Source of the DNA: Beijerinckiaceae bacterium
GTDB taxonomy: Bacteria > Pseudomonadota > Alphaproteobacteria > Rhizobiales > Beijerinckiaceae
Direction of reading: 5' to 3'
Length of the DNA stretch: 57,109 nucleotides
NCBI GenBank assembly: GCA_947453205.1
Contig: CANGFT010000021.1
Location: 1-57,109 of the forward strand
In this document: piece after piece, positions 1 through 57,109 of the stretch
How positions within the stretch are numbered: the first letter of the stretch is position 1
How the letters are laid out: each line of letters starts with the position of its first letter
Notes under the pieces: generated by a model
The model's database searches: none
What the model saw: only the letters and a program-made list of their open reading frames with translations
What the model was told of the DNA's origin: nothing
Translations under genes and position numbers: made by a program

Positions 1-3000
1 CGCCCGAATAGCCCAGCGAGAGGCCGCCGATGGCGCTTGCGTCGAGCGTCTCCAGATTGGAGAGCAGATGGGTCACGGAGCTGCCGTCGGCCTTCCATTG
101 CACGAGCTGGTAGGCGTTGCTTCCCGCCTGCTGCTGGACGAGATCGAGCACTTTCTGCGCGCCCGCCGTGACGCGCCAGCTGTTGGCGCTGGAGTCGCGG
201 ATCAGGGTGAGGCCCGTTCCAAGGGACGGCGCCTGGCCTGTGGCCCAGGTGAGGAGGGTCTTGTCGAGGCCGCCCCCCGCATCCAGAACCGTGCCTCGCA
301 GGCTCGTGAGGCCGATCACGTCCCCATAGCTGGAGCCGCGCACGCCCACCGCATTGGCCGAGAGGTCGAAGCCGAAGCCGGGCAGCTCCTCGAAACGCAC
401 GAGCTCTTCCTTGGTCAGCGTCTCGACCACCGTGCTCCCGTCAGGCTTCGTAAGGGTCAGGGCATAGGCGTTCTGCGCGGCCTGCGTCTGCTGGAGCTTG
501 ATGAGCGTCGCGCCTGTCGAGGACTGGACCGCCCAGCCGCTGGCATCCTGCGCCAACGTGAGATAGGCGGGCGCGACGACGCTGAGCGATTTGAGCCCGT
601 AGCCATAATCGCCATCCCTTGAGACGAGCGTCATGTCGGAGCCCGAGGCGTTGAAATCATAGCCGTCGCTCAAATGGTCGCCACCAGCGTTTTTGGCCTG
701 CAGCTCCGTCACGCTGACGCCGTCCGCCGTATCGGCGAGGCGCACTTTCACGGCCTTCGTGGTGGAGCCATCAAGCACCGCCGCCCAGAAAGTCACTTGC
801 CCCGCGATGGAGCGATCGACAAGGATGGCTTTCGCCGAGCCGCCCACATAGTAGCCCCCGAGCGTGATCATCGCGGTTGCGAGGTCGAGGTCCGCCACCT
901 TGGCCAGGATCTTCGTGTTTGTCGGCGCCGTGGTCGCATAGCCCGCCAGCAGCGAGACCGATGTCGTCGTGAGATTTTCGCCCCAGGCGAAGGTCGCCGC
1001 GTCCGTCCCGGCGCCGCCGTCGAGGGTGAGCGGCTGATCCACGCGCAGATACGCCGCATCGCCATTGGCGCCCTGGGTCACCGCGATGACGCCAGCGGAC
1101 GTCAGGGTGAGCTTGAACCCCGGCAATGGCGCCAGAAGCAGCTGCTCGACATCGACGATGTCGTGGCTCACGACCGTTCCGGTCGAAAGATGCATATGAA
1201 CGGTGAAATCGTTCGTGGTCAGGGAGTTGCGGTCGATGCCCAGAAGCACGGTCCTGCTCCCGTCGGCGCCGACGGCCTCAAGGCTCCAGGAATAGCCGCC
1301 GGCGTCCTGCCGCAGCGTCAGGGTCTTGCCTGTCGTGTCGGCGAACAGGCCGGCCCAGTCGAGGGTCACGGCATCGACCCCCGCGCCGCCATTCAGGGTG
1401 ACAGGCTTGCCGACGCCGAGGCGGATCTGATCGTCGCCAGCGCCCGCATAGGCGTAGATCCTGTTGATCGACGCATCCGCCCCGGTGAAGGTGAGGGAGT
1501 CGGCGCCGCCGGTTCCCAGCGCGACCCGCGCGGTTTGCGCGCCATCCGTGACCACCAGCGACTGGACGCCGTCGGCGGTGGTCTCGGCGGCGTCGCCGCG
1601 CCAGACGCCCCTCACAGTGAATTGGTCCGTGCCGGGCGACGTGATCATGAGGTCGACGTCGTCGTCGGCAGAGACCAGACGCGCGCCGCCTGCGGCCGCG
1701 TCCCAGGTCCATTTGACGTGGTCGAGATCCGCCACGACGATGACGAGGGCGTTGGCCTCGCCGGTCGCGCCCGGCGCCTGCCCGTGCAGGGCGTCCTTGC
1801 CCGCGCTCAGCAGCAGGCGGTCGGAGCCTGCGCCGCCATAGATCGTGTCGTCCCCCGCGCCGCCGTCGAGGATGTCCGCGCCCGAGCCGCCCTTGATGAG
1901 GTCATTGCCGCCGCCGCCCCGGATGCCCAGCGGCGTCGTGGAGGTCGAGCGATCCAGCGTTTCGGCGCCGACCCCGCCCTGAACCACCGCATAGTCCGCG
2001 ACATGGCCGCGGATGAGCAGACCGACCGGCCCCTGGTTCACCGGGAAGTCGATGACCGCGGGTTTCACGGCGTCGAGGAAATTGTCATCCGTATAGACCT
2101 TGATCGAGGCCAGCGAGAGATCGGCGATGGGGTCGATGACGCCCTTGACGCGCAGGGTCGTCGAACCGTCGGCCTCCTTCTGGGTGGTGATGGTCCAGGG
2201 CTCCAGCGGATCCTGCTCCATGGTCGTCCCGTCGGCCTGCACAACGACGAGCTTGACACAGTGCTTCATGCCGGGGAGGCCGAGTTCGGCCGGGATCGTC
2301 ACAGTCTGGTCAAACTCGCCACGCGCGACAGCGACGACGTCCGTGGTCTGCGCGGTGAGGACGAGGCCGGAGGACTTGAGCTGGGTGGTGTTCGCCACAT
2401 TCGGCGTGGTGAAGACCGAGGATGGGGCGACCTTGGTCGATGTCTTCTCGTAGATCCCGTCAGACGTGTCGAATGGCAGCAGGGACGGCGGATAGCCGCT
2501 TGACGGCGGCACGGCCCAATCGGGCATGGCCTGGATCTGTTCCAGCGGAATCGATGTGAAGGCGGTTGAGCCCGGCGTCTGCCACTTCAGATAGATCCAG
2601 TCGCCATAGTAACCATTCTCAGGCTGGGTCTTGAAGAACAGCCAGATGGGGACCGTCTCGCCCGCCTTCAGGTCGATGGAGAAGACCTTCTCTCCATCGC
2701 CTCCCCCATCGTCGCGGGAAAAGACGCCAGCCTTCGTCTGAATGTAGAAACGGCCTGCGTCTTCGGCCTCGATGCTGAATTGGTAGGTTCCCCCGACCTT
2801 TGGCGTGAGAAAGCCGGAGAAGACCCACAAAGTATCCTTCACGCCGCCCGATGGCGTGACGACTGCGGCGGGCAGATCCACGCCGTGAAGGTCGCCGCCG
2901 CCCTTTGGCTTCACCAGAAGCTCCAGCTTGGAGAAGATGGAGCTGTAGATCGGGGTGCGTCCGAGGACGTCAGCCGTCAGATACTGGTCGAGGCTGTATC

Positions 3001-6000
3001 CTTTGCCTGCAAGGTCCGATGTATCGAGGATGCGCAGCTGCATGCCCATGAGATTGGGGTCGCTCACGCCGTTGACCTGCGTCGGCAGGGCGCCCGGCGT
3101 GAAGCCGGACGTGGGCGGCAGGAGAGACGTCGGCATGGCCGCAAGGTTGGAGCCGGGGATGGCCGTGAAATCCGTCGCGCCGGGGGCTTTCCAGGTCAGA
3201 GAGAAGCTCTCGTTGGCCCAGGTGTTCGCGGGCTTGATGAAGACCCAGATCGGCAAGGCCTGCCCGGCCTCAAGGTCGACGCTGAGCGTGCCCTCGTTGA
3301 CATAGTTCACCCCGAGGTTCGAACTGACGCCTTCGTCGCTGACGAAAAGACGCGCGCTGTCGTCAGCCGTCAGCTTGAACTCATAGTGGCCCGTCTGTGG
3401 CGCGATGACGAACCCCGAATAGCTCCAGATCCCATCTGTCCGCACGCCGTTCACGACGGCGCCGGGCAGCGTCGAGCTCAGGCCCTTGTTCTCGCTCCAG
3501 GTCAGGTTGGAGGTGATGGTCGTCAGAATCGGGGTGCGGTCGAGGACGGCCGGGACCAGGAATTTGTCGATGTCGACAGGCGCGGGATTGACGCCGTTGA
3601 TTTTGAAATCAGCGACATTGATCACGCGCTGGGTCAGTCCGCCCACCACAAGGCTCGTCGGCGACACGACCTCGAAGGTGCGTGTGTAGGTCGAGCTTGT
3701 TCCGTCGGTGAAGGTGACTTTGGCTGTGAGGTCTGTGCGCCCTGATCCGCCCACCTTGCCGTTATTGATCGTGACGGACGAGTTGGAGGAGGACCAGACG
3801 ACCGTGCCGACGTCGGTCGTGGTCGGCAGGTCATCGCCAGAGACCAGCAAGGACGGCTTGGTGACGACTGCATCCTTTGAGGGGAGGCCGAAGAGTTCGT
3901 ATGTCACCAGCGCGGAGTCATGCAGGCGCGCGTTCTGCGGCAAGGCGCCATAGGTCTGGTAGAAGGTCTGGACCGCGCCATTGTCCCAGGTGATGGTTGC
4001 GGTCAGGGTGGCGAGGCCCTGCTTCAGGAGATGGCCTGATGTGTCGATGACGCTGGGGTCGGAGGAGGTCCAGACGATCTTGCCGCCGTCGATCTTCGTC
4101 GGCAGCGCCCTGTCCGTCGAAAGGATGGCGCGCGTGGTCGGATTCGCAACCTCCGAAACAACGCCAAACAACTTATGCATCACCTCGACGGTGTCGGGCA
4201 TCTTCAGCACAAAGGCCTGTTCGTTGAAGACGCCGTCATCGACCCATTGCGCCTTGATCGCCGCGCCCGGATTGGCGAGCAGCTTCACGCCGTCGATCTT
4301 GCCGGTTGAAAGATCGATCACCCCCGGCGCATTCGTGGACCAGGTGACCGTCGATCCGTTCCAGTATTTCGGCAGAACAAGATTGGCGTCTTCGGCCGTG
4401 TAGAAAGGGTCGCCCTTGAACACCGTGTTGGCGAGCGCTTCGGAGTTCACATAGGTCGAGACGACATTGTTGTTGAGATAAACATCGACATTCGCGTCGT
4501 TGGTCGCGACCCGCTCGACCCGCACGAGCTCGCCCTTGACCGGAATGCCGACGGAAGAGACATTATAGTTCTGGGGAACAATGAGATTGTCGATGACGAG
4601 CCCGGTCGGCGTCGAATAGGTGATGCGAAGGACAAAGTCGCCGTTACGCGTTTGCGTGTCCCAGGCGCGTCCCTGTCCGCTGAGGATGTCATGCAGCGGC
4701 ATCGCCTCATTGCCGATGGTCCGCACCGGCAAAATCACCCCATCGTCGATGAGCCAGTAGATGGGCTGGTCAGCCTTGCGCGGAGCATCTGGATCATCTG
4801 TCGAATTGCTGGCGTTCAGCACCACCCACTGAGTGAGCTTCGGATCCCAACGCCGGAAATAGCCATCGCCTCCAAACCCGCCGTCAACCCAGCTCTTGGA
4901 GGGATCGGAAACCCATTGTGTGAAGGAGGAAATCGTATTGTAGATGCCCCGCGCATAAAAATCCGAGAACTGCTGAAGCACATAGCCGGGCGGCTGCTGT
5001 CCGCTGCCGCCCGCCATCGGGTCAGTCAGCATCTCGATGGTCCCATCGGCCCTTACTTTATAATTCGGCAGATAGGTCTGCGTGTTCTGATCATAGCCCC
5101 AGTTCGGGCCAAGGAAACCGTCTTGCCCCTGCCCCTCGACCTTCAGTTTTGAGGAATTGTAGGGATAGCCTGGGTCTGCAGCGGCGTGGCCCATGCCAAG
5201 GCCATGGCCGAAAGCTTCATGCCACATGGTGCCGATGGTGTTGCCGCCGCCTCCCGCGCCGCCCCCGCCCCAACCCGTGCCGAAGGTGTATTGAACACCC
5301 GCGTAAGCGACCGCGTTTCCAGGGTCATGACTGGCGTACCAGAGCCTGCCGGCTAAACCAATTTCATATACGATGGATGAATGGAGGCCGTCGCCGTAGA
5401 CCAGATCCGAACCGGGCAGCCCGTTGCGGATATTGCTCATCATGCCAAAATTATTATAGATGTTGAGCCCGAACCGCTCGAGCTTCAGCAATGGATATTC
5501 ATAGACCTTGAGTGTCTGCACCTCGAGCCGGGCGAGGGCGTCTTCCGCCCAACTGGCGATGCCGGTGCTGTAGAGTCCCTGATTGTCGTCATACAAGGAC
5601 ACATTTAGGTGGCGGGCCGTCAGTGAGACGTCTCCTCCCACATTGGGGCTGAATTGGGAGATCTGCTTGTTCCCTGCCGTGATGGTGACGGTGACGCCAG
5701 GCTTGATCCAGGCTGAGGGCAAAGGCGCCACATAGCTGTCGTCGTTGGTCTGCACGCCGAAGTTGGTCTTGGACGGCAGATCAAGGCTCTTTGGCAATTG
5801 GTCAGGCCCGGTGAGGCGCAGCGAACCGAGAACCTTCCCGTCCTTGTCCGTGACCGTGGCCATGAAGTCAGGCGCGGGGGCGCCGCTCAGGCTCGTCGCA
5901 TTGACCTTTATCAGCGCATATCGGTCCGCGACGAGTTGCAGGTAAGGGTCCGTCGGCCGCTCGACATGCGTCTGGGCGATGAAGACATCCACGAATTTGA

Positions 6001-8845
6001 AATCCGCCGGCAAGGGATTTCCGTGGGCTTCGGGCTCCACATAGGTCGGATCGGCCACCGTCAGCGTTCGTATGATGGGAATGGAGACTTCTGGCGCTTT
6101 GGCGTTGGTGATGCTGATGGCGACCGGATCTGACAAGCCGCCATGACCATCCGACACCCGGACGGTGAACTGATCGAAACCGTGGAACGTGCCGTCGGCC
6201 TTGGGCGCATAGACCCATTTGCCGGTGGCCTGGTCAATCGTCACGGTTCCGAACTTGCCGTTTTCAAGAAGCTGATAGCTGCATGTGTCGCCGTTGGCGT
6301 CATTGACGGAGATCGTGCCGCTCAATGTTCCCAGCGTCACGATGGTTGGCGTCACCACGCCATTGGCGTTCACGCCGCCTTGGGTCGTGTCGCCACCCCA
6401 ATCGACCAGTGGCTCATAATACCAGGTGTTTGTGAGCTTGATGTCGGTGAAGGTTCTGCCGGATTTGTCGGTGAAGATGATGTCTTTCTGCTTGGCGTCC
6501 CAGGTGACCGTCAGATCGACGGCTCGCGTCAGCAGGGCGTTGTGAAGGTCGTCGCAGAATTCATTCATGTCGTCGCCGGCGAATTCGGCGCGAGGAAGGT
6601 CGATGATGACCACATCCTTCAGGGGATCGGCGCTGTCGAGGCTGAGATGCAGGCGCGTCGCGCAAGCGCCGCTGCCGATCTGAGTGATGATCTTGGGATC
6701 CAGTACGTCGTCACCCAGCGGGTTCTTGTTTGTCGCATCAATCGGGATCGGGGCGAAATGAATTTTCGCCACCGATGGAATCGCCGCCACGCCGGGGGAG
6801 GCTTCCTGCCCTTTGACGACCAACTGCATGGGGCCGGACAATACGGCTGGCGTCACCGTCGCATCCTTGGCGAGGATGAAATTGCTGACTTTGCGCCCTT
6901 CGGCGTCATTGATGACGAGCTGGCGGGTCTGGGCGTCATAATAGGCGGTGATCGCATTCGCCCCGTCGGCGCCATTGGCCGCATTGAGCGCAGCGGCGAT
7001 CTTTTGCGCCAGCGACGCGCCATTGGTCACGCCATCAAGCCTGAGGTTGATGAGGTCTATGGTCTTGGCGCTGTTCGCGCCGGCGTCGAGCCGGATGGAG
7101 AGGGTCTTGACCTGCGCGGCGACGGCGTCGGTGAGCGCGAGGTTTTCGATCGGGAAATAAAGATTTTTCTCCGTCAGGCTGAAGGTCTGGTCATGGGCGA
7201 CGGGCGCGATGTTCCCATAGATCGTGTCAAACGACGCATCGGCGATGATCTTGGTAGAGGACAAAGGCCCATCGGACTGCGAGGCGTCAAACGGCAGATA
7301 GGCGAGGGGATAGCCTGGCTCAGAGGAGAACATCCCCTCAGGGGTCGGAGACAGCACGCTCGTCGGGATGGCCGAGAAGTTGGCGTCGCCCGGCGGGCGC
7401 CAGGTCAGGCTCACGCCATTGCCGCCGTAGGTCGCGGGCTTCAAAAAGACCCAGAAGGAATAGGATTGGCCGGCTTCGAGCGACAGCGTTTCCGTTTCGG
7501 AACGCGCCCAGGTCACATTCGTCGTCGCCAGACCGTCGGCGCCCGCCTGTAGGTAGACGCGCGCGCTGTCGTCGCCGTCGAGCTTGAATGTGTAGACGCC
7601 GGACTTCGTCGGGGTGATCTGGCCGGAAAAGACCCAGAGCGCGTCCTTGCCAGGCGCAGGATCCGCATCCCTGCTGGAGCTCCAGCTGATGGCGGGCGCG
7701 AGGCCCTTGTAGATCGGCGCCTGCGCCAGCAGATTGCTGTCCAGCCATTTGTCGATGTCGATCGTGTCAGGACGGTCGCCATTGACCTTGAACGCCGAGG
7801 CGTCGACGAGGCGCAGGGACACGCCCTTGCCCACTTCGGGATCAAAGGCGCGATAAACCACATTGAAGGTCTGCGTCACGCCATTGGCGTAGGTGACCCG
7901 CGCCTCCATCGTCGCCAGTCCGGCCCCCACGAGCGTTCCGTCATCCGCTATGACGCCCGGCGTGAGCGACTTCCACACCACCGTTCCGCCCATCACCTCG
8001 GTCGGCAGGTTGATGTCGTGCGCCACCCAGGCTGGATGGGTGGTTGAGCCGATGTCGCCATGCCCGTCGCCGAGCACCTGTGTGCGGAATGCTTCGAAGG
8101 TCGTGGGGTCGATGGGGGTCGGGGTATAATCGCCCGCGTCCAGCGGCCGGCCGGAATGGGCCTCCATGCCCAATTCCTGCATGAAGGCGAGGACCGCCTC
8201 GCTCGGCGAATAGCTGGGATCAAAGGTGATGAGGACGCCGCCGCCGCCCGCCTGCGCCCATTGCCGAACCAGTTGAACCTCGGATTCCGCCGCATCGGCG
8301 CGAATCGCCACCGCGCCATAGCTGCGCGACCAATCGCCTCCGGGCATGAGCGCCTGCCAATATCGGGCGGCGGCGCGATAATCAGCGAAATCATCGCCGT
8401 TGATCTGAGAATTTGCGTCCTTCGGCTGATAGTCGGTGTCGTCGGTGAACCATTCCCAGAACAGGCCCTGATTTGCGCTCGGCGTCTGTTTTCCAGCGAT
8501 GCTGAGCACATGCAGATCGTCCGTCTGGCCAATCGTGCGCTCCTCGCCTGACAGCCAGGAGAAGAGGTTGAAGACCGCCCGAGCGACGCCGCCATTGGCG
8601 GGATCGCCATTAAGGCCTTGCTCCAGAAAGTATTTGCTGCTCACGGCCGCAACATGGGCTTGCCCGTAGGAGGACAGCGCGATCAGGCCGCCGTTCTTGG
8701 TGTCCATGACCGCCCTGGACTTCGAAACGTCGGACGCGCCGACGTACCAGGTGTCCTGCGTGTTCAGCGTCAACTTGCCGACGTCCTGATACAGAAGCGT
8801 GGTCTCTTCGACAGGCGAGACATCCGGGCCAAGCGACGACGTCAT
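1..8845 (-). CDS. Giant M66-like metalloprotease / PA14 / RTX mosaic protein (3' end outside window)
   Basis: One uninterrupted frame of 2948 complete codons runs off the window edge. The start ATG at 8845 has GGGAG about 7 nt upstream. There is no Sec signal peptide. Approximate order: Rossmann/glutamine-amidotransferase-like region (1-270), atypical Ig-like module (270-335), PA14-like module (355-500), cadherin/VCBS-like module (830-915), M66-type protease (930-1360), three atypical Ig-like modules (1465-1730), two more PA14-like modules (1755-1900 and 1945-2105), then RTX repeats (2300-2355) and further Asp/Gly-rich beta repeats to the edge. The protease part resembles my memory of E. coli StcE: a Gly-rich run before the zinc helix, a WGYD segment and a DPMAGGSG Met-turn (D1275-M1277). 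Its zinc motif is H1209-E-A-F-G-H1214-G-L-G-M-G-H1220, one residue longer than HExxHxxGxxH. RTX repeats without a signal peptide suggest type I secretion. Substrate (glycoprotein or polysaccharide) is inferred. Confidence 0.85.
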   Translation of the reverse strand, partial: MTSSLGPDVSPVEETTLLYQDVGKLTLNTQDTWYVGASDVSKSRAVMDTKNGGLIALSSYGQAHVAAVSSKYFLEQGLNGDPANGGVARAVFNLFSWLSGEERTIGQTDDLHVLSIAGKQTPSANQGLFWEWFTDDTDYQPKDANSQINGDDFADYRAAARYWQALMPGGDWSRSYGAVAIRADAAESEVQLVRQWAQAGGGGVLITFDPSYSPSEAVLAFMQELGMEAHSGRPLDAGDYTPTPIDPTTFEAFRTQVLGDGHGDIGSTTHPAWVAHDINLPTEVMGGTVVWKSLTPGVIADDGTLVGAGLATMEARVTYANGVTQTFNVVYRAFDPEVGKGVSLRLVDASAFKVNGDRPDTIDIDKWLDSNLLAQAPIYKGLAPAISWSSSRDADPAPGKDALWVFSGQITPTKSGVYTFKLDGDDSARVYLQAGADGLATTNVTWARSETETLSLEAGQSYSFWVFLKPATYGGNGVSLTWRPPGDANFSAIPTSVLSPTPEGMFSSEPGYPLAYLPFDASQSDGPLSSTKIIADASFDTIYGNIAPVAHDQTFSLTEKNLYFPIENLALTDAVAAQVKTLSIRLDAGANSAKTIDLINLRLDGVTNGASLAQKIAAALNAANGADGANAITAYYDAQTRQLVINDAEGRKVSNFILAKDATVTPAVLSGPMQLVVKGQEASPGVAAIPSVAKIHFAPIPIDATNKNPLGDDVLDPKIITQIGSGACATRLHLSLDSADPLKDVVIIDLPRAEFAGDDMNEFCDDLHNALLTRAVDLTVTWDAKQKDIIFTDKSGRTFTDIKLTNTWYYEPLVDWGGDTTQGGVNANGVVTPTIVTLGTLSGTISVNDANGDTCSYQLLENGKFGTVTIDQATGKWVYAPKADGTFHGFDQFTVRVSDGHGGLSDPVAISITNAKAPEVSIPIIRTLTVADPTYVEPEAHGNPLPADFKFVDVFIAQTHVERPTDPYLQLVADRYALIKVNATSLSGAPAPDFMATVTDKDGKVLGSLRLTGPDQLPKSLDLPSKTNFGVQTNDDSYVAPLPSAWIKPGVTVTITAGNKQISQFSPNVGGDVSLTARHLNVSLYDDNQGLYSTGIASWAEDALARLEVQTLKVYEYPLLKLERFGLNIYNNFGMMSNIRNGLPGSDLVYGDGLHSSIVYEIGLAGRLWYASHDPGNAVAYAGVQYTFGTGWGGGGAGGGGNTIGTMWHEAFGHGLGMGHAAADPGYPYNSSKLKVEGQGQDGFLGPNWGYDQNTQTYLPNYKVRADGTIEMLTDPMAGGSGQQPPGYVLQQFSDFYARGIYNTISSFTQWVSDPSKSWVDGGFGGDGYFRRWDPKLTQWVVLNASNSTDDPDAPRKADQPIYWLIDDGVILPVRTIGNEAMPLHDILSGQGRAWDTQTRNGDFVLRITYSTPTGLVIDNLIVPQNYNVSSVGIPVKGELVRVERVATNDANVDVYLNNNVVSTYVNSEALANTVFKGDPFYTAEDANLVLPKYWNGSTVTWSTNAPGVIDLSTGKIDGVKLLANPGAAIKAQWVDDGVFNEQAFVLKMPDTVEVMHKLFGVVSEVANPTTRAILSTDRALPTKIDGGKIVWTSSDPSVIDTSGHLLKQGLATLTATITWDNGAVQTFYQTYGALPQNARLHDSALVTYELFGLPSKDAVVTKPSLLVSGDDLPTTTDVGTVVWSSSNSSVTINNGKVGGSGRTDLTAKVTFTDGTSSTYTRTFEVVSPTSLVVGGLTQRVINVADFKINGVNPAPVDIDKFLVPAVLDRTPILTTITSNLTWSENKGLSSTLPGAVVNGVRTDGIWSYSGFVIAPQTGHYEFKLTADDSARLFVSDEGVSSNLGVNYVNEGTLSVDLEAGQALPIWVFIKPANTWANESFSLTWKAPGATDFTAIPGSNLAAMPTSLLPPTSGFTPGALPTQVNGVSDPNLMGMQLRILDTSDLAGKGYSLDQYLTADVLGRTPIYSSIFSKLELLVKPKGGGDLHGVDLPAAVVTPSGGVKDTLWVFSGFLTPKVGGTYQFSIEAEDAGRFYIQTKAGVFSRDDGGGDGEKVFSIDLKAGETVPIWLFFKTQPENGYYGDWIYLKWQTPGSTAFTSIPLEQIQAMPDWAVPPSSGYPPSLLPFDTSDGIYEKTSTKVAPSSVFTTPNVANTTQLKSSGLVLTAQTTDVVAVARGEFDQTVTIPAELGLPGMKHCVKLVVVQADGTTMEQDPLEPWTITTQKEADGSTTLRVKGVIDPIADLSLASIKVYTDDNFLDAVKPAVIDFPVNQGPVGLLIRGHVADYAVVQGGVGAETLDRSTSTTPLGIRGGGGNDLIKGGSGADILDGGAGDDTIYGGAGSDRLLLSAGKDALHGQAPGATGEANALVIVVADLDHVKWTWDAAAGGARLVSADDDVDLMITSPGTDQFTVRGVWRGDAAETTADGVQSLVVTDGAQTARVALGTGGADSLTFTGADASINRIYAYAGAGDDQIRLGVGKPVTLNGGAGVDAVTLDWAGLFADTTGKTLTLRQDAGGYSWSLEAVGADGSRTVLLGIDRNSLTTNDFTVHMHLSTGTVVSHDIVDVEQLLLAPLPGFKLTLTSAGVIAVTQGANGDAAYLRVDQPLTLDGGAGTDAATFAWGENLTTTSVSLLAGYATTAPTNTKILAKVADLDLATAMITLGGYYVGGSAKAILVDRSIAGQVTFWAAVLDGSTTKAVKVRLADTADGVSVTELQAKNAGGDHLSDGYDFNASGSDMTLVSRDGDYGYGLKSLSVVAPAYLTLAQDASGWAVQSSTGATLIKLQQTQAAQNAYALTLTKPDGSTVVETLTKEELVRFEELPGFGFDLSANAVGVRGSSYGDVIGLTSLRGTVLDAGGGLDKTLLTWATGQAPSLGTGLTLIRDSSANSWRVTAGAQKVLDLVQQQAGSNAYQLVQWKADGSSVTHLLSNLETLDASAIGGLSLGYSG
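1790..1932 (-). repeat. RTX nonapeptide calcium-binding repeats
   Basis: Inside the giant gene, about four consecutive GGxGxDxI-type nonapeptides are encoded (GGGGNDLI, GGSGADIL, GGAGDDTI, GGAGSDRL). A weaker second block (GGADSL, GAGDDQI, GGAGVDAV) lies near 1370-1540. This is the classic Ca2+-binding beta-roll signature of type I-secreted proteins. It supports an extracellular location for the whole polypeptide. Confidence 0.85.
2530..3000 (-). repeat. PA14-like module, third copy
   Basis: About 155 residues opening with SLDQYLTADVLGRTPIY and closing with a W..PG...F.SIP motif. The core has the PA14 pattern: a segment reading as a soluble domain with W.FSGFL, F.I.AEDAGRFYIQ, then LKAGETVPIWLFF. 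It is followed by the tail GYPPSLLPFD, which also follows the first copy. Carbohydrate binding is the usual role of PA14 modules. Confidence 0.7.
3140..3580 (-). repeat. PA14-like module, second copy
   Basis: About 145 residues from DIDKFLVPAVLDRTPIL to DFTAIPGSNL. It has the same internal landmarks as the other two copies: W.YSGFV, FKLTADDSARLFV, LEAGQALPIWVFIKP and LTWKAPG. It directly precedes the third copy, so these two form a tandem pair separated from the first copy by the protease domain. Confidence 0.7.
3650..4440 (-). repeat. Three tandem atypical Ig-like modules
   Basis: Three units of roughly 75-85 residues each contain a strand of the type VTWSTNAPGVID, IVWTSSDPSVID or VVWSSSNSSVT, followed by ATITWDNG-like or AKVTFTDG-like strands. 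This matches the bacterial atypical Ig (aBig) pattern found in cell-surface glycan-active proteins. A fourth, single copy lies near 7860-8030 before the first PA14-like module. They probably act as spacers. Confidence 0.55.
7350..7770 (-). repeat. PA14-like module, first copy
   Basis: About 140 residues from DIDKWLDSNLLAQAPIY to NFSAIPTSVL, with W.FSGQI, FKLDGDDSARVYLQ, LEAGQSYSFWVFLKP and LTWRPPG. It is followed by the tail PGYPLAYLPFD, closely similar to the tail of the third copy. The module plus tail was therefore probably duplicated as a unit on both sides of the protease. Confidence 0.7.
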
Positions 8846-9246
8846 GGTCAACTCCCAAGTGCAAAAACAAAACGATTTCAAAGCTCGCAAATGAAATGGA
8901 CGATGCGTCGCTCAACCGGGTCAGGCGCGCGGAAAGGCGCCAGAGCCGACTAAATTACGATACGTTTTTCATTGTGATGCATTTATAGAAACATATATTT
9001 TTTTAAATGTCACTCTTGGCTGTGCAGAAATTCGGCCCTGTGCTCGATTTGCGGTCCCTTGAGAAGCCCTGAAGAGCGACGCCTCCGGCCATGGTCGGCA
9101 TTCCCTCAGGAGCCCAAGAGGTTAAGCCGGGAGGGGGCGAATGGGGCCTGTCAGCTCAAGACGCCAGCCTGCGAAAGCCCCTCGAATTTTGGGCTTGCTT
9201 GCGGGTGGTGTAAGCAAGGCGTCGGATTTCACCGGGATCGAAGATC
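8846..9246. other. Intergenic region with AT-rich centre
   Basis: About 400 bp separate the divergent starts of the giant RTX gene and the Bug-type binding protein. The stretch at about 8950-9025 is strikingly AT-rich for this genome, with a run of seven T at about 8999-9005 and several TATA-like hexamers. It probably holds the promoter of the giant gene and perhaps an H-NS/MucR-type silencer target. I see no credible gene, RNA or clear palindrome here. Confidence 0.4.
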
Positions 9247-10254
9247 ATGACACGTTCCAGGCTGCCTCTCGCGCTCGGGTTCCTTCTCGCCGCCCTTCCG
9301 GCGTCGGCTGATGAGGTCGAGGATTTCTATCGCGGGCGCACCCTCACGGTCATGGTGGGCGTGGGCGCTGGCGGCGAATATGACCTGCAGATGCGGATGG
9401 TCTCCCGCCATATCGCCAAACATATTCCGGGCAAGCCCTCGACGGTGGCCCAGAACATGGTCGGGGCCACCGGGCTGCTGATGGCGAACCATCTCGCCAA
9501 TGTCGCGCCCAAAGACGGCAGCATGATGGGCCTCGTGCAGAATGGTCTGCCATCCTATCAGGCCATGGGCATCGAGGGCGTGAATTTCGACGCCACCAAA
9601 TTCAACTGGATCGGCAGCCTCTCGCCCACCGCCGAAACCATGGCGATTTTCAAACACGCTGGGGTCAAGACCATTGAAGACGCGCGCAAGAAAGAGCTGA
9701 TCGCGGGCTCCAACGGGCGCTCGGGCATCACCTACACGTTCCCACGGCTCATGAACGAACTTCTGGGCACGCGCTTCAAGATCATCACGGGCTATCAGGG
9801 CGTCAACGAGATCAACATCGCGATGGATCGCGGCGAGGCGGACGGGCGTAATAATTCGTGGACGAGTTGGAAGGCGTCGAAGCCTGACTGGATCGCCAAT
9901 AAGGACATTCACATCATCGTCTATGCAGGCCCCAAGCCCCGCGATCTCGAGGGCGTTCCGGCTTTTGAAGATCTCGTCGCCAATGAGGAGGACCGTCAGC
10001 TCGTGCGCCTCGTCATCAGCGGCTCGCGCCTTGGCCACCCCTTCGCAACGACGCCAGGCGTTCCGCAAGAGCGTGTGAAGGCGCTGCGCGAGGCCTTTGC
10101 GGCGATGGTGAGGGATCCCGACTATCTCAAGGAAGTCACCGCCGCCCGTCTTGAGCCAAACCCGATCAGAGGCGAAGATCTGCAGAAGACCGTCGATGAA
10201 CTCATGGCCATGCCGCAAGCGGTCAAGGCGCGCGGGAAAAAGCTGGTGGAGTGA
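9247..10254 (+). CDS. Bug/TctC-family periplasmic solute-binding protein
   Basis: A 335-residue protein with an N-terminal signal peptide (about residues 1-21, cleavage near PASA-DE). The mature part shows the tripartite tricarboxylate transporter receptor pattern: FYRGRTLTVMVG, GGEYD, HIPGKPS, QNMVGATG and APKDGSMMG. Such receptors bind carboxylates in the periplasm and hand them to a TctAB-type permease. No tctA or tctB gene lies nearby, so this is an orphan receptor, a common situation in proteobacteria with expanded Bug families. The ligand cannot be told from sequence. It closely resembles the protein encoded at 52555-53601 in its PGKP, FNYIG/FNWIG and VTGYQG/ITGYQG segments. Confidence 0.88.
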   Translation: MTRSRLPLALGFLLAALPASADEVEDFYRGRTLTVMVGVGAGGEYDLQMRMVSRHIAKHIPGKPSTVAQNMVGATGLLMANHLANVAPKDGSMMGLVQNGLPSYQAMGIEGVNFDATKFNWIGSLSPTAETMAIFKHAGVKTIEDARKKELIAGSNGRSGITYTFPRLMNELLGTRFKIITGYQGVNEINIAMDRGEADGRNNSWTSWKASKPDWIANKDIHIIVYAGPKPRDLEGVPAFEDLVANEEDRQLVRLVISGSRLGHPFATTPGVPQERVKALREAFAAMVRDPDYLKEVTAARLEPNPIRGEDLQKTVDELMAMPQAVKARGKKLVE

Positions 10255-10407
10255 CGGACAAGGCGCCTGAAAGCCGCCAGCAAAGCCATGGTCGTGCGGC
10301 ATCGTTGCGCGCATCCTATGGCAAAATATTGTCAAGATCGTGTCTGTGCCCCTTCGCGCGGCGCAACGTCCTGCAGCCGAATGAAGCCTAATCGGGGCGG
10401 TCATTAT

Positions 10408-10428
10408 TGCTGAAATAATGTTTCAGCA
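10408..10428. repeat. Perfect 8-bp inverted repeat
   Basis: TGCTGAAA, a 5-nt spacer TAATG, then TTTCAGCA. It lies about 150 bp after the binding-protein stop and lacks a T-run, so it is not a convincing terminator. It could be a repressor operator or a weak transcript-end hairpin. Confidence 0.35.
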
Positions 10429-10582
10429 TCCATCATCCCCGAATGCAGCAGGGGACAATTGATGTGTTGCGAGGGTTGGATTTGACGGCCTGCGGCGCAC
10501 GATAGCCGAAAGTATAATAAAGCAACCGACAAGCGATTTAAGCCCATTTTAAAGGCGAAATCTGTGGTGGCCACCGCATTCC

Positions 10583-10596
10583 TTGATCCAAATCAA
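10583..10596 (+). promoter_or_regulatory. FixK/FNR-type binding site upstream of ccoN
   Basis: TTGAT-CCAA-ATCAA is a perfect match to the FNR/FixK/Anr consensus TTGAT-N4-ATCAA. Its centre lies about 91 bp before the ccoN ATG. If placed at -41.5, as at class II activated promoters, the transcript would start near 10631. This fits the known FixK or FnrL control of ccoNOQP in alphaproteobacteria under low oxygen. The regulator gene itself is not in the window. Confidence 0.9.
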
Positions 10597-10680
10597 GGAG
10601 CTTGGGTTGCTGAACGCAGATGGTTGGATTTATTGGCGAGGCGGCATCGGGTCGCGCGCTTTTGAATCTCGGGCGATGAC

Positions 10681-12354
10681 ATGACCATTCCTGCTTCCGC
10701 CGGGGCCCAGCCTGGTCCAAAGACCCTGTGGCTTGGCGAGCTCAGCCTGTTCGTTCTGTGCCTTGCGGGCGCCCTTGGCGCGCTCTATGTCGCCTCCCGC
10801 GCCTATACGCCCGAATACGCCTTCCACGCCTATGTCTTCGCCGCAGCCGGTCTGGCCGCGGGCGCAGGCGTGTTGACGCGTTATTTTCGCCGTGAGGCCG
10901 CCGCCCCGCCGCAAATGATCGACGGCAAGCCGAATTACAATTACGGCCCGATCAGGTTCGGCTCCGCCGCCGCCGTGGTCTGGGGCGTCGCAGGTTTCGC
11001 GGTGGGCTGCCTCATCGCCTTCCAGCTCGCTTTCCCCTGGCTCAATCTCGACCTGCCCTGGACCTCCTTCGGGCGCCTGCGCCCGCTGCATACGTCCGCC
11101 GTCATCTTCGCCTTCGGCGGCAATGTGCTGATCGCCACATCCTTCTATGTGGTGCAGCGCACCTGCCGCGCGCGTCTGGCGGGCGATCTTGCGCCCTGGT
11201 TCGTCATTCTCGGCTACAACCTCTTCATCGTCATCGCGGGCACGGGCTATCTGCTGGGCATCACCCAGGCGAAGGAATATGCGGAGCCTGAATGGTACGC
11301 CGACCTCTGGCTGACCATTGTCTGGGTCGTCTACCTCCTCGTGTTCCTCGGGACGATCATCAAGCGCAAGGAGCCGCATATCTATGTGGCGAACTGGTTC
11401 TACCTCGCGTTCATCGCCACCATCGCCGTCCTGCATCTCTTCAACAATGCGGCGATCCCGATCTCCATCTTCTCGTCGAAGTCCTACATCGTGTGGACCG
11501 GCGTGCAGGATGCGATGATCCAGTGGTGGTATGGCCATAACGCCGTGGGCTTCTTCCTGACCGCCGGCTTCCTCGGCATCATGTATTATTTCGTGCCCAA
11601 GCGCGCGGAGCGGCCGGTCTATTCGTACCGCCTGTCGATCATCCACTTCTGGTCGCTGATCTTCATGTATATCTGGGCAGGCCCGCACCATCTGCACTAC
11701 ACGGCCCTGCCGGACTGGGCGCAGACCGTGGGCATGGTGTTCTCGATCATGTTGTGGATGCCCTCCTGGGGCGGCATGATCAACGGGTTGATGACCCTTT
11801 CTGGCGCCTGGGACAAGCTGCGCACCGATCCCGTGCTGCGCATGATGGTTGTGTCGCTCGCCTTCTACGGCATGTCGACCTTCGAAGGGCCGATGATGTC
11901 CATCAAGGTCGTGAACTCCCTGTCCCACTATACGGACTGGACCATAGGCCACGTTCATTCGGGCGCGCTGGGCTGGGTCGGCTATGTCTCGTTCGGCGCG
12001 CTCTATTGCATGGTTCCCTGGCTGTGGAACCGCTCGAAGCTCTATTCGCTGCGTCTGGTGGAATGGCACTTCTGGCTCTCCACCATCGGCATCGTCCTCT
12101 ACATCACCTCCATGTGGGTGGCGGGCATCCTGCAGGGCCTGATGTGGCGCGCCTATACGAGCCTTGGCTTCCTCGAATTCTCCTTCATCGAGACGGTCGA
12201 GGCCATGCATCCCTATTATATCATCCGCGCTCTGGGCGGCGTGCTTTATCTCGGCGGCGCTCTCATCATGGCGTGGAACCTCTACAAGACCATCGTGGCG
12301 CCTGAAACTGAACCGGAGCCTCTGGGCCAACCTGCGTTCGCAGCGGCGGTGTGA
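10681..12354 (+). CDS. ccoN: Cytochrome c oxidase cbb3-type subunit I
   Basis: A 557-residue polytopic membrane protein, the catalytic haem-copper subunit of the cbb3 oxidase. It reduces O2 to water at a haem b3-CuB centre with high oxygen affinity. Visible landmarks are [15 protein letters not shown] (haem b ligand region), [18 protein letters not shown] (the H and Y region near CuB), [14 protein letters not shown] (the HH copper ligands) and [14 protein letters not shown] (haem ligand histidines). First gene of the operon, 85 bp downstream of the FixK/FNR box. The start ATG follows a weak Shine-Dalgarno (CTCGGGCG). Length is typical for the family. Confidence 0.98.
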
Positions 12355-12364
12355 GGGAGATCAC

Positions 12365-13099
12365 ATGTCACTCTGGGATAGACACGCTGTTTTCGAGAAG
12401 AACTCGATCATCCTGCTCATCGGGGTTCTGCTCGTCATCTCCATCGGCGGCCTCGTCGAGATCATGCCGCTCTTCTACATGAAGAACACGATCGAGAAGG
12501 TGGAGGGGGTGCGCCCCTATACGCCGCTCGAGCTTGCAGGGCGCGACATCTATGTGCGCGAAGGCTGCTATCTCTGCCATTCGCAGATGATCCGCGCGCT
12601 GGGCGACGAGGTCGAGCGCTACGGCCATTATTCACTGGCGGCCGAGAGCATGTATGACCACCCCTTCCAGTGGGGCTCAAAGCGCAATGGTCCGGACCTC
12701 GCCCGCGTCGGCGCGAAATATTCCGACGAGTGGCACCGCCAGCATCTGTCCGATCCGCGCTCGGTGGTCTCCGCCTCGATCATGCCGGGCTATCCATGGC
12801 TGGCGCGGACGGATCTGAACACGAAGAACCTCAGCGATAATCTGCGCGTGCAGAAGCTCGAGGGCGTGCCCTATACCGACGAGCAGGTCGCCAACGCCAC
12901 CATCGACGCCCGCGCGCAGGCGAGCGAGGACGACCCTGAAGCCAAGGCTTTCGCCAGGCGTTATCCAACGGCGACGGCGCGCAACTATGGCGGCCAGCCC
13001 GGCAGGGTGACGGAGGCCGATGCGCTCATCGCCTATCTGCAGATGCTCGGCACGACCGTCGACTTCAAGATCTACGACGAAAAAGCGAACATCCGCTGA
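12365..13099 (+). CDS. ccoO: Cytochrome c oxidase cbb3-type subunit II (mono-haem)
   Basis: A 244-residue membrane-anchored c-type cytochrome that passes electrons to CcoN. It has one N-terminal membrane segment (about 13-35) and one haem c motif, C68-Y-L-C71-H72. The family segments [16 protein letters not shown] and [14 protein letters not shown] are present. The start was set at 12365 (MSLWDRH), 10 bp after ccoN; a longer frame opens inside ccoN but is not supported. Methionine M-P-G-Y-P (residues about 140-144) is the likely sixth haem ligand region. Confidence 0.97.
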
Positions 13100-13109
13100 G
13101 GAGGGCCCC

Positions 13110-13259
13110 ATGACCATCGAAGCCTTTCTCAGGGACGCGCATCTGTGGAGCCTCATCATTGTGGGAACTACCTTTGTGCTGATCATCGCCTATGCGCTCT
13201 GGCCCTCCTTGCAATCGCAATTCGACGAGGCCGCGAAATTCCCTCTTCGTGAGGATTGA
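13110..13259 (+). CDS. ccoQ: Cytochrome c oxidase cbb3-type subunit CcoQ
   Basis: A 49-residue single-span membrane protein that stabilises the cbb3 complex. The sequence begins MTIEAFLRDAHLW and has one hydrophobic helix (about 14-33). The ATG at 13110 is preceded by GAGGAGGG and lies 10 bp after ccoO; ccoP starts 3 bp after its stop. Size, position and topology identify it, as sequence conservation in this family is low. Confidence 0.93.
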   Translation: MTIEAFLRDAHLWSLIIVGTTFVLIIAYALWPSLQSQFDEAAKFPLRED

Positions 13260-13262
13260 GCC

Positions 13263-14147
13263 ATGACACAGACCGACAAACACGCCGAAATCGACAGCCA
13301 CTCCGGCATGCACACCACGGGGCATGAGTGGGACGGCATCAAGGAGTTGAACACGCCGCTGCCGCGCTGGTGGCTGAACATTCTCTACGCCACCATGGTC
13401 TGGGCCTTCTTCTACTGCATCGCCTATCCCGCGGTTCCCCTGATCCAGTCCTTCACGCCGGGCGTGCTGGGCTGGAGTTCGCGGCAGGGGGTGAACGAGG
13501 ATCTCGAAAAGCTCCGCGCCCAGCGCGCCCCGATCGTGGCCGCGCTCTCCAACGCCAGCCTGCAGGACATCGAGCAGAACCCGCAGTTGCGGACCTTCGC
13601 CATCGCCCAGGGCAAGGCGGCCTTCGGCGACAATTGCGCGCCCTGCCATGGCGCTGGCGGCGGCGGCGCCAAGGGCTATCCGAACCTCAACGATGACGAT
13701 TGGCTCTGGGGCGGCTCGCTCGACCAGATCTCCGAAACGATCCATCACGGCGTGCGCGCCGCCGATGACGATCTGACGCGCGTCGGCGCCATGCCCGCCT
13801 TTGGCCGCGAGGGCGTGCTGACGGCGAAGCAGATCTCGGATGTCGCGGACTACGTGCGCTCCTTATCGAAGCTCGCGCTTCCCGCCGGCGCCGATCTTGC
13901 CGCCGGCGCCGCCGTCTTCGAGGAGAACTGCGCCTCCTGCCATGGCGAGAAGGGGCAGGGGAATCAGGATATGGGCGCGCCCAATCTCGCCGACGCCATC
14001 TGGCTCTATGGCTCAGACAAAAGCATCATCGTCGAAGGCTTGACCAACGGCCGCGGCGGCGTCATGCCGGCCTGGACGGGGCGGCTTGATGAAACCACGA
14101 TCAAGGCGCTGACCGTCTATGTGCATACCCTTGGTGGAGGCCGTTAA
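13263..14147 (+). CDS. ccoP: Cytochrome c oxidase cbb3-type subunit III (di-haem)
   Basis: A 294-residue membrane-anchored di-haem cytochrome c that receives electrons from soluble cytochromes. The N-terminal segment has the family signature HEWDGIKELNTPLPRWW followed by a membrane helix (about 38-60). Two haem motifs are visible: C125-A-P-C128-H129 and C223-A-S-C226-H227. Each is followed by a GxMPA-type methionine ligand segment (GAMPAFG and GVMPAWTG). The gene follows ccoQ after 3 bp. Confidence 0.98.
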   Translation: MTQTDKHAEIDSHSGMHTTGHEWDGIKELNTPLPRWWLNILYATMVWAFFYCIAYPAVPLIQSFTPGVLGWSSRQGVNEDLEKLRAQRAPIVAALSNASLQDIEQNPQLRTFAIAQGKAAFGDNCAPCHGAGGGGAKGYPNLNDDDWLWGGSLDQISETIHHGVRAADDDLTRVGAMPAFGREGVLTAKQISDVADYVRSLSKLALPAGADLAAGAAVFEENCASCHGEKGQGNQDMGAPNLADAIWLYGSDKSIIVEGLTNGRGGVMPAWTGRLDETTIKALTVYVHTLGGGR

Positions 14148-14170
14148 GCGGCCGCCGTTGGACCTGTGTG

Positions 14171-15646
14171 ATGAGCGTCAAGCAGCAACAACTGGACGAC
14201 GCCGCCCTGCTGGCGAGCGGGGGTGAGCTCCCGCTCTACGCGAGTTCGAAGAAGGTCTATCCGCAAAGCGTCGAGGGGCGTTTCCGCAGGATCAAATGGG
14301 CGATCCTATTGGTCACCCTTGGCGTCTATTACTTCCTGCCCTTCGTGCGCTGGGACCGTGGCCCCGACGCGCCCGGCCAGGCTGTGCTGGTCGATCTCGC
14401 CAATCGCCGCTTTTATTTCTTCTTCATCGAGATCTGGCCGCAGGAATTCTATTATCTGACGGGCCTGCTCATTCTCGCCGCCTTCTCGCTCTTTCTCATG
14501 AATTCGCTGGCGGGGCGCATCTGGTGCGGCTACCTTTGCCCGCAGACCGTCTGGACGGATCTTTTCCTGACGGTGGAGCGCTGGATCGAGGGCGATCGTC
14601 GCGAGCGCATGATGAAGGATGGCCAGCCTCTGTCGCTGGAGCGCTTCACCGAAAAGCTGCTCAAACATTCGACCTGGCTGATGATCGCCTGGTGGACCGG
14701 CGGCGCGTGGGTTCTTTACTTCGCCGACGCCCCCACGCTCGTCTACAATCTCGCGACCTTCCAGGGCGAACCCGTCGCCTATGTCTGGATCGCGATCCTG
14801 ACCTTCACCACTTATTTTCTGGCCGGGCACATGCGCGAACAAGTCTGCACCTATATGTGCCCATGGCCGCGCATCCAGGCGGCGCTGACGGACGAATGGG
14901 CGCTGAACGTCACCTATCGCTATGATCGCGGCGAGCCGCGCGGCTCCGTCAAGAAAAGCGAGGCCCTGCGCGTTTCGGGCGGCAAGAGCGGCGATTGCGT
15001 GGATTGCCATCAATGCGTGAACGTCTGCCCCACCGGCGTCGACATCCGCGACGGCTTGCAGATCGACTGCATCCAGTGCGGCCTTTGCATCGACGCCTGC
15101 GATAACATCATGACCCGGATCGGGCGCCCGACCGGCCTCATCGGCTATGACACCGAAAACAACGTCAGGCTTCGCGAAGCCGGCCTGCCCGCCCTGCCGA
15201 CGCGGCTGGTGCGTCCGCGGACGGTGCTTTACGCCGTATTGATCGGCGTCGTCGGCTTGCTGATGCTCTATACCCTGAGCACGCGCAAGACGATCGAGGT
15301 GGCGGCGCTGCATGACCGCAACCCGCAATATGTGACGCTCTCCGATGGCTCGATCCGCAATGGCTACACCCTGCGCCTCGTCAACCGGCAGGATGTGGAG
15401 CGCACTTTCCTCATCAGCGTCGAAGGGCTAGGAGATGCGCGCATCGAAAGCACAGCCCTTGCGCTTGATGCGCAGGGCCGGCTGCGGGCTTCGGTGGGCC
15501 GCGACCAGACGCTTGAGTTGCGCATTCTCGTTTCAGTTCCAGCGAGCTTCAATCGCGACGCCAAAAGCCGCCCTGTCGCCATCCGCGCTCTGGAGCCCGC
15601 AACCGGCGCCGCAGCGGTGGTGACAGATCATTTCTTTTTGCCGTGA
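14171..15646 (+). CDS. ccoG: cbb3 oxidase assembly cupric reductase CcoG (FixG/RdxA)
   Basis: A 491-residue membrane ferredoxin-like protein. CcoG reduces Cu(II) for delivery of copper to the CuB centre of CcoN. It has membrane segments in the first 230 residues (one carries WCGYLCPQTVW). A bacterial ferredoxin pair follows, with C276xxC279xxC282xxxC286P and C300xxC303xxC306xxxC310. After one more helix comes an Ig-like C-terminal domain. ATG at 14171 was chosen; a GTG immediately before it is also possible. The 23-bp gap to ccoP suggests co-transcription. Confidence 0.96.
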   Translation: MSVKQQQLDDAALLASGGELPLYASSKKVYPQSVEGRFRRIKWAILLVTLGVYYFLPFVRWDRGPDAPGQAVLVDLANRRFYFFFIEIWPQEFYYLTGLLILAAFSLFLMNSLAGRIWCGYLCPQTVWTDLFLTVERWIEGDRRERMMKDGQPLSLERFTEKLLKHSTWLMIAWWTGGAWVLYFADAPTLVYNLATFQGEPVAYVWIAILTFTTYFLAGHMREQVCTYMCPWPRIQAALTDEWALNVTYRYDRGEPRGSVKKSEALRVSGGKSGDCVDCHQCVNVCPTGVDIRDGLQIDCIQCGLCIDACDNIMTRIGRPTGLIGYDTENNVRLREAGLPALPTRLVRPRTVLYAVLIGVVGLLMLYTLSTRKTIEVAALHDRNPQYVTLSDGSIRNGYTLRLVNRQDVERTFLISVEGLGDARIESTALALDAQGRLRASVGRDQTLELRILVSVPASFNRDAKSRPVAIRALEPATGAAAVVTDHFFLP

Positions 15647-15656
15647 GGGGTCCGCC

Positions 15657-16178
15657 GTGTCTGCTGCATTGAAGGAAGCTGAGCCATCGGGGCGCATTCT
15701 GACCGGGCGCATGGTTCTGGCCATGGTGGTCGTCTTTTTCGCAGTGGTCGTCGGCGCCAATCTCATCATGGCCCGCTTCGCCATCCAGACCTTCCGTGGC
15801 GTGACGAACAGCCACGCCTATACCGATGGCCTCGCCTATAACAAGCAGATCGAGGCGGCTCATGCGCAGGACGCCCTATGCTGGCAGGTGACGGGCGCCC
15901 TCACGCGTGTCGCCACCGGACGCACGCGCGTCACCGTCACCCAGACCGATGCGCAGGGCTCGCCGACGGCTGACGCGCAGGTTGAGGTTCAGTTCCAATA
16001 TCCGGTGGACCGGACCCGCGACAGGACGCTGGCTCTGACCATGCAGCAGCCGGGTCTTTACAGCGGCGAGATCGAGATAGAGGCCGGGCATTGGGGCCTT
16101 GTTTTGCGCATGGCGCAGAATGGACAAATCGTCTTCCAGTCTCAGAACAGGGTTGAGATCAGCGATCGGGCGCCATGA
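15657..16178 (+). CDS. ccoH: cbb3 oxidase assembly protein CcoH (FixH)
   Basis: A 173-residue protein with one N-terminal membrane helix (about 17-40) and a periplasmic FixH domain ending in the typical W.L.L....G pattern (GHWGLVLRMAQNGQ). CcoH is needed for assembly or stability of cbb3 oxidase and works with the CcoI copper pump. It starts with GTG at 15657, 10 bp after ccoG. The gene lies between ccoG and ccoI as in fixGHIS operons. Confidence 0.94.
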   Translation: MSAALKEAEPSGRILTGRMVLAMVVVFFAVVVGANLIMARFAIQTFRGVTNSHAYTDGLAYNKQIEAAHAQDALCWQVTGALTRVATGRTRVTVTQTDAQGSPTADAQVEVQFQYPVDRTRDRTLALTMQQPGLYSGEIEIEAGHWGLVLRMAQNGQIVFQSQNRVEISDRAP

Positions 16179-16181
16179 CAG

Positions 16182-18422
16182 ATGGATGATCGGCGGGACT
16201 TTTCTCATTATGTGCGCGGCCCCGTCGAGGGCCTGCTCACGCTTGACCTGATCCTCGCCGAGGTCGATTGCGCGGCCTGTTTCGCAGATATTGAAGCCAG
16301 GGCTCTTGCGCTGCCCGGCGTCGAGCAGGCGCGCGTCAACATCACCTATGGGCGTCTGACGGTGGTCTGGCGGCAGGGCGCTTTGAGCGCCGCAGCGCTC
16401 ATGGATCATCTGGCGCGCTGCGGCTATGCGACCCAGCCCTTCCAGCCCCAGAAGGCCGAGGCGGCGGAGAGCGCGCGCCAGAGCCATCTCCTCAAATGTC
16501 TGGCGGTGGCGAGCTTCGCCGCAATGAACATCATGCTGCTCTCGGTCTCCGTCTGGTCGGGGGAAGCGAGCGACATCAACGCCGAGACGCGCGATTTCTT
16601 CCATTGGCTCTCGGCCCTGATCGCGCTTCCCGCCGCAGGCTACGCCGGGCAGCCTTTCTTCACCTCCGCAATCCGGGCCCTGCGCGCGCGCAGCATGAAC
16701 ATGGATGTGCCGATCTCACTTGGCATATTGCTCGCGCTGGGCATGTCGGTCTTCGAGACCCTGGGCCATCGCGAACATGCCTATTTCGATTCAGCCATGA
16801 TGCTGCTGGTCTTCCTGCTGCTCGGGCGTGTGCTCGAACAATCCATGAAGCAGCGCACGCGCGTCGCCGCAGGCAATATCGCGGCGCTGAAGGGCAGCGT
16901 CGCTCATCGCATCGAGGAAGACGGCGCGCTGACCATCGTGCCCGTGGAGACGCTTGCGCCGGGGGACGAGGTGCTGCTGCGCGCGGGCGAGCGCGCGCCC
17001 GCCGACGCGGTCGTCCTGTCCGGCGCCTCGTCAGTAGACGAGAGCGTCATCACCGGCGAGACGCGGCGGCGCGAGGTCGGCGCGGGCGCGGCCATCTATG
17101 CGGGGTCGCTCAACTTCGAGGGCGTTCTGCGCCTGCGCGTCAGCAAGGCGGGCGCTGCGAGCCTCATCGACGATGTCGCGGGCCTCGTCGAGAAAGCGGG
17201 CGAGGCGCGCTCCCATTATCGTCGGCTCGCCGATGTCGCCGCACGGCTCTATGCGCCCTTCGTTCATACATCGGCGGCCCTCACGGCGATTGGCTGGCTG
17301 CTTGTCGGCGCGGGCGCGCATGACGCCATCATCTGCGCCATCGCCGTGCTCATCATCACCTGCCCCTGCGCCCTCGCGCTCGCCGTGCCTGCGGTGCAGG
17401 TGGTGGCGGCCGGGCGGCTGTTCCGCGCCGGGGTTTTTCTGAACACGCCCGAAGCCCTCGAGCGCCTGTCTGAAATCGATCACGTCGTCTTCGACAAGAC
17501 GGGCACGCTGACCCAGCCTTGCCCGCAGGTGGTCAATCGCAGCGATGTGCCCGAAGCACTGATGGCGGCGGCGGCGCGCCTCAGCCGGTCGAGCCGCCAT
17601 CCCCTTGCGGGCGCGGTCGCCGCCTGCACGGCAGGCGATGTTCTCGGCGATGTTCGCGAGTTCAGCGGCGCCGGCGTCGAGGCCCTTGTCGATGGCGAGG
17701 TCTGGAGGCTGGGCGGCGCCGCCTTCTGCGAGATTCCAGAATATGCGCGGGTCAACCCGTCCGGCGCGTCGGTGCTTTATGTCCGGCGCGGCCGGGCCTT
17801 TGCGCCGCTGGTCATCGACCAGATGCTGCGCCCTGACGCCGTCGCCACAATTTCGCGCCTGCGCGCGATGGGCCTGCCCGTCGCCATCCTTTCCGGCGAC
17901 CATGAAGCCGCCGTGCGCGCGGTCGCCGTTCAGACCGGCGTGAGCGAATGGCGCGCAGGCCTGAAGCCCGCCGACAAGATCGCGGCCATCGAAGCCATGC
18001 AGGCCTCCGGCGCGCGGGTGTTGATGGTGGGGGATGGGCTCAATGACGCGCCTGCGCTCGCCGCAGCCCATGGCTCCCTGTCGCCGGTGTCGGCGGTGCA
18101 GCTTGCGCAGGCCCAGGCGGACGCTGTGTTCATTGGCGAGCGGCTCTGGCCCGTCGCCGAGGCCATCGCGACCGCGCGCCATGCGCGGCGCCTGATGCGG
18201 CAGAACCTCGCCCTCGCCGTCGTCTACAACGCCATCGCCGCGCCGCTCGCCGTGCTCGGCTATGTGACGCCGCTCATCGCGGCGGCGGCCATGTCGGGCT
18301 CGTCCATTCTCGTCACCGTCAATGCGCTTCGCGCGGCGCGCTCAGCGCAGGCCGGGGAGGCCGGAGACAGCGCCGTGCAGCCCGCCATCAAAGCGCCCAC
18401 GGCGCAGCGGAGGCTTGCATGA
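16182..18422 (+). CDS. ccoI: cbb3-type copper-transporting P-type ATPase CcoI (FixI)
   Basis: A 746-residue P1B-type ATPase that exports copper across the inner membrane for insertion into CcoN. It has an N-terminal heavy-metal domain with C30-A-A-C33, a transmembrane copper site C394-P-C396, the phosphorylation loop D438-KTGTLT and the hinge motif GDGLNDAPAL. It starts 3 bp after ccoH and overlaps ccoS by 4 bp (ATGA), so translation is coupled. Length is normal for CcoI. Confidence 0.97.
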   Translation: MDDRRDFSHYVRGPVEGLLTLDLILAEVDCAACFADIEARALALPGVEQARVNITYGRLTVVWRQGALSAAALMDHLARCGYATQPFQPQKAEAAESARQSHLLKCLAVASFAAMNIMLLSVSVWSGEASDINAETRDFFHWLSALIALPAAGYAGQPFFTSAIRALRARSMNMDVPISLGILLALGMSVFETLGHREHAYFDSAMMLLVFLLLGRVLEQSMKQRTRVAAGNIAALKGSVAHRIEEDGALTIVPVETLAPGDEVLLRAGERAPADAVVLSGASSVDESVITGETRRREVGAGAAIYAGSLNFEGVLRLRVSKAGAASLIDDVAGLVEKAGEARSHYRRLADVAARLYAPFVHTSAALTAIGWLLVGAGAHDAIICAIAVLIITCPCALALAVPAVQVVAAGRLFRAGVFLNTPEALERLSEIDHVVFDKTGTLTQPCPQVVNRSDVPEALMAAAARLSRSSRHPLAGAVAACTAGDVLGDVREFSGAGVEALVDGEVWRLGGAAFCEIPEYARVNPSGASVLYVRRGRAFAPLVIDQMLRPDAVATISRLRAMGLPVAILSGDHEAAVRAVAVQTGVSEWRAGLKPADKIAAIEAMQASGARVLMVGDGLNDAPALAAAHGSLSPVSAVQLAQAQADAVFIGERLWPVAEAIATARHARRLMRQNLALAVVYNAIAAPLAVLGYVTPLIAAAAMSGSSILVTVNALRAARSAQAGEAGDSAVQPAIKAPTAQRRLA

Positions 18423-18580
18423 ATGTGCTGGCCTTCATGGCGCCCCTCGCCATCGGCCTCGGGCTGCTGGGTCTGCTCGCCTTCGTCTGGTCCCTGCGCA
18501 ATGGGCAATATGACGATGTGAAGGGCGCCTCCCATCGAATCCTCTCCGACGATGATCTACCCAATGACCAGCGAGGCTGA
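18419..18580 (+). CDS. ccoS: cbb3-type oxidase assembly protein CcoS (FixS)
   Basis: A 53-residue protein with one hydrophobic helix (about 5-27), then the family hallmark W-S-L-R-N-G-Q-Y-D-D. An acidic tail follows with SDDDLP. CcoS is required for insertion of haem and copper cofactors into CcoN. It overlaps the ccoI stop by 4 bp and overlaps the next gene. Confidence 0.95.
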   Translation: MNVLAFMAPLAIGLGLLGLLAFVWSLRNGQYDDVKGASHRILSDDDLPNDQRG

Positions 18581-19703
18581 GCCCGAGGGCGGCCGGGCAG
18601 GGCGGCTCGCCTGCTTCTGCCCGCCGGGCGTCGCCATGGCCGGTCGGCGCCTGCGTGGCGGGCTGGGGCAGCTTGCTGGCGGCTTCGCCCTTGCGGTGCT
18701 CTCCCAGACCCTCGCGACAAGCCTGCTGCCTCTGGCGGGCCTCTGGCTCGCGCCGCGCCCCTCCCTGATGCCCGCGCCCTATATGGCGATGCTGATCGGC
18801 GCCGCCATCGCGACCTTTCCCGCCTCCTGGCTGCTCGACGCTTTCGGCCGCCGGGCCTCCTTCGCGCTGGGGGCCTCCCACGGTCTTGCAGGCGGGCTGA
18901 TGATGGCCTGGGCGCTCTCGGCCGGCGCCTTCTGGCCCTTTTGCCTCGGCGCCTTCTGGCTCGGCGTGGCGCAGGGCTTCACCCTGTTCTACCGGCACGA
19001 GGCCGCCATCGGTGAGAGCGCCGCCGAAAAGAGCTTCGCCATCGCGCTCGTCTTCGGCGCCGGCGCCCTGGCCGGACTCGTCGGCCCCGCGCTGCTGCTG
19101 GCGCTCGAGCAGGTCTCGCCCGCCGCGCGCAACATCGGCGTCGCCCTGGGCGCGGCGCTGGCGCAGGTGCTGGTGCTGACGGTCGCCGTTGCATCGGCCC
19201 CCGTCGCTTCTGAGGCGACGGCGGAGCCGCCTTGCGCGCTCCATAAGCAGGATTTCATCATCGCCACCGTCATCGCCGCCGCCGCATGGTTCGGCATGAC
19301 CGCTCAGATGCTCGCCATGCCCGGCGAGATGGTGGGCTGCGGCGTCACGCTGTCCGGCATGTTCGGCGTGATGGCCTTCCATGTCATGGCGATGTATGCG
19401 CCCGCCTTCGCGGTCGGGCCGTTGGTGAGGCGGTTCGGCGTCGCAAGCGTCGCTGCGGGCGGATTGGGCCTCATCGTCCTTGCGAAACTCCTCAGCCGCG
19501 GCGCCGGCGACGTGATGGATTTTGCTGTCGTGCTGGGTCTTCTGGCCGTCGGCTGGTCGCTCGCCACGACCGCTGCGACCCTCTGGCTGCACCATCGCGG
19601 CAGCCCCGCGCGGCCATGGCTCGCGGCTCATGACGCCCTGCTGTTTCTCGCAGCGCTGGCGGGCGCGGCCCTTTCGGCTGGGCCGCTCGTGGGATTGCTG
19701 TGA
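18564..19703 (+). CDS. ccoA: MFS copper importer for cbb3 oxidase (CcoA-like)
   Basis: A multi-span major facilitator protein of about 379 residues (alternative starts at 18552 and 18636; no strong ribosome site). Around its seventh and eighth helices it carries M245-T-A-Q-M249 and H273-V-M-A-M277. These match the MxxxM and HxxxM motifs described for Rhodobacter capsulatus CcoA (M233/M237 and H261/M265 as I recall), including the exact spacing of 28 residues between first Met and His. CcoA imports copper needed for cbb3 oxidase. The gene overlaps ccoS and ends the operon just before a terminator. The function is inferred from motif and context; a generic MFS role is the alternative. Confidence 0.82.
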   Translation: MTSEAEPEGGRAGRLACFCPPGVAMAGRRLRGGLGQLAGGFALAVLSQTLATSLLPLAGLWLAPRPSLMPAPYMAMLIGAAIATFPASWLLDAFGRRASFALGASHGLAGGLMMAWALSAGAFWPFCLGAFWLGVAQGFTLFYRHEAAIGESAAEKSFAIALVFGAGALAGLVGPALLLALEQVSPAARNIGVALGAALAQVLVLTVAVASAPVASEATAEPPCALHKQDFIIATVIAAAAWFGMTAQMLAMPGEMVGCGVTLSGMFGVMAFHVMAMYAPAFAVGPLVRRFGVASVAAGGLGLIVLAKLLSRGAGDVMDFAVVLGLLAVGWSLATTAATLWLHHRGSPARPWLAAHDALLFLAALAGAALSAGPLVGLL

Positions 19704-19709
19704 AAGCAA

Positions 19710-19735
19710 AGCCCCCGCCTGTGAAAGCGGGGGCT
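19710..19735 (+). terminator. Terminator of the cco operon
   Basis: A perfect 9-bp stem AGCCCCCGC / GCGGGGGCT with an 8-nt loop lies 7 bp after the ccoA stop. There is only a weak T-rich tail on the plus strand. It also lies downstream of the convergent binding-protein gene ending at 19768, so it may act in both directions. Confidence 0.75.
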
Positions 19736-19767
19736 CTCTGAAGGTTTGATTGTGAGGATGCGAGGGC

Positions 19768-20727
19768 TCAGGGCTTTTTGTAATAGTCCTTGAAGAGGTC
19801 GTCGAGCTGCGCCTTGGTCAGAGCCTTGCCCATCATCTTCATCTCCACCGCATCTGTCATGGCGTCCTCGACGCCTGACAGACGCTCTAGCAGAAGGTTT
19901 TTCTTCGGGAAATATTCGTCGCGCATGCCCTGCGCCACATCGAGCGGGGTCTGTGTCCAGTCCGCCCAGCGCTTGATGGCGTCGGGATCGGAATACATCC
20001 AGTCCAGCGTCTCGTTATAGGCGGTCATGAACTTGTCGAGGGCGCCCTTGCGCTTGGCGATGGTGTCGAGGTTCGAAATATTCACGCGCACGGTCATGTT
20101 CTGGAACTTCGGCACTTCGCTTTCGCGCACAAGCATGCGGATGCGGCCGTCCTTCAGATCCTTCAGCTGCAGCGGCGCCGAGGACCAGCCGATGTCGACC
20201 TGGTTCGACATGGTCTGCGCGAAGGATGCCGAGGGGCCGCCGACCGCCGTCGGCTTCATGTCGACCTTGAAGTAGTTGATGAAGCCGAGCACTGCCACAT
20301 GGGTGGAGGAGCCGCGCGTCGAATAGGAGATGGTCTTGCCGGCGGCGTCCTTGATCGTCTTGATCGGCGAATCCGCAGGCACATACCAGTAGAGATCATC
20401 AGCGCCGGTCATGGAATTGCTGACGGGACGCACGGGCGCGCCCTTCTCGAACGCGCCCATCACCCCCGTGAGGCCCGCCGCGAGGCCAAGGTCCACCGAG
20501 CCCGAGATGACCGCCTGGATCGTCTCGCCGCTGCCCTGGGTGTAGAGCACTTCAAGCTCAAGCCCATGCTTCTGGAAAATGCCCTTCTGGATGCCGAGCT
20601 CGGGAATGGCCGTGTCCCAATTCCCCCGCTGCCCGACGGCGAGCTTGAGTTTCTCTTGCGCGAAAGAGGGGGCTGCGATGGCGCAGGCGGCGAGCGCCAG
20701 CAGTGAAATGGTCAACTTCCGCATCAT
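19768..20727 (-). CDS. ABC transporter substrate-binding protein (NMT1/THI5-like)
   Basis: A 319-residue periplasmic binding protein starting MMRKLTISLLALAACA, with a signal peptide cut near SFA-Q (about residue 22-23). The SsuA/TauA/NMT1 fold is indicated by the KGIFQKHGLELEV segment, GSVDLGLAA, and a hinge motif around SYSTRGSSTHVA. The start was set at 20727 because AGGTGA lies 4 nt upstream; a longer frame has no support. No permease or ATPase gene is adjacent, so this is an orphan receptor. Candidate ligands of the family are sulfonates, nitrate, pyrimidine precursors or aromatic acids. Confidence 0.87.
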   Translation of the reverse strand: MMRKLTISLLALAACAIAAPSFAQEKLKLAVGQRGNWDTAIPELGIQKGIFQKHGLELEVLYTQGSGETIQAVISGSVDLGLAAGLTGVMGAFEKGAPVRPVSNSMTGADDLYWYVPADSPIKTIKDAAGKTISYSTRGSSTHVAVLGFINYFKVDMKPTAVGGPSASFAQTMSNQVDIGWSSAPLQLKDLKDGRIRMLVRESEVPKFQNMTVRVNISNLDTIAKRKGALDKFMTAYNETLDWMYSDPDAIKRWADWTQTPLDVAQGMRDEYFPKKNLLLERLSGVEDAMTDAVEMKMMGKALTKAQLDDLFKDYYKKP

Positions 20728-20858
20728 ATCGTCACCTGCGATCTGCCCTGTGGAGGGAATTTCTTCGTCGGGGACGATAGTTGAGCGCGCCGAGAGGCGC
20801 AACCGCAGCGCGCTATGCGCGGCGGGAGCCGCCTTGCGGCGACCCCGCTCGCTTTGGC

Positions 20859-21413
20859 TCAGCGGGTCGAGCCGCCTGACGAATATTTGAACTCGGGCGC
20901 CGACCGCAGCTGCTCCTTGGTCATGTTGAGCAAGGCGTGGTCGGGATAGCCGCGCGTGGACATATCGCCTGCGGGGGCGCGCACCGAGCCCGTCACATCG
21001 CCGCGATCGGGTGTCGACGATGTCGAGGGCGGGGTCATGGTTCTCGCGCTGCGCACGGGCTCGTTGCTCCATCGGATCTGCTCGAAGGGCACGGCCACAT
21101 AACGCTCGCCCATTCCCAGGAAACCGCCGACGCCGATGATGATCCCCGAGACCCTGCCAGAGGCGTCCAGCAACAGTTCGTTGATGTCGCCGACCTTTTC
21201 ATTGCTGTCGTTGTAGACGTCCAGCCCGTCGAGCTTCGAGGCCCGCCACATGCCCGGGCGCATCTCCGTCATGAAGCTTGAGGGGGTGGGGCTGGATGTC
21301 GTTGCGGTGGGCTGGGGACTGGTGGAGGGCGCTTGCGCCATGGCGGCGCTCCCGAGGCAAAGACCACCCAGCGCGATGCTCGCCACAGTCAGGCTCAAAC
21401 AATTCGTCTGCAT
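20859..21413 (-). CDS. PRC-barrel domain periplasmic protein
   Basis: A 184-residue protein with a signal peptide (about 1-26, cut near AMA-Q), a Pro/Ser/Thr-rich linker, then a PRC-barrel domain (about 55-115: ASKLDGLDVYNDSNEKVGDI, LLLDASGRVSGIIIGVGGFLG, YVAVPFEQI). A low-complexity tail follows. PRC-barrel proteins with signal peptides are common in Hyphomicrobiales, with unknown or stress-related roles. GGAGTG precedes the ATG. It lies 131 bp upstream of the binding-protein gene on the same strand. Confidence 0.85.
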   Translation of the reverse strand: MQTNCLSLTVASIALGGLCLGSAAMAQAPSTSPQPTATTSSPTPSSFMTEMRPGMWRASKLDGLDVYNDSNEKVGDINELLLDASGRVSGIIIGVGGFLGMGERYVAVPFEQIRWSNEPVRSARTMTPPSTSSTPDRGDVTGSVRAPAGDMSTRGYPDHALLNMTKEQLRSAPEFKYSSGGSTR

Positions 21414-21533
21414 GATTCACTCCATGCGTTGCCAAGCCCTTAAGGGGCCTTTCCCTACAACGAGGCCGCATGGGAATGGGTTGCCTGTCGTAAAAAGTTG
21501 TCGCCGCCACAATAAACAAACGGACCCTTGAAA

Positions 21534-21562
21534 CGAAAAAGGGCGCACCTTGCGATGCGCCC
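21534..21562 (-). terminator. Rho-independent terminator of the HU gene
   Basis: On the minus strand GGGCGCA (21562-21556) pairs with TGCGCCC (21547-21541) across an 8-nt loop, followed by TTTTTCG. It lies 24 bp after the HU stop codon. Confidence 0.9.
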
Positions 21563-21585
21563 CTGAAGCTTGAAAGGCGTGCCGC

Positions 21586-21942
21586 TCAGACGGCTTCCTT
21601 GAGCTCCTTGGCCGGGCGGAAGGCGACCTTCTTGCTGGCCTTGATCTTGATCTGCTCGCCAGTGGCGGGGTTGCGGCCCATGCGGGCGGCGCGCTTGCGC
21701 ACCTGCAGAATGCCAAGGCCGCCGATGCGGACGCGGGCGCCCTTCTTCAGGTGCTTGGTCACGACCACCACGAGATCGTCCAGAATGGCGTTGGCGGCCT
21801 TCTTCGACAGTTCATGCGACTCGGCCAGAGTGGTGGCGAGCTGGCGCAGGGTGATGGTCTCGACCTTCACCTTCGCGGTTTCGGCCTTAGCCTTCGGCTC
21901 TGCCTTGGGTTTTGCTGCGGACTTTGCGGCTGCTTTAGCCAT
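21586..21942 (-). CDS. HU-family DNA-binding protein with Lys/Ala-rich N-terminal extension
   Basis: A 118-residue nucleoid protein. The first 25 or so residues are a Lys/Ala/Pro-rich tail (MAKAAAKSAAKPKAEPKAKA) that precedes the HU fold. The fold includes the arm motif R-M-G-R-N-P-A-T-G-E. The start at 21942 is fixed by GGAGGAG about 6 nt upstream; a longer frame upstream is not supported. The tail resembles extended HU proteins and eukaryotic H1-like tails seen in some alphaproteobacteria. It binds and bends DNA without sequence specificity. Monocistronic: terminators lie on both sides. Confidence 0.92.
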   Translation of the reverse strand: MAKAAAKSAAKPKAEPKAKAETAKVKVETITLRQLATTLAESHELSKKAANAILDDLVVVVTKHLKKGARVRIGGLGILQVRKRAARMGRNPATGEQIKIKASKKVAFRPAKELKEAV

Positions 21943-22136
21943 GTCGATCTCCTCCAGAGAATCAATGAACCTGAGGCGACGATACAACGGCCTGCGATTC
22001 AGTTTAAGGCCTGCAAGCCCGAAAAACGCGGATAATCCTGCTCTTTTCGCTGAAAAAAGCCCGTTTTCACGGGGTTTTTCAACTAAAGACGGGGATTGGC
22101 GCCGCTGTAGCCATCCATCGCCGGGCGCCGCGCCCC

Positions 22137-22169
22137 ACAAAAAAGCCCGCCGAATCTGATTCGGCGGGC
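22137..22169 (-). terminator. Rho-independent terminator after the LLM oxidoreductase gene
   Basis: An 11-bp perfect stem (GCCCGCCGAAT / ATTCGGCGGGC) with a 3-nt loop is followed on the minus strand by TTTTTTGT. It lies about 26 bp after the stop at 22196 and marks the end of the catabolic gene run. Confidence 0.93.
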
Positions 22170-22195
22170 CCCTGGCGAAACGGCGTCAGATCGAT

Positions 22196-23317
22196 TCAGA
22201 GGTCGCGCACATGCGGCGCCACGCGGTCGCGGAACAGCTCCATGCCGCGCGTGACGGCGGCGTCCGGCATGTCGCCGATCTTCATGGTCATGTTGAACAC
22301 GCCATGGCCCAGCGCCTTGTGGATGTTCTTCATCTGCTTCACCACGCTTTCAGGGCTGCCGCAAAGCACCGTGCCAGCCTCGATCTGCTCCTCCAGCGTG
22401 CGCTCGCGCAGGGTCGCGAGGCGCTTGTCGAAATACTGCTTCGCCTCGGCGTTGGCGTAATAGTTCGACTGCGTCAGCACCTTGGTCTGCGCCTCGCGCT
22501 GCGGACGCATCAGCACCTGATGGAAATATTTGAGGCCATTGCGCATGATCTCGCGCGCCTCGTCATCGGTCTCGGCGATCACGGTCTGGTGGCCGCTCAG
22601 CAAATGGCCGAGCGTCGGCTCCCATCCATAGGAGCGAGCCGATTTCATATAGTGCTCCATGTTCTTGCGGGCCACGTCGAGGTCGGCGATCAGCGTCATG
22701 CCCATGATGGCCTTGTGACGCGCCGCGAATTCCGCAGCCTCGGGATTGGAGGCCGACATCAGGATCGGCGGGGGATTTTGCATCGGCCGCGGCCAGATGG
22801 AGACGGAGGGATAGTTGTAATAAGTTCCCTCCCAGCGGAAGGGCTCCGGCGAGGTCCAGCATTTCATGATGAGCCGCACCGCTTCATCAAGGCGGCCGAG
22901 CGATTCATCGGGATTGATGTTGTAGGAGAAGTATTCGTGGGGGATGCCGCGCATCATGCCTGCGATCAGGCGCCCGCCGCTCATCACATCGATCATCGCA
23001 TATTCTTCGGCGACGCGCACAGGGTTCAGCAGCGGCACGAGATTGCCCAGCATGCCCAGCCTGATCTTCTTCGTGCGCGCGACCAGCGCGGCGCCGATGA
23101 GGTTGCAGTTCGACATGAGCCCATAGGGGCTGAAATGATGCTCATTGCAGCCGACCCAGTCAAAGCCGCATTCCTCGGCATAGGCCATGGCGTCGATATA
23201 GGTCTCATAGAGCGCCTTGGCCTTGTGGGCGTCGAAGCTGGCGTTTGGCACGGGCCAGCTCGTGGGCGGCTCCTCGCAATAGGGCCAGGGCATCAGGTGG
23301 AAGAAATTGAACTTCAT
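22196..23317 (-). CDS. LLM-class flavin-dependent oxidoreductase
   Basis: A 373-residue luciferase-like monooxygenase, predicted to use reduced FMN and O2. The TIM-barrel landmarks are visible: EECGFDWVGCNEHHF, RTKKIRLGMLGNLVPLLNPVRVAEEYAMIDVMSGGRLIAGMMRG, and a C-terminal GSPESVVKQM. No flavin reductase lies beside it, although the reductase at 28229-29200 is in the same cluster. It is the last gene of the minus-strand run, 31 bp after the enoyl-CoA hydratase gene. The substrate is unknown; ring or side-chain hydroxylation in the same pathway is an inference. Confidence 0.9.
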   Translation of the reverse strand: MKFNFFHLMPWPYCEEPPTSWPVPNASFDAHKAKALYETYIDAMAYAEECGFDWVGCNEHHFSPYGLMSNCNLIGAALVARTKKIRLGMLGNLVPLLNPVRVAEEYAMIDVMSGGRLIAGMMRGIPHEYFSYNINPDESLGRLDEAVRLIMKCWTSPEPFRWEGTYYNYPSVSIWPRPMQNPPPILMSASNPEAAEFAARHKAIMGMTLIADLDVARKNMEHYMKSARSYGWEPTLGHLLSGHQTVIAETDDEAREIMRNGLKYFHQVLMRPQREAQTKVLTQSNYYANAEAKQYFDKRLATLRERTLEEQIEAGTVLCGSPESVVKQMKNIHKALGHGVFNMTMKIGDMPDAAVTRGMELFRDRVAPHVRDL

Positions 23318-23348
23318 CAGGGATCACCAGAGAATGGCTGGGTAGGGC

Positions 23349-24077
23349 TTACTTGCGCTTGAGCTGGCTTGAGGAATTCACCAGCGCGTGCAGGCTGCGC
23401 GCAAAGTGGACAGCTTTCGACATGTCGATCGGCTGGGCGTTGACGCCATATTCCTTCACCGCGAGAACAGCCGGACGCGCGGCGTCGGACAGGCGCTTCA
23501 CGAGGGCGGAGACCTTGTCGGCGAGCTCCGCCGCAGGAACGATGTCGCTCACCGCGCCGATGGCCAGCGCCCGCTCAGGACTGATCATCTGGCTGGTCCA
23601 GACATTGTACATCAGCGCCTTCAGCGGCACGCGGTCGATCATGGACGACATGACCATGGTCGGCATGATGTTGTGGTTGAACTCGGGCACCTGGAATTGC
23701 GCGGTGTCGGCGCAGATGGTGATGTCGGCGGCGGCGGCCAGCGCGAAGCCAAAGCCGAGCGCGCGGCCCTGCACCTCAGCAATCACCGGGGCGTTGGAGC
23801 GGCGCAGCAGGCCGTAGCAGCGGAAGACATGGTCGCTGGCTTCGCGGACCTCCAGCGCCTCGGGTGCTGCGGGGCGGGGGCCGCTGTTGAAACGGCCAGC
23901 GCAGAAATCATCGCCCTTGCCGCGCAGCACGATGAGCCGCGCCTTCTCGTGCTCGCGCTCGATGATGTCGCCGAGATCTCGGATCATCTGGTCGGACATG
24001 GCGTTGCCACGTTCGGGTTGGTTGAACGTGATCTCCAGAACGTCGCCCGCATAGCCGACGAGAATGTCCTCGCTCAT
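23349..24077 (-). CDS. Enoyl-CoA hydratase/isomerase family protein
   Basis: A 242-residue crotonase-fold protein. It has the N-terminal ITFNQPERGNAMS segment, the oxyanion-hole regions GDDFCAGRF and QGRALGFGFALAAAADITICAD, and the FNHNIMPTMVMS segment. In place of the usual hydratase catalytic glutamate (E-x-x-x-G-x-x-P) it has F-N-H-N-I-M-P, so it may be an isomerase, hydrolase or decarboxylase-type crotonase rather than a true hydratase. GGAGGAG precedes the ATG. It probably acts on a CoA ester late in the pathway encoded around it. Confidence 0.88.
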   Translation of the reverse strand: MSEDILVGYAGDVLEITFNQPERGNAMSDQMIRDLGDIIEREHEKARLIVLRGKGDDFCAGRFNSGPRPAAPEALEVREASDHVFRCYGLLRRSNAPVIAEVQGRALGFGFALAAAADITICADTAQFQVPEFNHNIMPTMVMSSMIDRVPLKALMYNVWTSQMISPERALAIGAVSDIVPAAELADKVSALVKRLSDAARPAVLAVKEYGVNAQPIDMSKAVHFARSLHALVNSSSQLKRK

Positions 24078-24189
24078 GACTCCTCCAGAGTGAAACGGTT
24101 GAATTCCACAAGAAACCGATAGGGCTTGCGCGCTTTCGCCGCAAGCCCGTCCTTCATTAACGTTTTACTGCACGGCGTGAGGCCTGCGG

Positions 24190-24597
24190 TCAGGCGCCCT
24201 GGGTCTCCGAAACGGGGCCTTTGCGCAGGTCGATGATCTCGATCACATTGCGGTCGGGATCGTGGAAATAGGCGCTGCGGCCGTGGAATGTGCCTGTTCC
24301 CCGGTCTTCTTCCTTGAAGATGCGCACATTGTGCGCGGGGAGAGCCGTCTTCGCGCGATCATATTCCTCTGACGTGACGAGGAAGGCCGTGTGGATCTCG
24401 TGCTTGTCGCCCACGTTCGGGTCAATCGGATTTTCCGAAAGCGTGCAGACGAAACTGGTCTGTCCGCAGCGCAGGAAAAGCATATGGCCCGTGCGCCGCA
24501 CCCGCTCGAGGCCCAGCAGCTTCACATAGAAGGCTTCGGCCTTGTCGAGATCCTTCACCGGGATCGTGAAGTGGACGACTTCCGTCAGATTCAGCAT
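24190..24597 (-). CDS. VOC-superfamily (glyoxalase/dioxygenase-type) protein
   Basis: A 135-residue single-module vicinal-oxygen-chelate protein. It shows H9-F-T-I-P-V-K-D-L-D-K-A-E-A-F-Y at the start, an H-T-A-F strand in the middle (about residue 69) and F-H-D-P-D-R-N-V-I-E-I-I-D near the end. These His and Glu residues are the usual metal ligands. GGGGAGGAG precedes the ATG. The family includes glyoxalase I, bleomycin-resistance proteins, epimerases and extradiol dioxygenases. A metal-dependent pathway enzyme is likely here, but the reaction is not determined. Confidence 0.85.
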   Translation of the reverse strand: MLNLTEVVHFTIPVKDLDKAEAFYVKLLGLERVRRTGHMLFLRCGQTSFVCTLSENPIDPNVGDKHEIHTAFLVTSEEYDRAKTALPAHNVRIFKEEDRGTGTFHGRSAYFHDPDRNVIEIIDLRKGPVSETQGA

Positions 24598-24691
24598 GGG
24601 CTCCTCCCCGTTCGCTTGACGCTCTCTTTGCGTGAGGCTTCATCAGAAAACATCGGGGCGCCCTTGTCCAGCGCCCCGGCGGCCTGCTGGA

Positions 24692-26326
24692 TCAGGCGTT
24701 CTCCAGCGCGGGCAGGGGCGCTTGCCCACGGATCATATCCGCCGCCTTTTCAGCCATCATCAACACGCAGGCGTTGATGTGGGCGCCGACCATGTCGGGC
24801 ATGGCGGAGGCGTCGACCACGCGCAGGCCCTCGACGCCGCGCACGCGCAGGGTGGGGTCGAGCACGCTGTCGGGGCCGATGCCCATCGCGCAGGAGCCGG
24901 CTGGATGGTGGGCGGTGATGACGGTCCTGCGGATGAAGGCGTCGATCTCCCCATCCGTCTTGACCTTCTCGCCCGGCGACTTCTCCACGCCCCGGAATGG
25001 CTCCATCGGCTTGCTGTAGGCGACTTCGCGGGCGAGCTTGAAGCCTTCGCGCAGCTTGGGCAGATCGCTCGGCGCCGAGAAGAAATTATACATGATGCGC
25101 GGCGCAGCCAGCGGATCGGACGAGCGCAGCAGCACTTTGCCCCGGCTTTCGGGATGCAGCAGCGCCGGGCGGATGCCATAGCCGTCCTCATAGGCCGGAC
25201 GCAGCATCGGGAACCACAGATGCGCATTGGTAGGCACGCCCCGGAACATGAATTCGATGTCGGGCACGGCGAGTTCTGGATTGGTCTTGATGAAGGCGTG
25301 CAGGCCGCCGGGCACGACGGTCGCGGGGCCGGTTCCGAAGAACTGTGCGCGCAGCATGTTCAGGGCCATGCGGTCGAAGCGCATGTTGTCGCGAAACACG
25401 CTGGTGTTCTGCGGGCGCGTGAACATGATGAGCACCGCAAGGTGGTCCTGCAGATTCTCGCCCACGGGCAGATCGACCACGGGCGCGACGCCCATCTCCT
25501 TCAGATGTTCGGCGGGGCCGATCCCTGAGAGCATGAGGATCTGCGGCGTGTTGAACGTGCCGCTGGCGAGAATGACCTCGCGCCGCGCCTCGGCCTGAAC
25601 GACAAGGCTGTCTTTCACATATTCGACGCCTGTCGCATGCGTGCCGCGCATCATCACGCGCGTGACCTGCGCGCGCACATCCACCGTCAGATTGGGACGC
25701 TTGCGCGCAGGGCGCAGATAGGCGACGGCCGAGGAAGAGCGCTTGCCGTTGCCGATGGTGTATTGGCTGCGGCCGAAGCCCTCGCCCTGCTGACCGTTAT
25801 AATCGTCCGTCACGGGCAGGCCCGTGGCGCGGGCGGCCTCCACCCAGGCGTCGAACAGGGGGTCGCGCGTCGAGGCGAACTGCACCTGCAGCGGGCCGTC
25901 GCCGCCGCGCCATGCGTTCTCCCCCTCGGTGAAGGTCTCGCCCCGTTTGAAATAGGGCAGCACATCCGCATAGGACCAGCCCTTGCAGCCCTTCTGCGCC
26001 CAGCGGTCATAGTCGCCGCGATGGCCGCGCGTATAGGCCATGACATTGATGGAGGAGGAGCCGCCGAGCACCTTGCCGCGGGCGGCCTCGATCACGCGAT
26101 TGTGGAGGTTGGGCTCGGGCTCCGTGTGATAGCCCCAGTCGTGCATGTTATATTCATGCATCTTGCCCATGCCGAGGGGGATGTGGATCAGCGGATTGAG
26201 GTCGCGCCCGCCGGCCTCGATGAGAAGCACGCTTGCGCCCGCGTCTTCGCTCAAGCGATTGGCGAGCACGCAGCCCGCAGAGCCTGCGCCCACGATGACG
26301 TAATCATAGCTTGCCCGCATCACCAT
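24692..26326 (-). CDS. GMC-family FAD-dependent oxidoreductase (choline dehydrogenase-like)
   Basis: A 544-residue GMC flavoprotein. It has the N-terminal dinucleotide site V-G-A-G-S-A-G-C, the GMC signature [18 protein letters not shown] and the second signature [18 protein letters not shown]. The C-terminal active-site region reads [12 protein letters not shown] with the catalytic His, then N-A-C-V. It oxidises an alcohol to an aldehyde or acid. AGGGGAAAC precedes the first ATG. It lies 45 bp downstream of the MarR gene in the same run and probably acts on an alcohol intermediate of the cluster's pathway. Confidence 0.92.
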
Positions 26327-26371
26327 TTGTTTCCCCTCAATTCCCTGCGCCGCTATGGGGCGCTCCTTGCG

Positions 26372-26992
26372 TTAGTTTGAATCGCGCCTTGCGGGCTTGC
26401 GCGCCCCGGCTTGCGCCGCCGCTCGCGCGGGCTTGCGGGCGCGGTCCAGCAGGCTTGAAATCTGCCGGGTGGAGGGCATGCGGCGCTCCTTGCGCGATTG
26501 GTCGCTCTCATCCTCAGCGAGATTATGAATCATCTTGAGCAGCATGTCGCGCGCCGCCGCGATGGTGGCGGGGTCGATGCCCTGGAGGGCGACCTTGTTG
26601 ACCTCTTCGGCGAGCGGCACGAGCTTGTCGCGCAAGGCCCGGCCTGCGTCGGTCAGGAAGACATAGACTTTCTTGCGGCTGTCGGGCTGCTGGCGGCGCT
26701 CGACATAGCCCAGTTGCTCCATGGCCTTCAGCGCGGAGAAGGTGGTGGGCTCCATGAGGCCCGCGCGTTCGCTGAGTTCGCGCTGGGTCAGGCCGTCCTC
26801 GACCCATAAAATGCGCAGGAAGGTCCAATGGCCGAAGGAGACGGAATGTTCTGTCAGGCGCATCTGCAAGGCGCGCGACAGGCCTCGCCCTGCGTCCTTG
26901 ACGAGATGGGCGAAGCGGTCGTCCGGCACGGCCTCGCGCCAATGGCGCAAAATGGCCTGGGCTTGCTGGACCTTTTGTTTGGATTCGGTCAC
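26372..26992 (-). CDS. MarR-family transcriptional regulator
   Basis: A 206-residue winged-helix regulator with a GTG start at 26992 (VTESKQKVQQ), preceded by AGGAG about 9 nt upstream. The frame stays open upstream into the Gfo/Idh gene, but that part has no coding signal of its own. The helix-turn-helix spans LTQRELSERAGLMEPTTFSALKAMEQLGYVERR (about residues 85-117). A Lys/Arg/Ala-rich tail follows residue 180. MarR proteins typically repress aromatic-catabolism genes and are released by the substrate. Its position inside the run, 28 bp after the Gfo/Idh gene, makes it the candidate regulator of the cluster. Confidence 0.9.
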   Translation of the reverse strand: MTESKQKVQQAQAILRHWREAVPDDRFAHLVKDAGRGLSRALQMRLTEHSVSFGHWTFLRILWVEDGLTQRELSERAGLMEPTTFSALKAMEQLGYVERRQQPDSRKKVYVFLTDAGRALRDKLVPLAEEVNKVALQGIDPATIAAARDMLLKMIHNLAEDESDQSRKERRMPSTRQISSLLDRARKPARAAAQAGARKPARRDSN

Positions 26993-27020
26993 GACGCCTG
27001 CTCCTGTGCGGGTTTCATGC

Positions 27021-28214
27021 TCAAGCGTCCAGCCCGCATTGGTGGGACATCCTGATTTCTGCTTGCCGCTGCGCCGAGTCCAGGATGGCGAAGCAGACCT
27101 CCATCGTGGCCATGGCCCATGCGCCTCCGTGCAGCGGCGCCTTGTTGTCGAAGACGGCGGCACACAGTTCGTCCATCACCTCGCTGCGCGGCACGCGCGG
27201 CGGCTCCAGCGCCTCGAAACGGCGTGTGGAATCGCCGTAGATCATGACCCCATGGGGCTGCGGACGCAAATCCCCGCGCTCGCAGGAGGCGACGAGCAGG
27301 CCGAAATGCTGGTGCCAGCGTGTCGCGGGATTGACGCCGTGGGGCGGGGCGTAGCGGGCGCCGCCATAGTTGAGCTGCTGCTTGAGCTCAAGCTCGGCCT
27401 GCGCGCCCAGCCCCTGCAGCGCCGCGCGCGCCCCGCCATAGCGTTCGGGATCCTTGCGCTGGCCGCTTTCGGCGATCCAGTCGCAGAATTCGTCCGTGTC
27501 GAAATGACCGTAGCCGCTGTAGGAGATCGCGGCGCTGACGTCGTTCTCGAAGGTGAGGAAGGCCTGATAGGCGCCCTCCGTGGGCCGCGCGGCGTCCCAT
27601 ACGCCGACGCTGGCCCGCACGCTCTTCACCCGCCCGCCCGCGATCAGTCTGACATTGTCGACCTGATGGGGCGCCTGGTTGAAGATCACGCCGCCGCCTT
27701 CGGGGGTGCGCAGCTCCTCGGGGCGGCGCGGGCGGTAGAGGAAGTCGGTGAACTGCATGGCGTTGATCATGCGGAGCCGGCCAATTTCGCCGGACGCCAC
27801 GATCTCTCTCGCGCGCGCGATGGGCCGGTCGAAACTGTGGCTGTGGCCGACCACCATATGCACCCCGCCGCGCTGCGCCGCCTCGATCATGGCGGCGCAA
27901 TCGTCGATCGACAGGGCCATGGGCTTTTCCACCAGCACATGCTTGCCGTTGCGCGCCGCCGACTCGACATTGGCGCGGTGGAACTGATGGGGCGTGGAGA
28001 TATAGATGGCGTCGATGTCCGGGCTCGCGCACATGGCCTCCACCGTGGCGAAGCTGCGCCCCTCGAAATCCCGCTCGAACTGCGCGCGGGCCTCGGCGCG
28101 CGGATCCGCGCCCGCCACGATCGCGATGCGCTCATCCCCCGCCAGGGTCGGCAGCATCAGGCTGAAGGCGCGGCCAAGGCCGGCGACGCCGAGGCGCAGC
28201 TTTCTGTGTTCCAT
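27021..28214 (-). CDS. Gfo/Idh/MocA-family NAD(P)-dependent dehydrogenase
   Basis: A 397-residue oxidoreductase with an N-terminal Rossmann fold (G-V-A-G-L-G-R-A-F) and the family signature V-E-K-P-M-A-L-S (about residue 95). A substrate loop around N-Q-A-P-H-Q-V-D-N carries the usual catalytic His (H-Q-V-D). The family includes the phthalate cis-dihydrodiol dehydrogenase Pht4. Immediately downstream of a Rieske-type reductase gene (14-bp gap), rearomatising dehydrogenation of a cis-diol carboxylate is a reasonable inference. Other sugar or cyclitol oxidations cannot be excluded. Confidence 0.9.
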   Translation of the reverse strand: MEHRKLRLGVAGLGRAFSLMLPTLAGDERIAIVAGADPRAEARAQFERDFEGRSFATVEAMCASPDIDAIYISTPHQFHRANVESAARNGKHVLVEKPMALSIDDCAAMIEAAQRGGVHMVVGHSHSFDRPIARAREIVASGEIGRLRMINAMQFTDFLYRPRRPEELRTPEGGGVIFNQAPHQVDNVRLIAGGRVKSVRASVGVWDAARPTEGAYQAFLTFENDVSAAISYSGYGHFDTDEFCDWIAESGQRKDPERYGGARAALQGLGAQAELELKQQLNYGGARYAPPHGVNPATRWHQHFGLLVASCERGDLRPQPHGVMIYGDSTRRFEALEPPRVPRSEVMDELCAAVFDNKAPLHGGAWAMATMEVCFAILDSAQRQAEIRMSHQCGLDA

Positions 28215-28228
28215 CGGGCCTGCTCCGT

Positions 28229-29200
28229 TCAGAGGTCGAGGACCAGCGTGTCGGATTTCGCCCGCGACACGCAGATCATGACATTGCCCGCATGCTCGCG
28301 TTCCGTGAGCACGAGGTCGCGGTGCTCGGCCTCGCCTTCCAGCAGCTTCGTGCGGCAGGCCCCGCAGGCGCCGCTCTCGCAGGAGCTGGAGACGGGAACC
28401 CCTTCCGCGCGCAAGGTGTCGAGGATCGAGACATCCGCGGGAATCTCAAGGCTGCGCCCGGACCGGGCGAGGCGTACGGTGAAGGGTTTGTCGTCGGGCT
28501 TGTGGGCGGGTTTGGAGGAGCCGAAGTCTTCAAAATGAACGGCGGCGCTTGACCAGTGCCCGCTCATGTCGCGCACCGCCTCCATCAGGGGGCGCGGGCC
28601 GCAGCAATAGAGATGCCGCCCCATGGGCTTTTCGAGGATCGGCCAGAGGTCGAGGGATTGCGAGATGTCGCCGTGATCGTGATGGATGACCACCTGACCG
28701 GCATAGGCCGAGGATTTCAGCTCCTCGCGAAAGGCGGTGAGGTCCGGCTCGCGGGTGAGATAATAGAGCTTGAACCGGCCTGCGCCCGTGTTCTTGAGAT
28801 GCTGCATCATGGAATAGATGGGCGTGATGCCGATGCCCCCGGCGATGAAGAGATGGTTCTGCACGCTCTTGGCCAGCGGGAAATCATTGCGGGGCTCGCC
28901 GACGTCGATCATGTCGCCCACCTGCGCCTCGCGCGTGAGCGACAGGGAGCCGCCTGTGCCGGGATCCTCGCGTTTGACGGCGATGACATAGCGGTCGCGC
29001 TCGTCAGGATCGTTGCAGAGCGAATATTTGCGGATGAGCCCGCAGGGGGTGCGCAGGCTCACATGGGCGCCGGGGGTGAATTCCGGCAGATCGGCGCCAT
29101 CGGGGCGGGTCAGCTCGAAGCGGAAAATATCGCGCGCGATCTCCTGCCTTGCGGCGATGCGCAGGGACAGCGTGGCGGTGTCGAAGGCGGGGCTGGACAT
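28229..29200 (-). CDS. PDR/VanB-type ferredoxin reductase for a Rieske oxygenase
   Basis: A 323-residue three-domain reductase. FMN-binding barrel with R57-K-Y-S-L; NAD-binding domain with G121-G-I-G-I-T-P and Y-C-C-G-P; C-terminal plant-type [2Fe-2S] with C274, C279, C282 and C310. This FMN-NAD-ferredoxin order is that of phthalate dioxygenase reductase and VanB. The start at 29200 (MSSPAFD) has GGAG about 6 nt upstream; a longer frame lacks one. It is divergent from the Rieske oxygenase gene at 29407, its evident partner, and 14 bp upstream of the Gfo/Idh gene. Confidence 0.95.
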   Translation of the reverse strand: MSSPAFDTATLSLRIAARQEIARDIFRFELTRPDGADLPEFTPGAHVSLRTPCGLIRKYSLCNDPDERDRYVIAVKREDPGTGGSLSLTREAQVGDMIDVGEPRNDFPLAKSVQNHLFIAGGIGITPIYSMMQHLKNTGAGRFKLYYLTREPDLTAFREELKSSAYAGQVVIHHDHGDISQSLDLWPILEKPMGRHLYCCGPRPLMEAVRDMSGHWSSAAVHFEDFGSSKPAHKPDDKPFTVRLARSGRSLEIPADVSILDTLRAEGVPVSSSCESGACGACRTKLLEGEAEHRDLVLTEREHAGNVMICVSRAKSDTLVLDL

Positions 29201-29406
29201 GGGTCGCTCCGGCGCCGGCGCCGGATGTGGCGCCGCAGGTTGGTGGCGGAAGTTAGAAGCCTCATTCGGCGGGTACAAGAGGGTGGGCGCGCAAATATGG
29301 GCTCGCCGCAGGCCCGTATATCGACAGGAGCCTTCAGGCGTGCTATCCGTCTTAGAGGCCTAAGATGTTGCGCGTCAAGGCGCGCGGCTATGCGCAGGAG
29401 GAGCCC

Positions 29407-30714
29407 ATGCTCACCAAAGAGGAAAATATCGCCCTCACCCATATCGAGGGCGATGCGCCCATGGGCGGCGTGATGCGCCGACACTGGCTGCCCGCCTGCC
29501 TCTCCGAGGAGGTCGCCGAGCCCGACTGCGATCCGGTCAAGATCCGCCTTCTGGGCGAGGATCTCGTGGTCTTCCGCGATTCCGAGGGCCGCGTTGGCGT
29601 GCTCGATGAATTCTGCCCGCACCGCAAGGCCTCGCTCGCCTTCGGCCGCAACGAGGAATGCGGCCTGCGCTGCCTCTACCACGGCTGGAAGTTCGATGTG
29701 GACGGCAACACCGTCGACATGTCGTCGGAGCCGCCCGAGAGCACGCTCAAGGAGAAGGTGAAGCAGAAGGCCTATCCGACCCATGAGGCCGCCGGCTTCA
29801 TCTGGGTCTATATGGGCCCGGCCAATGAAATGCCCGCCTTCGATCCGCCGGTCTTCCAGCCGACGCCTGACACGCGCATCGCGATCTCCAGGGTGATTGT
29901 GGATTGCAACTGGGCGCAGATTCTCGAAGGCGCCATCGACTCCGCTCATTCCTCGACGCTGCATTCATCGGACATGGTGCCCGCGCGCGTCGATGGCGCG
30001 AAGGCGACGGACAACAACTGGCTGCGCCCCTCCACCGACAAGGCGCCGCGCCTTTTCGTCGACCGCACCGCCTTCGGTTTCCGTTATTCGGCCATCCGGC
30101 GCCCCATCAACAACGCCGCGACCCATGACTATGTGCGCACGACTTTGTTCATCGCGCCCTACACAGTCCAGATACCCTCCAACAACATGTATAACATCGC
30201 CATCCTGCATGTGCCGATCGACAACACCCATACGGCCTTCCACTTCATCGCCTGGGGCGGGGTGAATACGCCCAGCACCGAAAGCTGGCGCAAGTTCCTG
30301 CATGCGCAGGTCGGCATCGACGTGGACAAGAGCTTCCGCAAGGTGCGCACCCTCGCCAATAACTATCTGCAGGACCGGCAGGCCATGCGGCTCGGCAATT
30401 TCACGGGCGTGCCGGGCATTCCCAATCAGGACATCGTGATGTGGGAGACCATCGGCGCCATCGCGGACCGCAGCGACGAGATTCTTGGCGCGAGCGATCT
30501 GGCCATCGTCGAGTTCCGCCGCCAGATGGTCGAGGCCGCCGCAACCTTCGCAGCCACCGGCAAGGCCATCGGCGCCCATGAGGGCCGCGTGCCCCACGGC
30601 AAGCTTCATTCCTTCGAGGGCGTGGTGCAGAAGGGCTATGATTGGCGCACGCTGGGCTGTTCACCAGAAGAGCTTGCGTGGAACGCTGCGCATCATGCGA
30701 ACGCCGCTGAATGA
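29407..30714 (+). CDS. Rieske non-haem iron oxygenase, phthalate 4,5-dioxygenase-like alpha subunit
   Basis: A 435-residue oxygenase. Rieske [2Fe-2S] ligands C70-P-H72 and C89-L-Y-H92; mononuclear iron site E174-G-A-I-D178-S-A-H181-S-S-T-L-H186, where D178 bridges adjacent subunits. The overall pattern is that of the phthalate dioxygenase/toluate O-demethylase group, which uses a PDR-type reductase directly. The start at 29407 follows AGGAGGAG; a longer frame from 29365 lacks support. It is the only plus-strand gene between 19.7 and 36.3 kb, so it has its own promoter in the 206-bp divergent region. The substrate is probably an aromatic carboxylate. Confidence 0.94.
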   Translation: MLTKEENIALTHIEGDAPMGGVMRRHWLPACLSEEVAEPDCDPVKIRLLGEDLVVFRDSEGRVGVLDEFCPHRKASLAFGRNEECGLRCLYHGWKFDVDGNTVDMSSEPPESTLKEKVKQKAYPTHEAAGFIWVYMGPANEMPAFDPPVFQPTPDTRIAISRVIVDCNWAQILEGAIDSAHSSTLHSSDMVPARVDGAKATDNNWLRPSTDKAPRLFVDRTAFGFRYSAIRRPINNAATHDYVRTTLFIAPYTVQIPSNNMYNIAILHVPIDNTHTAFHFIAWGGVNTPSTESWRKFLHAQVGIDVDKSFRKVRTLANNYLQDRQAMRLGNFTGVPGIPNQDIVMWETIGAIADRSDEILGASDLAIVEFRRQMVEAAATFAATGKAIGAHEGRVPHGKLHSFEGVVQKGYDWRTLGCSPEELAWNAAHHANAAE

Positions 30715-30733
30715 AGGCGCCGCTTTAAACACG

Positions 30734-30762
30734 AAAGCCCCGACCGCAAGGCCGGGGCTTTT
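30734..30762. terminator. Bidirectional terminator between Rieske oxygenase and nadC
   Basis: AAAGCCCCG (30734-30742) pairs with CGGGGCTTT (30753-30761), with T-runs on both strands. It sits 20 bp after the oxygenase stop and 23 bp after the nadC stop, so it can serve both convergent transcripts. Confidence 0.9.
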
Positions 30763-30784
30763 GCATGGGGGGCTTCCCGCCTCG

Positions 30785-31642
30785 TCAGTCGATGACGATG
30801 TCGAGGCCGAGGTCGAGGATGGGCGCCGAATGGGTGAGGGCGCCGGATGAGACGAGGTCGACGCCGGTTTCGGCGATGACCTTCACAGTTTCGAGATTGA
30901 CGCCGCCGGAGGCCTCGAGCTTCACGCGGCCAGCCGACATCTTTACAGCCTCGCGCATCATGTCCACGCTCATATTGTCGATCAGGCAGAAGTCCGCGCC
31001 TTCATCCAGCACTTCGCGCAGCTGATCGAGAGTGTCGACCTCGATTTCGATCTTCACGAGATGGCCCACAAAGGCCTTCGCGGCGCGCAGGGCCTCGCGC
31101 ACGCCGCCGCAGACGGCGATGTGGTTGTCCTTGATGAGCACGGCGTCGTCGAGGCCGAAGCGATGGTTCATGGCGCCGCCGCAGCGCACCGCATATTTTT
31201 CAAAGGCGCGCAGGCCCGGCGTCGTCTTGCGGGTGCAGCAGATATTGGCGTTGGTGTGGGCGACGAGGTCCACATATTTCGCCGTCAGCGTCGCGATGCC
31301 CGACATGCGCGACATATAGTTCAGCGCGGTGCGCTCGGCGGTGAGGATCGCGCGGGCGTCGCCAGACACGCGGGCCACGGGCGTGCGGTTGCCCGGAACT
31401 TTCGCGCCATCCTCGACCAGCGCTTCGAAGCGCACGCTCGGGTCGATGGCGCGGAAGACGGCTTCGGCGACGGGCAGGCCGCAGACGACGCCGGGCTTGC
31501 GCACGGCGAGCACGGAGGTCGCCTGCTTGCCCGGCGGAATCGTCGCCAGCGTGGTGATGTCGCCCGCGCGGCCGAGATCCTCGTCGAGCGCGGCGCGCAC
31601 GGCGTTTTCGAGATAGATCGGGTTGAAGAAGCTCATGGCCAT
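30785..31642 (-). CDS. nadC: Nicotinate-nucleotide pyrophosphorylase (quinolinate phosphoribosyltransferase)
   Basis: A 285-residue protein with the NadC signatures: E-D-L-G-R-A-G-D-I-T-T near the N-terminus, T-A-E-R-T-A-L-N-Y, CTRKTTPGLRAFEKYAVRCGG, H-R-F-G-L-D-D-A-V-L-I-K-D-N-H and the C-terminal E-A-S-G-G-V-N. It converts quinolinate and PRPP to nicotinate mononucleotide, CO2 and PPi. AGGGGAG precedes the ATG. It starts 16 bp after the Pht5-like decarboxylase gene, clearly co-transcribed, and no nadA or nadB is nearby. A biosynthetic gene stranded in a catabolic cluster, or a paralogue with a role in pyridine-carboxylate metabolism, are both possible. Confidence 0.94.
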   Translation of the reverse strand: MAMSFFNPIYLENAVRAALDEDLGRAGDITTLATIPPGKQATSVLAVRKPGVVCGLPVAEAVFRAIDPSVRFEALVEDGAKVPGNRTPVARVSGDARAILTAERTALNYMSRMSGIATLTAKYVDLVAHTNANICCTRKTTPGLRAFEKYAVRCGGAMNHRFGLDDAVLIKDNHIAVCGGVREALRAAKAFVGHLVKIEIEVDTLDQLREVLDEGADFCLIDNMSVDMMREAVKMSAGRVKLEASGGVNLETVKVIAETGVDLVSSGALTHSAPILDLGLDIVID

Positions 31643-31658
31643 GATTTTCGCTCCCCTG

Positions 31659-32642
31659 TCAGACGCGGAAGCCGCCGCGCTTGCGGCCCTGGGACACGTT
31701 CAGGAACAGTTCGTCCAGCGGCCAGCGGCGCTTCAACATGCCCTGTTCATGCGAATAGCCGACGAGCGTGTCGAGGTTGTGGCGGTTGGCGTCGGAGAGC
31801 CCGTATTCCCAGGGGTCTTCGCCCAGCAGCCTGCGCTGCTCCTCGAGGGCGTGGCGATACCAGGCGAGCGGGGCGATGCGCGGGTTGAACATGCGCTTCA
31901 TGCCGATGGCCTTGGCCTTGTCGAAGGCCTTGTACAGATTGACGGGCACCCAGGGGTAGCGCTCGACGATCTCGCGCTTGATCCCCATGACATGCATGAT
32001 CGGGAAGATGCCGGTCTTCTTGAAGTAGCTTTCCTCCTCGGCCTTGTAGTCGTCGAAGAGGCGCCCGACATTCGGATCGCCCTGCAGATAGGGCTCGATG
32101 ATGTCGGAGTGGATGACGGCGTCGAGCTCGCCCGCGACCAGCATCTCTTCAAGCGTCTGGTCGTCCGAAAGGCGCGTCCATTTCAGGTCGGGCGCAGGTG
32201 TGAACTCCACATCCTCGTCGATCTCGGAATGCCAGTGGATCGACTTGTGGGGCACGCCATATTCATGTTCGAGAATGCCGCGCATCCACAAGATCGCGCT
32301 GACCTGAAAGGACTTCACGCCGACCTTCTTGCCGATGAGATCCTTGGGGCTGCGGATGCCCTTCTTCGTGTTCACGAAGACGAATTCATGGCGGAAGCGG
32401 CGATGCAGGAAGACGGGGATGCCCTCGATCTCCATGCCATTGTCGCGCGCCAGCAGATAGGAGGACGCCGAGACCTCCGCCACATCGAATTCGCGGTTGC
32501 GCAGGAAACGCCAGTGGCGGGTGCTGGAATCGATGTCGGTGAGGACGGTCAGATCGACGCCATCCACCTTGACCGCGCCCTCCTTGAGCGCGCGAACGAT
32601 TTCATAATCGCCACAAGCCAGCGTCAGATGGATGTTCGACAT
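31659..32642 (-). CDS. 4,5-dihydroxyphthalate decarboxylase-like protein (Pht5-like)
   Basis: A 327-residue protein with a periplasmic-binding-protein fold but no signal peptide. The start at 32642 (MSNIHLTLACGDYEIVRAL) is preceded by AAGGGGAA. It shows the Pht5-type features L-A-C-G-D-Y, T-D-I-D-S-S-T-R-H-W-R-F-L-R-N-R-E-F-D, D-L-I-G-K-K-V-G-V-K-S-F and H-V-M-G-I-K-R. Pht5 decarboxylates 4,5-dihydroxyphthalate to protocatechuate, and lack of a signal peptide fits a cytoplasmic enzyme. With the nearby Rieske oxygenase, reductase and Gfo/Idh dehydrogenase it completes a phthalate-like module. The exact substrate remains unproven. Confidence 0.85.
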   Translation of the reverse strand: MSNIHLTLACGDYEIVRALKEGAVKVDGVDLTVLTDIDSSTRHWRFLRNREFDVAEVSASSYLLARDNGMEIEGIPVFLHRRFRHEFVFVNTKKGIRSPKDLIGKKVGVKSFQVSAILWMRGILEHEYGVPHKSIHWHSEIDEDVEFTPAPDLKWTRLSDDQTLEEMLVAGELDAVIHSDIIEPYLQGDPNVGRLFDDYKAEEESYFKKTGIFPIMHVMGIKREIVERYPWVPVNLYKAFDKAKAIGMKRMFNPRIAPLAWYRHALEEQRRLLGEDPWEYGLSDANRHNLDTLVGYSHEQGMLKRRWPLDELFLNVSQGRKRGGFRV

Positions 32643-32682
32643 GCGGTTCCCCTTGGATTTCACGGCTGGAGTTTGTAAGCAG

Positions 32683-32708
32683 AAAAGCTCCCCTCCGCGG
32701 AGGGGAGC
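32683..32708 (-). terminator. Terminator after the bicupin gene
   Basis: A 22-bp perfect palindrome (GCTCCCCTCCG followed by CGGAGGGGAGC, 32687-32708) is followed on the minus strand by TTTTCTG. It lies about 22 bp after the bicupin stop and separates it from the decarboxylase-nadC pair. Confidence 0.85.
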
Positions 32709-32730
32709 CTGCCTGATGGGCGTCTGAGCC

Positions 32731-33840
32731 TTACTTCGTGAAGAATTTGTCCATCTTCTGCTCGACGCCGTATTTCCTCGTCTCCTCGATCCAGATCTGC
32801 TGGATGCGCGGATCCTGATCGTCATATTCGTACTGGTCGCCGCCTTCCTTGATGCTGGTGGAGACAGCGCCCTTTTCGCCGGGCTTGAGGCCGAGCAGCG
32901 AGCGGCGCTGCTGCACGGTCAGCGGATAGCGCAGGCCGCCGACGCCCGTGGCGAGATAACGCGCAGGCTCCGGGCTCGTGTTGAAGTGCTGGTGGAACTG
33001 CTGATCGGCGGGCGGGAACACGACGCCATGCTTCCAGTCAATGCGCAGGAAGTCCTGATCCTTGTCGAACCACAGCAGGGAATAGCCGTGGCCGGTCACG
33101 CACATGACGTGGAAGCCCGGACCATGGCGATGGCCCTTCTTGTAGGTGCCGACCGGCATTTCCGAGATATGGGCGTGCATGGTGCCGTCCGCGAGGACGA
33201 ACATGATGTTGGTGCCGCCGGCGCCGCGATCGCCCCAGCTCTTCAGCTCGATGCCCGCGAGGTCGGGAACGAAGTTCGTCTCCCACATATGGTTGCCCGG
33301 CCGCACGGTGATGAGGTCGCCCTCGCCGCTGTAGTAGCCGCTCTTGCCGGCGCGTTCGGAGAAATCGAAGGTGGTGTCGAAGACGAATTTCTCGTTATGG
33401 AAGGTGTTCATCACCAGCGGCATGTCGGTGGTGGTGACCAGCAGAGCGCGCTCGCGTCCGCTTGAATTGAAGTGCCGGTGCTTGGCGTTCAGCGGAATGG
33501 CGAAGAGGCTTTTCGGACCCCATTCGAAGCTGCGCTTGGTTCCGTCGGCGAGCTCGACCTGCGTCGAACCTGTGCCTTCCAGCACATAGTAGACGTCTTC
33601 GTAGAGATGGCGCTGGGGCTCTGTGGAGCCGCCCGGCGGCAGCTCCATCAGGAACATGTTGCAGAAGTCGCCGCGGCCCTTGAGATGCACGGCGGCGCCC
33701 TTGACGCCGATGCGCGGCCACAGCTTCATCTCGACCTTGAAGAGATCGATGCCATAGTCCTCGGTGACCGGCAGGCCTTCCTTGGCGATCCAGTCGAGAT
33801 AGGGGTCGATGCCGTAGCGGGCGGGGGTGCTTTCGCTCAT
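32731..33840 (-). CDS. Bicupin protein, possible ring-cleaving or modifying iron enzyme
   Basis: A 369-residue protein with two cupin domains. The N-terminal one (about 60-130) has a weakened metal site: Q76-R-H78 in place of HxH, with E81, then H121/H123. The C-terminal one (about 218-290) has H237-R-H239 and H244 where Glu is usual, then H283/H285, a three- to four-His site like that of gentisate-type dioxygenases. The start at 33840 follows AAGGAT. It lies 16 bp after the eutA-like gene. A catalytic role in aromatic ring cleavage is an inference; a sensor or isomerase role is possible. Confidence 0.82.
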   Translation of the reverse strand: MSESTPARYGIDPYLDWIAKEGLPVTEDYGIDLFKVEMKLWPRIGVKGAAVHLKGRGDFCNMFLMELPPGGSTEPQRHLYEDVYYVLEGTGSTQVELADGTKRSFEWGPKSLFAIPLNAKHRHFNSSGRERALLVTTTDMPLVMNTFHNEKFVFDTTFDFSERAGKSGYYSGEGDLITVRPGNHMWETNFVPDLAGIELKSWGDRGAGGTNIMFVLADGTMHAHISEMPVGTYKKGHRHGPGFHVMCVTGHGYSLLWFDKDQDFLRIDWKHGVVFPPADQQFHQHFNTSPEPARYLATGVGGLRYPLTVQQRRSLLGLKPGEKGAVSTSIKEGGDQYEYDDQDPRIQQIWIEETRKYGVEQKMDKFFTK

Positions 33841-33856
33841 GGTTCTATCCTTGGGG

Positions 33857-35362
33857 TTATGAAAACAGCAGGGATTTGATGACGACGGGGACGACGCCCG
33901 GCGGCGTGATGAGCTCGCCGACGTCGACATAGTCGAGCTCCTGAAGCTGCACGCCGTCGATGGAGACGAGGTCTCCGGGGAAGTCGAGCTCCTTCACCAG
34001 CAGATTGCCCATGCTCTTGCCGACGTCGCCGTCGATCATCAGGAGCAGGAGGTCGTGACGCTTGCCGCCCGGCGCCGCCCCGTCAAGGATGCCCTTGGCG
34101 ATGGCGTGGAGGCGCTTGTATTCGGGGTCGCCCGCGAAGCTGAAGGAGACCGCCATGCGCCCGCCCGGGGGAATGTCGAGCTGCTCGGCCTTGTCGCGGA
34201 TCGCCTGCGCGATCGCGGCGGAATCGATCTCGCCTGACAGGTCGAGGCCGATGGGCGCCACGGGCACATTATGGACGGGAAGAGCGTCGCCCTTCGACAG
34301 GAAGATCGTCTTGCCGCTGACCTGCACGGTGAATTGCGAGGCGCCGATCACCGTGGCGCGGATGCGGTTGCCCGGATCGACCACCGCCACCTTGCTGCGC
34401 GCGCTGAGCAGGCGGCGCGTCTCCATGGCGATGATCTTGGCGATGTCGCCGAAGTCGCGGGTTTCCGTCTCGAAAATATATTCGGACACGCCGCCCGAGA
34501 AGGTGATGGCGTCCGGCGCCTTGCTGCGCGCCAGCGGCTCGGTGAGCTGCAGCTCGCGGCCAAGCGCGTCGAGCTCCGCGCCCGTGATCTGGTCGACCGC
34601 GATTTCGGCGAGGCGCGCGGCGATGCGTTGGCGCACCGCAGGATCGCCAAGCGTTTTGGCATCCGTGCCGATCCCCAGCTCGCGCGCGACGAGCCAGGCC
34701 GACTGGTCGACGCGCGTCCACTCGCCATTGGCGTCGGCCGCAAGCAGGCGACCACCCACGGCGAAAGCCGAAACGCTTTTGATGACGCCTTTTTCGATCT
34801 GGGCGAGCTTCGTCGTGCCGCCGCCGATGTCCACATGCAGCACCGTGCACTGGCGCTCGCGCGAGAGGGCCACCGCGCCCGAACCATGGGCGGCGAGGGT
34901 GCATTCGAGCTTGTGGCCCGCCGTGGCGCAGACGAATTTGCCCGCCTCGTTGGCGAAGAGTTCGTCGATGGCGCGCGCATTCTTGCGCTTGATCGCCTCG
35001 CCCGTGAGGATCACCGCGCCGCTGTCGATGTCGGCGCGCTTCACGCCAGCCTGCTTGTAGGCGTCATGGATGAAGTGATCGAGCGCATGGGCGTCGATGG
35101 AGCCGTCGGAGACGAAAGGCGTCAGCATGATCGGCGAGCGCCAGACGACCTCGCGATTGGTGACCACGAAGCGGCTCGACAGGCCCTGCGACTGGCGTTG
35201 CAGCGTGACCTTGGCGAAGAGCAGGTGGGAGGTGGAGCTGCCGATATCGATGCCGACCGTGTTCAGCTCGACGCTCTCCTGGCTCCAGATGAACTTGGCC
35301 ATCTCGGCCTTGTCGGCCTCGCTCAGTTGGGCGTGCTCGTGTTCGAAATCGATGTCGTGCAT
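33857..35362 (-). CDS. EutA-like ethanolamine ammonia-lyase reactivase (orphan)
   Basis: A 501-residue ASKHA ATPase-fold protein. It has the phosphate-1 motif V-G-I-D39-I-G-S-S-T-S, the segment G-A-V-I-L-T-G-E-A-I-K-R-K-N-A-R typical of EutA (about residue 117 on), phosphate-2 H-V-D-I-G-G-G-T-T-K and V-G-G-R-L-L. EutA exchanges damaged cobalamin bound to ethanolamine ammonia-lyase, using ATP. No eutB, eutC or other cobalamin lyase lies in the window. The ATG at 35362 has AGGGG about 7 nt upstream; a GTG three codons earlier is the alternative. It is 16 bp upstream of the bicupin gene, so the two are co-expressed. Its client here is unknown. Confidence 0.85.
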   Translation of the reverse strand: MHDIDFEHEHAQLSEADKAEMAKFIWSQESVELNTVGIDIGSSTSHLLFAKVTLQRQSQGLSSRFVVTNREVVWRSPIMLTPFVSDGSIDAHALDHFIHDAYKQAGVKRADIDSGAVILTGEAIKRKNARAIDELFANEAGKFVCATAGHKLECTLAAHGSGAVALSRERQCTVLHVDIGGGTTKLAQIEKGVIKSVSAFAVGGRLLAADANGEWTRVDQSAWLVARELGIGTDAKTLGDPAVRQRIAARLAEIAVDQITGAELDALGRELQLTEPLARSKAPDAITFSGGVSEYIFETETRDFGDIAKIIAMETRRLLSARSKVAVVDPGNRIRATVIGASQFTVQVSGKTIFLSKGDALPVHNVPVAPIGLDLSGEIDSAAIAQAIRDKAEQLDIPPGGRMAVSFSFAGDPEYKRLHAIAKGILDGAAPGGKRHDLLLLMIDGDVGKSMGNLLVKELDFPGDLVSIDGVQLQELDYVDVGELITPPGVVPVVIKSLLFS

Positions 35363-35485
35363 CCGTTCCACCCCTGGCCGGACGACTTGATGATCGCTCC
35401 GCCCTCGTTTCCGGCCATGGGCGCGCGCCCATGCATTTCCATTAGGTCTCTAAGTTCTAGCGGGAGGCACCGCCCTTGTCCACCG

Positions 35486-35517
35486 GGGCCGCGCCTGTTT
35501 TCCCTCGGGCGCGGCCC
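35486..35517. repeat. 10-bp GC-rich hairpin between class II aldolase and EutA-like genes
   Basis: GGGCCGCGCC and GGCGCGGCCC flank a 12-nt loop, just after the aldolase stop at 35527 on the minus strand. There is no T-run, so it is a possible but weak terminator. It suggests the EutA-like gene may have its own promoter in the 164-bp gap. Confidence 0.45.
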
Positions 35518-35526
35518 AAGATCGCG

Positions 35527-36273
35527 TCAGATCTGCCATTCGGCGGGAACGACGCCCGCCGTCTGCCAGCACTCGAGGTAATAGCGCCAGAGCTTGTCCA
35601 CATGGCGGTCGCGCTTGAAATATTTGGCGAAGGATTCCATGTCCGCGTCGCTCAGGGGCGCGAGGCGGCCGAGCACGCAGGCGTTGTGCATGGCCTGGGC
35701 GTTCTCCACGAAATGGATGGAGTCGGTCAGCACCGCCTCCACCGATTCGGCGGTGATGACCTGCCCATGGGCGCGGATCTGCATGGCGTGATGGGGCCCG
35801 AGCGTGTTGGCCACGGCGCGGCCGAGCTCCGCATTCGCGACATGGGCGGGATCGGGATGCACGGGCATGCCGCTGCGCCAGCGGATGGCGTGGTTCTTGA
35901 CGATGCGCAGCGGCATGTCCTCGACCAGGGTGAAGGAATTGGTGAGGTCGTGGTGGAAATGGGCGACGCTGTTGACGTCCGGCCGGGCCCGCAGGATCTC
36001 CGCATGGAGCGCCGTTTCCGCCGGGGGCTTCGAATCCCCGTTGCCGCGCACCACCTCGCCATCGAGGTTGCAGACCAGAAGATCGTCAGGCCGCAGGCCC
36101 GAACGGGGAACGTCGATGGGCTGGATGAGGAAGGTGTCTCCGCCGGGCAGGCGACCGCTCACATGGCCTGAGTAATTCATGCATTTTTCGTTCACCAGCA
36201 TCAGCGTGCAGGCGGCGACCTTCATGCGCAGCACATATTCGGCGTCATTCTGGCTGTGTTGGGCGTTGTTCAA
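35527..36273 (-). CDS. Class II aldolase/adducin-family protein, possible hydroxyaromatic-carboxylate decarboxylase
   Basis: A 248-residue protein with a TTG start at 36273 (NNAQHSQND). GGGAGG sits 6 nt upstream of that TTG and no in-frame ATG has a comparable site before the conserved fold begins. Class II landmarks are N-Y-S-G-H-V-S-G-R-L-P-G, the catalytic P-P-A-E86-T, zinc ligands H105-F-H107 and a later R-A-H-G-Q-V. The family includes fuculose aldolases and also 3,4-dihydroxyphthalate decarboxylase (PhtC). In this setting decarboxylation of a dihydroxy-aromatic acid is plausible but unproven. It is the first gene of the minus-strand cluster. Confidence 0.87.
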   Translation of the reverse strand: MNNAQHSQNDAEYVLRMKVAACTLMLVNEKCMNYSGHVSGRLPGGDTFLIQPIDVPRSGLRPDDLLVCNLDGEVVRGNGDSKPPAETALHAEILRARPDVNSVAHFHHDLTNSFTLVEDMPLRIVKNHAIRWRSGMPVHPDPAHVANAELGRAVANTLGPHHAMQIRAHGQVITAESVEAVLTDSIHFVENAQAMHNACVLGRLAPLSDADMESFAKYFKRDRHVDKLWRYYLECWQTAGVVPAEWQI

Positions 36274-36393
36274 GGTGGACCTCCCGGACCGCAGGGCAAG
36301 GCGCTGTCGCCTGATGGGTCGCGACAATCGCTTCATGGCCCGGTTTTGTCCATAGCTTGCGGTGGCGGGCGATTGCCTGCACAACAGTCGGCC

Positions 36394-37599
36394 ATGGGCC
36401 TTACCCGCATTTTCGACCCCCTCCGGCAAGAGAGGCGCCTTGCGCCGCTCATGGTCATGATCGCCTGCATCATGATCGGCAGCGGCCTCGTCGCGCCCAT
36501 GCTCTCCATGTATGCCCAGACCTTCGGCGTGAGCGGCGCGATGGTGGGCTCGGTGGTCACCATCTATGGCGTCGGCCGACTCATCGCCAATGTGCCGTCG
36601 GGCTATCTGTCCCAGCGCTACGGACGCCGCCCCCTGCTCATTGGCGGACCACTGATCGTCATGGTGGGGTCCATCGGCGCCGCGCTGGCGGATGGCTTCG
36701 CCTCCCTGCTGGTCTGGCGTTTGCTGCAGGGCTTCGGCACGGGCGTCTATCTCACGGCCTCCATGGCCTCCATGGCCGACATCAGCCCGCCCAACCGCCG
36801 GGCCCTCAACATGGCTTTCTACCAGTCCTCCCTGCAGCTCGGGGCGAGCGTGGGGCCTGCGGTCGGCGGCTTTGCGGCTTATTACTTCGGCTTCACCTCC
36901 GTGTTCTGGTTCTACGCGGGCGTCGCTCTGCTCGCCGCGGTCACGGCGGCCGTCTCCTTCGAGGATACGCTCGACAAGACGCAGGCGCGCAAGCCCCTGC
37001 CGTCGTCGGTCAGCAAAATCGGGATGATGACGGCGCCCTTTACGGCGATCTGCATCGTCTCCTGCGTGGTCTTTTTCACGCGCACCGCCTGCCTGTTCCA
37101 GCTGATCCCCTTCCTCGGCGCTGAAAGCTTCGGGCTTGATCTTGGAACCATCGGCCTCGCGCTCACCCTCACCGCCTTCGTCAATTTCGCCATGGCGCCC
37201 GTCTCGGCGCCGCTCATCGACAAATTCGGGGCGCGCGCCAGCGTCTTCTGGTCGACGCTGGCGACGGCGCTCTCCCTCGTCACCTTTTACGTCTCGACTT
37301 CCGCTGGCGGCTTCTGGCTGGCTGTCTTCATGCTGGGCGCGGCCACGGGGGTGAATTATCCGGCCATCAGCACCTTCGCCATCGCCGCTTTGCCGCGCGA
37401 GCGTTTCGGGCCGGGCATGGGGGTGCAGCGCACCTTCGGGGATGTCGGCTTCGTCGTCGGCCCCGTCATCATCGGCTGGCTCAGCGATGTGACAGGCGGC
37501 GCCTATTGGGCGGGCGTATGGCTGAACATCGCCTTGCTCGGCGCCGCCGCGCTCGTCTTCGCCATCGGCAGCCGGGGCATGCGGGCGCAGACGCGCTAA
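36394..37599 (+). CDS. MFS transporter
   Basis: A 401-residue protein with about 12 predicted membrane segments. It has the MFS loop motif G-R-L-I-A-N-V-P-S-G-Y-L-S-Q-R-Y-G-R-R between helices 2 and 3 and P-N-R-R-A-L-N-M-A between helices 4 and 5. The start at 36394 (MGLTRIFDPL) fits a short cytosolic N-terminus; a longer in-frame start at 36256 overlaps the divergent aldolase gene and is unlikely. It is divergent from the catabolic cluster and separated by 120 bp, so uptake of the cluster's substrate is a reasonable guess. Confidence 0.88.
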   Translation: MGLTRIFDPLRQERRLAPLMVMIACIMIGSGLVAPMLSMYAQTFGVSGAMVGSVVTIYGVGRLIANVPSGYLSQRYGRRPLLIGGPLIVMVGSIGAALADGFASLLVWRLLQGFGTGVYLTASMASMADISPPNRRALNMAFYQSSLQLGASVGPAVGGFAAYYFGFTSVFWFYAGVALLAAVTAAVSFEDTLDKTQARKPLPSSVSKIGMMTAPFTAICIVSCVVFFTRTACLFQLIPFLGAESFGLDLGTIGLALTLTAFVNFAMAPVSAPLIDKFGARASVFWSTLATALSLVTFYVSTSAGGFWLAVFMLGAATGVNYPAISTFAIAALPRERFGPGMGVQRTFGDVGFVVGPVIIGWLSDVTGGAYWAGVWLNIALLGAAALVFAIGSRGMRAQTR

Positions 37600-37783
37600 T
37601 TCAGCCGCTTCTGCTTCCGCGCCACCGCCTGCGAGGCCCCCGCTTCCTCTGCGAAGTCCGATCGGTCCACCATGGGCCGTTGGCATGGACCGAACTGGCC
37701 GGGTTGCATGATCGTAACCTTGAGCTTTACCTTGGGGCAGGGGCTGCAAGCCCCCTTCGCGTCGCGTACCCCCGTGTTCACCC

Positions 37784-38569
37784 ATGTGCTGTCGTTGGCT
37801 TGCCGTTATCCTGCTCTGCCTTGCCGCTCGCCCCGCCTGGGGCGGCGCCTTTGCGCAGCGGCAGGGCATGTTGCTCGTGATCCAGGAATTCACCTCGACA
37901 ACGGCTCTGGAGGCCTTCGACGCCAGGGGGAGGCTCGCCCCGAGGCCGCTATACCGCAAAACGACCGCTGACGCCGCCCTCGAATATGGCGCGCTGGATT
38001 GGCTGACCTTCCTTGGCAGGCTCGAGGCGGCGCAGGTCTATACGCGGGGGCCGCCCATCGCCTGGCATCGGGGACCGGGCATGTCGGAGCTGGGCGCGCG
38101 GGTCGAGATGGGCCGCGCGCTTCACGGGGATCTCGTCTTTTCCGCGCAGGGCCTGCTGCGACTGCCGGGCGCGCAAACGGCGAACCCTGCGGCCGCTGGC
38201 CTCAACCGCCGCGAGACCGATCTGCGGCTGATGATGGGCGGCTCCTTCGAGGTGAGGGACGCGCCGGGCTTCTGGTCCATCGAGGCCGGGCCCCGCAGGC
38301 GCAGCGGGCCTGAGCCTGACGAATGGCGCGCCGAGGTTGCGGCTGGCTATTTCCTGCTCGACCGCCTGCAGATCGTCGCGCAGACGCAAAGCGTCTTCAC
38401 CGCGAAGACCCCGATTTTCCCGCAAAGCCGCTCCCACAAGGCCCAGATCAGCCTTGTGCTCAATCCAGGCCGCCCCTGGTCCCTGCAGCTCGGGAGCTTC
38501 CGCACCCTCTCCGGCGTTAACGCAAGACGCGAAACGGGCCTGCTTGTGGCCTGGTGGCGCCGGATGTGA
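37784..38569 (+). CDS. Predicted outer-membrane/exported protein of unknown function
   Basis: A 261-residue protein with a likely signal peptide (MCCRWLAVILLCLAARPAWG, cut near A-W-G). The mature part has alternating hydrophobic strands (LEYGALDWLTFLGRLEAAQV, GARVEMGRALHGDLVFSAQGLLRL, WSIEAGPRRR, AEVAAGYFLLDRLQIVAQTQSVF, AQISLVLNPGRPWSLQLGSF), ending in W-R-R-M. This fits an outer-membrane beta-barrel. I do not recognise a family. It lies between the MFS gene and the formate dehydrogenase operon, with 184 bp upstream and 75 bp downstream and no obvious partner. Confidence 0.65.
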   Translation: MCCRWLAVILLCLAARPAWGGAFAQRQGMLLVIQEFTSTTALEAFDARGRLAPRPLYRKTTADAALEYGALDWLTFLGRLEAAQVYTRGPPIAWHRGPGMSELGARVEMGRALHGDLVFSAQGLLRLPGAQTANPAAAGLNRRETDLRLMMGGSFEVRDAPGFWSIEAGPRRRSGPEPDEWRAEVAAGYFLLDRLQIVAQTQSVFTAKTPIFPQSRSHKAQISLVLNPGRPWSLQLGSFRTLSGVNARRETGLLVAWWRRM

Positions 38570-38592
38570 GTTCCGTGACGCCGCGATCAAGG

Positions 38593-38611
38593 CTAGTATT
38601 CGGACTAGTCC
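38593..38611. promoter_or_regulatory. Palindromic element upstream of fdsG
   Basis: Contains CTAGT-N6-ACTAG and, overlapping it, the perfect palindrome GGACTAGTCC, 34 bp before the fdsG ATG. It could be an operator for the formate dehydrogenase operon, for instance for a LysR-type regulator. No regulator gene is adjacent. Confidence 0.4.
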
Positions 38612-38644
38612 ATCCGGGACGCGGAATCGGTCAGGGTTGAGCTT

Positions 38645-39139
38645 ATGGGTCAGGACACGCAGGCTCCCCTGTCTTTCGACGAGGGACGGGCGCTGGAGAT
38701 CATTGGGGGGCTGGCGCATCTTGAAGGCGCTATGCTGCCGATCCTCCACGCCTTGCAGGACGCGTTCGGCCATATCGACGCGCGCATGGTTCCCCTTGTG
38801 GCCTCGGCGCTGAATGTGTCGCGCGCCGACGCCCATGGCGCGGTCAGCTTCTATCATGATTTCCGCGACGCCCCCGCCGGGCGCCATGTTCTGCGCATCT
38901 GCCGGGCGGAATCCTGTCAGTCCATGGGCTGCGAGCGTCTGGTGGAGCATTTGCGCCACACGCATCGTTTGACCCCCGGCGAGACCACCGCCGACGGCGC
39001 GCTGACCCTCGAAAACGTCTATTGCCTCGGGCAGTGCGCCCTGTCTCCCGCAGCCCTTGTCGATGGCGAACCCGTGGGGCGGCTTGATGAGAAGCGGCTC
39101 GACGCCCTGCTTGGCCAGTTGAAGGGGGCGAGGGCATGA
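38645..39139 (+). CDS. fdsG: NAD-dependent formate dehydrogenase gamma subunit
   Basis: A 164-residue NuoE-like subunit carrying one [2Fe-2S] cluster with ligands C86, C91, C127 and C131. The motifs read C-R-A-E-S-C-Q-S-M-G-C and Y-C-L-G-Q-C-A-L-S-P. It passes electrons between FdsB and FdsA in the soluble cytoplasmic formate dehydrogenase, which oxidises formate to CO2 and makes NADH. First gene of fdsGBACD, overlapping fdsB by 4 bp. Typical length. Confidence 0.95.
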   Translation: MGQDTQAPLSFDEGRALEIIGGLAHLEGAMLPILHALQDAFGHIDARMVPLVASALNVSRADAHGAVSFYHDFRDAPAGRHVLRICRAESCQSMGCERLVEHLRHTHRLTPGETTADGALTLENVYCLGQCALSPAALVDGEPVGRLDEKRLDALLGQLKGARA

Positions 39140-40707
39140 GCGCGCGCATCTTCGTTCCCGCCGATTCATCCGCCCTTGCGGTGGGCGCCGAAGCCGTCGC
39201 GCGCGCCATCGCCAAGGAGGCGCGCGCGCGGGGCCTTGCGGTCGAGATCGTGCGCAACGGGTCGCGCGGGATGGTCTGGCTGGAGCCCCTTGTCGAGGTC
39301 GAGACGCCGCAGGGACGCATCGGCTATGGGCAGGTCAGCGCGGGCGACGCTCCCGCTCTTTTCGACGCGGGCTTTCTGCAGGGGGGCGAACACCCCGCGC
39401 GCTTGGGCAAGGTCGAGGATCTCGACTGGATGGCCCGCCAGCAGCGCCTGACTTTCGCGCGCTGCGGTGTGATCGACCCGCTTTCGCTCGAGGACTACCG
39501 CGCCCATGGGGGCTTTGACGGCCTCAAGCGCGCGCTCGCCATGGCGCCCGCCGAAGTGGTCGAGGAGGTCGTCGACTCTGGCCTTCGCGGACGCGGCGGG
39601 GCTGGTTTTCCCACGGGGATCAAATGGCGCACGGTGGCGGGGGCGGAGGCCGACCGCAAATATGTCGTCTGCAATGCGGATGAGGGCGACAGCGGCACAT
39701 TCGCCGACCGCATGCTGATGGAGGGCGATCCCTTCACCCTCATCGAGGGCATGACCATTGCGGGCCTGGCGACAGGCGCGACAAAGGGCTTCGTCTATAT
39801 CCGCAGCGAATATCCCCACGCCTTCCGCGCCATGCAGCGCGCCATCGACGCCGCGCGCGCGGGCGGTTGGCTCGGCGCTGATGTCGCAGGCTCCGGCCGC
39901 GCTTTCGACATGGAGGCGCGGCTTGGCGCAGGCGCCTATGTCTGCGGCGAGGAGACCTCGCTTCTGGAAAGCCTCGAAGGGCGGCGCGGGCAGGTGCGCG
40001 CCAAGCCGCCGCTGCCTGCGGTGCAAGGGCTTTTCGGCAAACCGACCGTCATCAACAATGTCCTCTCGCTGGCGAGCGTCCCCTGGATCCTCGCTCATGG
40101 CGCCAAGGCCTATGCGGATTTCGGCATGGGGCGCTCGCGTGGCACGCAGCCCTTCCAGATCGCGGGCAATGTGAAGCGCGGCGGCCTCGTGGAGCTCGCC
40201 TTCGGCGTGACGATCCGCGAGCTGGTGGAGGATTTTGGCGGCGGCACGGCGAGCGGGCGCAAGCTGCGGGCGGTGCAGGTCGGCGGACCGCTCGGCGCCT
40301 ATTTTCCCGAGGCCTTGCTCGACACGCCCCTTGATTATGAAGCCATGCTCGCCGCCAAGGGCATGCTCGGCCATGGCGGGCTCGTGGCCTTTGACGACAG
40401 CGTCGATCTTGCGAAACAGGCGCGTTTCGCCATGCAGTTCTGCGCCATCGAAAGCTGCGGCAAATGCACGCCCTGCCGCATCGGCTCCACACGCGGCGTC
40501 GAGGTCATCGACAAGATCGTGGCCGGCGTCGCGCGCGACAAGAACAGGGAGCTGCTGCTCGACCTCTGCGACGCCATGACCGATGGCTCGCTCTGTGCGC
40601 TGGGCGGGCTGACGCCCATGCCTGTGCTCAGCGCGCTGACACATTTTTCTGAAGATTTCGAGCGCAAGGCGCCCGCGCGCCAGGCTGCTGAACAGGTGCG
40701 CCCATGA
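39136..40707 (+). CDS. fdsB: NAD-dependent formate dehydrogenase beta subunit (NADH/FMN site)
   Basis: A 523-residue NuoF-like subunit with an extra N-terminal thioredoxin-like region (about 1-120), as in FdsB. The NADH/FMN segment G-R-G-G-A-G-F-P-T-G-I-K-W and N-A-D-E-G-D-S-G-T-F are present. The [4Fe-4S] ligands are C441-G-K-C444-T-P-C447, with a fourth Cys near S-L-C-A-L-G-G. It reduces NAD+ with electrons from formate. It overlaps fdsG and fdsA by 4 bp each, so translation is coupled. Confidence 0.97.
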   Translation: MSARIFVPADSSALAVGAEAVARAIAKEARARGLAVEIVRNGSRGMVWLEPLVEVETPQGRIGYGQVSAGDAPALFDAGFLQGGEHPARLGKVEDLDWMARQQRLTFARCGVIDPLSLEDYRAHGGFDGLKRALAMAPAEVVEEVVDSGLRGRGGAGFPTGIKWRTVAGAEADRKYVVCNADEGDSGTFADRMLMEGDPFTLIEGMTIAGLATGATKGFVYIRSEYPHAFRAMQRAIDAARAGGWLGADVAGSGRAFDMEARLGAGAYVCGEETSLLESLEGRRGQVRAKPPLPAVQGLFGKPTVINNVLSLASVPWILAHGAKAYADFGMGRSRGTQPFQIAGNVKRGGLVELAFGVTIRELVEDFGGGTASGRKLRAVQVGGPLGAYFPEALLDTPLDYEAMLAAKGMLGHGGLVAFDDSVDLAKQARFAMQFCAIESCGKCTPCRIGSTRGVEVIDKIVAGVARDKNRELLLDLCDAMTDGSLCALGGLTPMPVLSALTHFSEDFERKAPARQAAEQVRP

Positions 40708-43550
40708 CCCTCATCAAGGAAGTGGACTACGGAACGAAGCTCGCGGCCAGCGCCACGATGGTCACGCTCACCATCGACGGGGAAAAGGTCACCGTGCCCC
40801 AGGGAAGCTCGGTGATGGCGGCGGCGATGAGCATGGGAACGGCGATCCCCAGGCTCTGCGCGACCGACATGCTTGACGCCTTCGGCTCCTGCCGCCTGTG
40901 CCTTGTGGAGATCGAGGGACGGCGCGGCGCGCCCGCCTCCTGCACGACGCCTGCGGAGGAGGGCATGGTCGTGCATACGCAAAACGCGCGGCTCGCCAAA
41001 CTGCGCAAGAGCGTCATGGAGCTCTATATCTCCGACCATCCGCTGGATTGCCTCACCTGTCCGGCGAACGGCGATTGCGAGCTGCAGGACATGGCGGGCG
41101 CGGTCGGCCTGCGCGACGTGCGCTATGGCTACGCGGGCGCAAACCATCTTGATGGCGCGAAGGATGAGAGCAATCCCTATTTCGCCTTTGATGAATCCAA
41201 ATGCATCGTCTGCTCGCGCTGCGTGCGCGCCTGCGCCGAGGTGCAGGGCACTTTCGCGCTGACGATTCAGGGGCGCGGTTTTGATTCCAAAGTGTCGTCG
41301 GGCGGCGTTGATTTCCTATCGTCCGAATGCGTCTCCTGCGGCGCCTGCGTGCAGGCCTGCCCGACGGCTTCGCTGACCGAGAAATCCATCATCGAAATGG
41401 GCCAGCCCGAACATTCGAAGGTCACGACCTGCGCCTATTGCGGCGTCGGCTGCTCCTTCAAGGCGGAGATGCAGGGCGAACGTGTGGTGCGCATGGTTCC
41501 CTACAAGGACGGCAAAGCCAATGAGGGCCATAGCTGCGTCAAGGGCCGCTTCGCCTATGGCTACGCCACCTCGAAGGACCGCATCACCAGCCCCATGATC
41601 CGTGCGGCCATCACCGATCCCTGGCGCGAGGCCTCATGGGAGGAGGCCTTCGCCCACGCGGCCCGCGAGTTCCAGCGCATTCAGGCGAAATATGGCCGCG
41701 ATTCCGTGGGCGCCATCACCTCCTCCCGCTGCACGAATGAAGAAGTCTTCGTCATGCAGAAGCTGGTGCGCGCGGGCTTCGGCAACAACAATGTCGACAC
41801 CTGCGCGCGGGTCTGCCATTCCCCCACCGGCTATGGCCTCAAGATGGCCTTCGGCACATCGGCGGGGACGCAGGATTTCAAATCGGTCGAGAAAGCCGAT
41901 GTGATCCTTCTCATCGGCGCCAATCCCACCGACGCCCATCCTGTCTTCGCCTCCCGCATGAAGCGGCGGTTGCGCAAGGGCGCCAAGCTCATCGTGGCCG
42001 ATCCGCGCCGCATTGATCTCGTGAAGTCGCCCCATGTGCGCGCGGCCTGTCATCTGCCGCTGCTGCCGGGCTCCAATGTGGCGATGATCAATGCGCTCGC
42101 CCATGTCATCGTGACGGAAGGCCTCGTCAATGAGGCCTTCGTGCGCGAGCGTTGCGATCTCGCGGCGTTTGAAAACTGGGCGCGCTTCATCGCCGATCCC
42201 GTCAACTCCCCCGAAGCCGTCGAGGCGATCACCGGCGTCGCGCCAGCAGACATGCGCGCCGCCGCAAGGCTCTTCGCCACCGGCGGCAATGGCGCCATCT
42301 ACTATGGCCTTGGCGTCACCGAACACAGCCAGGGCTCCACCATGGTCATGGGCATGGCCAATCTCGCCATGGCCACAGGCAACCTTGGCCGCGAGGGCGT
42401 GGGCGTGAATCCCCTGCGCGGGCAGAACAATGTGCAGGGCGCCTGCGACATGGGCTCGTTCCCCCATGAATTCTCGGGCTATCGTCATGTCTCCGATGAC
42501 GCGACGCGCGAGATGTTCGAATCGCTCTGGGGCGTGACGCTTGACCGTGAGCCGGGCATGCGCATTCCCAACATGCTCGACGAGGCCGTGGCTGGCGGCT
42601 TCAAGGGCATCTATGTGCAGGGCGAGGACATCGCCCAGTCCGACCCCGACACCCAGCATGTCGTCGGCGGGCTGGAGGCCATGGAATGTGTGATCGTGCA
42701 GGATCTCTTCCTGAACGAGACCGCCAAATATGCTCATGTCTTCTTTCCCGGCGCCTCCTTCCTCGAAAAGGATGGCACCTTCACCAATGCCGAGCGCCGC
42801 ATCAACAGGGTGCGCAGGGTCATGGCGCCCATGGCGGGGCTGGCGGATTGGGAGGTCACGCTCGGCTTCGCGAAGGCGCTCGGCGTCGACATGCGTTACG
42901 ATCATCCCTCCGACATCATGGATGAGATCGCCAGGCTCACGCCGACCTTCCGCAATGTCTCCTATGCGAAGCTTGAGGAGCTCGGCTCCGTGCAATGGCC
43001 CTGCAACGAGGCGGCGCACATGGGCACGCCCGTCATGCATGTCGATCATTTCGTGCGCGGCAAGGGCCGCTTCATGCTGACGCAATTCGTGCCGACGCAG
43101 GAGCGCGCCGGGCCTTTGTTCCCGCTGCTGCTGACCACCGGCCGCATCCTGTCGCAATACAATGTCGGCGCGCAGACGCGGCGCACCCTGAACAATGTCT
43201 GGCATGGGCAGGACATGCTGGAGATCCACCCCTTCGACGCCGAGAGCCGCGGCATACGCGAGGGCGACCTCGTGGCTTTGACAAGCCGCATCGGCGAGGT
43301 GTCGTTGCGCGCCACGATCACCGACCGCATGCAGCCCGGCGTCGTCTACACCACTTTCCATCATCCGGAGTCCGGCGCCAATGTGGTGACGACCGATCAT
43401 TCGGACTGGGCCACCAATTGTCCGGAATACAAGGTCACCGCGGTGCAGGTCCGACGCACGAATTATTTCTCCTCATGGCAGGACCATGATCGTGAAACCG
43501 GCGTATCGCTGCGCCGCATCGCACGCGAGGGCGCAGATGCCGCAGAATGA
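40704..43550 (+). CDS. fdsA: NAD-dependent formate dehydrogenase catalytic alpha subunit (Mo/W-bis-MGD)
   Basis: A 948-residue catalytic subunit. It has an N-terminal [2Fe-2S] domain with C-R-L-C; a His-Cys3 cluster in H-P-L-D-C-L-T-C-P-A-N-G-D-C; a two-cluster ferredoxin domain (C-I-V-C-S-R-C-V-R-A-C and C-V-S-C-G-A-C-V-Q-A-C); and the C-A-Y-C-G-V-G-C [4Fe-4S] site of the molybdopterin domain. The metal ligand is C371 followed by H372 (V-C-H-S-P-T), so this is a cysteine rather than selenocysteine enzyme. It oxidises formate to CO2. It is followed by fdhD and fdsD. Confidence 0.97.
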   Translation: MTLIKEVDYGTKLAASATMVTLTIDGEKVTVPQGSSVMAAAMSMGTAIPRLCATDMLDAFGSCRLCLVEIEGRRGAPASCTTPAEEGMVVHTQNARLAKLRKSVMELYISDHPLDCLTCPANGDCELQDMAGAVGLRDVRYGYAGANHLDGAKDESNPYFAFDESKCIVCSRCVRACAEVQGTFALTIQGRGFDSKVSSGGVDFLSSECVSCGACVQACPTASLTEKSIIEMGQPEHSKVTTCAYCGVGCSFKAEMQGERVVRMVPYKDGKANEGHSCVKGRFAYGYATSKDRITSPMIRAAITDPWREASWEEAFAHAAREFQRIQAKYGRDSVGAITSSRCTNEEVFVMQKLVRAGFGNNNVDTCARVCHSPTGYGLKMAFGTSAGTQDFKSVEKADVILLIGANPTDAHPVFASRMKRRLRKGAKLIVADPRRIDLVKSPHVRAACHLPLLPGSNVAMINALAHVIVTEGLVNEAFVRERCDLAAFENWARFIADPVNSPEAVEAITGVAPADMRAAARLFATGGNGAIYYGLGVTEHSQGSTMVMGMANLAMATGNLGREGVGVNPLRGQNNVQGACDMGSFPHEFSGYRHVSDDATREMFESLWGVTLDREPGMRIPNMLDEAVAGGFKGIYVQGEDIAQSDPDTQHVVGGLEAMECVIVQDLFLNETAKYAHVFFPGASFLEKDGTFTNAERRINRVRRVMAPMAGLADWEVTLGFAKALGVDMRYDHPSDIMDEIARLTPTFRNVSYAKLEELGSVQWPCNEAAHMGTPVMHVDHFVRGKGRFMLTQFVPTQERAGPLFPLLLTTGRILSQYNVGAQTRRTLNNVWHGQDMLEIHPFDAESRGIREGDLVALTSRIGEVSLRATITDRMQPGVVYTTFHHPESGANVVTTDHSDWATNCPEYKVTAVQVRRTNYFSSWQDHDRETGVSLRRIAREGADAAE

Positions 43551-44379
43551 CCGGGCGCCCGCGCTCACCCAGCCCATCACGCGCTTTTCTTTCACCGGCG
43601 CGCCCGAAGAGGGGGCGCGCGAATGTGCGGTGGAGATTCCCGTCAACATCGTCTATGCGCCCGTGCCCTATGCGGTGATGATGGCGACGCCGCAGGATCT
43701 TGAGGATTTCGCGCTGGGCTTCAGCGTGAGCGAAGGCGTCATTGACGGCCCCGCCGACATCCGCTCAATCGTGGTCGAGGAAGCGGAGCAGGGGCTGCGG
43801 GTCGTGGTGACCCTCGCCTCCGAAAAATTGCAGCGCCATCTCGCCCGCACGCGCAATCTGGCGGGGCGCACAGGCTGCGGCCTGTGCGGCGTCGACGACC
43901 TCTGCGCCCTGCCTGTGGCGCGCGGCCCTGACCATGGGCCGGGCCATCTGAAGCTCTCCAGCGTGCGCCGCGCGCTGCACCTGCTCGACGAACGCCAGAC
44001 GCTCAACCGCCGCGTCCGCGCCCTGCATGGCGCAGCATGGGCGGATCATTCCGGCGAACTGCACCTCATGCGCGAGGATGTCGGCCGCCACAATGCGCTC
44101 GATAAATTGATCGGCGCCTTGCTGGGGCAGGGCGTCGATCCCGGCAGCGGCTTCATCGTCATCACCAGCCGCTGCTCCTATGAAATGGTGGAGAAGGCGG
44201 CGGTCTTTGGCGCACGCGCCCTTGTCGCGGTCTCCGCGCCGACCACCCTCGCCATCGCCCGCGCGAAGGCCAACGCCATGACCCTTCTGGCGCTCGCCCG
44301 CAATGACGGCGCGCTTTGCTTCACCGACCCATCATTCGTGATCGACGACCTGCAGGCGCAAGGAGCGCGCATCGCATGA
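43537..44379 (+). CDS. fdhD: Formate dehydrogenase accessory sulfurtransferase FdhD (FdsC)
   Basis: A 280-residue protein that transfers sulfur to the bis-MGD cofactor of formate dehydrogenase. The characteristic C114-G-L-C117-G motif is present, followed by a C-terminal region with E-D-V-G-R-H-N-A-L-D-K and T-S-R-C-S-Y-E-M-V. The start at 43537 (MPQNDRAPAL) overlaps fdsA by 14 bp; the frame extends further upstream inside fdsA without support. It overlaps fdsD by 4 bp. Confidence 0.95.
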   Translation: MPQNDRAPALTQPITRFSFTGAPEEGARECAVEIPVNIVYAPVPYAVMMATPQDLEDFALGFSVSEGVIDGPADIRSIVVEEAEQGLRVVVTLASEKLQRHLARTRNLAGRTGCGLCGVDDLCALPVARGPDHGPGHLKLSSVRRALHLLDERQTLNRRVRALHGAAWADHSGELHLMREDVGRHNALDKLIGALLGQGVDPGSGFIVITSRCSYEMVEKAAVFGARALVAVSAPTTLAIARAKANAMTLLALARNDGALCFTDPSFVIDDLQAQGARIA

Positions 44380-44600
44380 GCAGCGCATCAAGGCATGATG
44401 AAAAGCTGGTGCGCATGGCCAACCAGATCGCGGAAAATCTGGGCTCGCAGGCCCATGATGATGCGGTGGCGGCGGTCGCTGAACATCTGCGCGCCTTCTG
44501 GACCCCCAAAATGCGCCGCCAGCTCGTCGATCTCGCGGCTGCCGGTGGGGAGGGCCTTGAGCCCTTGACGCGCGAAGCCGTGCGGCGGCTGGCCGTTTAG
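44376..44600 (+). CDS. fdsD: Formate dehydrogenase delta subunit
   Basis: A 74-residue protein of the FdsD family. It has the typical K-L-V-R-M-A-N-Q-I-A-E-N-L segment and W-T-P-K-M-R-R-Q-L. FdsD is needed for maturation or stability of Fds formate dehydrogenase. The ATG at 44376 overlaps the fdhD stop by 4 bp and has AAGGAG upstream. Its stop codon directly abuts the stop codon of the convergent KAP gene with no bases between. Confidence 0.93.
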   Translation: MSSASRHDEKLVRMANQIAENLGSQAHDDAVAAVAEHLRAFWTPKMRRQLVDLAAAGGEGLEPLTREAVRRLAV

Positions 44601-46580
44601 TCAGGGTGTCGGCAGGCTATAGTCGCGGGCGACCATCCAGGCCGCATGGGCCTGCGCATGGGTGAGCGGCGACGGGCGGAAGGAGTTCAGGGCGGCGAGC
44701 GCTGCGGCGAGGCGCGGCTCGCCGGGGTGGATCTCAAGGGCCTTGCCAGGCTCTTCAAGATCCATGGCTGCGCCCATGGCCGCAAGCTCGCCCGAATCCC
44801 CGCCATGGTCGAGGGCCAGCATCAAGGCGAGCGCGCTGGTGTCGGGGGTCATGGGGCGGGCGATGCGCCAGCAGTTGAGATAGCGCTTCACCGCACGGGG
44901 CGTGTCGCCAGCCATGCCCGCGAGTTTGCTGACGAGATGGGACTCGATGACCTTGATCGGCGCATCGAGCGCGCTGGACGAGGCGTCGACAGGCCTGTCT
45001 TCGGGCAGCGGCGTTGCGCCGAGGAGTTGCTGGGCATAGGTGGCGCTCGCCTGCTGGTTGCGGAGCGTGCGGATATTGAAGGGCGCCTGCACATAGCGCT
45101 CAAGGCGCTGCGCGGCCTCCACCGCGCCTCCCCAGCCCGCGCTGAGCTGCTGCGCATCGGCCGCCATGACGAGGACGACACCGGGTCTGTTGAGGAGATG
45201 ATGGGCCTCATCGACCACCGTCGCGGCCTGCGGGGCGGACAAGGCCTCGAGGCCGTCCAACAGAATGATGACGCGCCTTGGCGCGCCGTCTTCGCCAAGG
45301 CCCGCGGCGATGGCGTCGAGATAGGCTTCGGCGTCCGGACCACCTGCGCTCTGGCCAACTGCGCTCTGGCCACTTGCGCTCTGGCCACTTGCGCTCGGCG
45401 CCCTCTGAGCGAAGGGCTTGTCCGCGCCGCCGACCCGCTCCTGCGCCCGCGCCTCTGCGGCGCGCAGCATCGAGGCCAGCCTGAGCGTCTCATCGCTCAT
45501 TTGCGCGATCACGTTCGATTGACGGGCGATTTCGCCGTCGATCTCCGCCCTGCTGGCGCGCGCATCCTGTTCCAGCAGCCGCAGCCCCCGGGTCATCGGC
45601 AGGGCGAAGCGCAGGGCGCGCCAGATGTTGAGCGCGAGGCAGAAAGCGCCGAGGCCCATGGCGCCGTAGCTGATGTGCAAGAACCCTGGCGCATGCGCTT
45701 CGACCCAGTCGACGACGCCAGCGGCGCCCTCGGCGACGCCGCGAAGCTCCGTCAACCCCGCGCCGCCGGTCTGCGCTGCAAGGGCGAAAACCCAGGAGAG
45801 GCAGGCCAGCAGGGCCGCGAAGACAAGCAGGCGCGTCTGCCCGGCATAGGCCCAGAGGCTGTCGGAGAAGGCGGTGAGCCGTGCGGGCCTTGCTGCGAAA
45901 TCGCGCAAAAGCTCCTTGTAGGTCGCCAGCGCATCGCCAGCGAAGCCGAAGGCCGTCAGCGCCGACTCGAGGCTTTTGCGGTTGCGCCTCGCATAGTCGT
46001 CGAGCTGGCGATGGGCGCCGCCAAACAGCAGGTTTTCGGTCAGGCCGGCGCGGCGCTCCTTCAGTTCGTCGAGCCGCTCGTGGGCAGCGTCCAGACGCTC
46101 GCGCACCTCGCCAAGCCTTGCGCCCGCCTCCTGCGCGGCGGCCTGGGGGTCGGTCGAGCTTTCGAGGGCTGTCGCGGCGAGACGGCCTGCGGCGGTGTGC
46201 GGACCCTTGGCCAGCAGGCTCTTGTGAAGGGCGCTGGCGAGGCCGGTCGCGGCGGGCTGCAAATTGCGTGCGTCGACCGCCACCGTGACGGCTTCGTGGA
46301 GGAAGGGGCTGTCGTCCTCCGCTTGCGCCGCAAGACTGCGGGCGCGCCGACCCAGAGCCTGCAACGCATGGGTCTTGCCGGCGCCGGGGCCGCCGAAGAG
46401 GCCGATGGTCAGAGGGGTCTGGCTCTGCTTGTGCAGGGCGAGGTCCGCAAGAAGGTCAAGCGCCGGGTAAGAGGCGAAGCCCGGCGCCTCCGGCAGGTCC
46501 GCGTGGAACAGGGGCGCGGCGGCTGAGGGGGCGGTGGTCATCGCAGCCGGTCGCTCCATGGCGCCCATCATCTCCGTCAC
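44601..46580 (-). CDS. KAP-family P-loop NTPase with two membrane segments
   Basis: A 659-residue protein with a GTG start at 46580, supported by GGGAGGG about 5 nt upstream. P-loop G63-G-P-G-A-G-K-T70 and a Walker B region V-I-I-L-L-D-G-L-E-A-L (about 440-450). A predicted coiled coil (about 145-185) and two hydrophobic helices (about 248-268 and 305-322) split the NTPase domain, the arrangement of KAP proteins. A short S-G-Q-S-A repeat lies near residue 395-412. KAP NTPases are membrane-associated and often linked to surface or defence functions, but no partner genes are adjacent. Role unknown. Confidence 0.82.
   Translation of the reverse strand: MTEMMGAMERPAAMTTAPSAAAPLFHADLPEAPGFASYPALDLLADLALHKQSQTPLTIGLFGGPGAGKTHALQALGRRARSLAAQAEDDSPFLHEAVTVAVDARNLQPAATGLASALHKSLLAKGPHTAAGRLAATALESSTDPQAAAQEAGARLGEVRERLDAAHERLDELKERRAGLTENLLFGGAHRQLDDYARRNRKSLESALTAFGFAGDALATYKELLRDFAARPARLTAFSDSLWAYAGQTRLLVFAALLACLSWVFALAAQTGGAGLTELRGVAEGAAGVVDWVEAHAPGFLHISYGAMGLGAFCLALNIWRALRFALPMTRGLRLLEQDARASRAEIDGEIARQSNVIAQMSDETLRLASMLRAAEARAQERVGGADKPFAQRAPSASGQSASGQSAVGQSAGGPDAEAYLDAIAAGLGEDGAPRRVIILLDGLEALSAPQAATVVDEAHHLLNRPGVVLVMAADAQQLSAGWGGAVEAAQRLERYVQAPFNIRTLRNQQASATYAQQLLGATPLPEDRPVDASSSALDAPIKVIESHLVSKLAGMAGDTPRAVKRYLNCWRIARPMTPDTSALALMLALDHGGDSGELAAMGAAMDLEEPGKALEIHPGEPRLAAALAALNSFRPSPLTHAQAHAAWMVARDYSLPTP
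45350..45402 (-). repeat. 15-bp tandem repeat inside the KAP gene
   Basis: About three and a half copies of a 15-bp unit (plus strand TGCGCTCTGGCCACT, with one variant) encode S-G-Q-S-A steps. Copies are nearly identical at DNA level, so the array can expand or contract by slippage without a frameshift. It falls in a loop between the second membrane segment and the Walker B motif. Confidence 0.85.
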
Positions 46581-46804
46581 AATAGCCCTCCCGCAGACCC
46601 ACCCGGACAGCCTCCGGGAATCATCGAGACCGATAAGAGGACAAAACGTCCTTGCAAGCCAGAGACTTGGGGGTTTTGCCGCACTATTTCAGGGGTTGCG
46701 GCGGGCTGCGGCCCTCCTGGCGCCACAGCAGCGGCGAAGGTTGCGGTTTTTGAAACCCGGGCCCCCTTCGCCGGGTTCTCCGGTCTATAGGGCCGCCTTT
46801 TCAG

Positions 46805-46826
46805 TGGGAATATGGGACATATCCCA
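46805..46826. promoter_or_regulatory. Imperfect inverted repeat, distal operator candidate
   Basis: Left arm TGGGAATATG and right arm CATATCCCA differ by one inserted A; the core ATATG-N3-CATAT is perfect. It repeats the GGGATATG-type half-site found again at 46849-46856. Probable second binding site for the ArsR-like regulator encoded just downstream. Confidence 0.55.
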
Positions 46827-46850
46827 CAGATCGCCCACTTGACGTTTTGG

Positions 46851-46870
46851 GATATGCGGATAAACATATC
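46851..46870. promoter_or_regulatory. Perfect inverted repeat, probable ArsR-type operator
   Basis: GATATG-N8-CATATC, centred about 36 bp before the ATG of the ArsR-methyltransferase gene. A short symmetrical AT-rich site at this distance suits autorepression by an ArsR-family protein and control of metF-metH. Confidence 0.65.
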
Positions 46871-46896
46871 TTTATATTTCATTCCGGATTGTCTTG

Positions 46897-47889
46897 ATGT
46901 CCAAGCCCGCCGCATTCGCCACGACCCTCGACGCGCTGGAGGCGGCGGGCGAAATCACGCGTCTGCGCTTGCTGGCCTTGCTCGCGGACGCCGAGCTCAC
47001 CGTTTCCGAACTCATGACGATTTTGGGCCAATCCCAGCCGCGCATTTCGCGCCATCTGCGGCTGCTGGTGGAGGCGGGGCTGGTGGATCGGCGGCGCGAG
47101 GGCGCCTGGGCCTTCTTCCGCCTCGCCGATCACGGTCCCGCCGCAGGCCTCGTGCGCGCGGTGCTCAGCCGCATGGATCAGGGCGACCCTGTCCTCTCAA
47201 GCGACCGTTCGCGCCTGACCGAGGTGCGCCGCGCCCGCGCCGAACAGGCGCAGCGTTATTTCGCCGAACAGGCGCCCAACTGGGACCGCATCCGTTCACT
47301 GCATATCGCCGAGAACATCGTGGAGGCCGCCGTGCGCGAGATGGTCGGCGACAAGCCGCTGCACGCCATGCTCGACCTTGGCGCGGGCACCGGGCGCATG
47401 CTCGAGCTTCTCGCGCCGCTGGCCGAACGCGCCGTGGGCGTTGACCAAAGCCCGGCCATGCTGAATGTCGCGCGCACCAATCTCGAGCGCGCGGGCCTGC
47501 GCCATGTGCAGATGCGGCAGGGCGATCTTTATGCGCTGCCGGTGGAGCGCAACGGCTACGATCTCGTCACCATCCATCAGGTGCTGCACTATCTCGATGA
47601 CCCCGGCCGCGCCGTGCGCGAGGCCGCCCATGCGCTGGCGCCGGGCGGACGGCTGCTCATCATCGATTTCGCGCCCCATGCGCATGAGTTCCTGCGCGAG
47701 CAGCACGCCCATCGCCGCCTTGGATTCTCCGGCGAGGAGATTGAGGGCTTCATGGCTGAGGCGGGGCTTGTCGACGTCATGCGCCGCGATCTTGGACCCG
47801 GCGCGGGCGACAAGCTCACGGTCTCGATCTGGCTCGCCCACGACCCCCGCATGGTCGCCGATGAGGTCAAGTTGAAGGAGATTGCGTGA
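46897..47889 (+). CDS. ArsR-family regulator fused to SAM-dependent methyltransferase domain
   Basis: A 330-residue fusion. Residues about 10-85 form an ArsR winged helix (L-T-V-S-E-L-M-T-I-L-G-Q-S-Q-P-R-I-S-R-H). Residues about 145-300 form a class I methyltransferase domain with M-L-D-L-G-A-G-T-G-R-M and G-V-D-Q-S-P-A-M-L. The gene overlaps metF by 1 bp (TGATG). Proteins of this type beside metF/metH are candidates for the SahR role, sensing S-adenosylhomocysteine or SAM to control the methionine cycle. The methyltransferase fold may therefore act only as a ligand sensor. ATG at 46897 was chosen over the TTG just before it. Confidence 0.9.
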   Translation: MSKPAAFATTLDALEAAGEITRLRLLALLADAELTVSELMTILGQSQPRISRHLRLLVEAGLVDRRREGAWAFFRLADHGPAAGLVRAVLSRMDQGDPVLSSDRSRLTEVRRARAEQAQRYFAEQAPNWDRIRSLHIAENIVEAAVREMVGDKPLHAMLDLGAGTGRMLELLAPLAERAVGVDQSPAMLNVARTNLERAGLRHVQMRQGDLYALPVERNGYDLVTIHQVLHYLDDPGRAVREAAHALAPGGRLLIIDFAPHAHEFLREQHAHRRLGFSGEEIEGFMAEAGLVDVMRRDLGPGAGDKLTVSIWLAHDPRMVADEVKLKEIA

Positions 47890-48794
47890 TGGCTCACGAC
47901 TTTCGGCGCCCCAGCCGCTCGCCCCTCGCCAATATCCGCGTCTCCTTTGAATTCTTCCCGCCAAAGAGCGCGGAGATGGAAGCTGCGCTCTGGGACGCCA
48001 TCACGCGCCTTGAGCCGCTTGATCCCAGCTTTGTCTCCGTGACCTATGGCGCTGGCGGCTCCACGCGCGAGCGCACCCATTCAACGGTCGCGCGCATCGT
48101 GCGCGAAACCTCGCTGAAGCCTGCGGCGCATCTCACCTGCGTCGCCGCCACGCGCGAAGAGGTTGATGAGGTCGTGCGCGCCTATCATGCCGCGGGCGTG
48201 CGCCATATCGTGGCCCTGCGCGGCGATCCCGTGAGCGGGCCGGGCAGCGTCTATGAGCCCCATCCCGGCGGCTACGCGACCTCGACGGCTCTGATCGAGG
48301 GCATTCGTCGCCAGGGCGATTTCGAAGTCACGGTCTCGGCCTATCCCGAGAAGCACCCCGAAAGCGCCACGCTCGACGCCGACATAGATGTGCTGAAGGC
48401 CAAGGTCGACGCCGGCGCCACGCGCGCCATCACCCAGTTCTTCTTCGATAACGCCCATTACCTGCGTTATGTCGAGCGCGTGCGTGCGCGCGGCATCAAC
48501 ATTCCCATCGTTCCGGGCATCGTGCCCGTGCAGAACTTCCGGCAGACCGCGAGCTTCGCCAAAAAGACCGGCGCCAGCGTGCCGCAATGGCTGGCGGATC
48601 GTTTCGAGGGGCTGGAGGAGGATCCCGCCACGCGCCGCCTCATCGCCGCCGCCGTCGCAGCCGAACAGGTGCTGGACCTCGTCGATCACGGCGTCACCGA
48701 CTTCCATTTCTACACCATGAACAAGGCCGATCTCGTCTATGCGATCTGCCATTTGCTGGGCTTGCGTTCTCATCTGACCGAAAGGGCCGCGTGA
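47889..48794 (+). CDS. metF: Methylenetetrahydrofolate reductase
   Basis: A 301-residue FAD enzyme reducing 5,10-methylene-THF to 5-methyl-THF, the methyl donor for MetH. Landmarks are S-F-E-F-F-P-P-K (N-terminal strand with the catalytic Glu), [25 protein letters not shown] and T-Q-F-F-F-D-N. It overlaps the upstream ArsR gene by 1 bp and metH by 1 bp, so the three are one operon. Typical length. Confidence 0.97.
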
Positions 48795-51700
48795 TGGCGA
48801 GTTTCAAGATGGCTGACGGCAAGGCGGCGCGCGCCGCGCTGACCCAGGCCGCGCGCGAACGCATTCTCGTGCTCGACGGCGCCATGGGCACGATGATCCA
48901 GGATCTGCGCCTCGACGAAGCGGGCTTTCGGGGCGCGCTCTTTAAAAACGCCGAGCGTGATCTGCGCGGCAACAACGATCTTCTCAACCTCACCCAGCCC
49001 GACGCCATCCGCGACATCCACCTGAAATATTTTCTCGCCGGCGCCGATCTCGTGGAGACCAACACCTTCTCCTCCACCTCGATCGCGCAGGCCGACTATG
49101 GGCTCGAGGCCCATGTCGTCGATCTCAACCGCACAGGCGCGCGGCTCGCCCGCGAGGCGGCCGATCTCGCCGAGGCGCAGGACGGGCGCCGTCGCTTCGT
49201 CTGCGGCGCCATCGGCCCCACCAACCGCACGGCCTCCATGTCGCCCGATGTCAACGATCCCGGCTTTCGCGCCGTCTCATTCGACGAATTGCGCGTCTCT
49301 TATGGCGAGGCGGCGCAGGCCTTGATCGAAGGCGGCGCTGACGCCATCCTGCTTGAAACCATCTTCGACACATTGAACGCCAAGGCCGCGCTCATCGGCG
49401 TGTGGGAGGCGTTCGACAGGCTGGGCTCGCGCCTGCCGATCCTGTTGTCGGGCACCATCACCGATCTTTCGGGCCGCACCCTGTCGGGCCAGACGCCGGC
49501 CGCCTTCTGGCATTCTCTGCGCCATGCGGAGCCTTTCGCCGTCGGCTTCAACTGCGCGCTGGGCGCGCGCGAATTGCGCCAGCATGTGGCGGAGATTTCG
49601 CGCATCGCCGACACATTCACCCTCGCCTATCCCAATGCGGGCCTGCCCAATGAATTCGGCCTCTATGACGAGAGCCCCGAATATATGGCGGGGATGCTCG
49701 GCGAATTCGCTGAAAGCGGCCTCCTCAACATCATCGGCGGCTGCTGCGGCACCACGCCCGCCCATGTCGCGGCCTTCGCCGACCGCGTGAAGGGCATGAG
49801 CCCGCGCCGTCCGCCCAAGGTCGAGCCGATGCTTCGGCTCTCCGGCCTCGAGCCCTTCACGCTCACCAAAGACATCCGCTTCGTCAATGTGGGCGAGCGC
49901 ACCAATGTCACGGGCTCCGCGCGGTTCCGCAAGCTCATCAAGAACGGCGAATATGCCGCCGCCCTTGATGTGGCGCGCGAACAGGTCGCCAATGGCGCGC
50001 AGATCATCGACATCAACATGGACGAAGGCCTGCTTGATTCGCAGCGCGCCATGGTGGACTTTCTCCATCTCGTCGCCTCCGAGCCCGACATCGCCCGCGC
50101 GCCGATCATGGTCGATTCCTCGAAATTCGAGGTGATCGAGGCCGGCCTGAAGTGCATCCAGGGCAAGGCCGTGGTGAACTCCATCTCCCTCAAGGAGGGC
50201 GAGGCGAAATTCATCGAACAGGCGCGGCTCGTGCGCCGCTATGGCGCAGCCGTCGTGGTCATGGCTTTCGATGAAGCCGGACAAGCCGACACCTTCACCC
50301 GCAAGGTCGAGATCTGCGAACGCGCTTACAAGGTGTTGACGCAGGAAGTCGGCTTCCCGCCCGAAGACATCATCTTCGACCCCAACATCTTCGCTGTGGC
50401 CACCGGCATCGAAGAACATGACAACTATGGCGTCGATTTCATCGAGGCCACGAAGGCCATCCGTGCGCGCCTGCCCCATGCCCATGTGTCCGGCGGCGTG
50501 TCCAATCTGTCCTTCTCCTTTCGCGGCAATGACCCCGTGCGCGAGGCCATGCATTGCGTGTTCCTGTTCCACGCCATCGAGGCGGGGCTCGACATGGGCA
50601 TCGTCAACGCCGGCGCCTTGCAGGTCTATGAGAAGATCCCGCCCGAACTGCGCGAGGCCTGCGAGGATGTGGTGCTCAACCGGCGCGCGTACGCCACCGA
50701 GCGCCTGCTCGCCATCGCCGACACGTTCAAGGGCAAAGGCGTCGAGGCCCGGGAGAAGGATCTCGCCTGGCGGGAGCAGCCCGTCGACAAGCGCATCGAA
50801 TACGCCCTTGTGAACGGCGTCACCGATTTCATCGAGGAGGATGTGGAGGAGGCGCGCCTTGCCCTGCCGCGTCCGCTCGATGTGATCGAGGGGCCGTTGA
50901 TGGCGGGCATGAATGTGGTGGGCGACCTCTTCGGCGCCGGCAAGATGTTCCTGCCGCAGGTCGTCAAATCCGCCCGCGTGATGAAGCAGGCCGTCGCCGT
51001 GCTCATGCCCTATATGGAGGCGGAAAAGGCTGCGGGGGGCGCGGGGCGCTCAAGCGCGGGCAAGATCCTCATGGCCACCGTGAAGGGCGATGTGCACGAC
51101 ATCGGCAAGAACATCGTCGGCGTCGTGCTCGCCTGCAATAATTACGAGATCATCGACCTTGGCGTCATGGCGCCCGCATCGAAAATTCTGGAGACCGCGC
51201 GGCGCGAGAAGGTCGATGTCATCGGCCTCTCCGGCCTCATCACGCCCTCCCTTGATGAAATGTGCTTCGTGGCGAGCGAGATGGAGCGCGAGGGCTTCGA
51301 CGTTCCGCTGCTGATCGGCGGCGCCACCACGAGCCGCGTTCATACGGCGGTGAAGATCCATCCCAATTACCAGCGCGGCCAGAGCGTCTATGTCACCGAC
51401 GCCAGCCGCGCCGTGGGCGTCGTCTCGGCGCTGCTGTCGCCGGACACGCGCGAGGGCTATGTGGAGACCCTGAGGGCGGAATACCGCAAGGTGGCCGAGG
51501 CCCATGCGCGCGCGGAAAGCGAAAAGCAGCGTCTGCCGCTCGTCCGCGCAAGGGCCAACGCCCTGCGCACGGACTGGGCCGCCTATCAGCCGCCAAAGCC
51601 GCTCTTCACGGGCACGCGCACATTGCGCAGCTATGACGTCGCGGAGCTCGCCCCCTATATCGACTGGACGCCCTTCTTCCAGACCTGGGAGATGAAGGGC

Positions 51701-52531
51701 CGGTATCCCGCTTTGCTCGACGACCCACGTCAGGGCGCCGCCGCGCGCAAGCTGTTTGAAGACGCGCAAGAGATGCTCAAGCGCATCATCGACGAGCGCT
51801 GGTTCAATCCCAAGGCTGTGCTCGGCTTCTGGCCCGCGCAGTCCGATGGCGACGACATCGCTCTTTATACGGGGGAGTCGCGGACCGAGGCGCTGACGAG
51901 CCTCCATACCCTGCGCCAGCAATTGCTGCGGCGTGACGGGCGCCCGAACATCGCCCTGTCGGATTTCGTCGCGCCCATCGGCGGGCCTGCCGATTGGGTC
52001 GGCGCTTTCGTGGTCACGGCGGGCGCTGAGGAAGAGAAGATCGCCGCGCGCTTCGCAAGAGCCAATGACGATTACGGCTCGATCATGGTCAAGGCGCTGG
52101 CCGACCGCATCGCCGAAGCCTTCGCCGAGCGCCTGCATGAGCGCGTGCGCCGGGAGTTCTGGGCCTATGCGCGGGATGAGGCGCTGACCCCCGAGGAGGT
52201 CATCTCCGAGGCCTATCGCGGCATAAGGCCCGCGCCCGGCTATCCCGCCCAGCCCGATCATACGGAAAAGCGCACGATCTTTGATCTGCTGGGCGCGGAG
52301 CGGCGCACAGGCGTGACGCTGACCGAGAGCTTCGCCATGTGGCCGGGCTCTTCGGTCTGCGGGCTCTATTTCTCCCACCCCGACGCACATTATTTCGGCG
52401 TGGCGAAAGTGGAGCGCGATCAGGTCGAGGATTATGCAGGGCGCAAGGGCATGAGCGTGGCCGAGGTCGAGCGGTGGCTCGCGCCGGTGCTCAATTATGA
52501 TCCGCTGCGGATGATCGAGGCGGCGGAGTAA
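48794..52531 (+). CDS. metH: Cobalamin-dependent methionine synthase
   Basis: A 1245-residue four-module enzyme making methionine from homocysteine and 5-methyl-THF. Homocysteine/zinc domain (about 15-335) with G-F-N-C and G-G-C-C-G-T; pterin domain (about 360-620) with [11 protein letters not shown]; cobalamin cap and binding domains (about 660-910) with D-V-H768-D-I-G-K and [12 protein letters not shown]-terminal SAM reactivation domain with R-P-A-P-G-Y-P. The start at 48794 ([10 protein letters not shown]) overlaps the metF stop by 1 bp; the longer frame upstream lies inside metF. Full length, with no split. Confidence 0.98.
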
Positions 52532-52554
52532 GGCATCCGCCGCCCGCGCGCGTC

Positions 52555-53601
52555 CTACCGCCCCATGCCCTTCTTCACACGCGCCACGACGGCGGGCGAG
52601 GTGGCGTACATATTGGCGATGATCTGCTGCAATTCTGCGCCTGATGTGGGCACGGCCTCGATGTTCATCTTGCGCGCATCGGCCTGCAGTTCAGGGTCTG
52701 CGATGGTTTCGAGGAAGATCTTGCGCAGGGCCTCGACCCGGTCGGCGGGCACGCCCGGCGGCAGGATGAAGGGGCGGCTGAAGGCGTTCTGGGCGTAGAA
52801 CATCTGCAGGGCCTGCTTGTCCTCATCGCTTTTCGCCAGCGAATAGATCAGCGGCACCTTCATGGCGTTGAGTTCGGGATGGCCCTTGAGGTCTTCCTGC
52901 GCGAAGACGCTGGCGAACATCTCGCCCTTGAGAATGTCGGGATATTGCACCTTCACCGTCGACCAGCCGAGGCCGCAGATGCCCTGCACCTCGTTCTTCT
53001 CGATGGCGAGCGTGACCTCGCGCGAGCCCTGATAGCCCGTCACGAGACGGAACTTCGCGCCAAGCAGGCCCTTCACGATCATGGGGAAGTCGGCGGTGGT
53101 GCTGCCAGGCGCGGTGGCCCCGATGATGAGGTCGGCCTTGAGGAAATCCTCAAGGCTCTTCACGCCGACGTCGCGGCGCAGCAGACAGACCAGAACTTCG
53201 GCGTTGGCGTTGCCGATATAGTTGAACTTCGTGGGGTCATATCCCCTGTGGTTCTCGCTGAGCAGCGGGTCGATGATGACGCTGGGGAATGTGATGCCCA
53301 TGTAAGTCCCGTCCTTGGGGACGAGCGTGTAGAGATTGTTGGCGAGCACATTGCCGCCGGCGCCCGGCACATTCGAGACGACGACCGTGGGCTTGCCCGG
53401 TATATGCTTGCCCATATGGCGCGAGAGCAGGCGGCCGAATGTGTCGAGCCCGCCGCCGGGCGAGGAGCCGACCGCGATGGTCACGGTCTTGTCCTTGTAG
53501 AACCGCGCCAGCGTCTCGTCCTCAAGCGCCATGGCGCCGGAAATGGCGCCCATCATCATGGCGAGCGCAGCCGCCGCGCCCGTTGAAATCCGCGAAACCA
53601 T
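52555..53601 (-). CDS. Bug/TctC-family periplasmic solute-binding protein
   Basis: A 348-residue receptor with a signal peptide (about 1-25, cut near A-M-A-L). It shows the TctC pattern V-G-S-S-P-G-G-G-L-D-T-F, H-I-P-G-K-P-T, V-P-G-A-G-G-N-V-L-A and V-P-K-D-G-T-Y-M-G. The start at 53601 has GGGAG 9-10 nt upstream. It is divergent from another binding-protein gene at 53723, and no membrane subunits are near. It is most similar within this window to the protein at 9247-10254. Ligand unknown, probably a carboxylate. Confidence 0.88.
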   Translation of the reverse strand: MVSRISTGAAAALAMMMGAISGAMALEDETLARFYKDKTVTIAVGSSPGGGLDTFGRLLSRHMGKHIPGKPTVVVSNVPGAGGNVLANNLYTLVPKDGTYMGITFPSVIIDPLLSENHRGYDPTKFNYIGNANAEVLVCLLRRDVGVKSLEDFLKADLIIGATAPGSTTADFPMIVKGLLGAKFRLVTGYQGSREVTLAIEKNEVQGICGLGWSTVKVQYPDILKGEMFASVFAQEDLKGHPELNAMKVPLIYSLAKSDEDKQALQMFYAQNAFSRPFILPPGVPADRVEALRKIFLETIADPELQADARKMNIEAVPTSGAELQQIIANMYATSPAVVARVKKGMGR

Positions 53602-53722
53602 CGAAAATTGCTCCCTGCATGGGCGGCGTTGCCTCGCAAGCCGTCTGCCTGCATGATGCTCTACATCAAATTTCAAAAAGGTGGCGCCCCCGGACGCCGC
53701 CGGTCATCTTCGGGAGGATCTC

Positions 53723-54691
53723 ATGCGTCGCTTCTTCATGGCCGCCGCGCTTGCAGCCAGCTTCGTTCTGCCAAATCTGGCTCTGGCGCAGGACTATCCG
53801 AACCGCGCCGTGCGCATCATCGTGAACTCACAGACCGGCGGCACGGCGGACGCCACGACCCGGTTGCTGGGGGATGCGCTGTCGCGCCGCTGGGGCCAGC
53901 CGGTGGTGGTGGAGGATGTGGTGGGCGCGGGCGGCAACATCGGCGCCGCGCAGGCCCTGCGCGCCGAGCCCGACGGCTATACGCTGCTGGTGAGCCATCC
54001 CGGGCCGATCACCATCAACAATCTTCTGTTCAAGTCCCTCTCCTATGATCCGGCCAAGGTCGCGCCGGTCTCGGTCCTCATCACCTTTCCCAATGCTCTG
54101 GTGGTCAGCAAATCGCTCGGCGTCAAAAACCTCTCTGAGCTGATCGCCTACGCCAAGGCCAATCCCGGCAAGATCACCTATGGTTCGCAGGGCATCGGCA
54201 CGACCACCCATCTGGCGGGCAGCCTCATGTCCGAGCGCCTCGGCGCTGGCATGGTGCATGTGCCCTATCGTGGCAGCCCGGCGGCGATCCTCGACCTGAC
54301 GGCGGGGCGGCTCGACATGATGTTCGACAATATGGGCACCGCCGTGCCCCAGCATAAGGGCGGCGCGACCCTCATGCTGGCGGTGGCGGACGACAAGCGT
54401 TCGCAGATCGTGCCGGAGGTGCCCACCATGGCTGAAGCGGGCATGCCGGGTTTCCGGTCGGTCACCTGGTTCGGCATGATGGCGCCCGAGCGCACGCCCA
54501 GGCCCATCATCGACAAGATCCACCGGGACATCGCCGCCATCTTCGCCGAGCCCGCCTTTCTGGAGCGGCTGAAGGCCCTCAGCGTCGATCCCGCGGCCAT
54601 GTCGCCGGAGGCCTCCGCCAGGTTCATCGCCGAGGAGACGGTGCTCTGGAGCAAGGTCGTCAGGGACGCGAACATCAACCCGGCGGACTGA
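53723..54691 (+). CDS. Bug/TctC-family periplasmic solute-binding protein
   Basis: A 322-residue receptor with a signal peptide (MRRFFMAAALAASF, cut near A-L-A-Q, about residue 23). Classic Bug segments are Y-P-N-R-A-V-R-I-I-V, G-G-T-A-D, E-D-V-V-G-A-G-G-N-I-G, P-D-G-Y-T-L-L and V-P-Y-R-G-S-P-A-A. The start at 53723 follows GGGAGGA. It belongs to a different Bug subgroup from its divergent neighbour. It overlaps the convergent amidase gene by 17 bp. Ligand unknown. Confidence 0.9.
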   Translation: MRRFFMAAALAASFVLPNLALAQDYPNRAVRIIVNSQTGGTADATTRLLGDALSRRWGQPVVVEDVVGAGGNIGAAQALRAEPDGYTLLVSHPGPITINNLLFKSLSYDPAKVAPVSVLITFPNALVVSKSLGVKNLSELIAYAKANPGKITYGSQGIGTTTHLAGSLMSERLGAGMVHVPYRGSPAAILDLTAGRLDMMFDNMGTAVPQHKGGATLMLAVADDKRSQIVPEVPTMAEAGMPGFRSVTWFGMMAPERTPRPIIDKIHRDIAAIFAEPAFLERLKALSVDPAAMSPEASARFIAEETVLWSKVVRDANINPAD

Positions 54692-55442
54692 GGGGCAGGG
54701 CCGCGATCAGGTCGCGCAGGGTCGTGATGGTCGAGGCGTCGGCGATCCCGTCCACCCGCGCAGGGCGGAACCGTCGCTGGAAGGCGGCCACCACCGCCTC
54801 GGTCTCTCGATCATAGAGGCCGGTCTGGGGGCAGGGGTAGCCATAGAGGCCCAGCATGGCCTGCAGGGCCTCCACGGGCTGGCCTGCTTCGCCGGGTGAC
54901 AGGAACCGCCCGCCGCTGATGGGAACGGGCGGAACCCGATGGCCGATTCCCCGCCCATGCAGCGCGCCCCAGGGAAAATGCTCGCCCGGATCACGCTTTC
55001 GCCCCGGCGCAATGTCGGAATGGGCGAGCACGCGCTCCGGTCGAATCCCGTGGCGGGCGATGATGTCGGCGCAGAGGTCGATCACCGCCTCGATCTGGGC
55101 TGAGGGGTAGGGCGGCAGGCCCCCCTCATGGCCAGGGTTCACGATCTCGATCCCGATGGAGCAGGAGTTGATGTCCGCATCGTCCTTCCATCTGCCAGCC
55201 CCGGCATGCCAGGCCCGCCGCGCCTCGGGCGCGAGCTGCAGGATGCGCCCGTCCTCGAAGACGAGATAGTGGCAGGACACCTCCGCCGCAGGATCGCAAA
55301 GCCGCGCCAGCGCGCCTTCAGCGGTCGGCATGCCCGTATAATGGAGAAGGATGCAGTCGGGACGGCGCCCATCGCGCCGCTCGCCATGGTTGGGCGAGGG
55401 ATGGACGGTGGCCTTGGGGTGGTCGGGTGCGAAGTCGCTCAT
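54675..55442 (-). CDS. N-acetylmuramoyl-L-alanine amidase (Amidase_2) with peptidoglycan-binding domain
   Basis: A 255-residue protein. The amidase domain has zinc ligands H34 (L-L-H-Y-T), H141 (A-H-S-D-I-A-P-G-R-K-R) and D151 (D-P-G), with H58 (C-H-Y-L-V) nearby. A peptidoglycan-binding helical domain (about 190-250: F-L-S-P-G-E-A-G-Q-P-V-E-A-L-Q, L-Y-D-R-E-T-E-A-V-V-A-A-F-Q) follows. It cleaves the lactyl-Ala bond of muropeptides. No signal peptide is visible with the start at 55442, so it may act in the cytoplasm on recycled anhydro-muropeptides (AmpD-like), although the binding domain argues for the periplasm. Confidence 0.9.
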   Translation of the reverse strand: MSDFAPDHPKATVHPSPNHGERRDGRRPDCILLHYTGMPTAEGALARLCDPAAEVSCHYLVFEDGRILQLAPEARRAWHAGAGRWKDDADINSCSIGIEIVNPGHEGGLPPYPSAQIEAVIDLCADIIARHGIRPERVLAHSDIAPGRKRDPGEHFPWGALHGRGIGHRVPPVPISGGRFLSPGEAGQPVEALQAMLGLYGYPCPQTGLYDRETEAVVAAFQRRFRPARVDGIADASTITTLRDLIAALPLSPPG

Positions 55443-55575
55443 GCGCTCGTGACTGTCTTGAGGGGCGCTCACGCCCGAACGTTCACAACCCCCACCCCTT
55501 TCCACAAATGGAAGGTCCGCCGCCGCCAGCGGACGGGGTGGGGATCTGCGACTGTTCGTCGTGAACCGCCTTCGC

Positions 55576-55872
55576 TCAGTAAGCCTCCGCCTCGTAGCGG
55601 GCGCAATAGCGGTTGCCGTTATAGTCGTAACGGATGCGCAGGCAGCGGCGCGGCGGCTCTGTGCTGGCGCCGAGGAGGCCGCCCGCAGCCGCGCCGATGA
55701 TGCCGCCCGCAAGCGCGCCGCCGGCCTTGCCCGACGCCGCGCCGCCGATGATGGCGCCGGTCGCGCCGCCAAGCAGGGCGCCATTGACCGCGCGGTCCTC
55801 ACGCGTCTGTCCGCAGCCGCCGAGCGCGAGGGCGGAGGATATGGCCAGCGCGCAAGCAAGGGTCTTCTTCAT
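55576..55872 (-). CDS. Small glycine-zipper lipoprotein
   Basis: A 98-residue protein with a lipoprotein signal (M-K-K-T-L-A-C-A-L-A-I-S-S-A-L-A-L-G-G-C, lipid-attached Cys at position 20). A glycine-zipper segment follows (about 32-70, repeated G-G/A-x-x-G). The tail has Y-D-Y-N-G-N-R-Y-C. Such 17-kDa-antigen-like lipoproteins lie in the outer membrane. The start at 55872 was chosen because the longer frame lacks a signal. Function unknown. Confidence 0.85.
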   Translation of the reverse strand: MKKTLACALAISSALALGGCGQTREDRAVNGALLGGATGAIIGGAASGKAGGALAGGIIGAAAGGLLGASTEPPRRCLRIRYDYNGNRYCARYEAEAY

Positions 55873-56264
55873 GGGTAGTCTCCATAAGCCGGATCTTGGG
55901 CCCCGGCCATCGACCCGCGATCCGCCCTGATCGGCGCATCGCAAACCTGAGCCATAAAATCACGTTACCCTGGGGACGTCGATATGCGCCGGGGCCACAC
56001 CGAGGGTTAAATGCGGCTTTGGGGAATGCTTGATAAATAAATCAGCGATGATTCCTGTTTTAATCGAAATTATATAAAGTTCGTGAAATTCAATTTCAGA
56101 ATTTAAGGCAATTAAATGGTTGAAATATGTGAGGGAGATACGCCATAATTCAAAGTAAAATGAAATTTATAATTCCCATTATTGGCCCATCATGGCCCGT
56201 TTGACGCCTCATTGTTGGGTAGTTTCCGCCCCTGTCACAGAAACAGGAACAGGAAGCTTCATTG
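55873..56264. other. Intergenic region with a strong AT-rich block
   Basis: About 390 bp between divergent genes. From about 56030 to 56170 the sequence is very AT-rich (runs such as TAAATAAATC and AATTATATAAAG), in sharp contrast to the genome. It probably contains the promoter of the lytic transglycosylase gene. I find no credible gene or RNA, and only a short CCTGT/ACAGG repeat near 56231-56247. Confidence 0.45.
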
Positions 56265-56882
56265 ATGATGAGCAGAACTTTCACCATGCGCCGCTCCGTC
56301 GCTCTCGCCCTCGCTCTTGCGTCGCTCTCCGCCATTCCCGCCGATGCCGGCGCCCGGCGCCATCGCAGCCATGGCCACGCCGCCTCACAGGCGCTCGCCT
56401 ATGCGCCCTCCGATGACGCGGTCTCCGGCGCCCGCGCCTCCCGCGCCATTGATGACGGCCTCACCGCCGCCGTGGAGCGCCAGCCCAGCCTGCGCCAGAG
56501 CGCGGAAAAGGGCGGTGTTCGGGCCATGGTCGCACGCCATGCCGCGCAGAACGGGGTGCCCTTCGCGCTGGCGGACGCCGTCGTGAAGGTGGAGAGCAAC
56601 TACAATCCGCGCGCCACCAACCGCAGCGGCGCCATGGGCCTGATGCAGATCAAGACCCAGACCGCGCGCGGCGAAGGGTTTTCTGGCGGCTCCGCAGAGC
56701 TTTTGAACCCCGAGACCAACATCCGCTACGCCATGCGCTATCTGGCCAAGGCCTATCGCATGGCCGGCGGCGATCTCTGCGGCACGGTCATGCGCTACCA
56801 GTCAGGCCATGGCGCGCGCCGCATGTCGGCCGCCGATCACAGCTATTGCGCCAAGGCGCGCGGGTTGATGGCGCGCGGCTGA
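56265..56882 (+). CDS. Lytic transglycosylase (SLT domain)
   Basis: A 205-residue exported protein. It has a signal peptide (about 1-32, cut near A-D-A-G) and a His/Ser/Ala-rich linker. A small SLT goose-lysozyme-like domain (about 92-200) has catalytic E110 in V-V-K-V-E-S-N-Y-N-P, then G-A-M-G-L-M-Q-I and N-I-R-Y-A-M-R-Y-L. It cleaves the MurNAc-GlcNAc bond with 1,6-anhydro formation. AGGAA precedes tandem ATG codons at 56265/56268; a TTG at 56262 is also in frame. Single-domain enzymes of this kind often assist assembly of envelope machines. Confidence 0.9.
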   Translation: MMSRTFTMRRSVALALALASLSAIPADAGARRHRSHGHAASQALAYAPSDDAVSGARASRAIDDGLTAAVERQPSLRQSAEKGGVRAMVARHAAQNGVPFALADAVVKVESNYNPRATNRSGAMGLMQIKTQTARGEGFSGGSAELLNPETNIRYAMRYLAKAYRMAGGDLCGTVMRYQSGHGARRMSAADHSYCAKARGLMARG

Positions 56883-56963
56883 GGCGTCTGCGTCCGGTCG
56901 GCGGGCTTTGGCGGCGCCTCGACCTGCTTTTGGTTGACCTCAAGGGCGCCCTGCCCCTATGTG

Positions 56964-57109
56964 GGCCTCGCCAGTCGGCTGGACGGCCGCTCTTGCAGGA
57001 AACTGCGGGAGAGGAAAGTCCGGGCTCCATGGAGACACGGCGCCGGATAACGTCCGGCGGGGGCGACCCCAGGGAAAGCGCCACAGAAAGCAAACCGCCC
57101 GTCTTCGGA
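56964..57109 (+). ncRNA. rnpB: RNase P RNA, A-type (5' part; 3' end outside window)
   Basis: Contains the near-universal A-type signature GAGGAAAGTCCGGGCTCCAT (57010-57030 region), then GGATAACGTCC and the conserved ACAGAAAGCAAACCGCC near the end of the window. A P3 hairpin is visible: nine pairs closed by a GAAA tetraloop, CTCTTGCAG / CTGCGGGAG (56990-57011, G-U pairs allowed). The RNA is the catalytic part of the tRNA 5' processing enzyme. The exact 5' end is estimated; about 250 nt should follow outside the window. Confidence 0.93.

Follow-up and report, generated by a model that had tools for sequence, protein, structure and literature searches.

The window analysed here, a 57,109-nucleotide stretch from a Beijerinckiaceae genome of 4.2 Mb, carries on its minus strand a EutA-like gene with a bicupin gene directly downstream of it (Table 1). 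The product of the EutA-like gene matches the Pfam EutA family (PF06277) at full length, with 377.9 bits (E 1e-112, cut-off 27) over 469 residues that cover profile positions 2-474 of 475, and is 36% identical to E. coli EutA (K-12 record) over 478 columns. A chance open reading frame is ruled out by this 378-bit family match, and the sequence-only reading that the protein is related to EutA holds. The closest named relative, among the matches listed, comes from an uncultured Rhizobiales whose EutA is 95% identical. The protein also carries the sequence pattern of an ASKHA ATPase, with two phosphate motifs and an adenosine motif in columns that are mostly invariant across 38 sequences. Nevertheless, all four NCBIfam EutA equivalog models are missed, at 319.8, 268.1, 234.4 and 200.7 bits against cut-offs of 598, 769, 799 and 952 respectively. 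Judged by its sequence, the protein is a member of the EutA family but lies outside the ethanolamine ammonia-lyase reactivases by the tests applied here, that is by equivalog cut-off, by EutB in the genome and by position in the tree.

Table 1. Features of the window around and beyond the EutA-like gene
Feature	Position	Strand	Basis and remarks
EutA-like, predicted ASKHA-type ATPase, 501 aa, cupin-linked clade	33857..35362	-	PF06277, NCBIfam models, tree; ATG at 35362, stop ends at 33857
N-terminal His-rich stretch HDxDxxHxH	35333..35362	-	Alignment A2; E. coli protein without such a stretch
Phosphate-1-like motif GIDIGSSTSH	35225..35254	-	GSSTSH invariant in 38-row alignment A2
Phosphate-2-like motif DIGGGTTK	34808..34831	-	Columns mostly invariant or nearly so, alignments A1 and A2
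Adenosine-motif-like SGGVSE	34481..34498	-	Columns mostly invariant or nearly so, alignments A1 and A2
Bicupin, 369 aa, EutA partner	32731..33840	-	Gentisate/salicylate 1,2-dioxygenase- and oxalate decarboxylase-like fold
HxH (His 237, His 239), C-terminal cupin	33124..33132	-	Each kept in 99 of 103 aligned bicupins
His 283, C-terminal cupin	32992..32994	-	Kept in 103 of 103 aligned bicupins
Terminator-like hairpin, 11 pairs	32685..32710	-	Directly 3' of bicupin
Class II aldolase/decarboxylase-like gene, upstream of EutA	35527..36249	-	PF00596; NCBIfam PhtC 62.5 bits, below cut-off 200; true start not fixed
NMT1-like gene	31659..32825	-	PF09084 26.6 bits, cut-off 20.5; frame over-long at start
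Quinolinate phosphoribosyltransferase (nadC)	30785..31642	-	TIGR00078 330.5 bits, cut-off 198.4
Rieske oxygenase with LigXa_C domain	29365..30714	+	PF19301 488.6 bits
NAD-linked formate dehydrogenase-like genes (Nuo51-like and molybdopterin subunits) with FdhD	39136-44379	+	
Methylenetetrahydrofolate reductase, beside MetH	47886-48794	+	
B12-dependent methionine synthase MetH	48587-52531	+	Five Pfam domains

The bicupin opens with an ATG at 33840, 16 nt past the EutA-like stop, in agreement with the spacing first claimed. It has the two-cupin fold of the gentisate/salicylate 1,2-dioxygenases, but an HxH...H motif was not found in the N-terminal cupin: position 76 there is Gln, Val, Glu, Ile or Ala in 90 of the 103 aligned bicupins, and His is not among these five commonest residues. 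Metal sites were assigned by motif spacing, and the alignment holds 103 of the 111 cluster members (330-520 aa), near-duplicates kept. The terminator-like hairpin past the bicupin would close the EutA-bicupin unit, although it is weak by itself, the region having five such sites against a shuffle mean of 4.2. Beyond the hairpin lies the NMT1-like gene, which we take to be Pht5-like. The nadC-type quinolinate phosphoribosyltransferase family recurs in 13 of 111 EutA loci, a hint that the substrate or an effector may resemble quinolinate.

Linkage of EutA-like and cupin genes

Loci were pooled from the window, 29 genome stretches and 80 named loci, with four duplicates dropped, to give 112 EutA-like frames. 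The named loci do not form a random sample, having been kept as those that match the query best. They are the best 80 of at least 574 candidate stretches that encode a relative, so the gene is widespread, with clade membership checked for the 80 that were kept. A bicupin lies within 500 nt of the EutA-like gene in 89 of the 112 loci, and both gene orders occur. The other 23 comprise two loci with a bicupin at 1.3 kb, one with a bicupin at 5 kb (L031), ten with UbiD and no bicupin, and ten with neither, nine of these last being no more than 1.2 kb from a contig end. For two loci (L124 and L125), a contig end or a gene in between affects the label given. Divided differently, nine of the 23 have single-cupin genes nearby and nine are near a contig end. 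Where UbiD directly adjoins EutA and there is no bicupin (eight loci), single-cupin genes lie 11-760 nt away. One of the nine contig-end loci, the copy on contig C101 of the window's own genome, has tandem single cupins, the nearer of them 59 nt upstream. These single-cupin identities come from Pfam matches of one member of the UbiD-loci cluster and two of the C101-type cluster. Two loci with ample flanks, L056 and L121, have no cupin-cluster member nearby, on the basis of cluster membership rather than of a Pfam scan.

Anywhere in the locus, a bicupin is present in 92 of 111 loci, a Pht5-like gene in 30 and a LigXa-type Rieske gene in 18. Within the same-strand run that holds EutA, a bicupin is found in 83 of 111 loci, followed by TctC as the next commonest neighbour (20), UbiD (11) and the LigXa-type Rieske gene (4); EutA rows shorter than 440 aa were left out of these neighbour counts, as they were of the tree, the distance correlation and the His counts given below. 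A specific tie to Rieske or phthalate genes was rejected, as the neighbours vary across loci and the cupin stays, and the role in a Rieske/phthalate-type pathway put forward in the sequence-only reading is not borne out by these counts. The Rieske context of the window gene is local, and the usual partner of the EutA-like clade is a cupin. Nor does the description of the gene as an orphan survive: besides its usual partner, the gene has company in a genome that holds four full-length EutA copies.

Other arrangements were also observed. Three or four tandem bicupin genes stand ahead of one EutA gene in L048 (4614-9758), L128 and L134. In the window's own genome, bicupins without an adjoining EutA occur in L172 (4830-6059 and 12716-13918) and L170 (7394-9737), among TctC-type receptor genes; overall, the solo bicupins of this genome sit among TctC, SBP and other genes.

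Profiling of the clade against the bicupin, one of the checks proposed at the outset, gave the same presence pattern for both genes. Among 385 genomes of the class Alphaproteobacteria, searched with bicupin profile A3 at E <=1e-30, the bicupin occurs in 12, and 11 of these 12 carry a full-length EutA; in the twelfth (G226), the contig ends within the EutA gene next to the bicupin, so that just the start of that gene is present. Pfam EutA matches at E 0.001 are found in 294 of the 385 genomes and exceed the cut-off in 48, full-length matches (at least 353 bits) being confined to the 11, and the next best match spans 49 residues with 37.5 bits. Across 398 genomes of the phylum, at the same bicupin threshold, the bicupin was found only in the window's own genome, and the five other genomes with EutA all bear EutB. 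Among 151 genomes from the family of G773, the genome of the Rhizobium locus L103, the same three carry EutA and the bicupin (E 1e-20). Of 72,556 plasmid records, four have the bicupin (E 1e-20), exactly those with a EutA more than 60% identical to that of the window, and 21 further EutA plasmid records (at most 36% identity, E 1e-40) are without it. With relatedness ignored, Fisher p for the concordance is 2e-20 in the 385 genomes, 1.8e-6 in the 151 and 9e-19 in the plasmids; bicupins remoter than these thresholds are uncounted. In phage records, no bicupin was found at E 1e-10.

In a quick tree of 117 rows, six canonical EutA rows (E. coli and five EutB-bearing genomes) are separated from 111 others by a branch with SH-aLRT 97; two of the canonical rows, L154 and L150, are long branches. 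By this tree, the window protein belongs to a large clade separate from the EutA of EutB-bearing genomes. Pairwise distances of EutA and of the adjacent bicupin are correlated, with a Spearman rho of 0.80 for 41 non-redundant of 82 pairs and a best rho of 0.39 in 2000 permutations. Furthermore, paralogue comparisons, which are not independent, show the closest EutA and the closest bicupin to come from one and the same pair in 168 of 207 cases, against 93.5 expected. The partnership of the EutA-like gene with a cupin is well shown genetically. Where all candidates were scored, bicupin and EutA places number 12 and 4 in the window's own genome (three of the 12 partial), 7 and 4 in G300, and 2 and 2 and 1 and 1, respectively, in the other two of these four genomes. 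Not all candidates were scored in G773, with four EutA and three full plus one partial bicupin, in G807, with two EutA (one partial) and one bicupin, or in G937, with two of each; class-, phylum- and family-wide copy numbers are lower bounds, 3-13 candidates having been scored per genome. A shared helper is not favoured by the copy numbers of every genome, as G773, G807 and G937 indicate.

Histidine-rich tails, metal transporters and B12 enzymes

The window protein has three His in its first 10 residues, and its C-tail is not His-rich. In the 38-row alignment A2, His 2 and His 8 of the N-terminus are nearly invariant. The His fraction is 0.103 before the ATPase core and 0.024 within it; over the clade, three or more His precede the core in 86 of 110 rows, long His-rich C-tails occur in eight, and the His cluster is missing from some members (L044). 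A NicO transporter gene lies -3 to 11 nt from the EutA-like gene in six loci, and TerC lies about 1.1 kb away in two loci and on one Phyllobacterium zundukense plasmid; metal transport genes are found at a minority of EutA-like loci. As a separate observation, UbiD, EutA, NicO and a small cupin stand in a row in L034, L042, L045, L117, L123 and L139, where the other strand has a second small cupin that overlaps the first or lies near it.

The search of the genome for EutB that had been called for was made, and EutB (PF06751) was not found in the 4.2 Mb, with the E. coli control positive. It was likewise not found in any of the 12 genomes of the class that carry the pair, namely the 11 with full-length EutA (the window's own included) and G226, and it occurs in four of 49 further genomes, reached through 50 of the 80 named loci. 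All five canonical EutA genomes have EutB, with its match 53-68 nt from the EutA match in four of them and 160 nt in the fifth. The window's own genome gave no match to the diol dehydratase large subunit (PF02286), and the 12 genomes together gave a single one, of 43 residues, in G306, in a search where none of 14 controls was positive. The search for B12 eliminases covered EutB and this large subunit. The window, originally read as free of B12 lyases, has no EutB; it does hold a B12 enzyme, MetH, but this is a methyltransferase and not a lyase. Service to a distant EutBC-type lyase was rejected as the main reading on these EutB counts, and eutBC in all genomes of the clade, the outcome that the sequence-only reading named as speaking against a new role, is not what was found. 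The ectoine eutABCDE genes were also set aside as the same system: they share letters with the ethanolamine eut genes, and, going by the description of PMC13188858, eutABC is proposed to act on ectoine derivatives.

Possible function of the EutA-like clade

The best reading of the EutA-like clade, with a probability of roughly 0.53, is that it uses ATP to reactivate cupin metalloenzymes or to load them with metal; a new role tied to the bicupin, already raised in the sequence-only reading, fits the linkage and the concordance. A EutA-type ATPase and a cupin metalloenzyme would form a two-part system, with the window protein as the ATPase half. The cupin half would usually be a bicupin and, in side branches, the product of single-cupin genes, some beside a UbiD decarboxylase. 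In PMC5821096, canonical EutA is described as removing damaged cobalamin from ethanolamine ammonia-lyase in an ATP-requiring manner; by analogy, ATP is proposed to drive the opening of the cupin partner. In the opened cupin, a metal that is oxidised, wrong or absent, or else a dead-end complex, would be exchanged and the active site reloaded, while the His-rich tails may hold metal. We infer physical contact between the EutA-like protein and the cupin, ATP hydrolysis, and a metal, together with its identity, as the exchanged item. Where UbiD is linked to EutA, it may itself be the client. The observations that speak for this reading are the family, the ATPase motifs, the clade, the linkage, the concordance, the correlated evolution, the absence of EutB, the His triad of the cupin and the His tails, together with the metal transporter genes near some loci and the bicupin and EutA counts of the four fully scored genomes. 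Against it stand the metal transport genes being a minority, the members without the His cluster, the two loci without a cupin (L056 and L121) and the locus with its bicupin 5 kb off (L031).

The two genes may instead encode one enzyme complex, in which the EutA-like protein is an ASKHA-fold kinase subunit that uses ATP to phosphorylate the substrate or activate it in another way, and the cupin carries out the rest of the reaction. Acetone/acetophenone carboxylases and 5-oxoprolinases, with their ATP-dependent substrate activation, are the model for such an arrangement. EutA belongs to the same superfamily, as weak Pfam matches to BcrAD_BadFG and FtsA suggest, tight linkage and co-evolution fit a complex equally well, and copy numbers are near-equal in G381, G122, G773 and G937. 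The copy numbers of G773 and G807 shift weight towards a complex and away from the reactivase or loader. However, a complex is unlikely for three reasons: first, bicupin places outnumber EutA in the window's own genome, even with partial places among them, and in G300; second, the closest named kin is a reactivase, E. coli EutA; and third, the partner type varies between bicupins and single cupins.

Less probable still is a general chaperone, which, like Hsp70, would help cupin oligomers to fold or assemble and would have nothing to do with metal or damage. The ASKHA ATPases include chaperones, and the cupin partner is conserved; when the EutA-like protein was compared by sequence with solved structures, the only matches were short ones, due to the superfamily or to chance, with weak ones to MreB, FtsA and DnaK. 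Nevertheless, the His-rich tails, the metal transporters in some operons and the kinship with EutA point to cofactor handling. It is very improbable that the pair merely co-travels as members of the same catabolic islands: catabolic genes and carboxylate transporters are frequent neighbours, but the cupin is retained where these other genes change, each of the two gene orders is seen repeatedly, the presence pattern is the same in three samples, co-evolution extends to the level of paralogues, and the same-strand run consists only of EutA followed by the bicupin in 13 loci and only of the bicupin followed by EutA in nine. That the protein is an ordinary reactivase for a B12 lyase encoded at a distance is strongly disfavoured, for despite the EutA family match, the MetH of the genome and the four EutB-bearing genomes of 49, the EutB and PF02286 results within the scope of those searches, the four equivalog cut-offs missed by far and the cupin linkage all argue against it.

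If the EutA-like clade does use ATP to reactivate cupins or load them with metal, damage-prone or metal-fragile cupin enzymes would have a repair system of their own, powered by ATP, and the EutA fold would serve cofactor exchange in general, beyond B12. More tentatively, and with slightly less than an even chance, EutA-type ATPases may form a class of repair machines recruited from B12 to the exchange and reloading of cupin metals, in which a few ATPases serve many paralogues in some cells and side branches have been redirected to single cupins or UbiD. The EutA-bicupin pair offers a genetic handle on an uncharacterised bicupin family in catabolic clusters. No report of a EutA-cupin pairing was found in the literature searched, with most subscription papers outside its coverage. 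Of the four plasmid records of the clade, the one with a listed annotation calls its copy "ethanolamine ammonia-lyase reactivating factor", a name suggesting ethanolamine use in a clade that mostly lacks EutB.

Compared with known systems, the window protein is like E. coli EutA in belonging to the same family over its full length and in keeping the nucleotide-site motifs. The cupin-linked clade differs from canonical EutA in that EutB is mostly absent, in its separate position in the tree, in its cupin partner and in its His-rich N-terminus; its first motif is mostly GSSTSH, whereas five of the six canonical rows have GTTTTQ (within DIGTTTTQ or DVGTTTTQ). The diol and glycerol dehydratase reactivases (DdrA/PduG) carry out an ATP-driven exchange of a damaged cofactor; by description, this idea is shared with the reading preferred here, but their client is a B12 enzyme. 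Gentisate/salicylate 1,2-dioxygenases bind iron in the N-terminal cupin, whereas the partner bicupins have the intact HxH...H in the C-terminal cupin and mostly Gln, Val or Glu at the position of the first N-terminal His. Finally, HypB, UreE and SlyD are His-rich metallochaperone NTPases and helpers of a fold family different from that of EutA, and with these the clade shares His-rich tails, here on a predicted nucleotide user that sometimes stands beside a NicO-type transporter.
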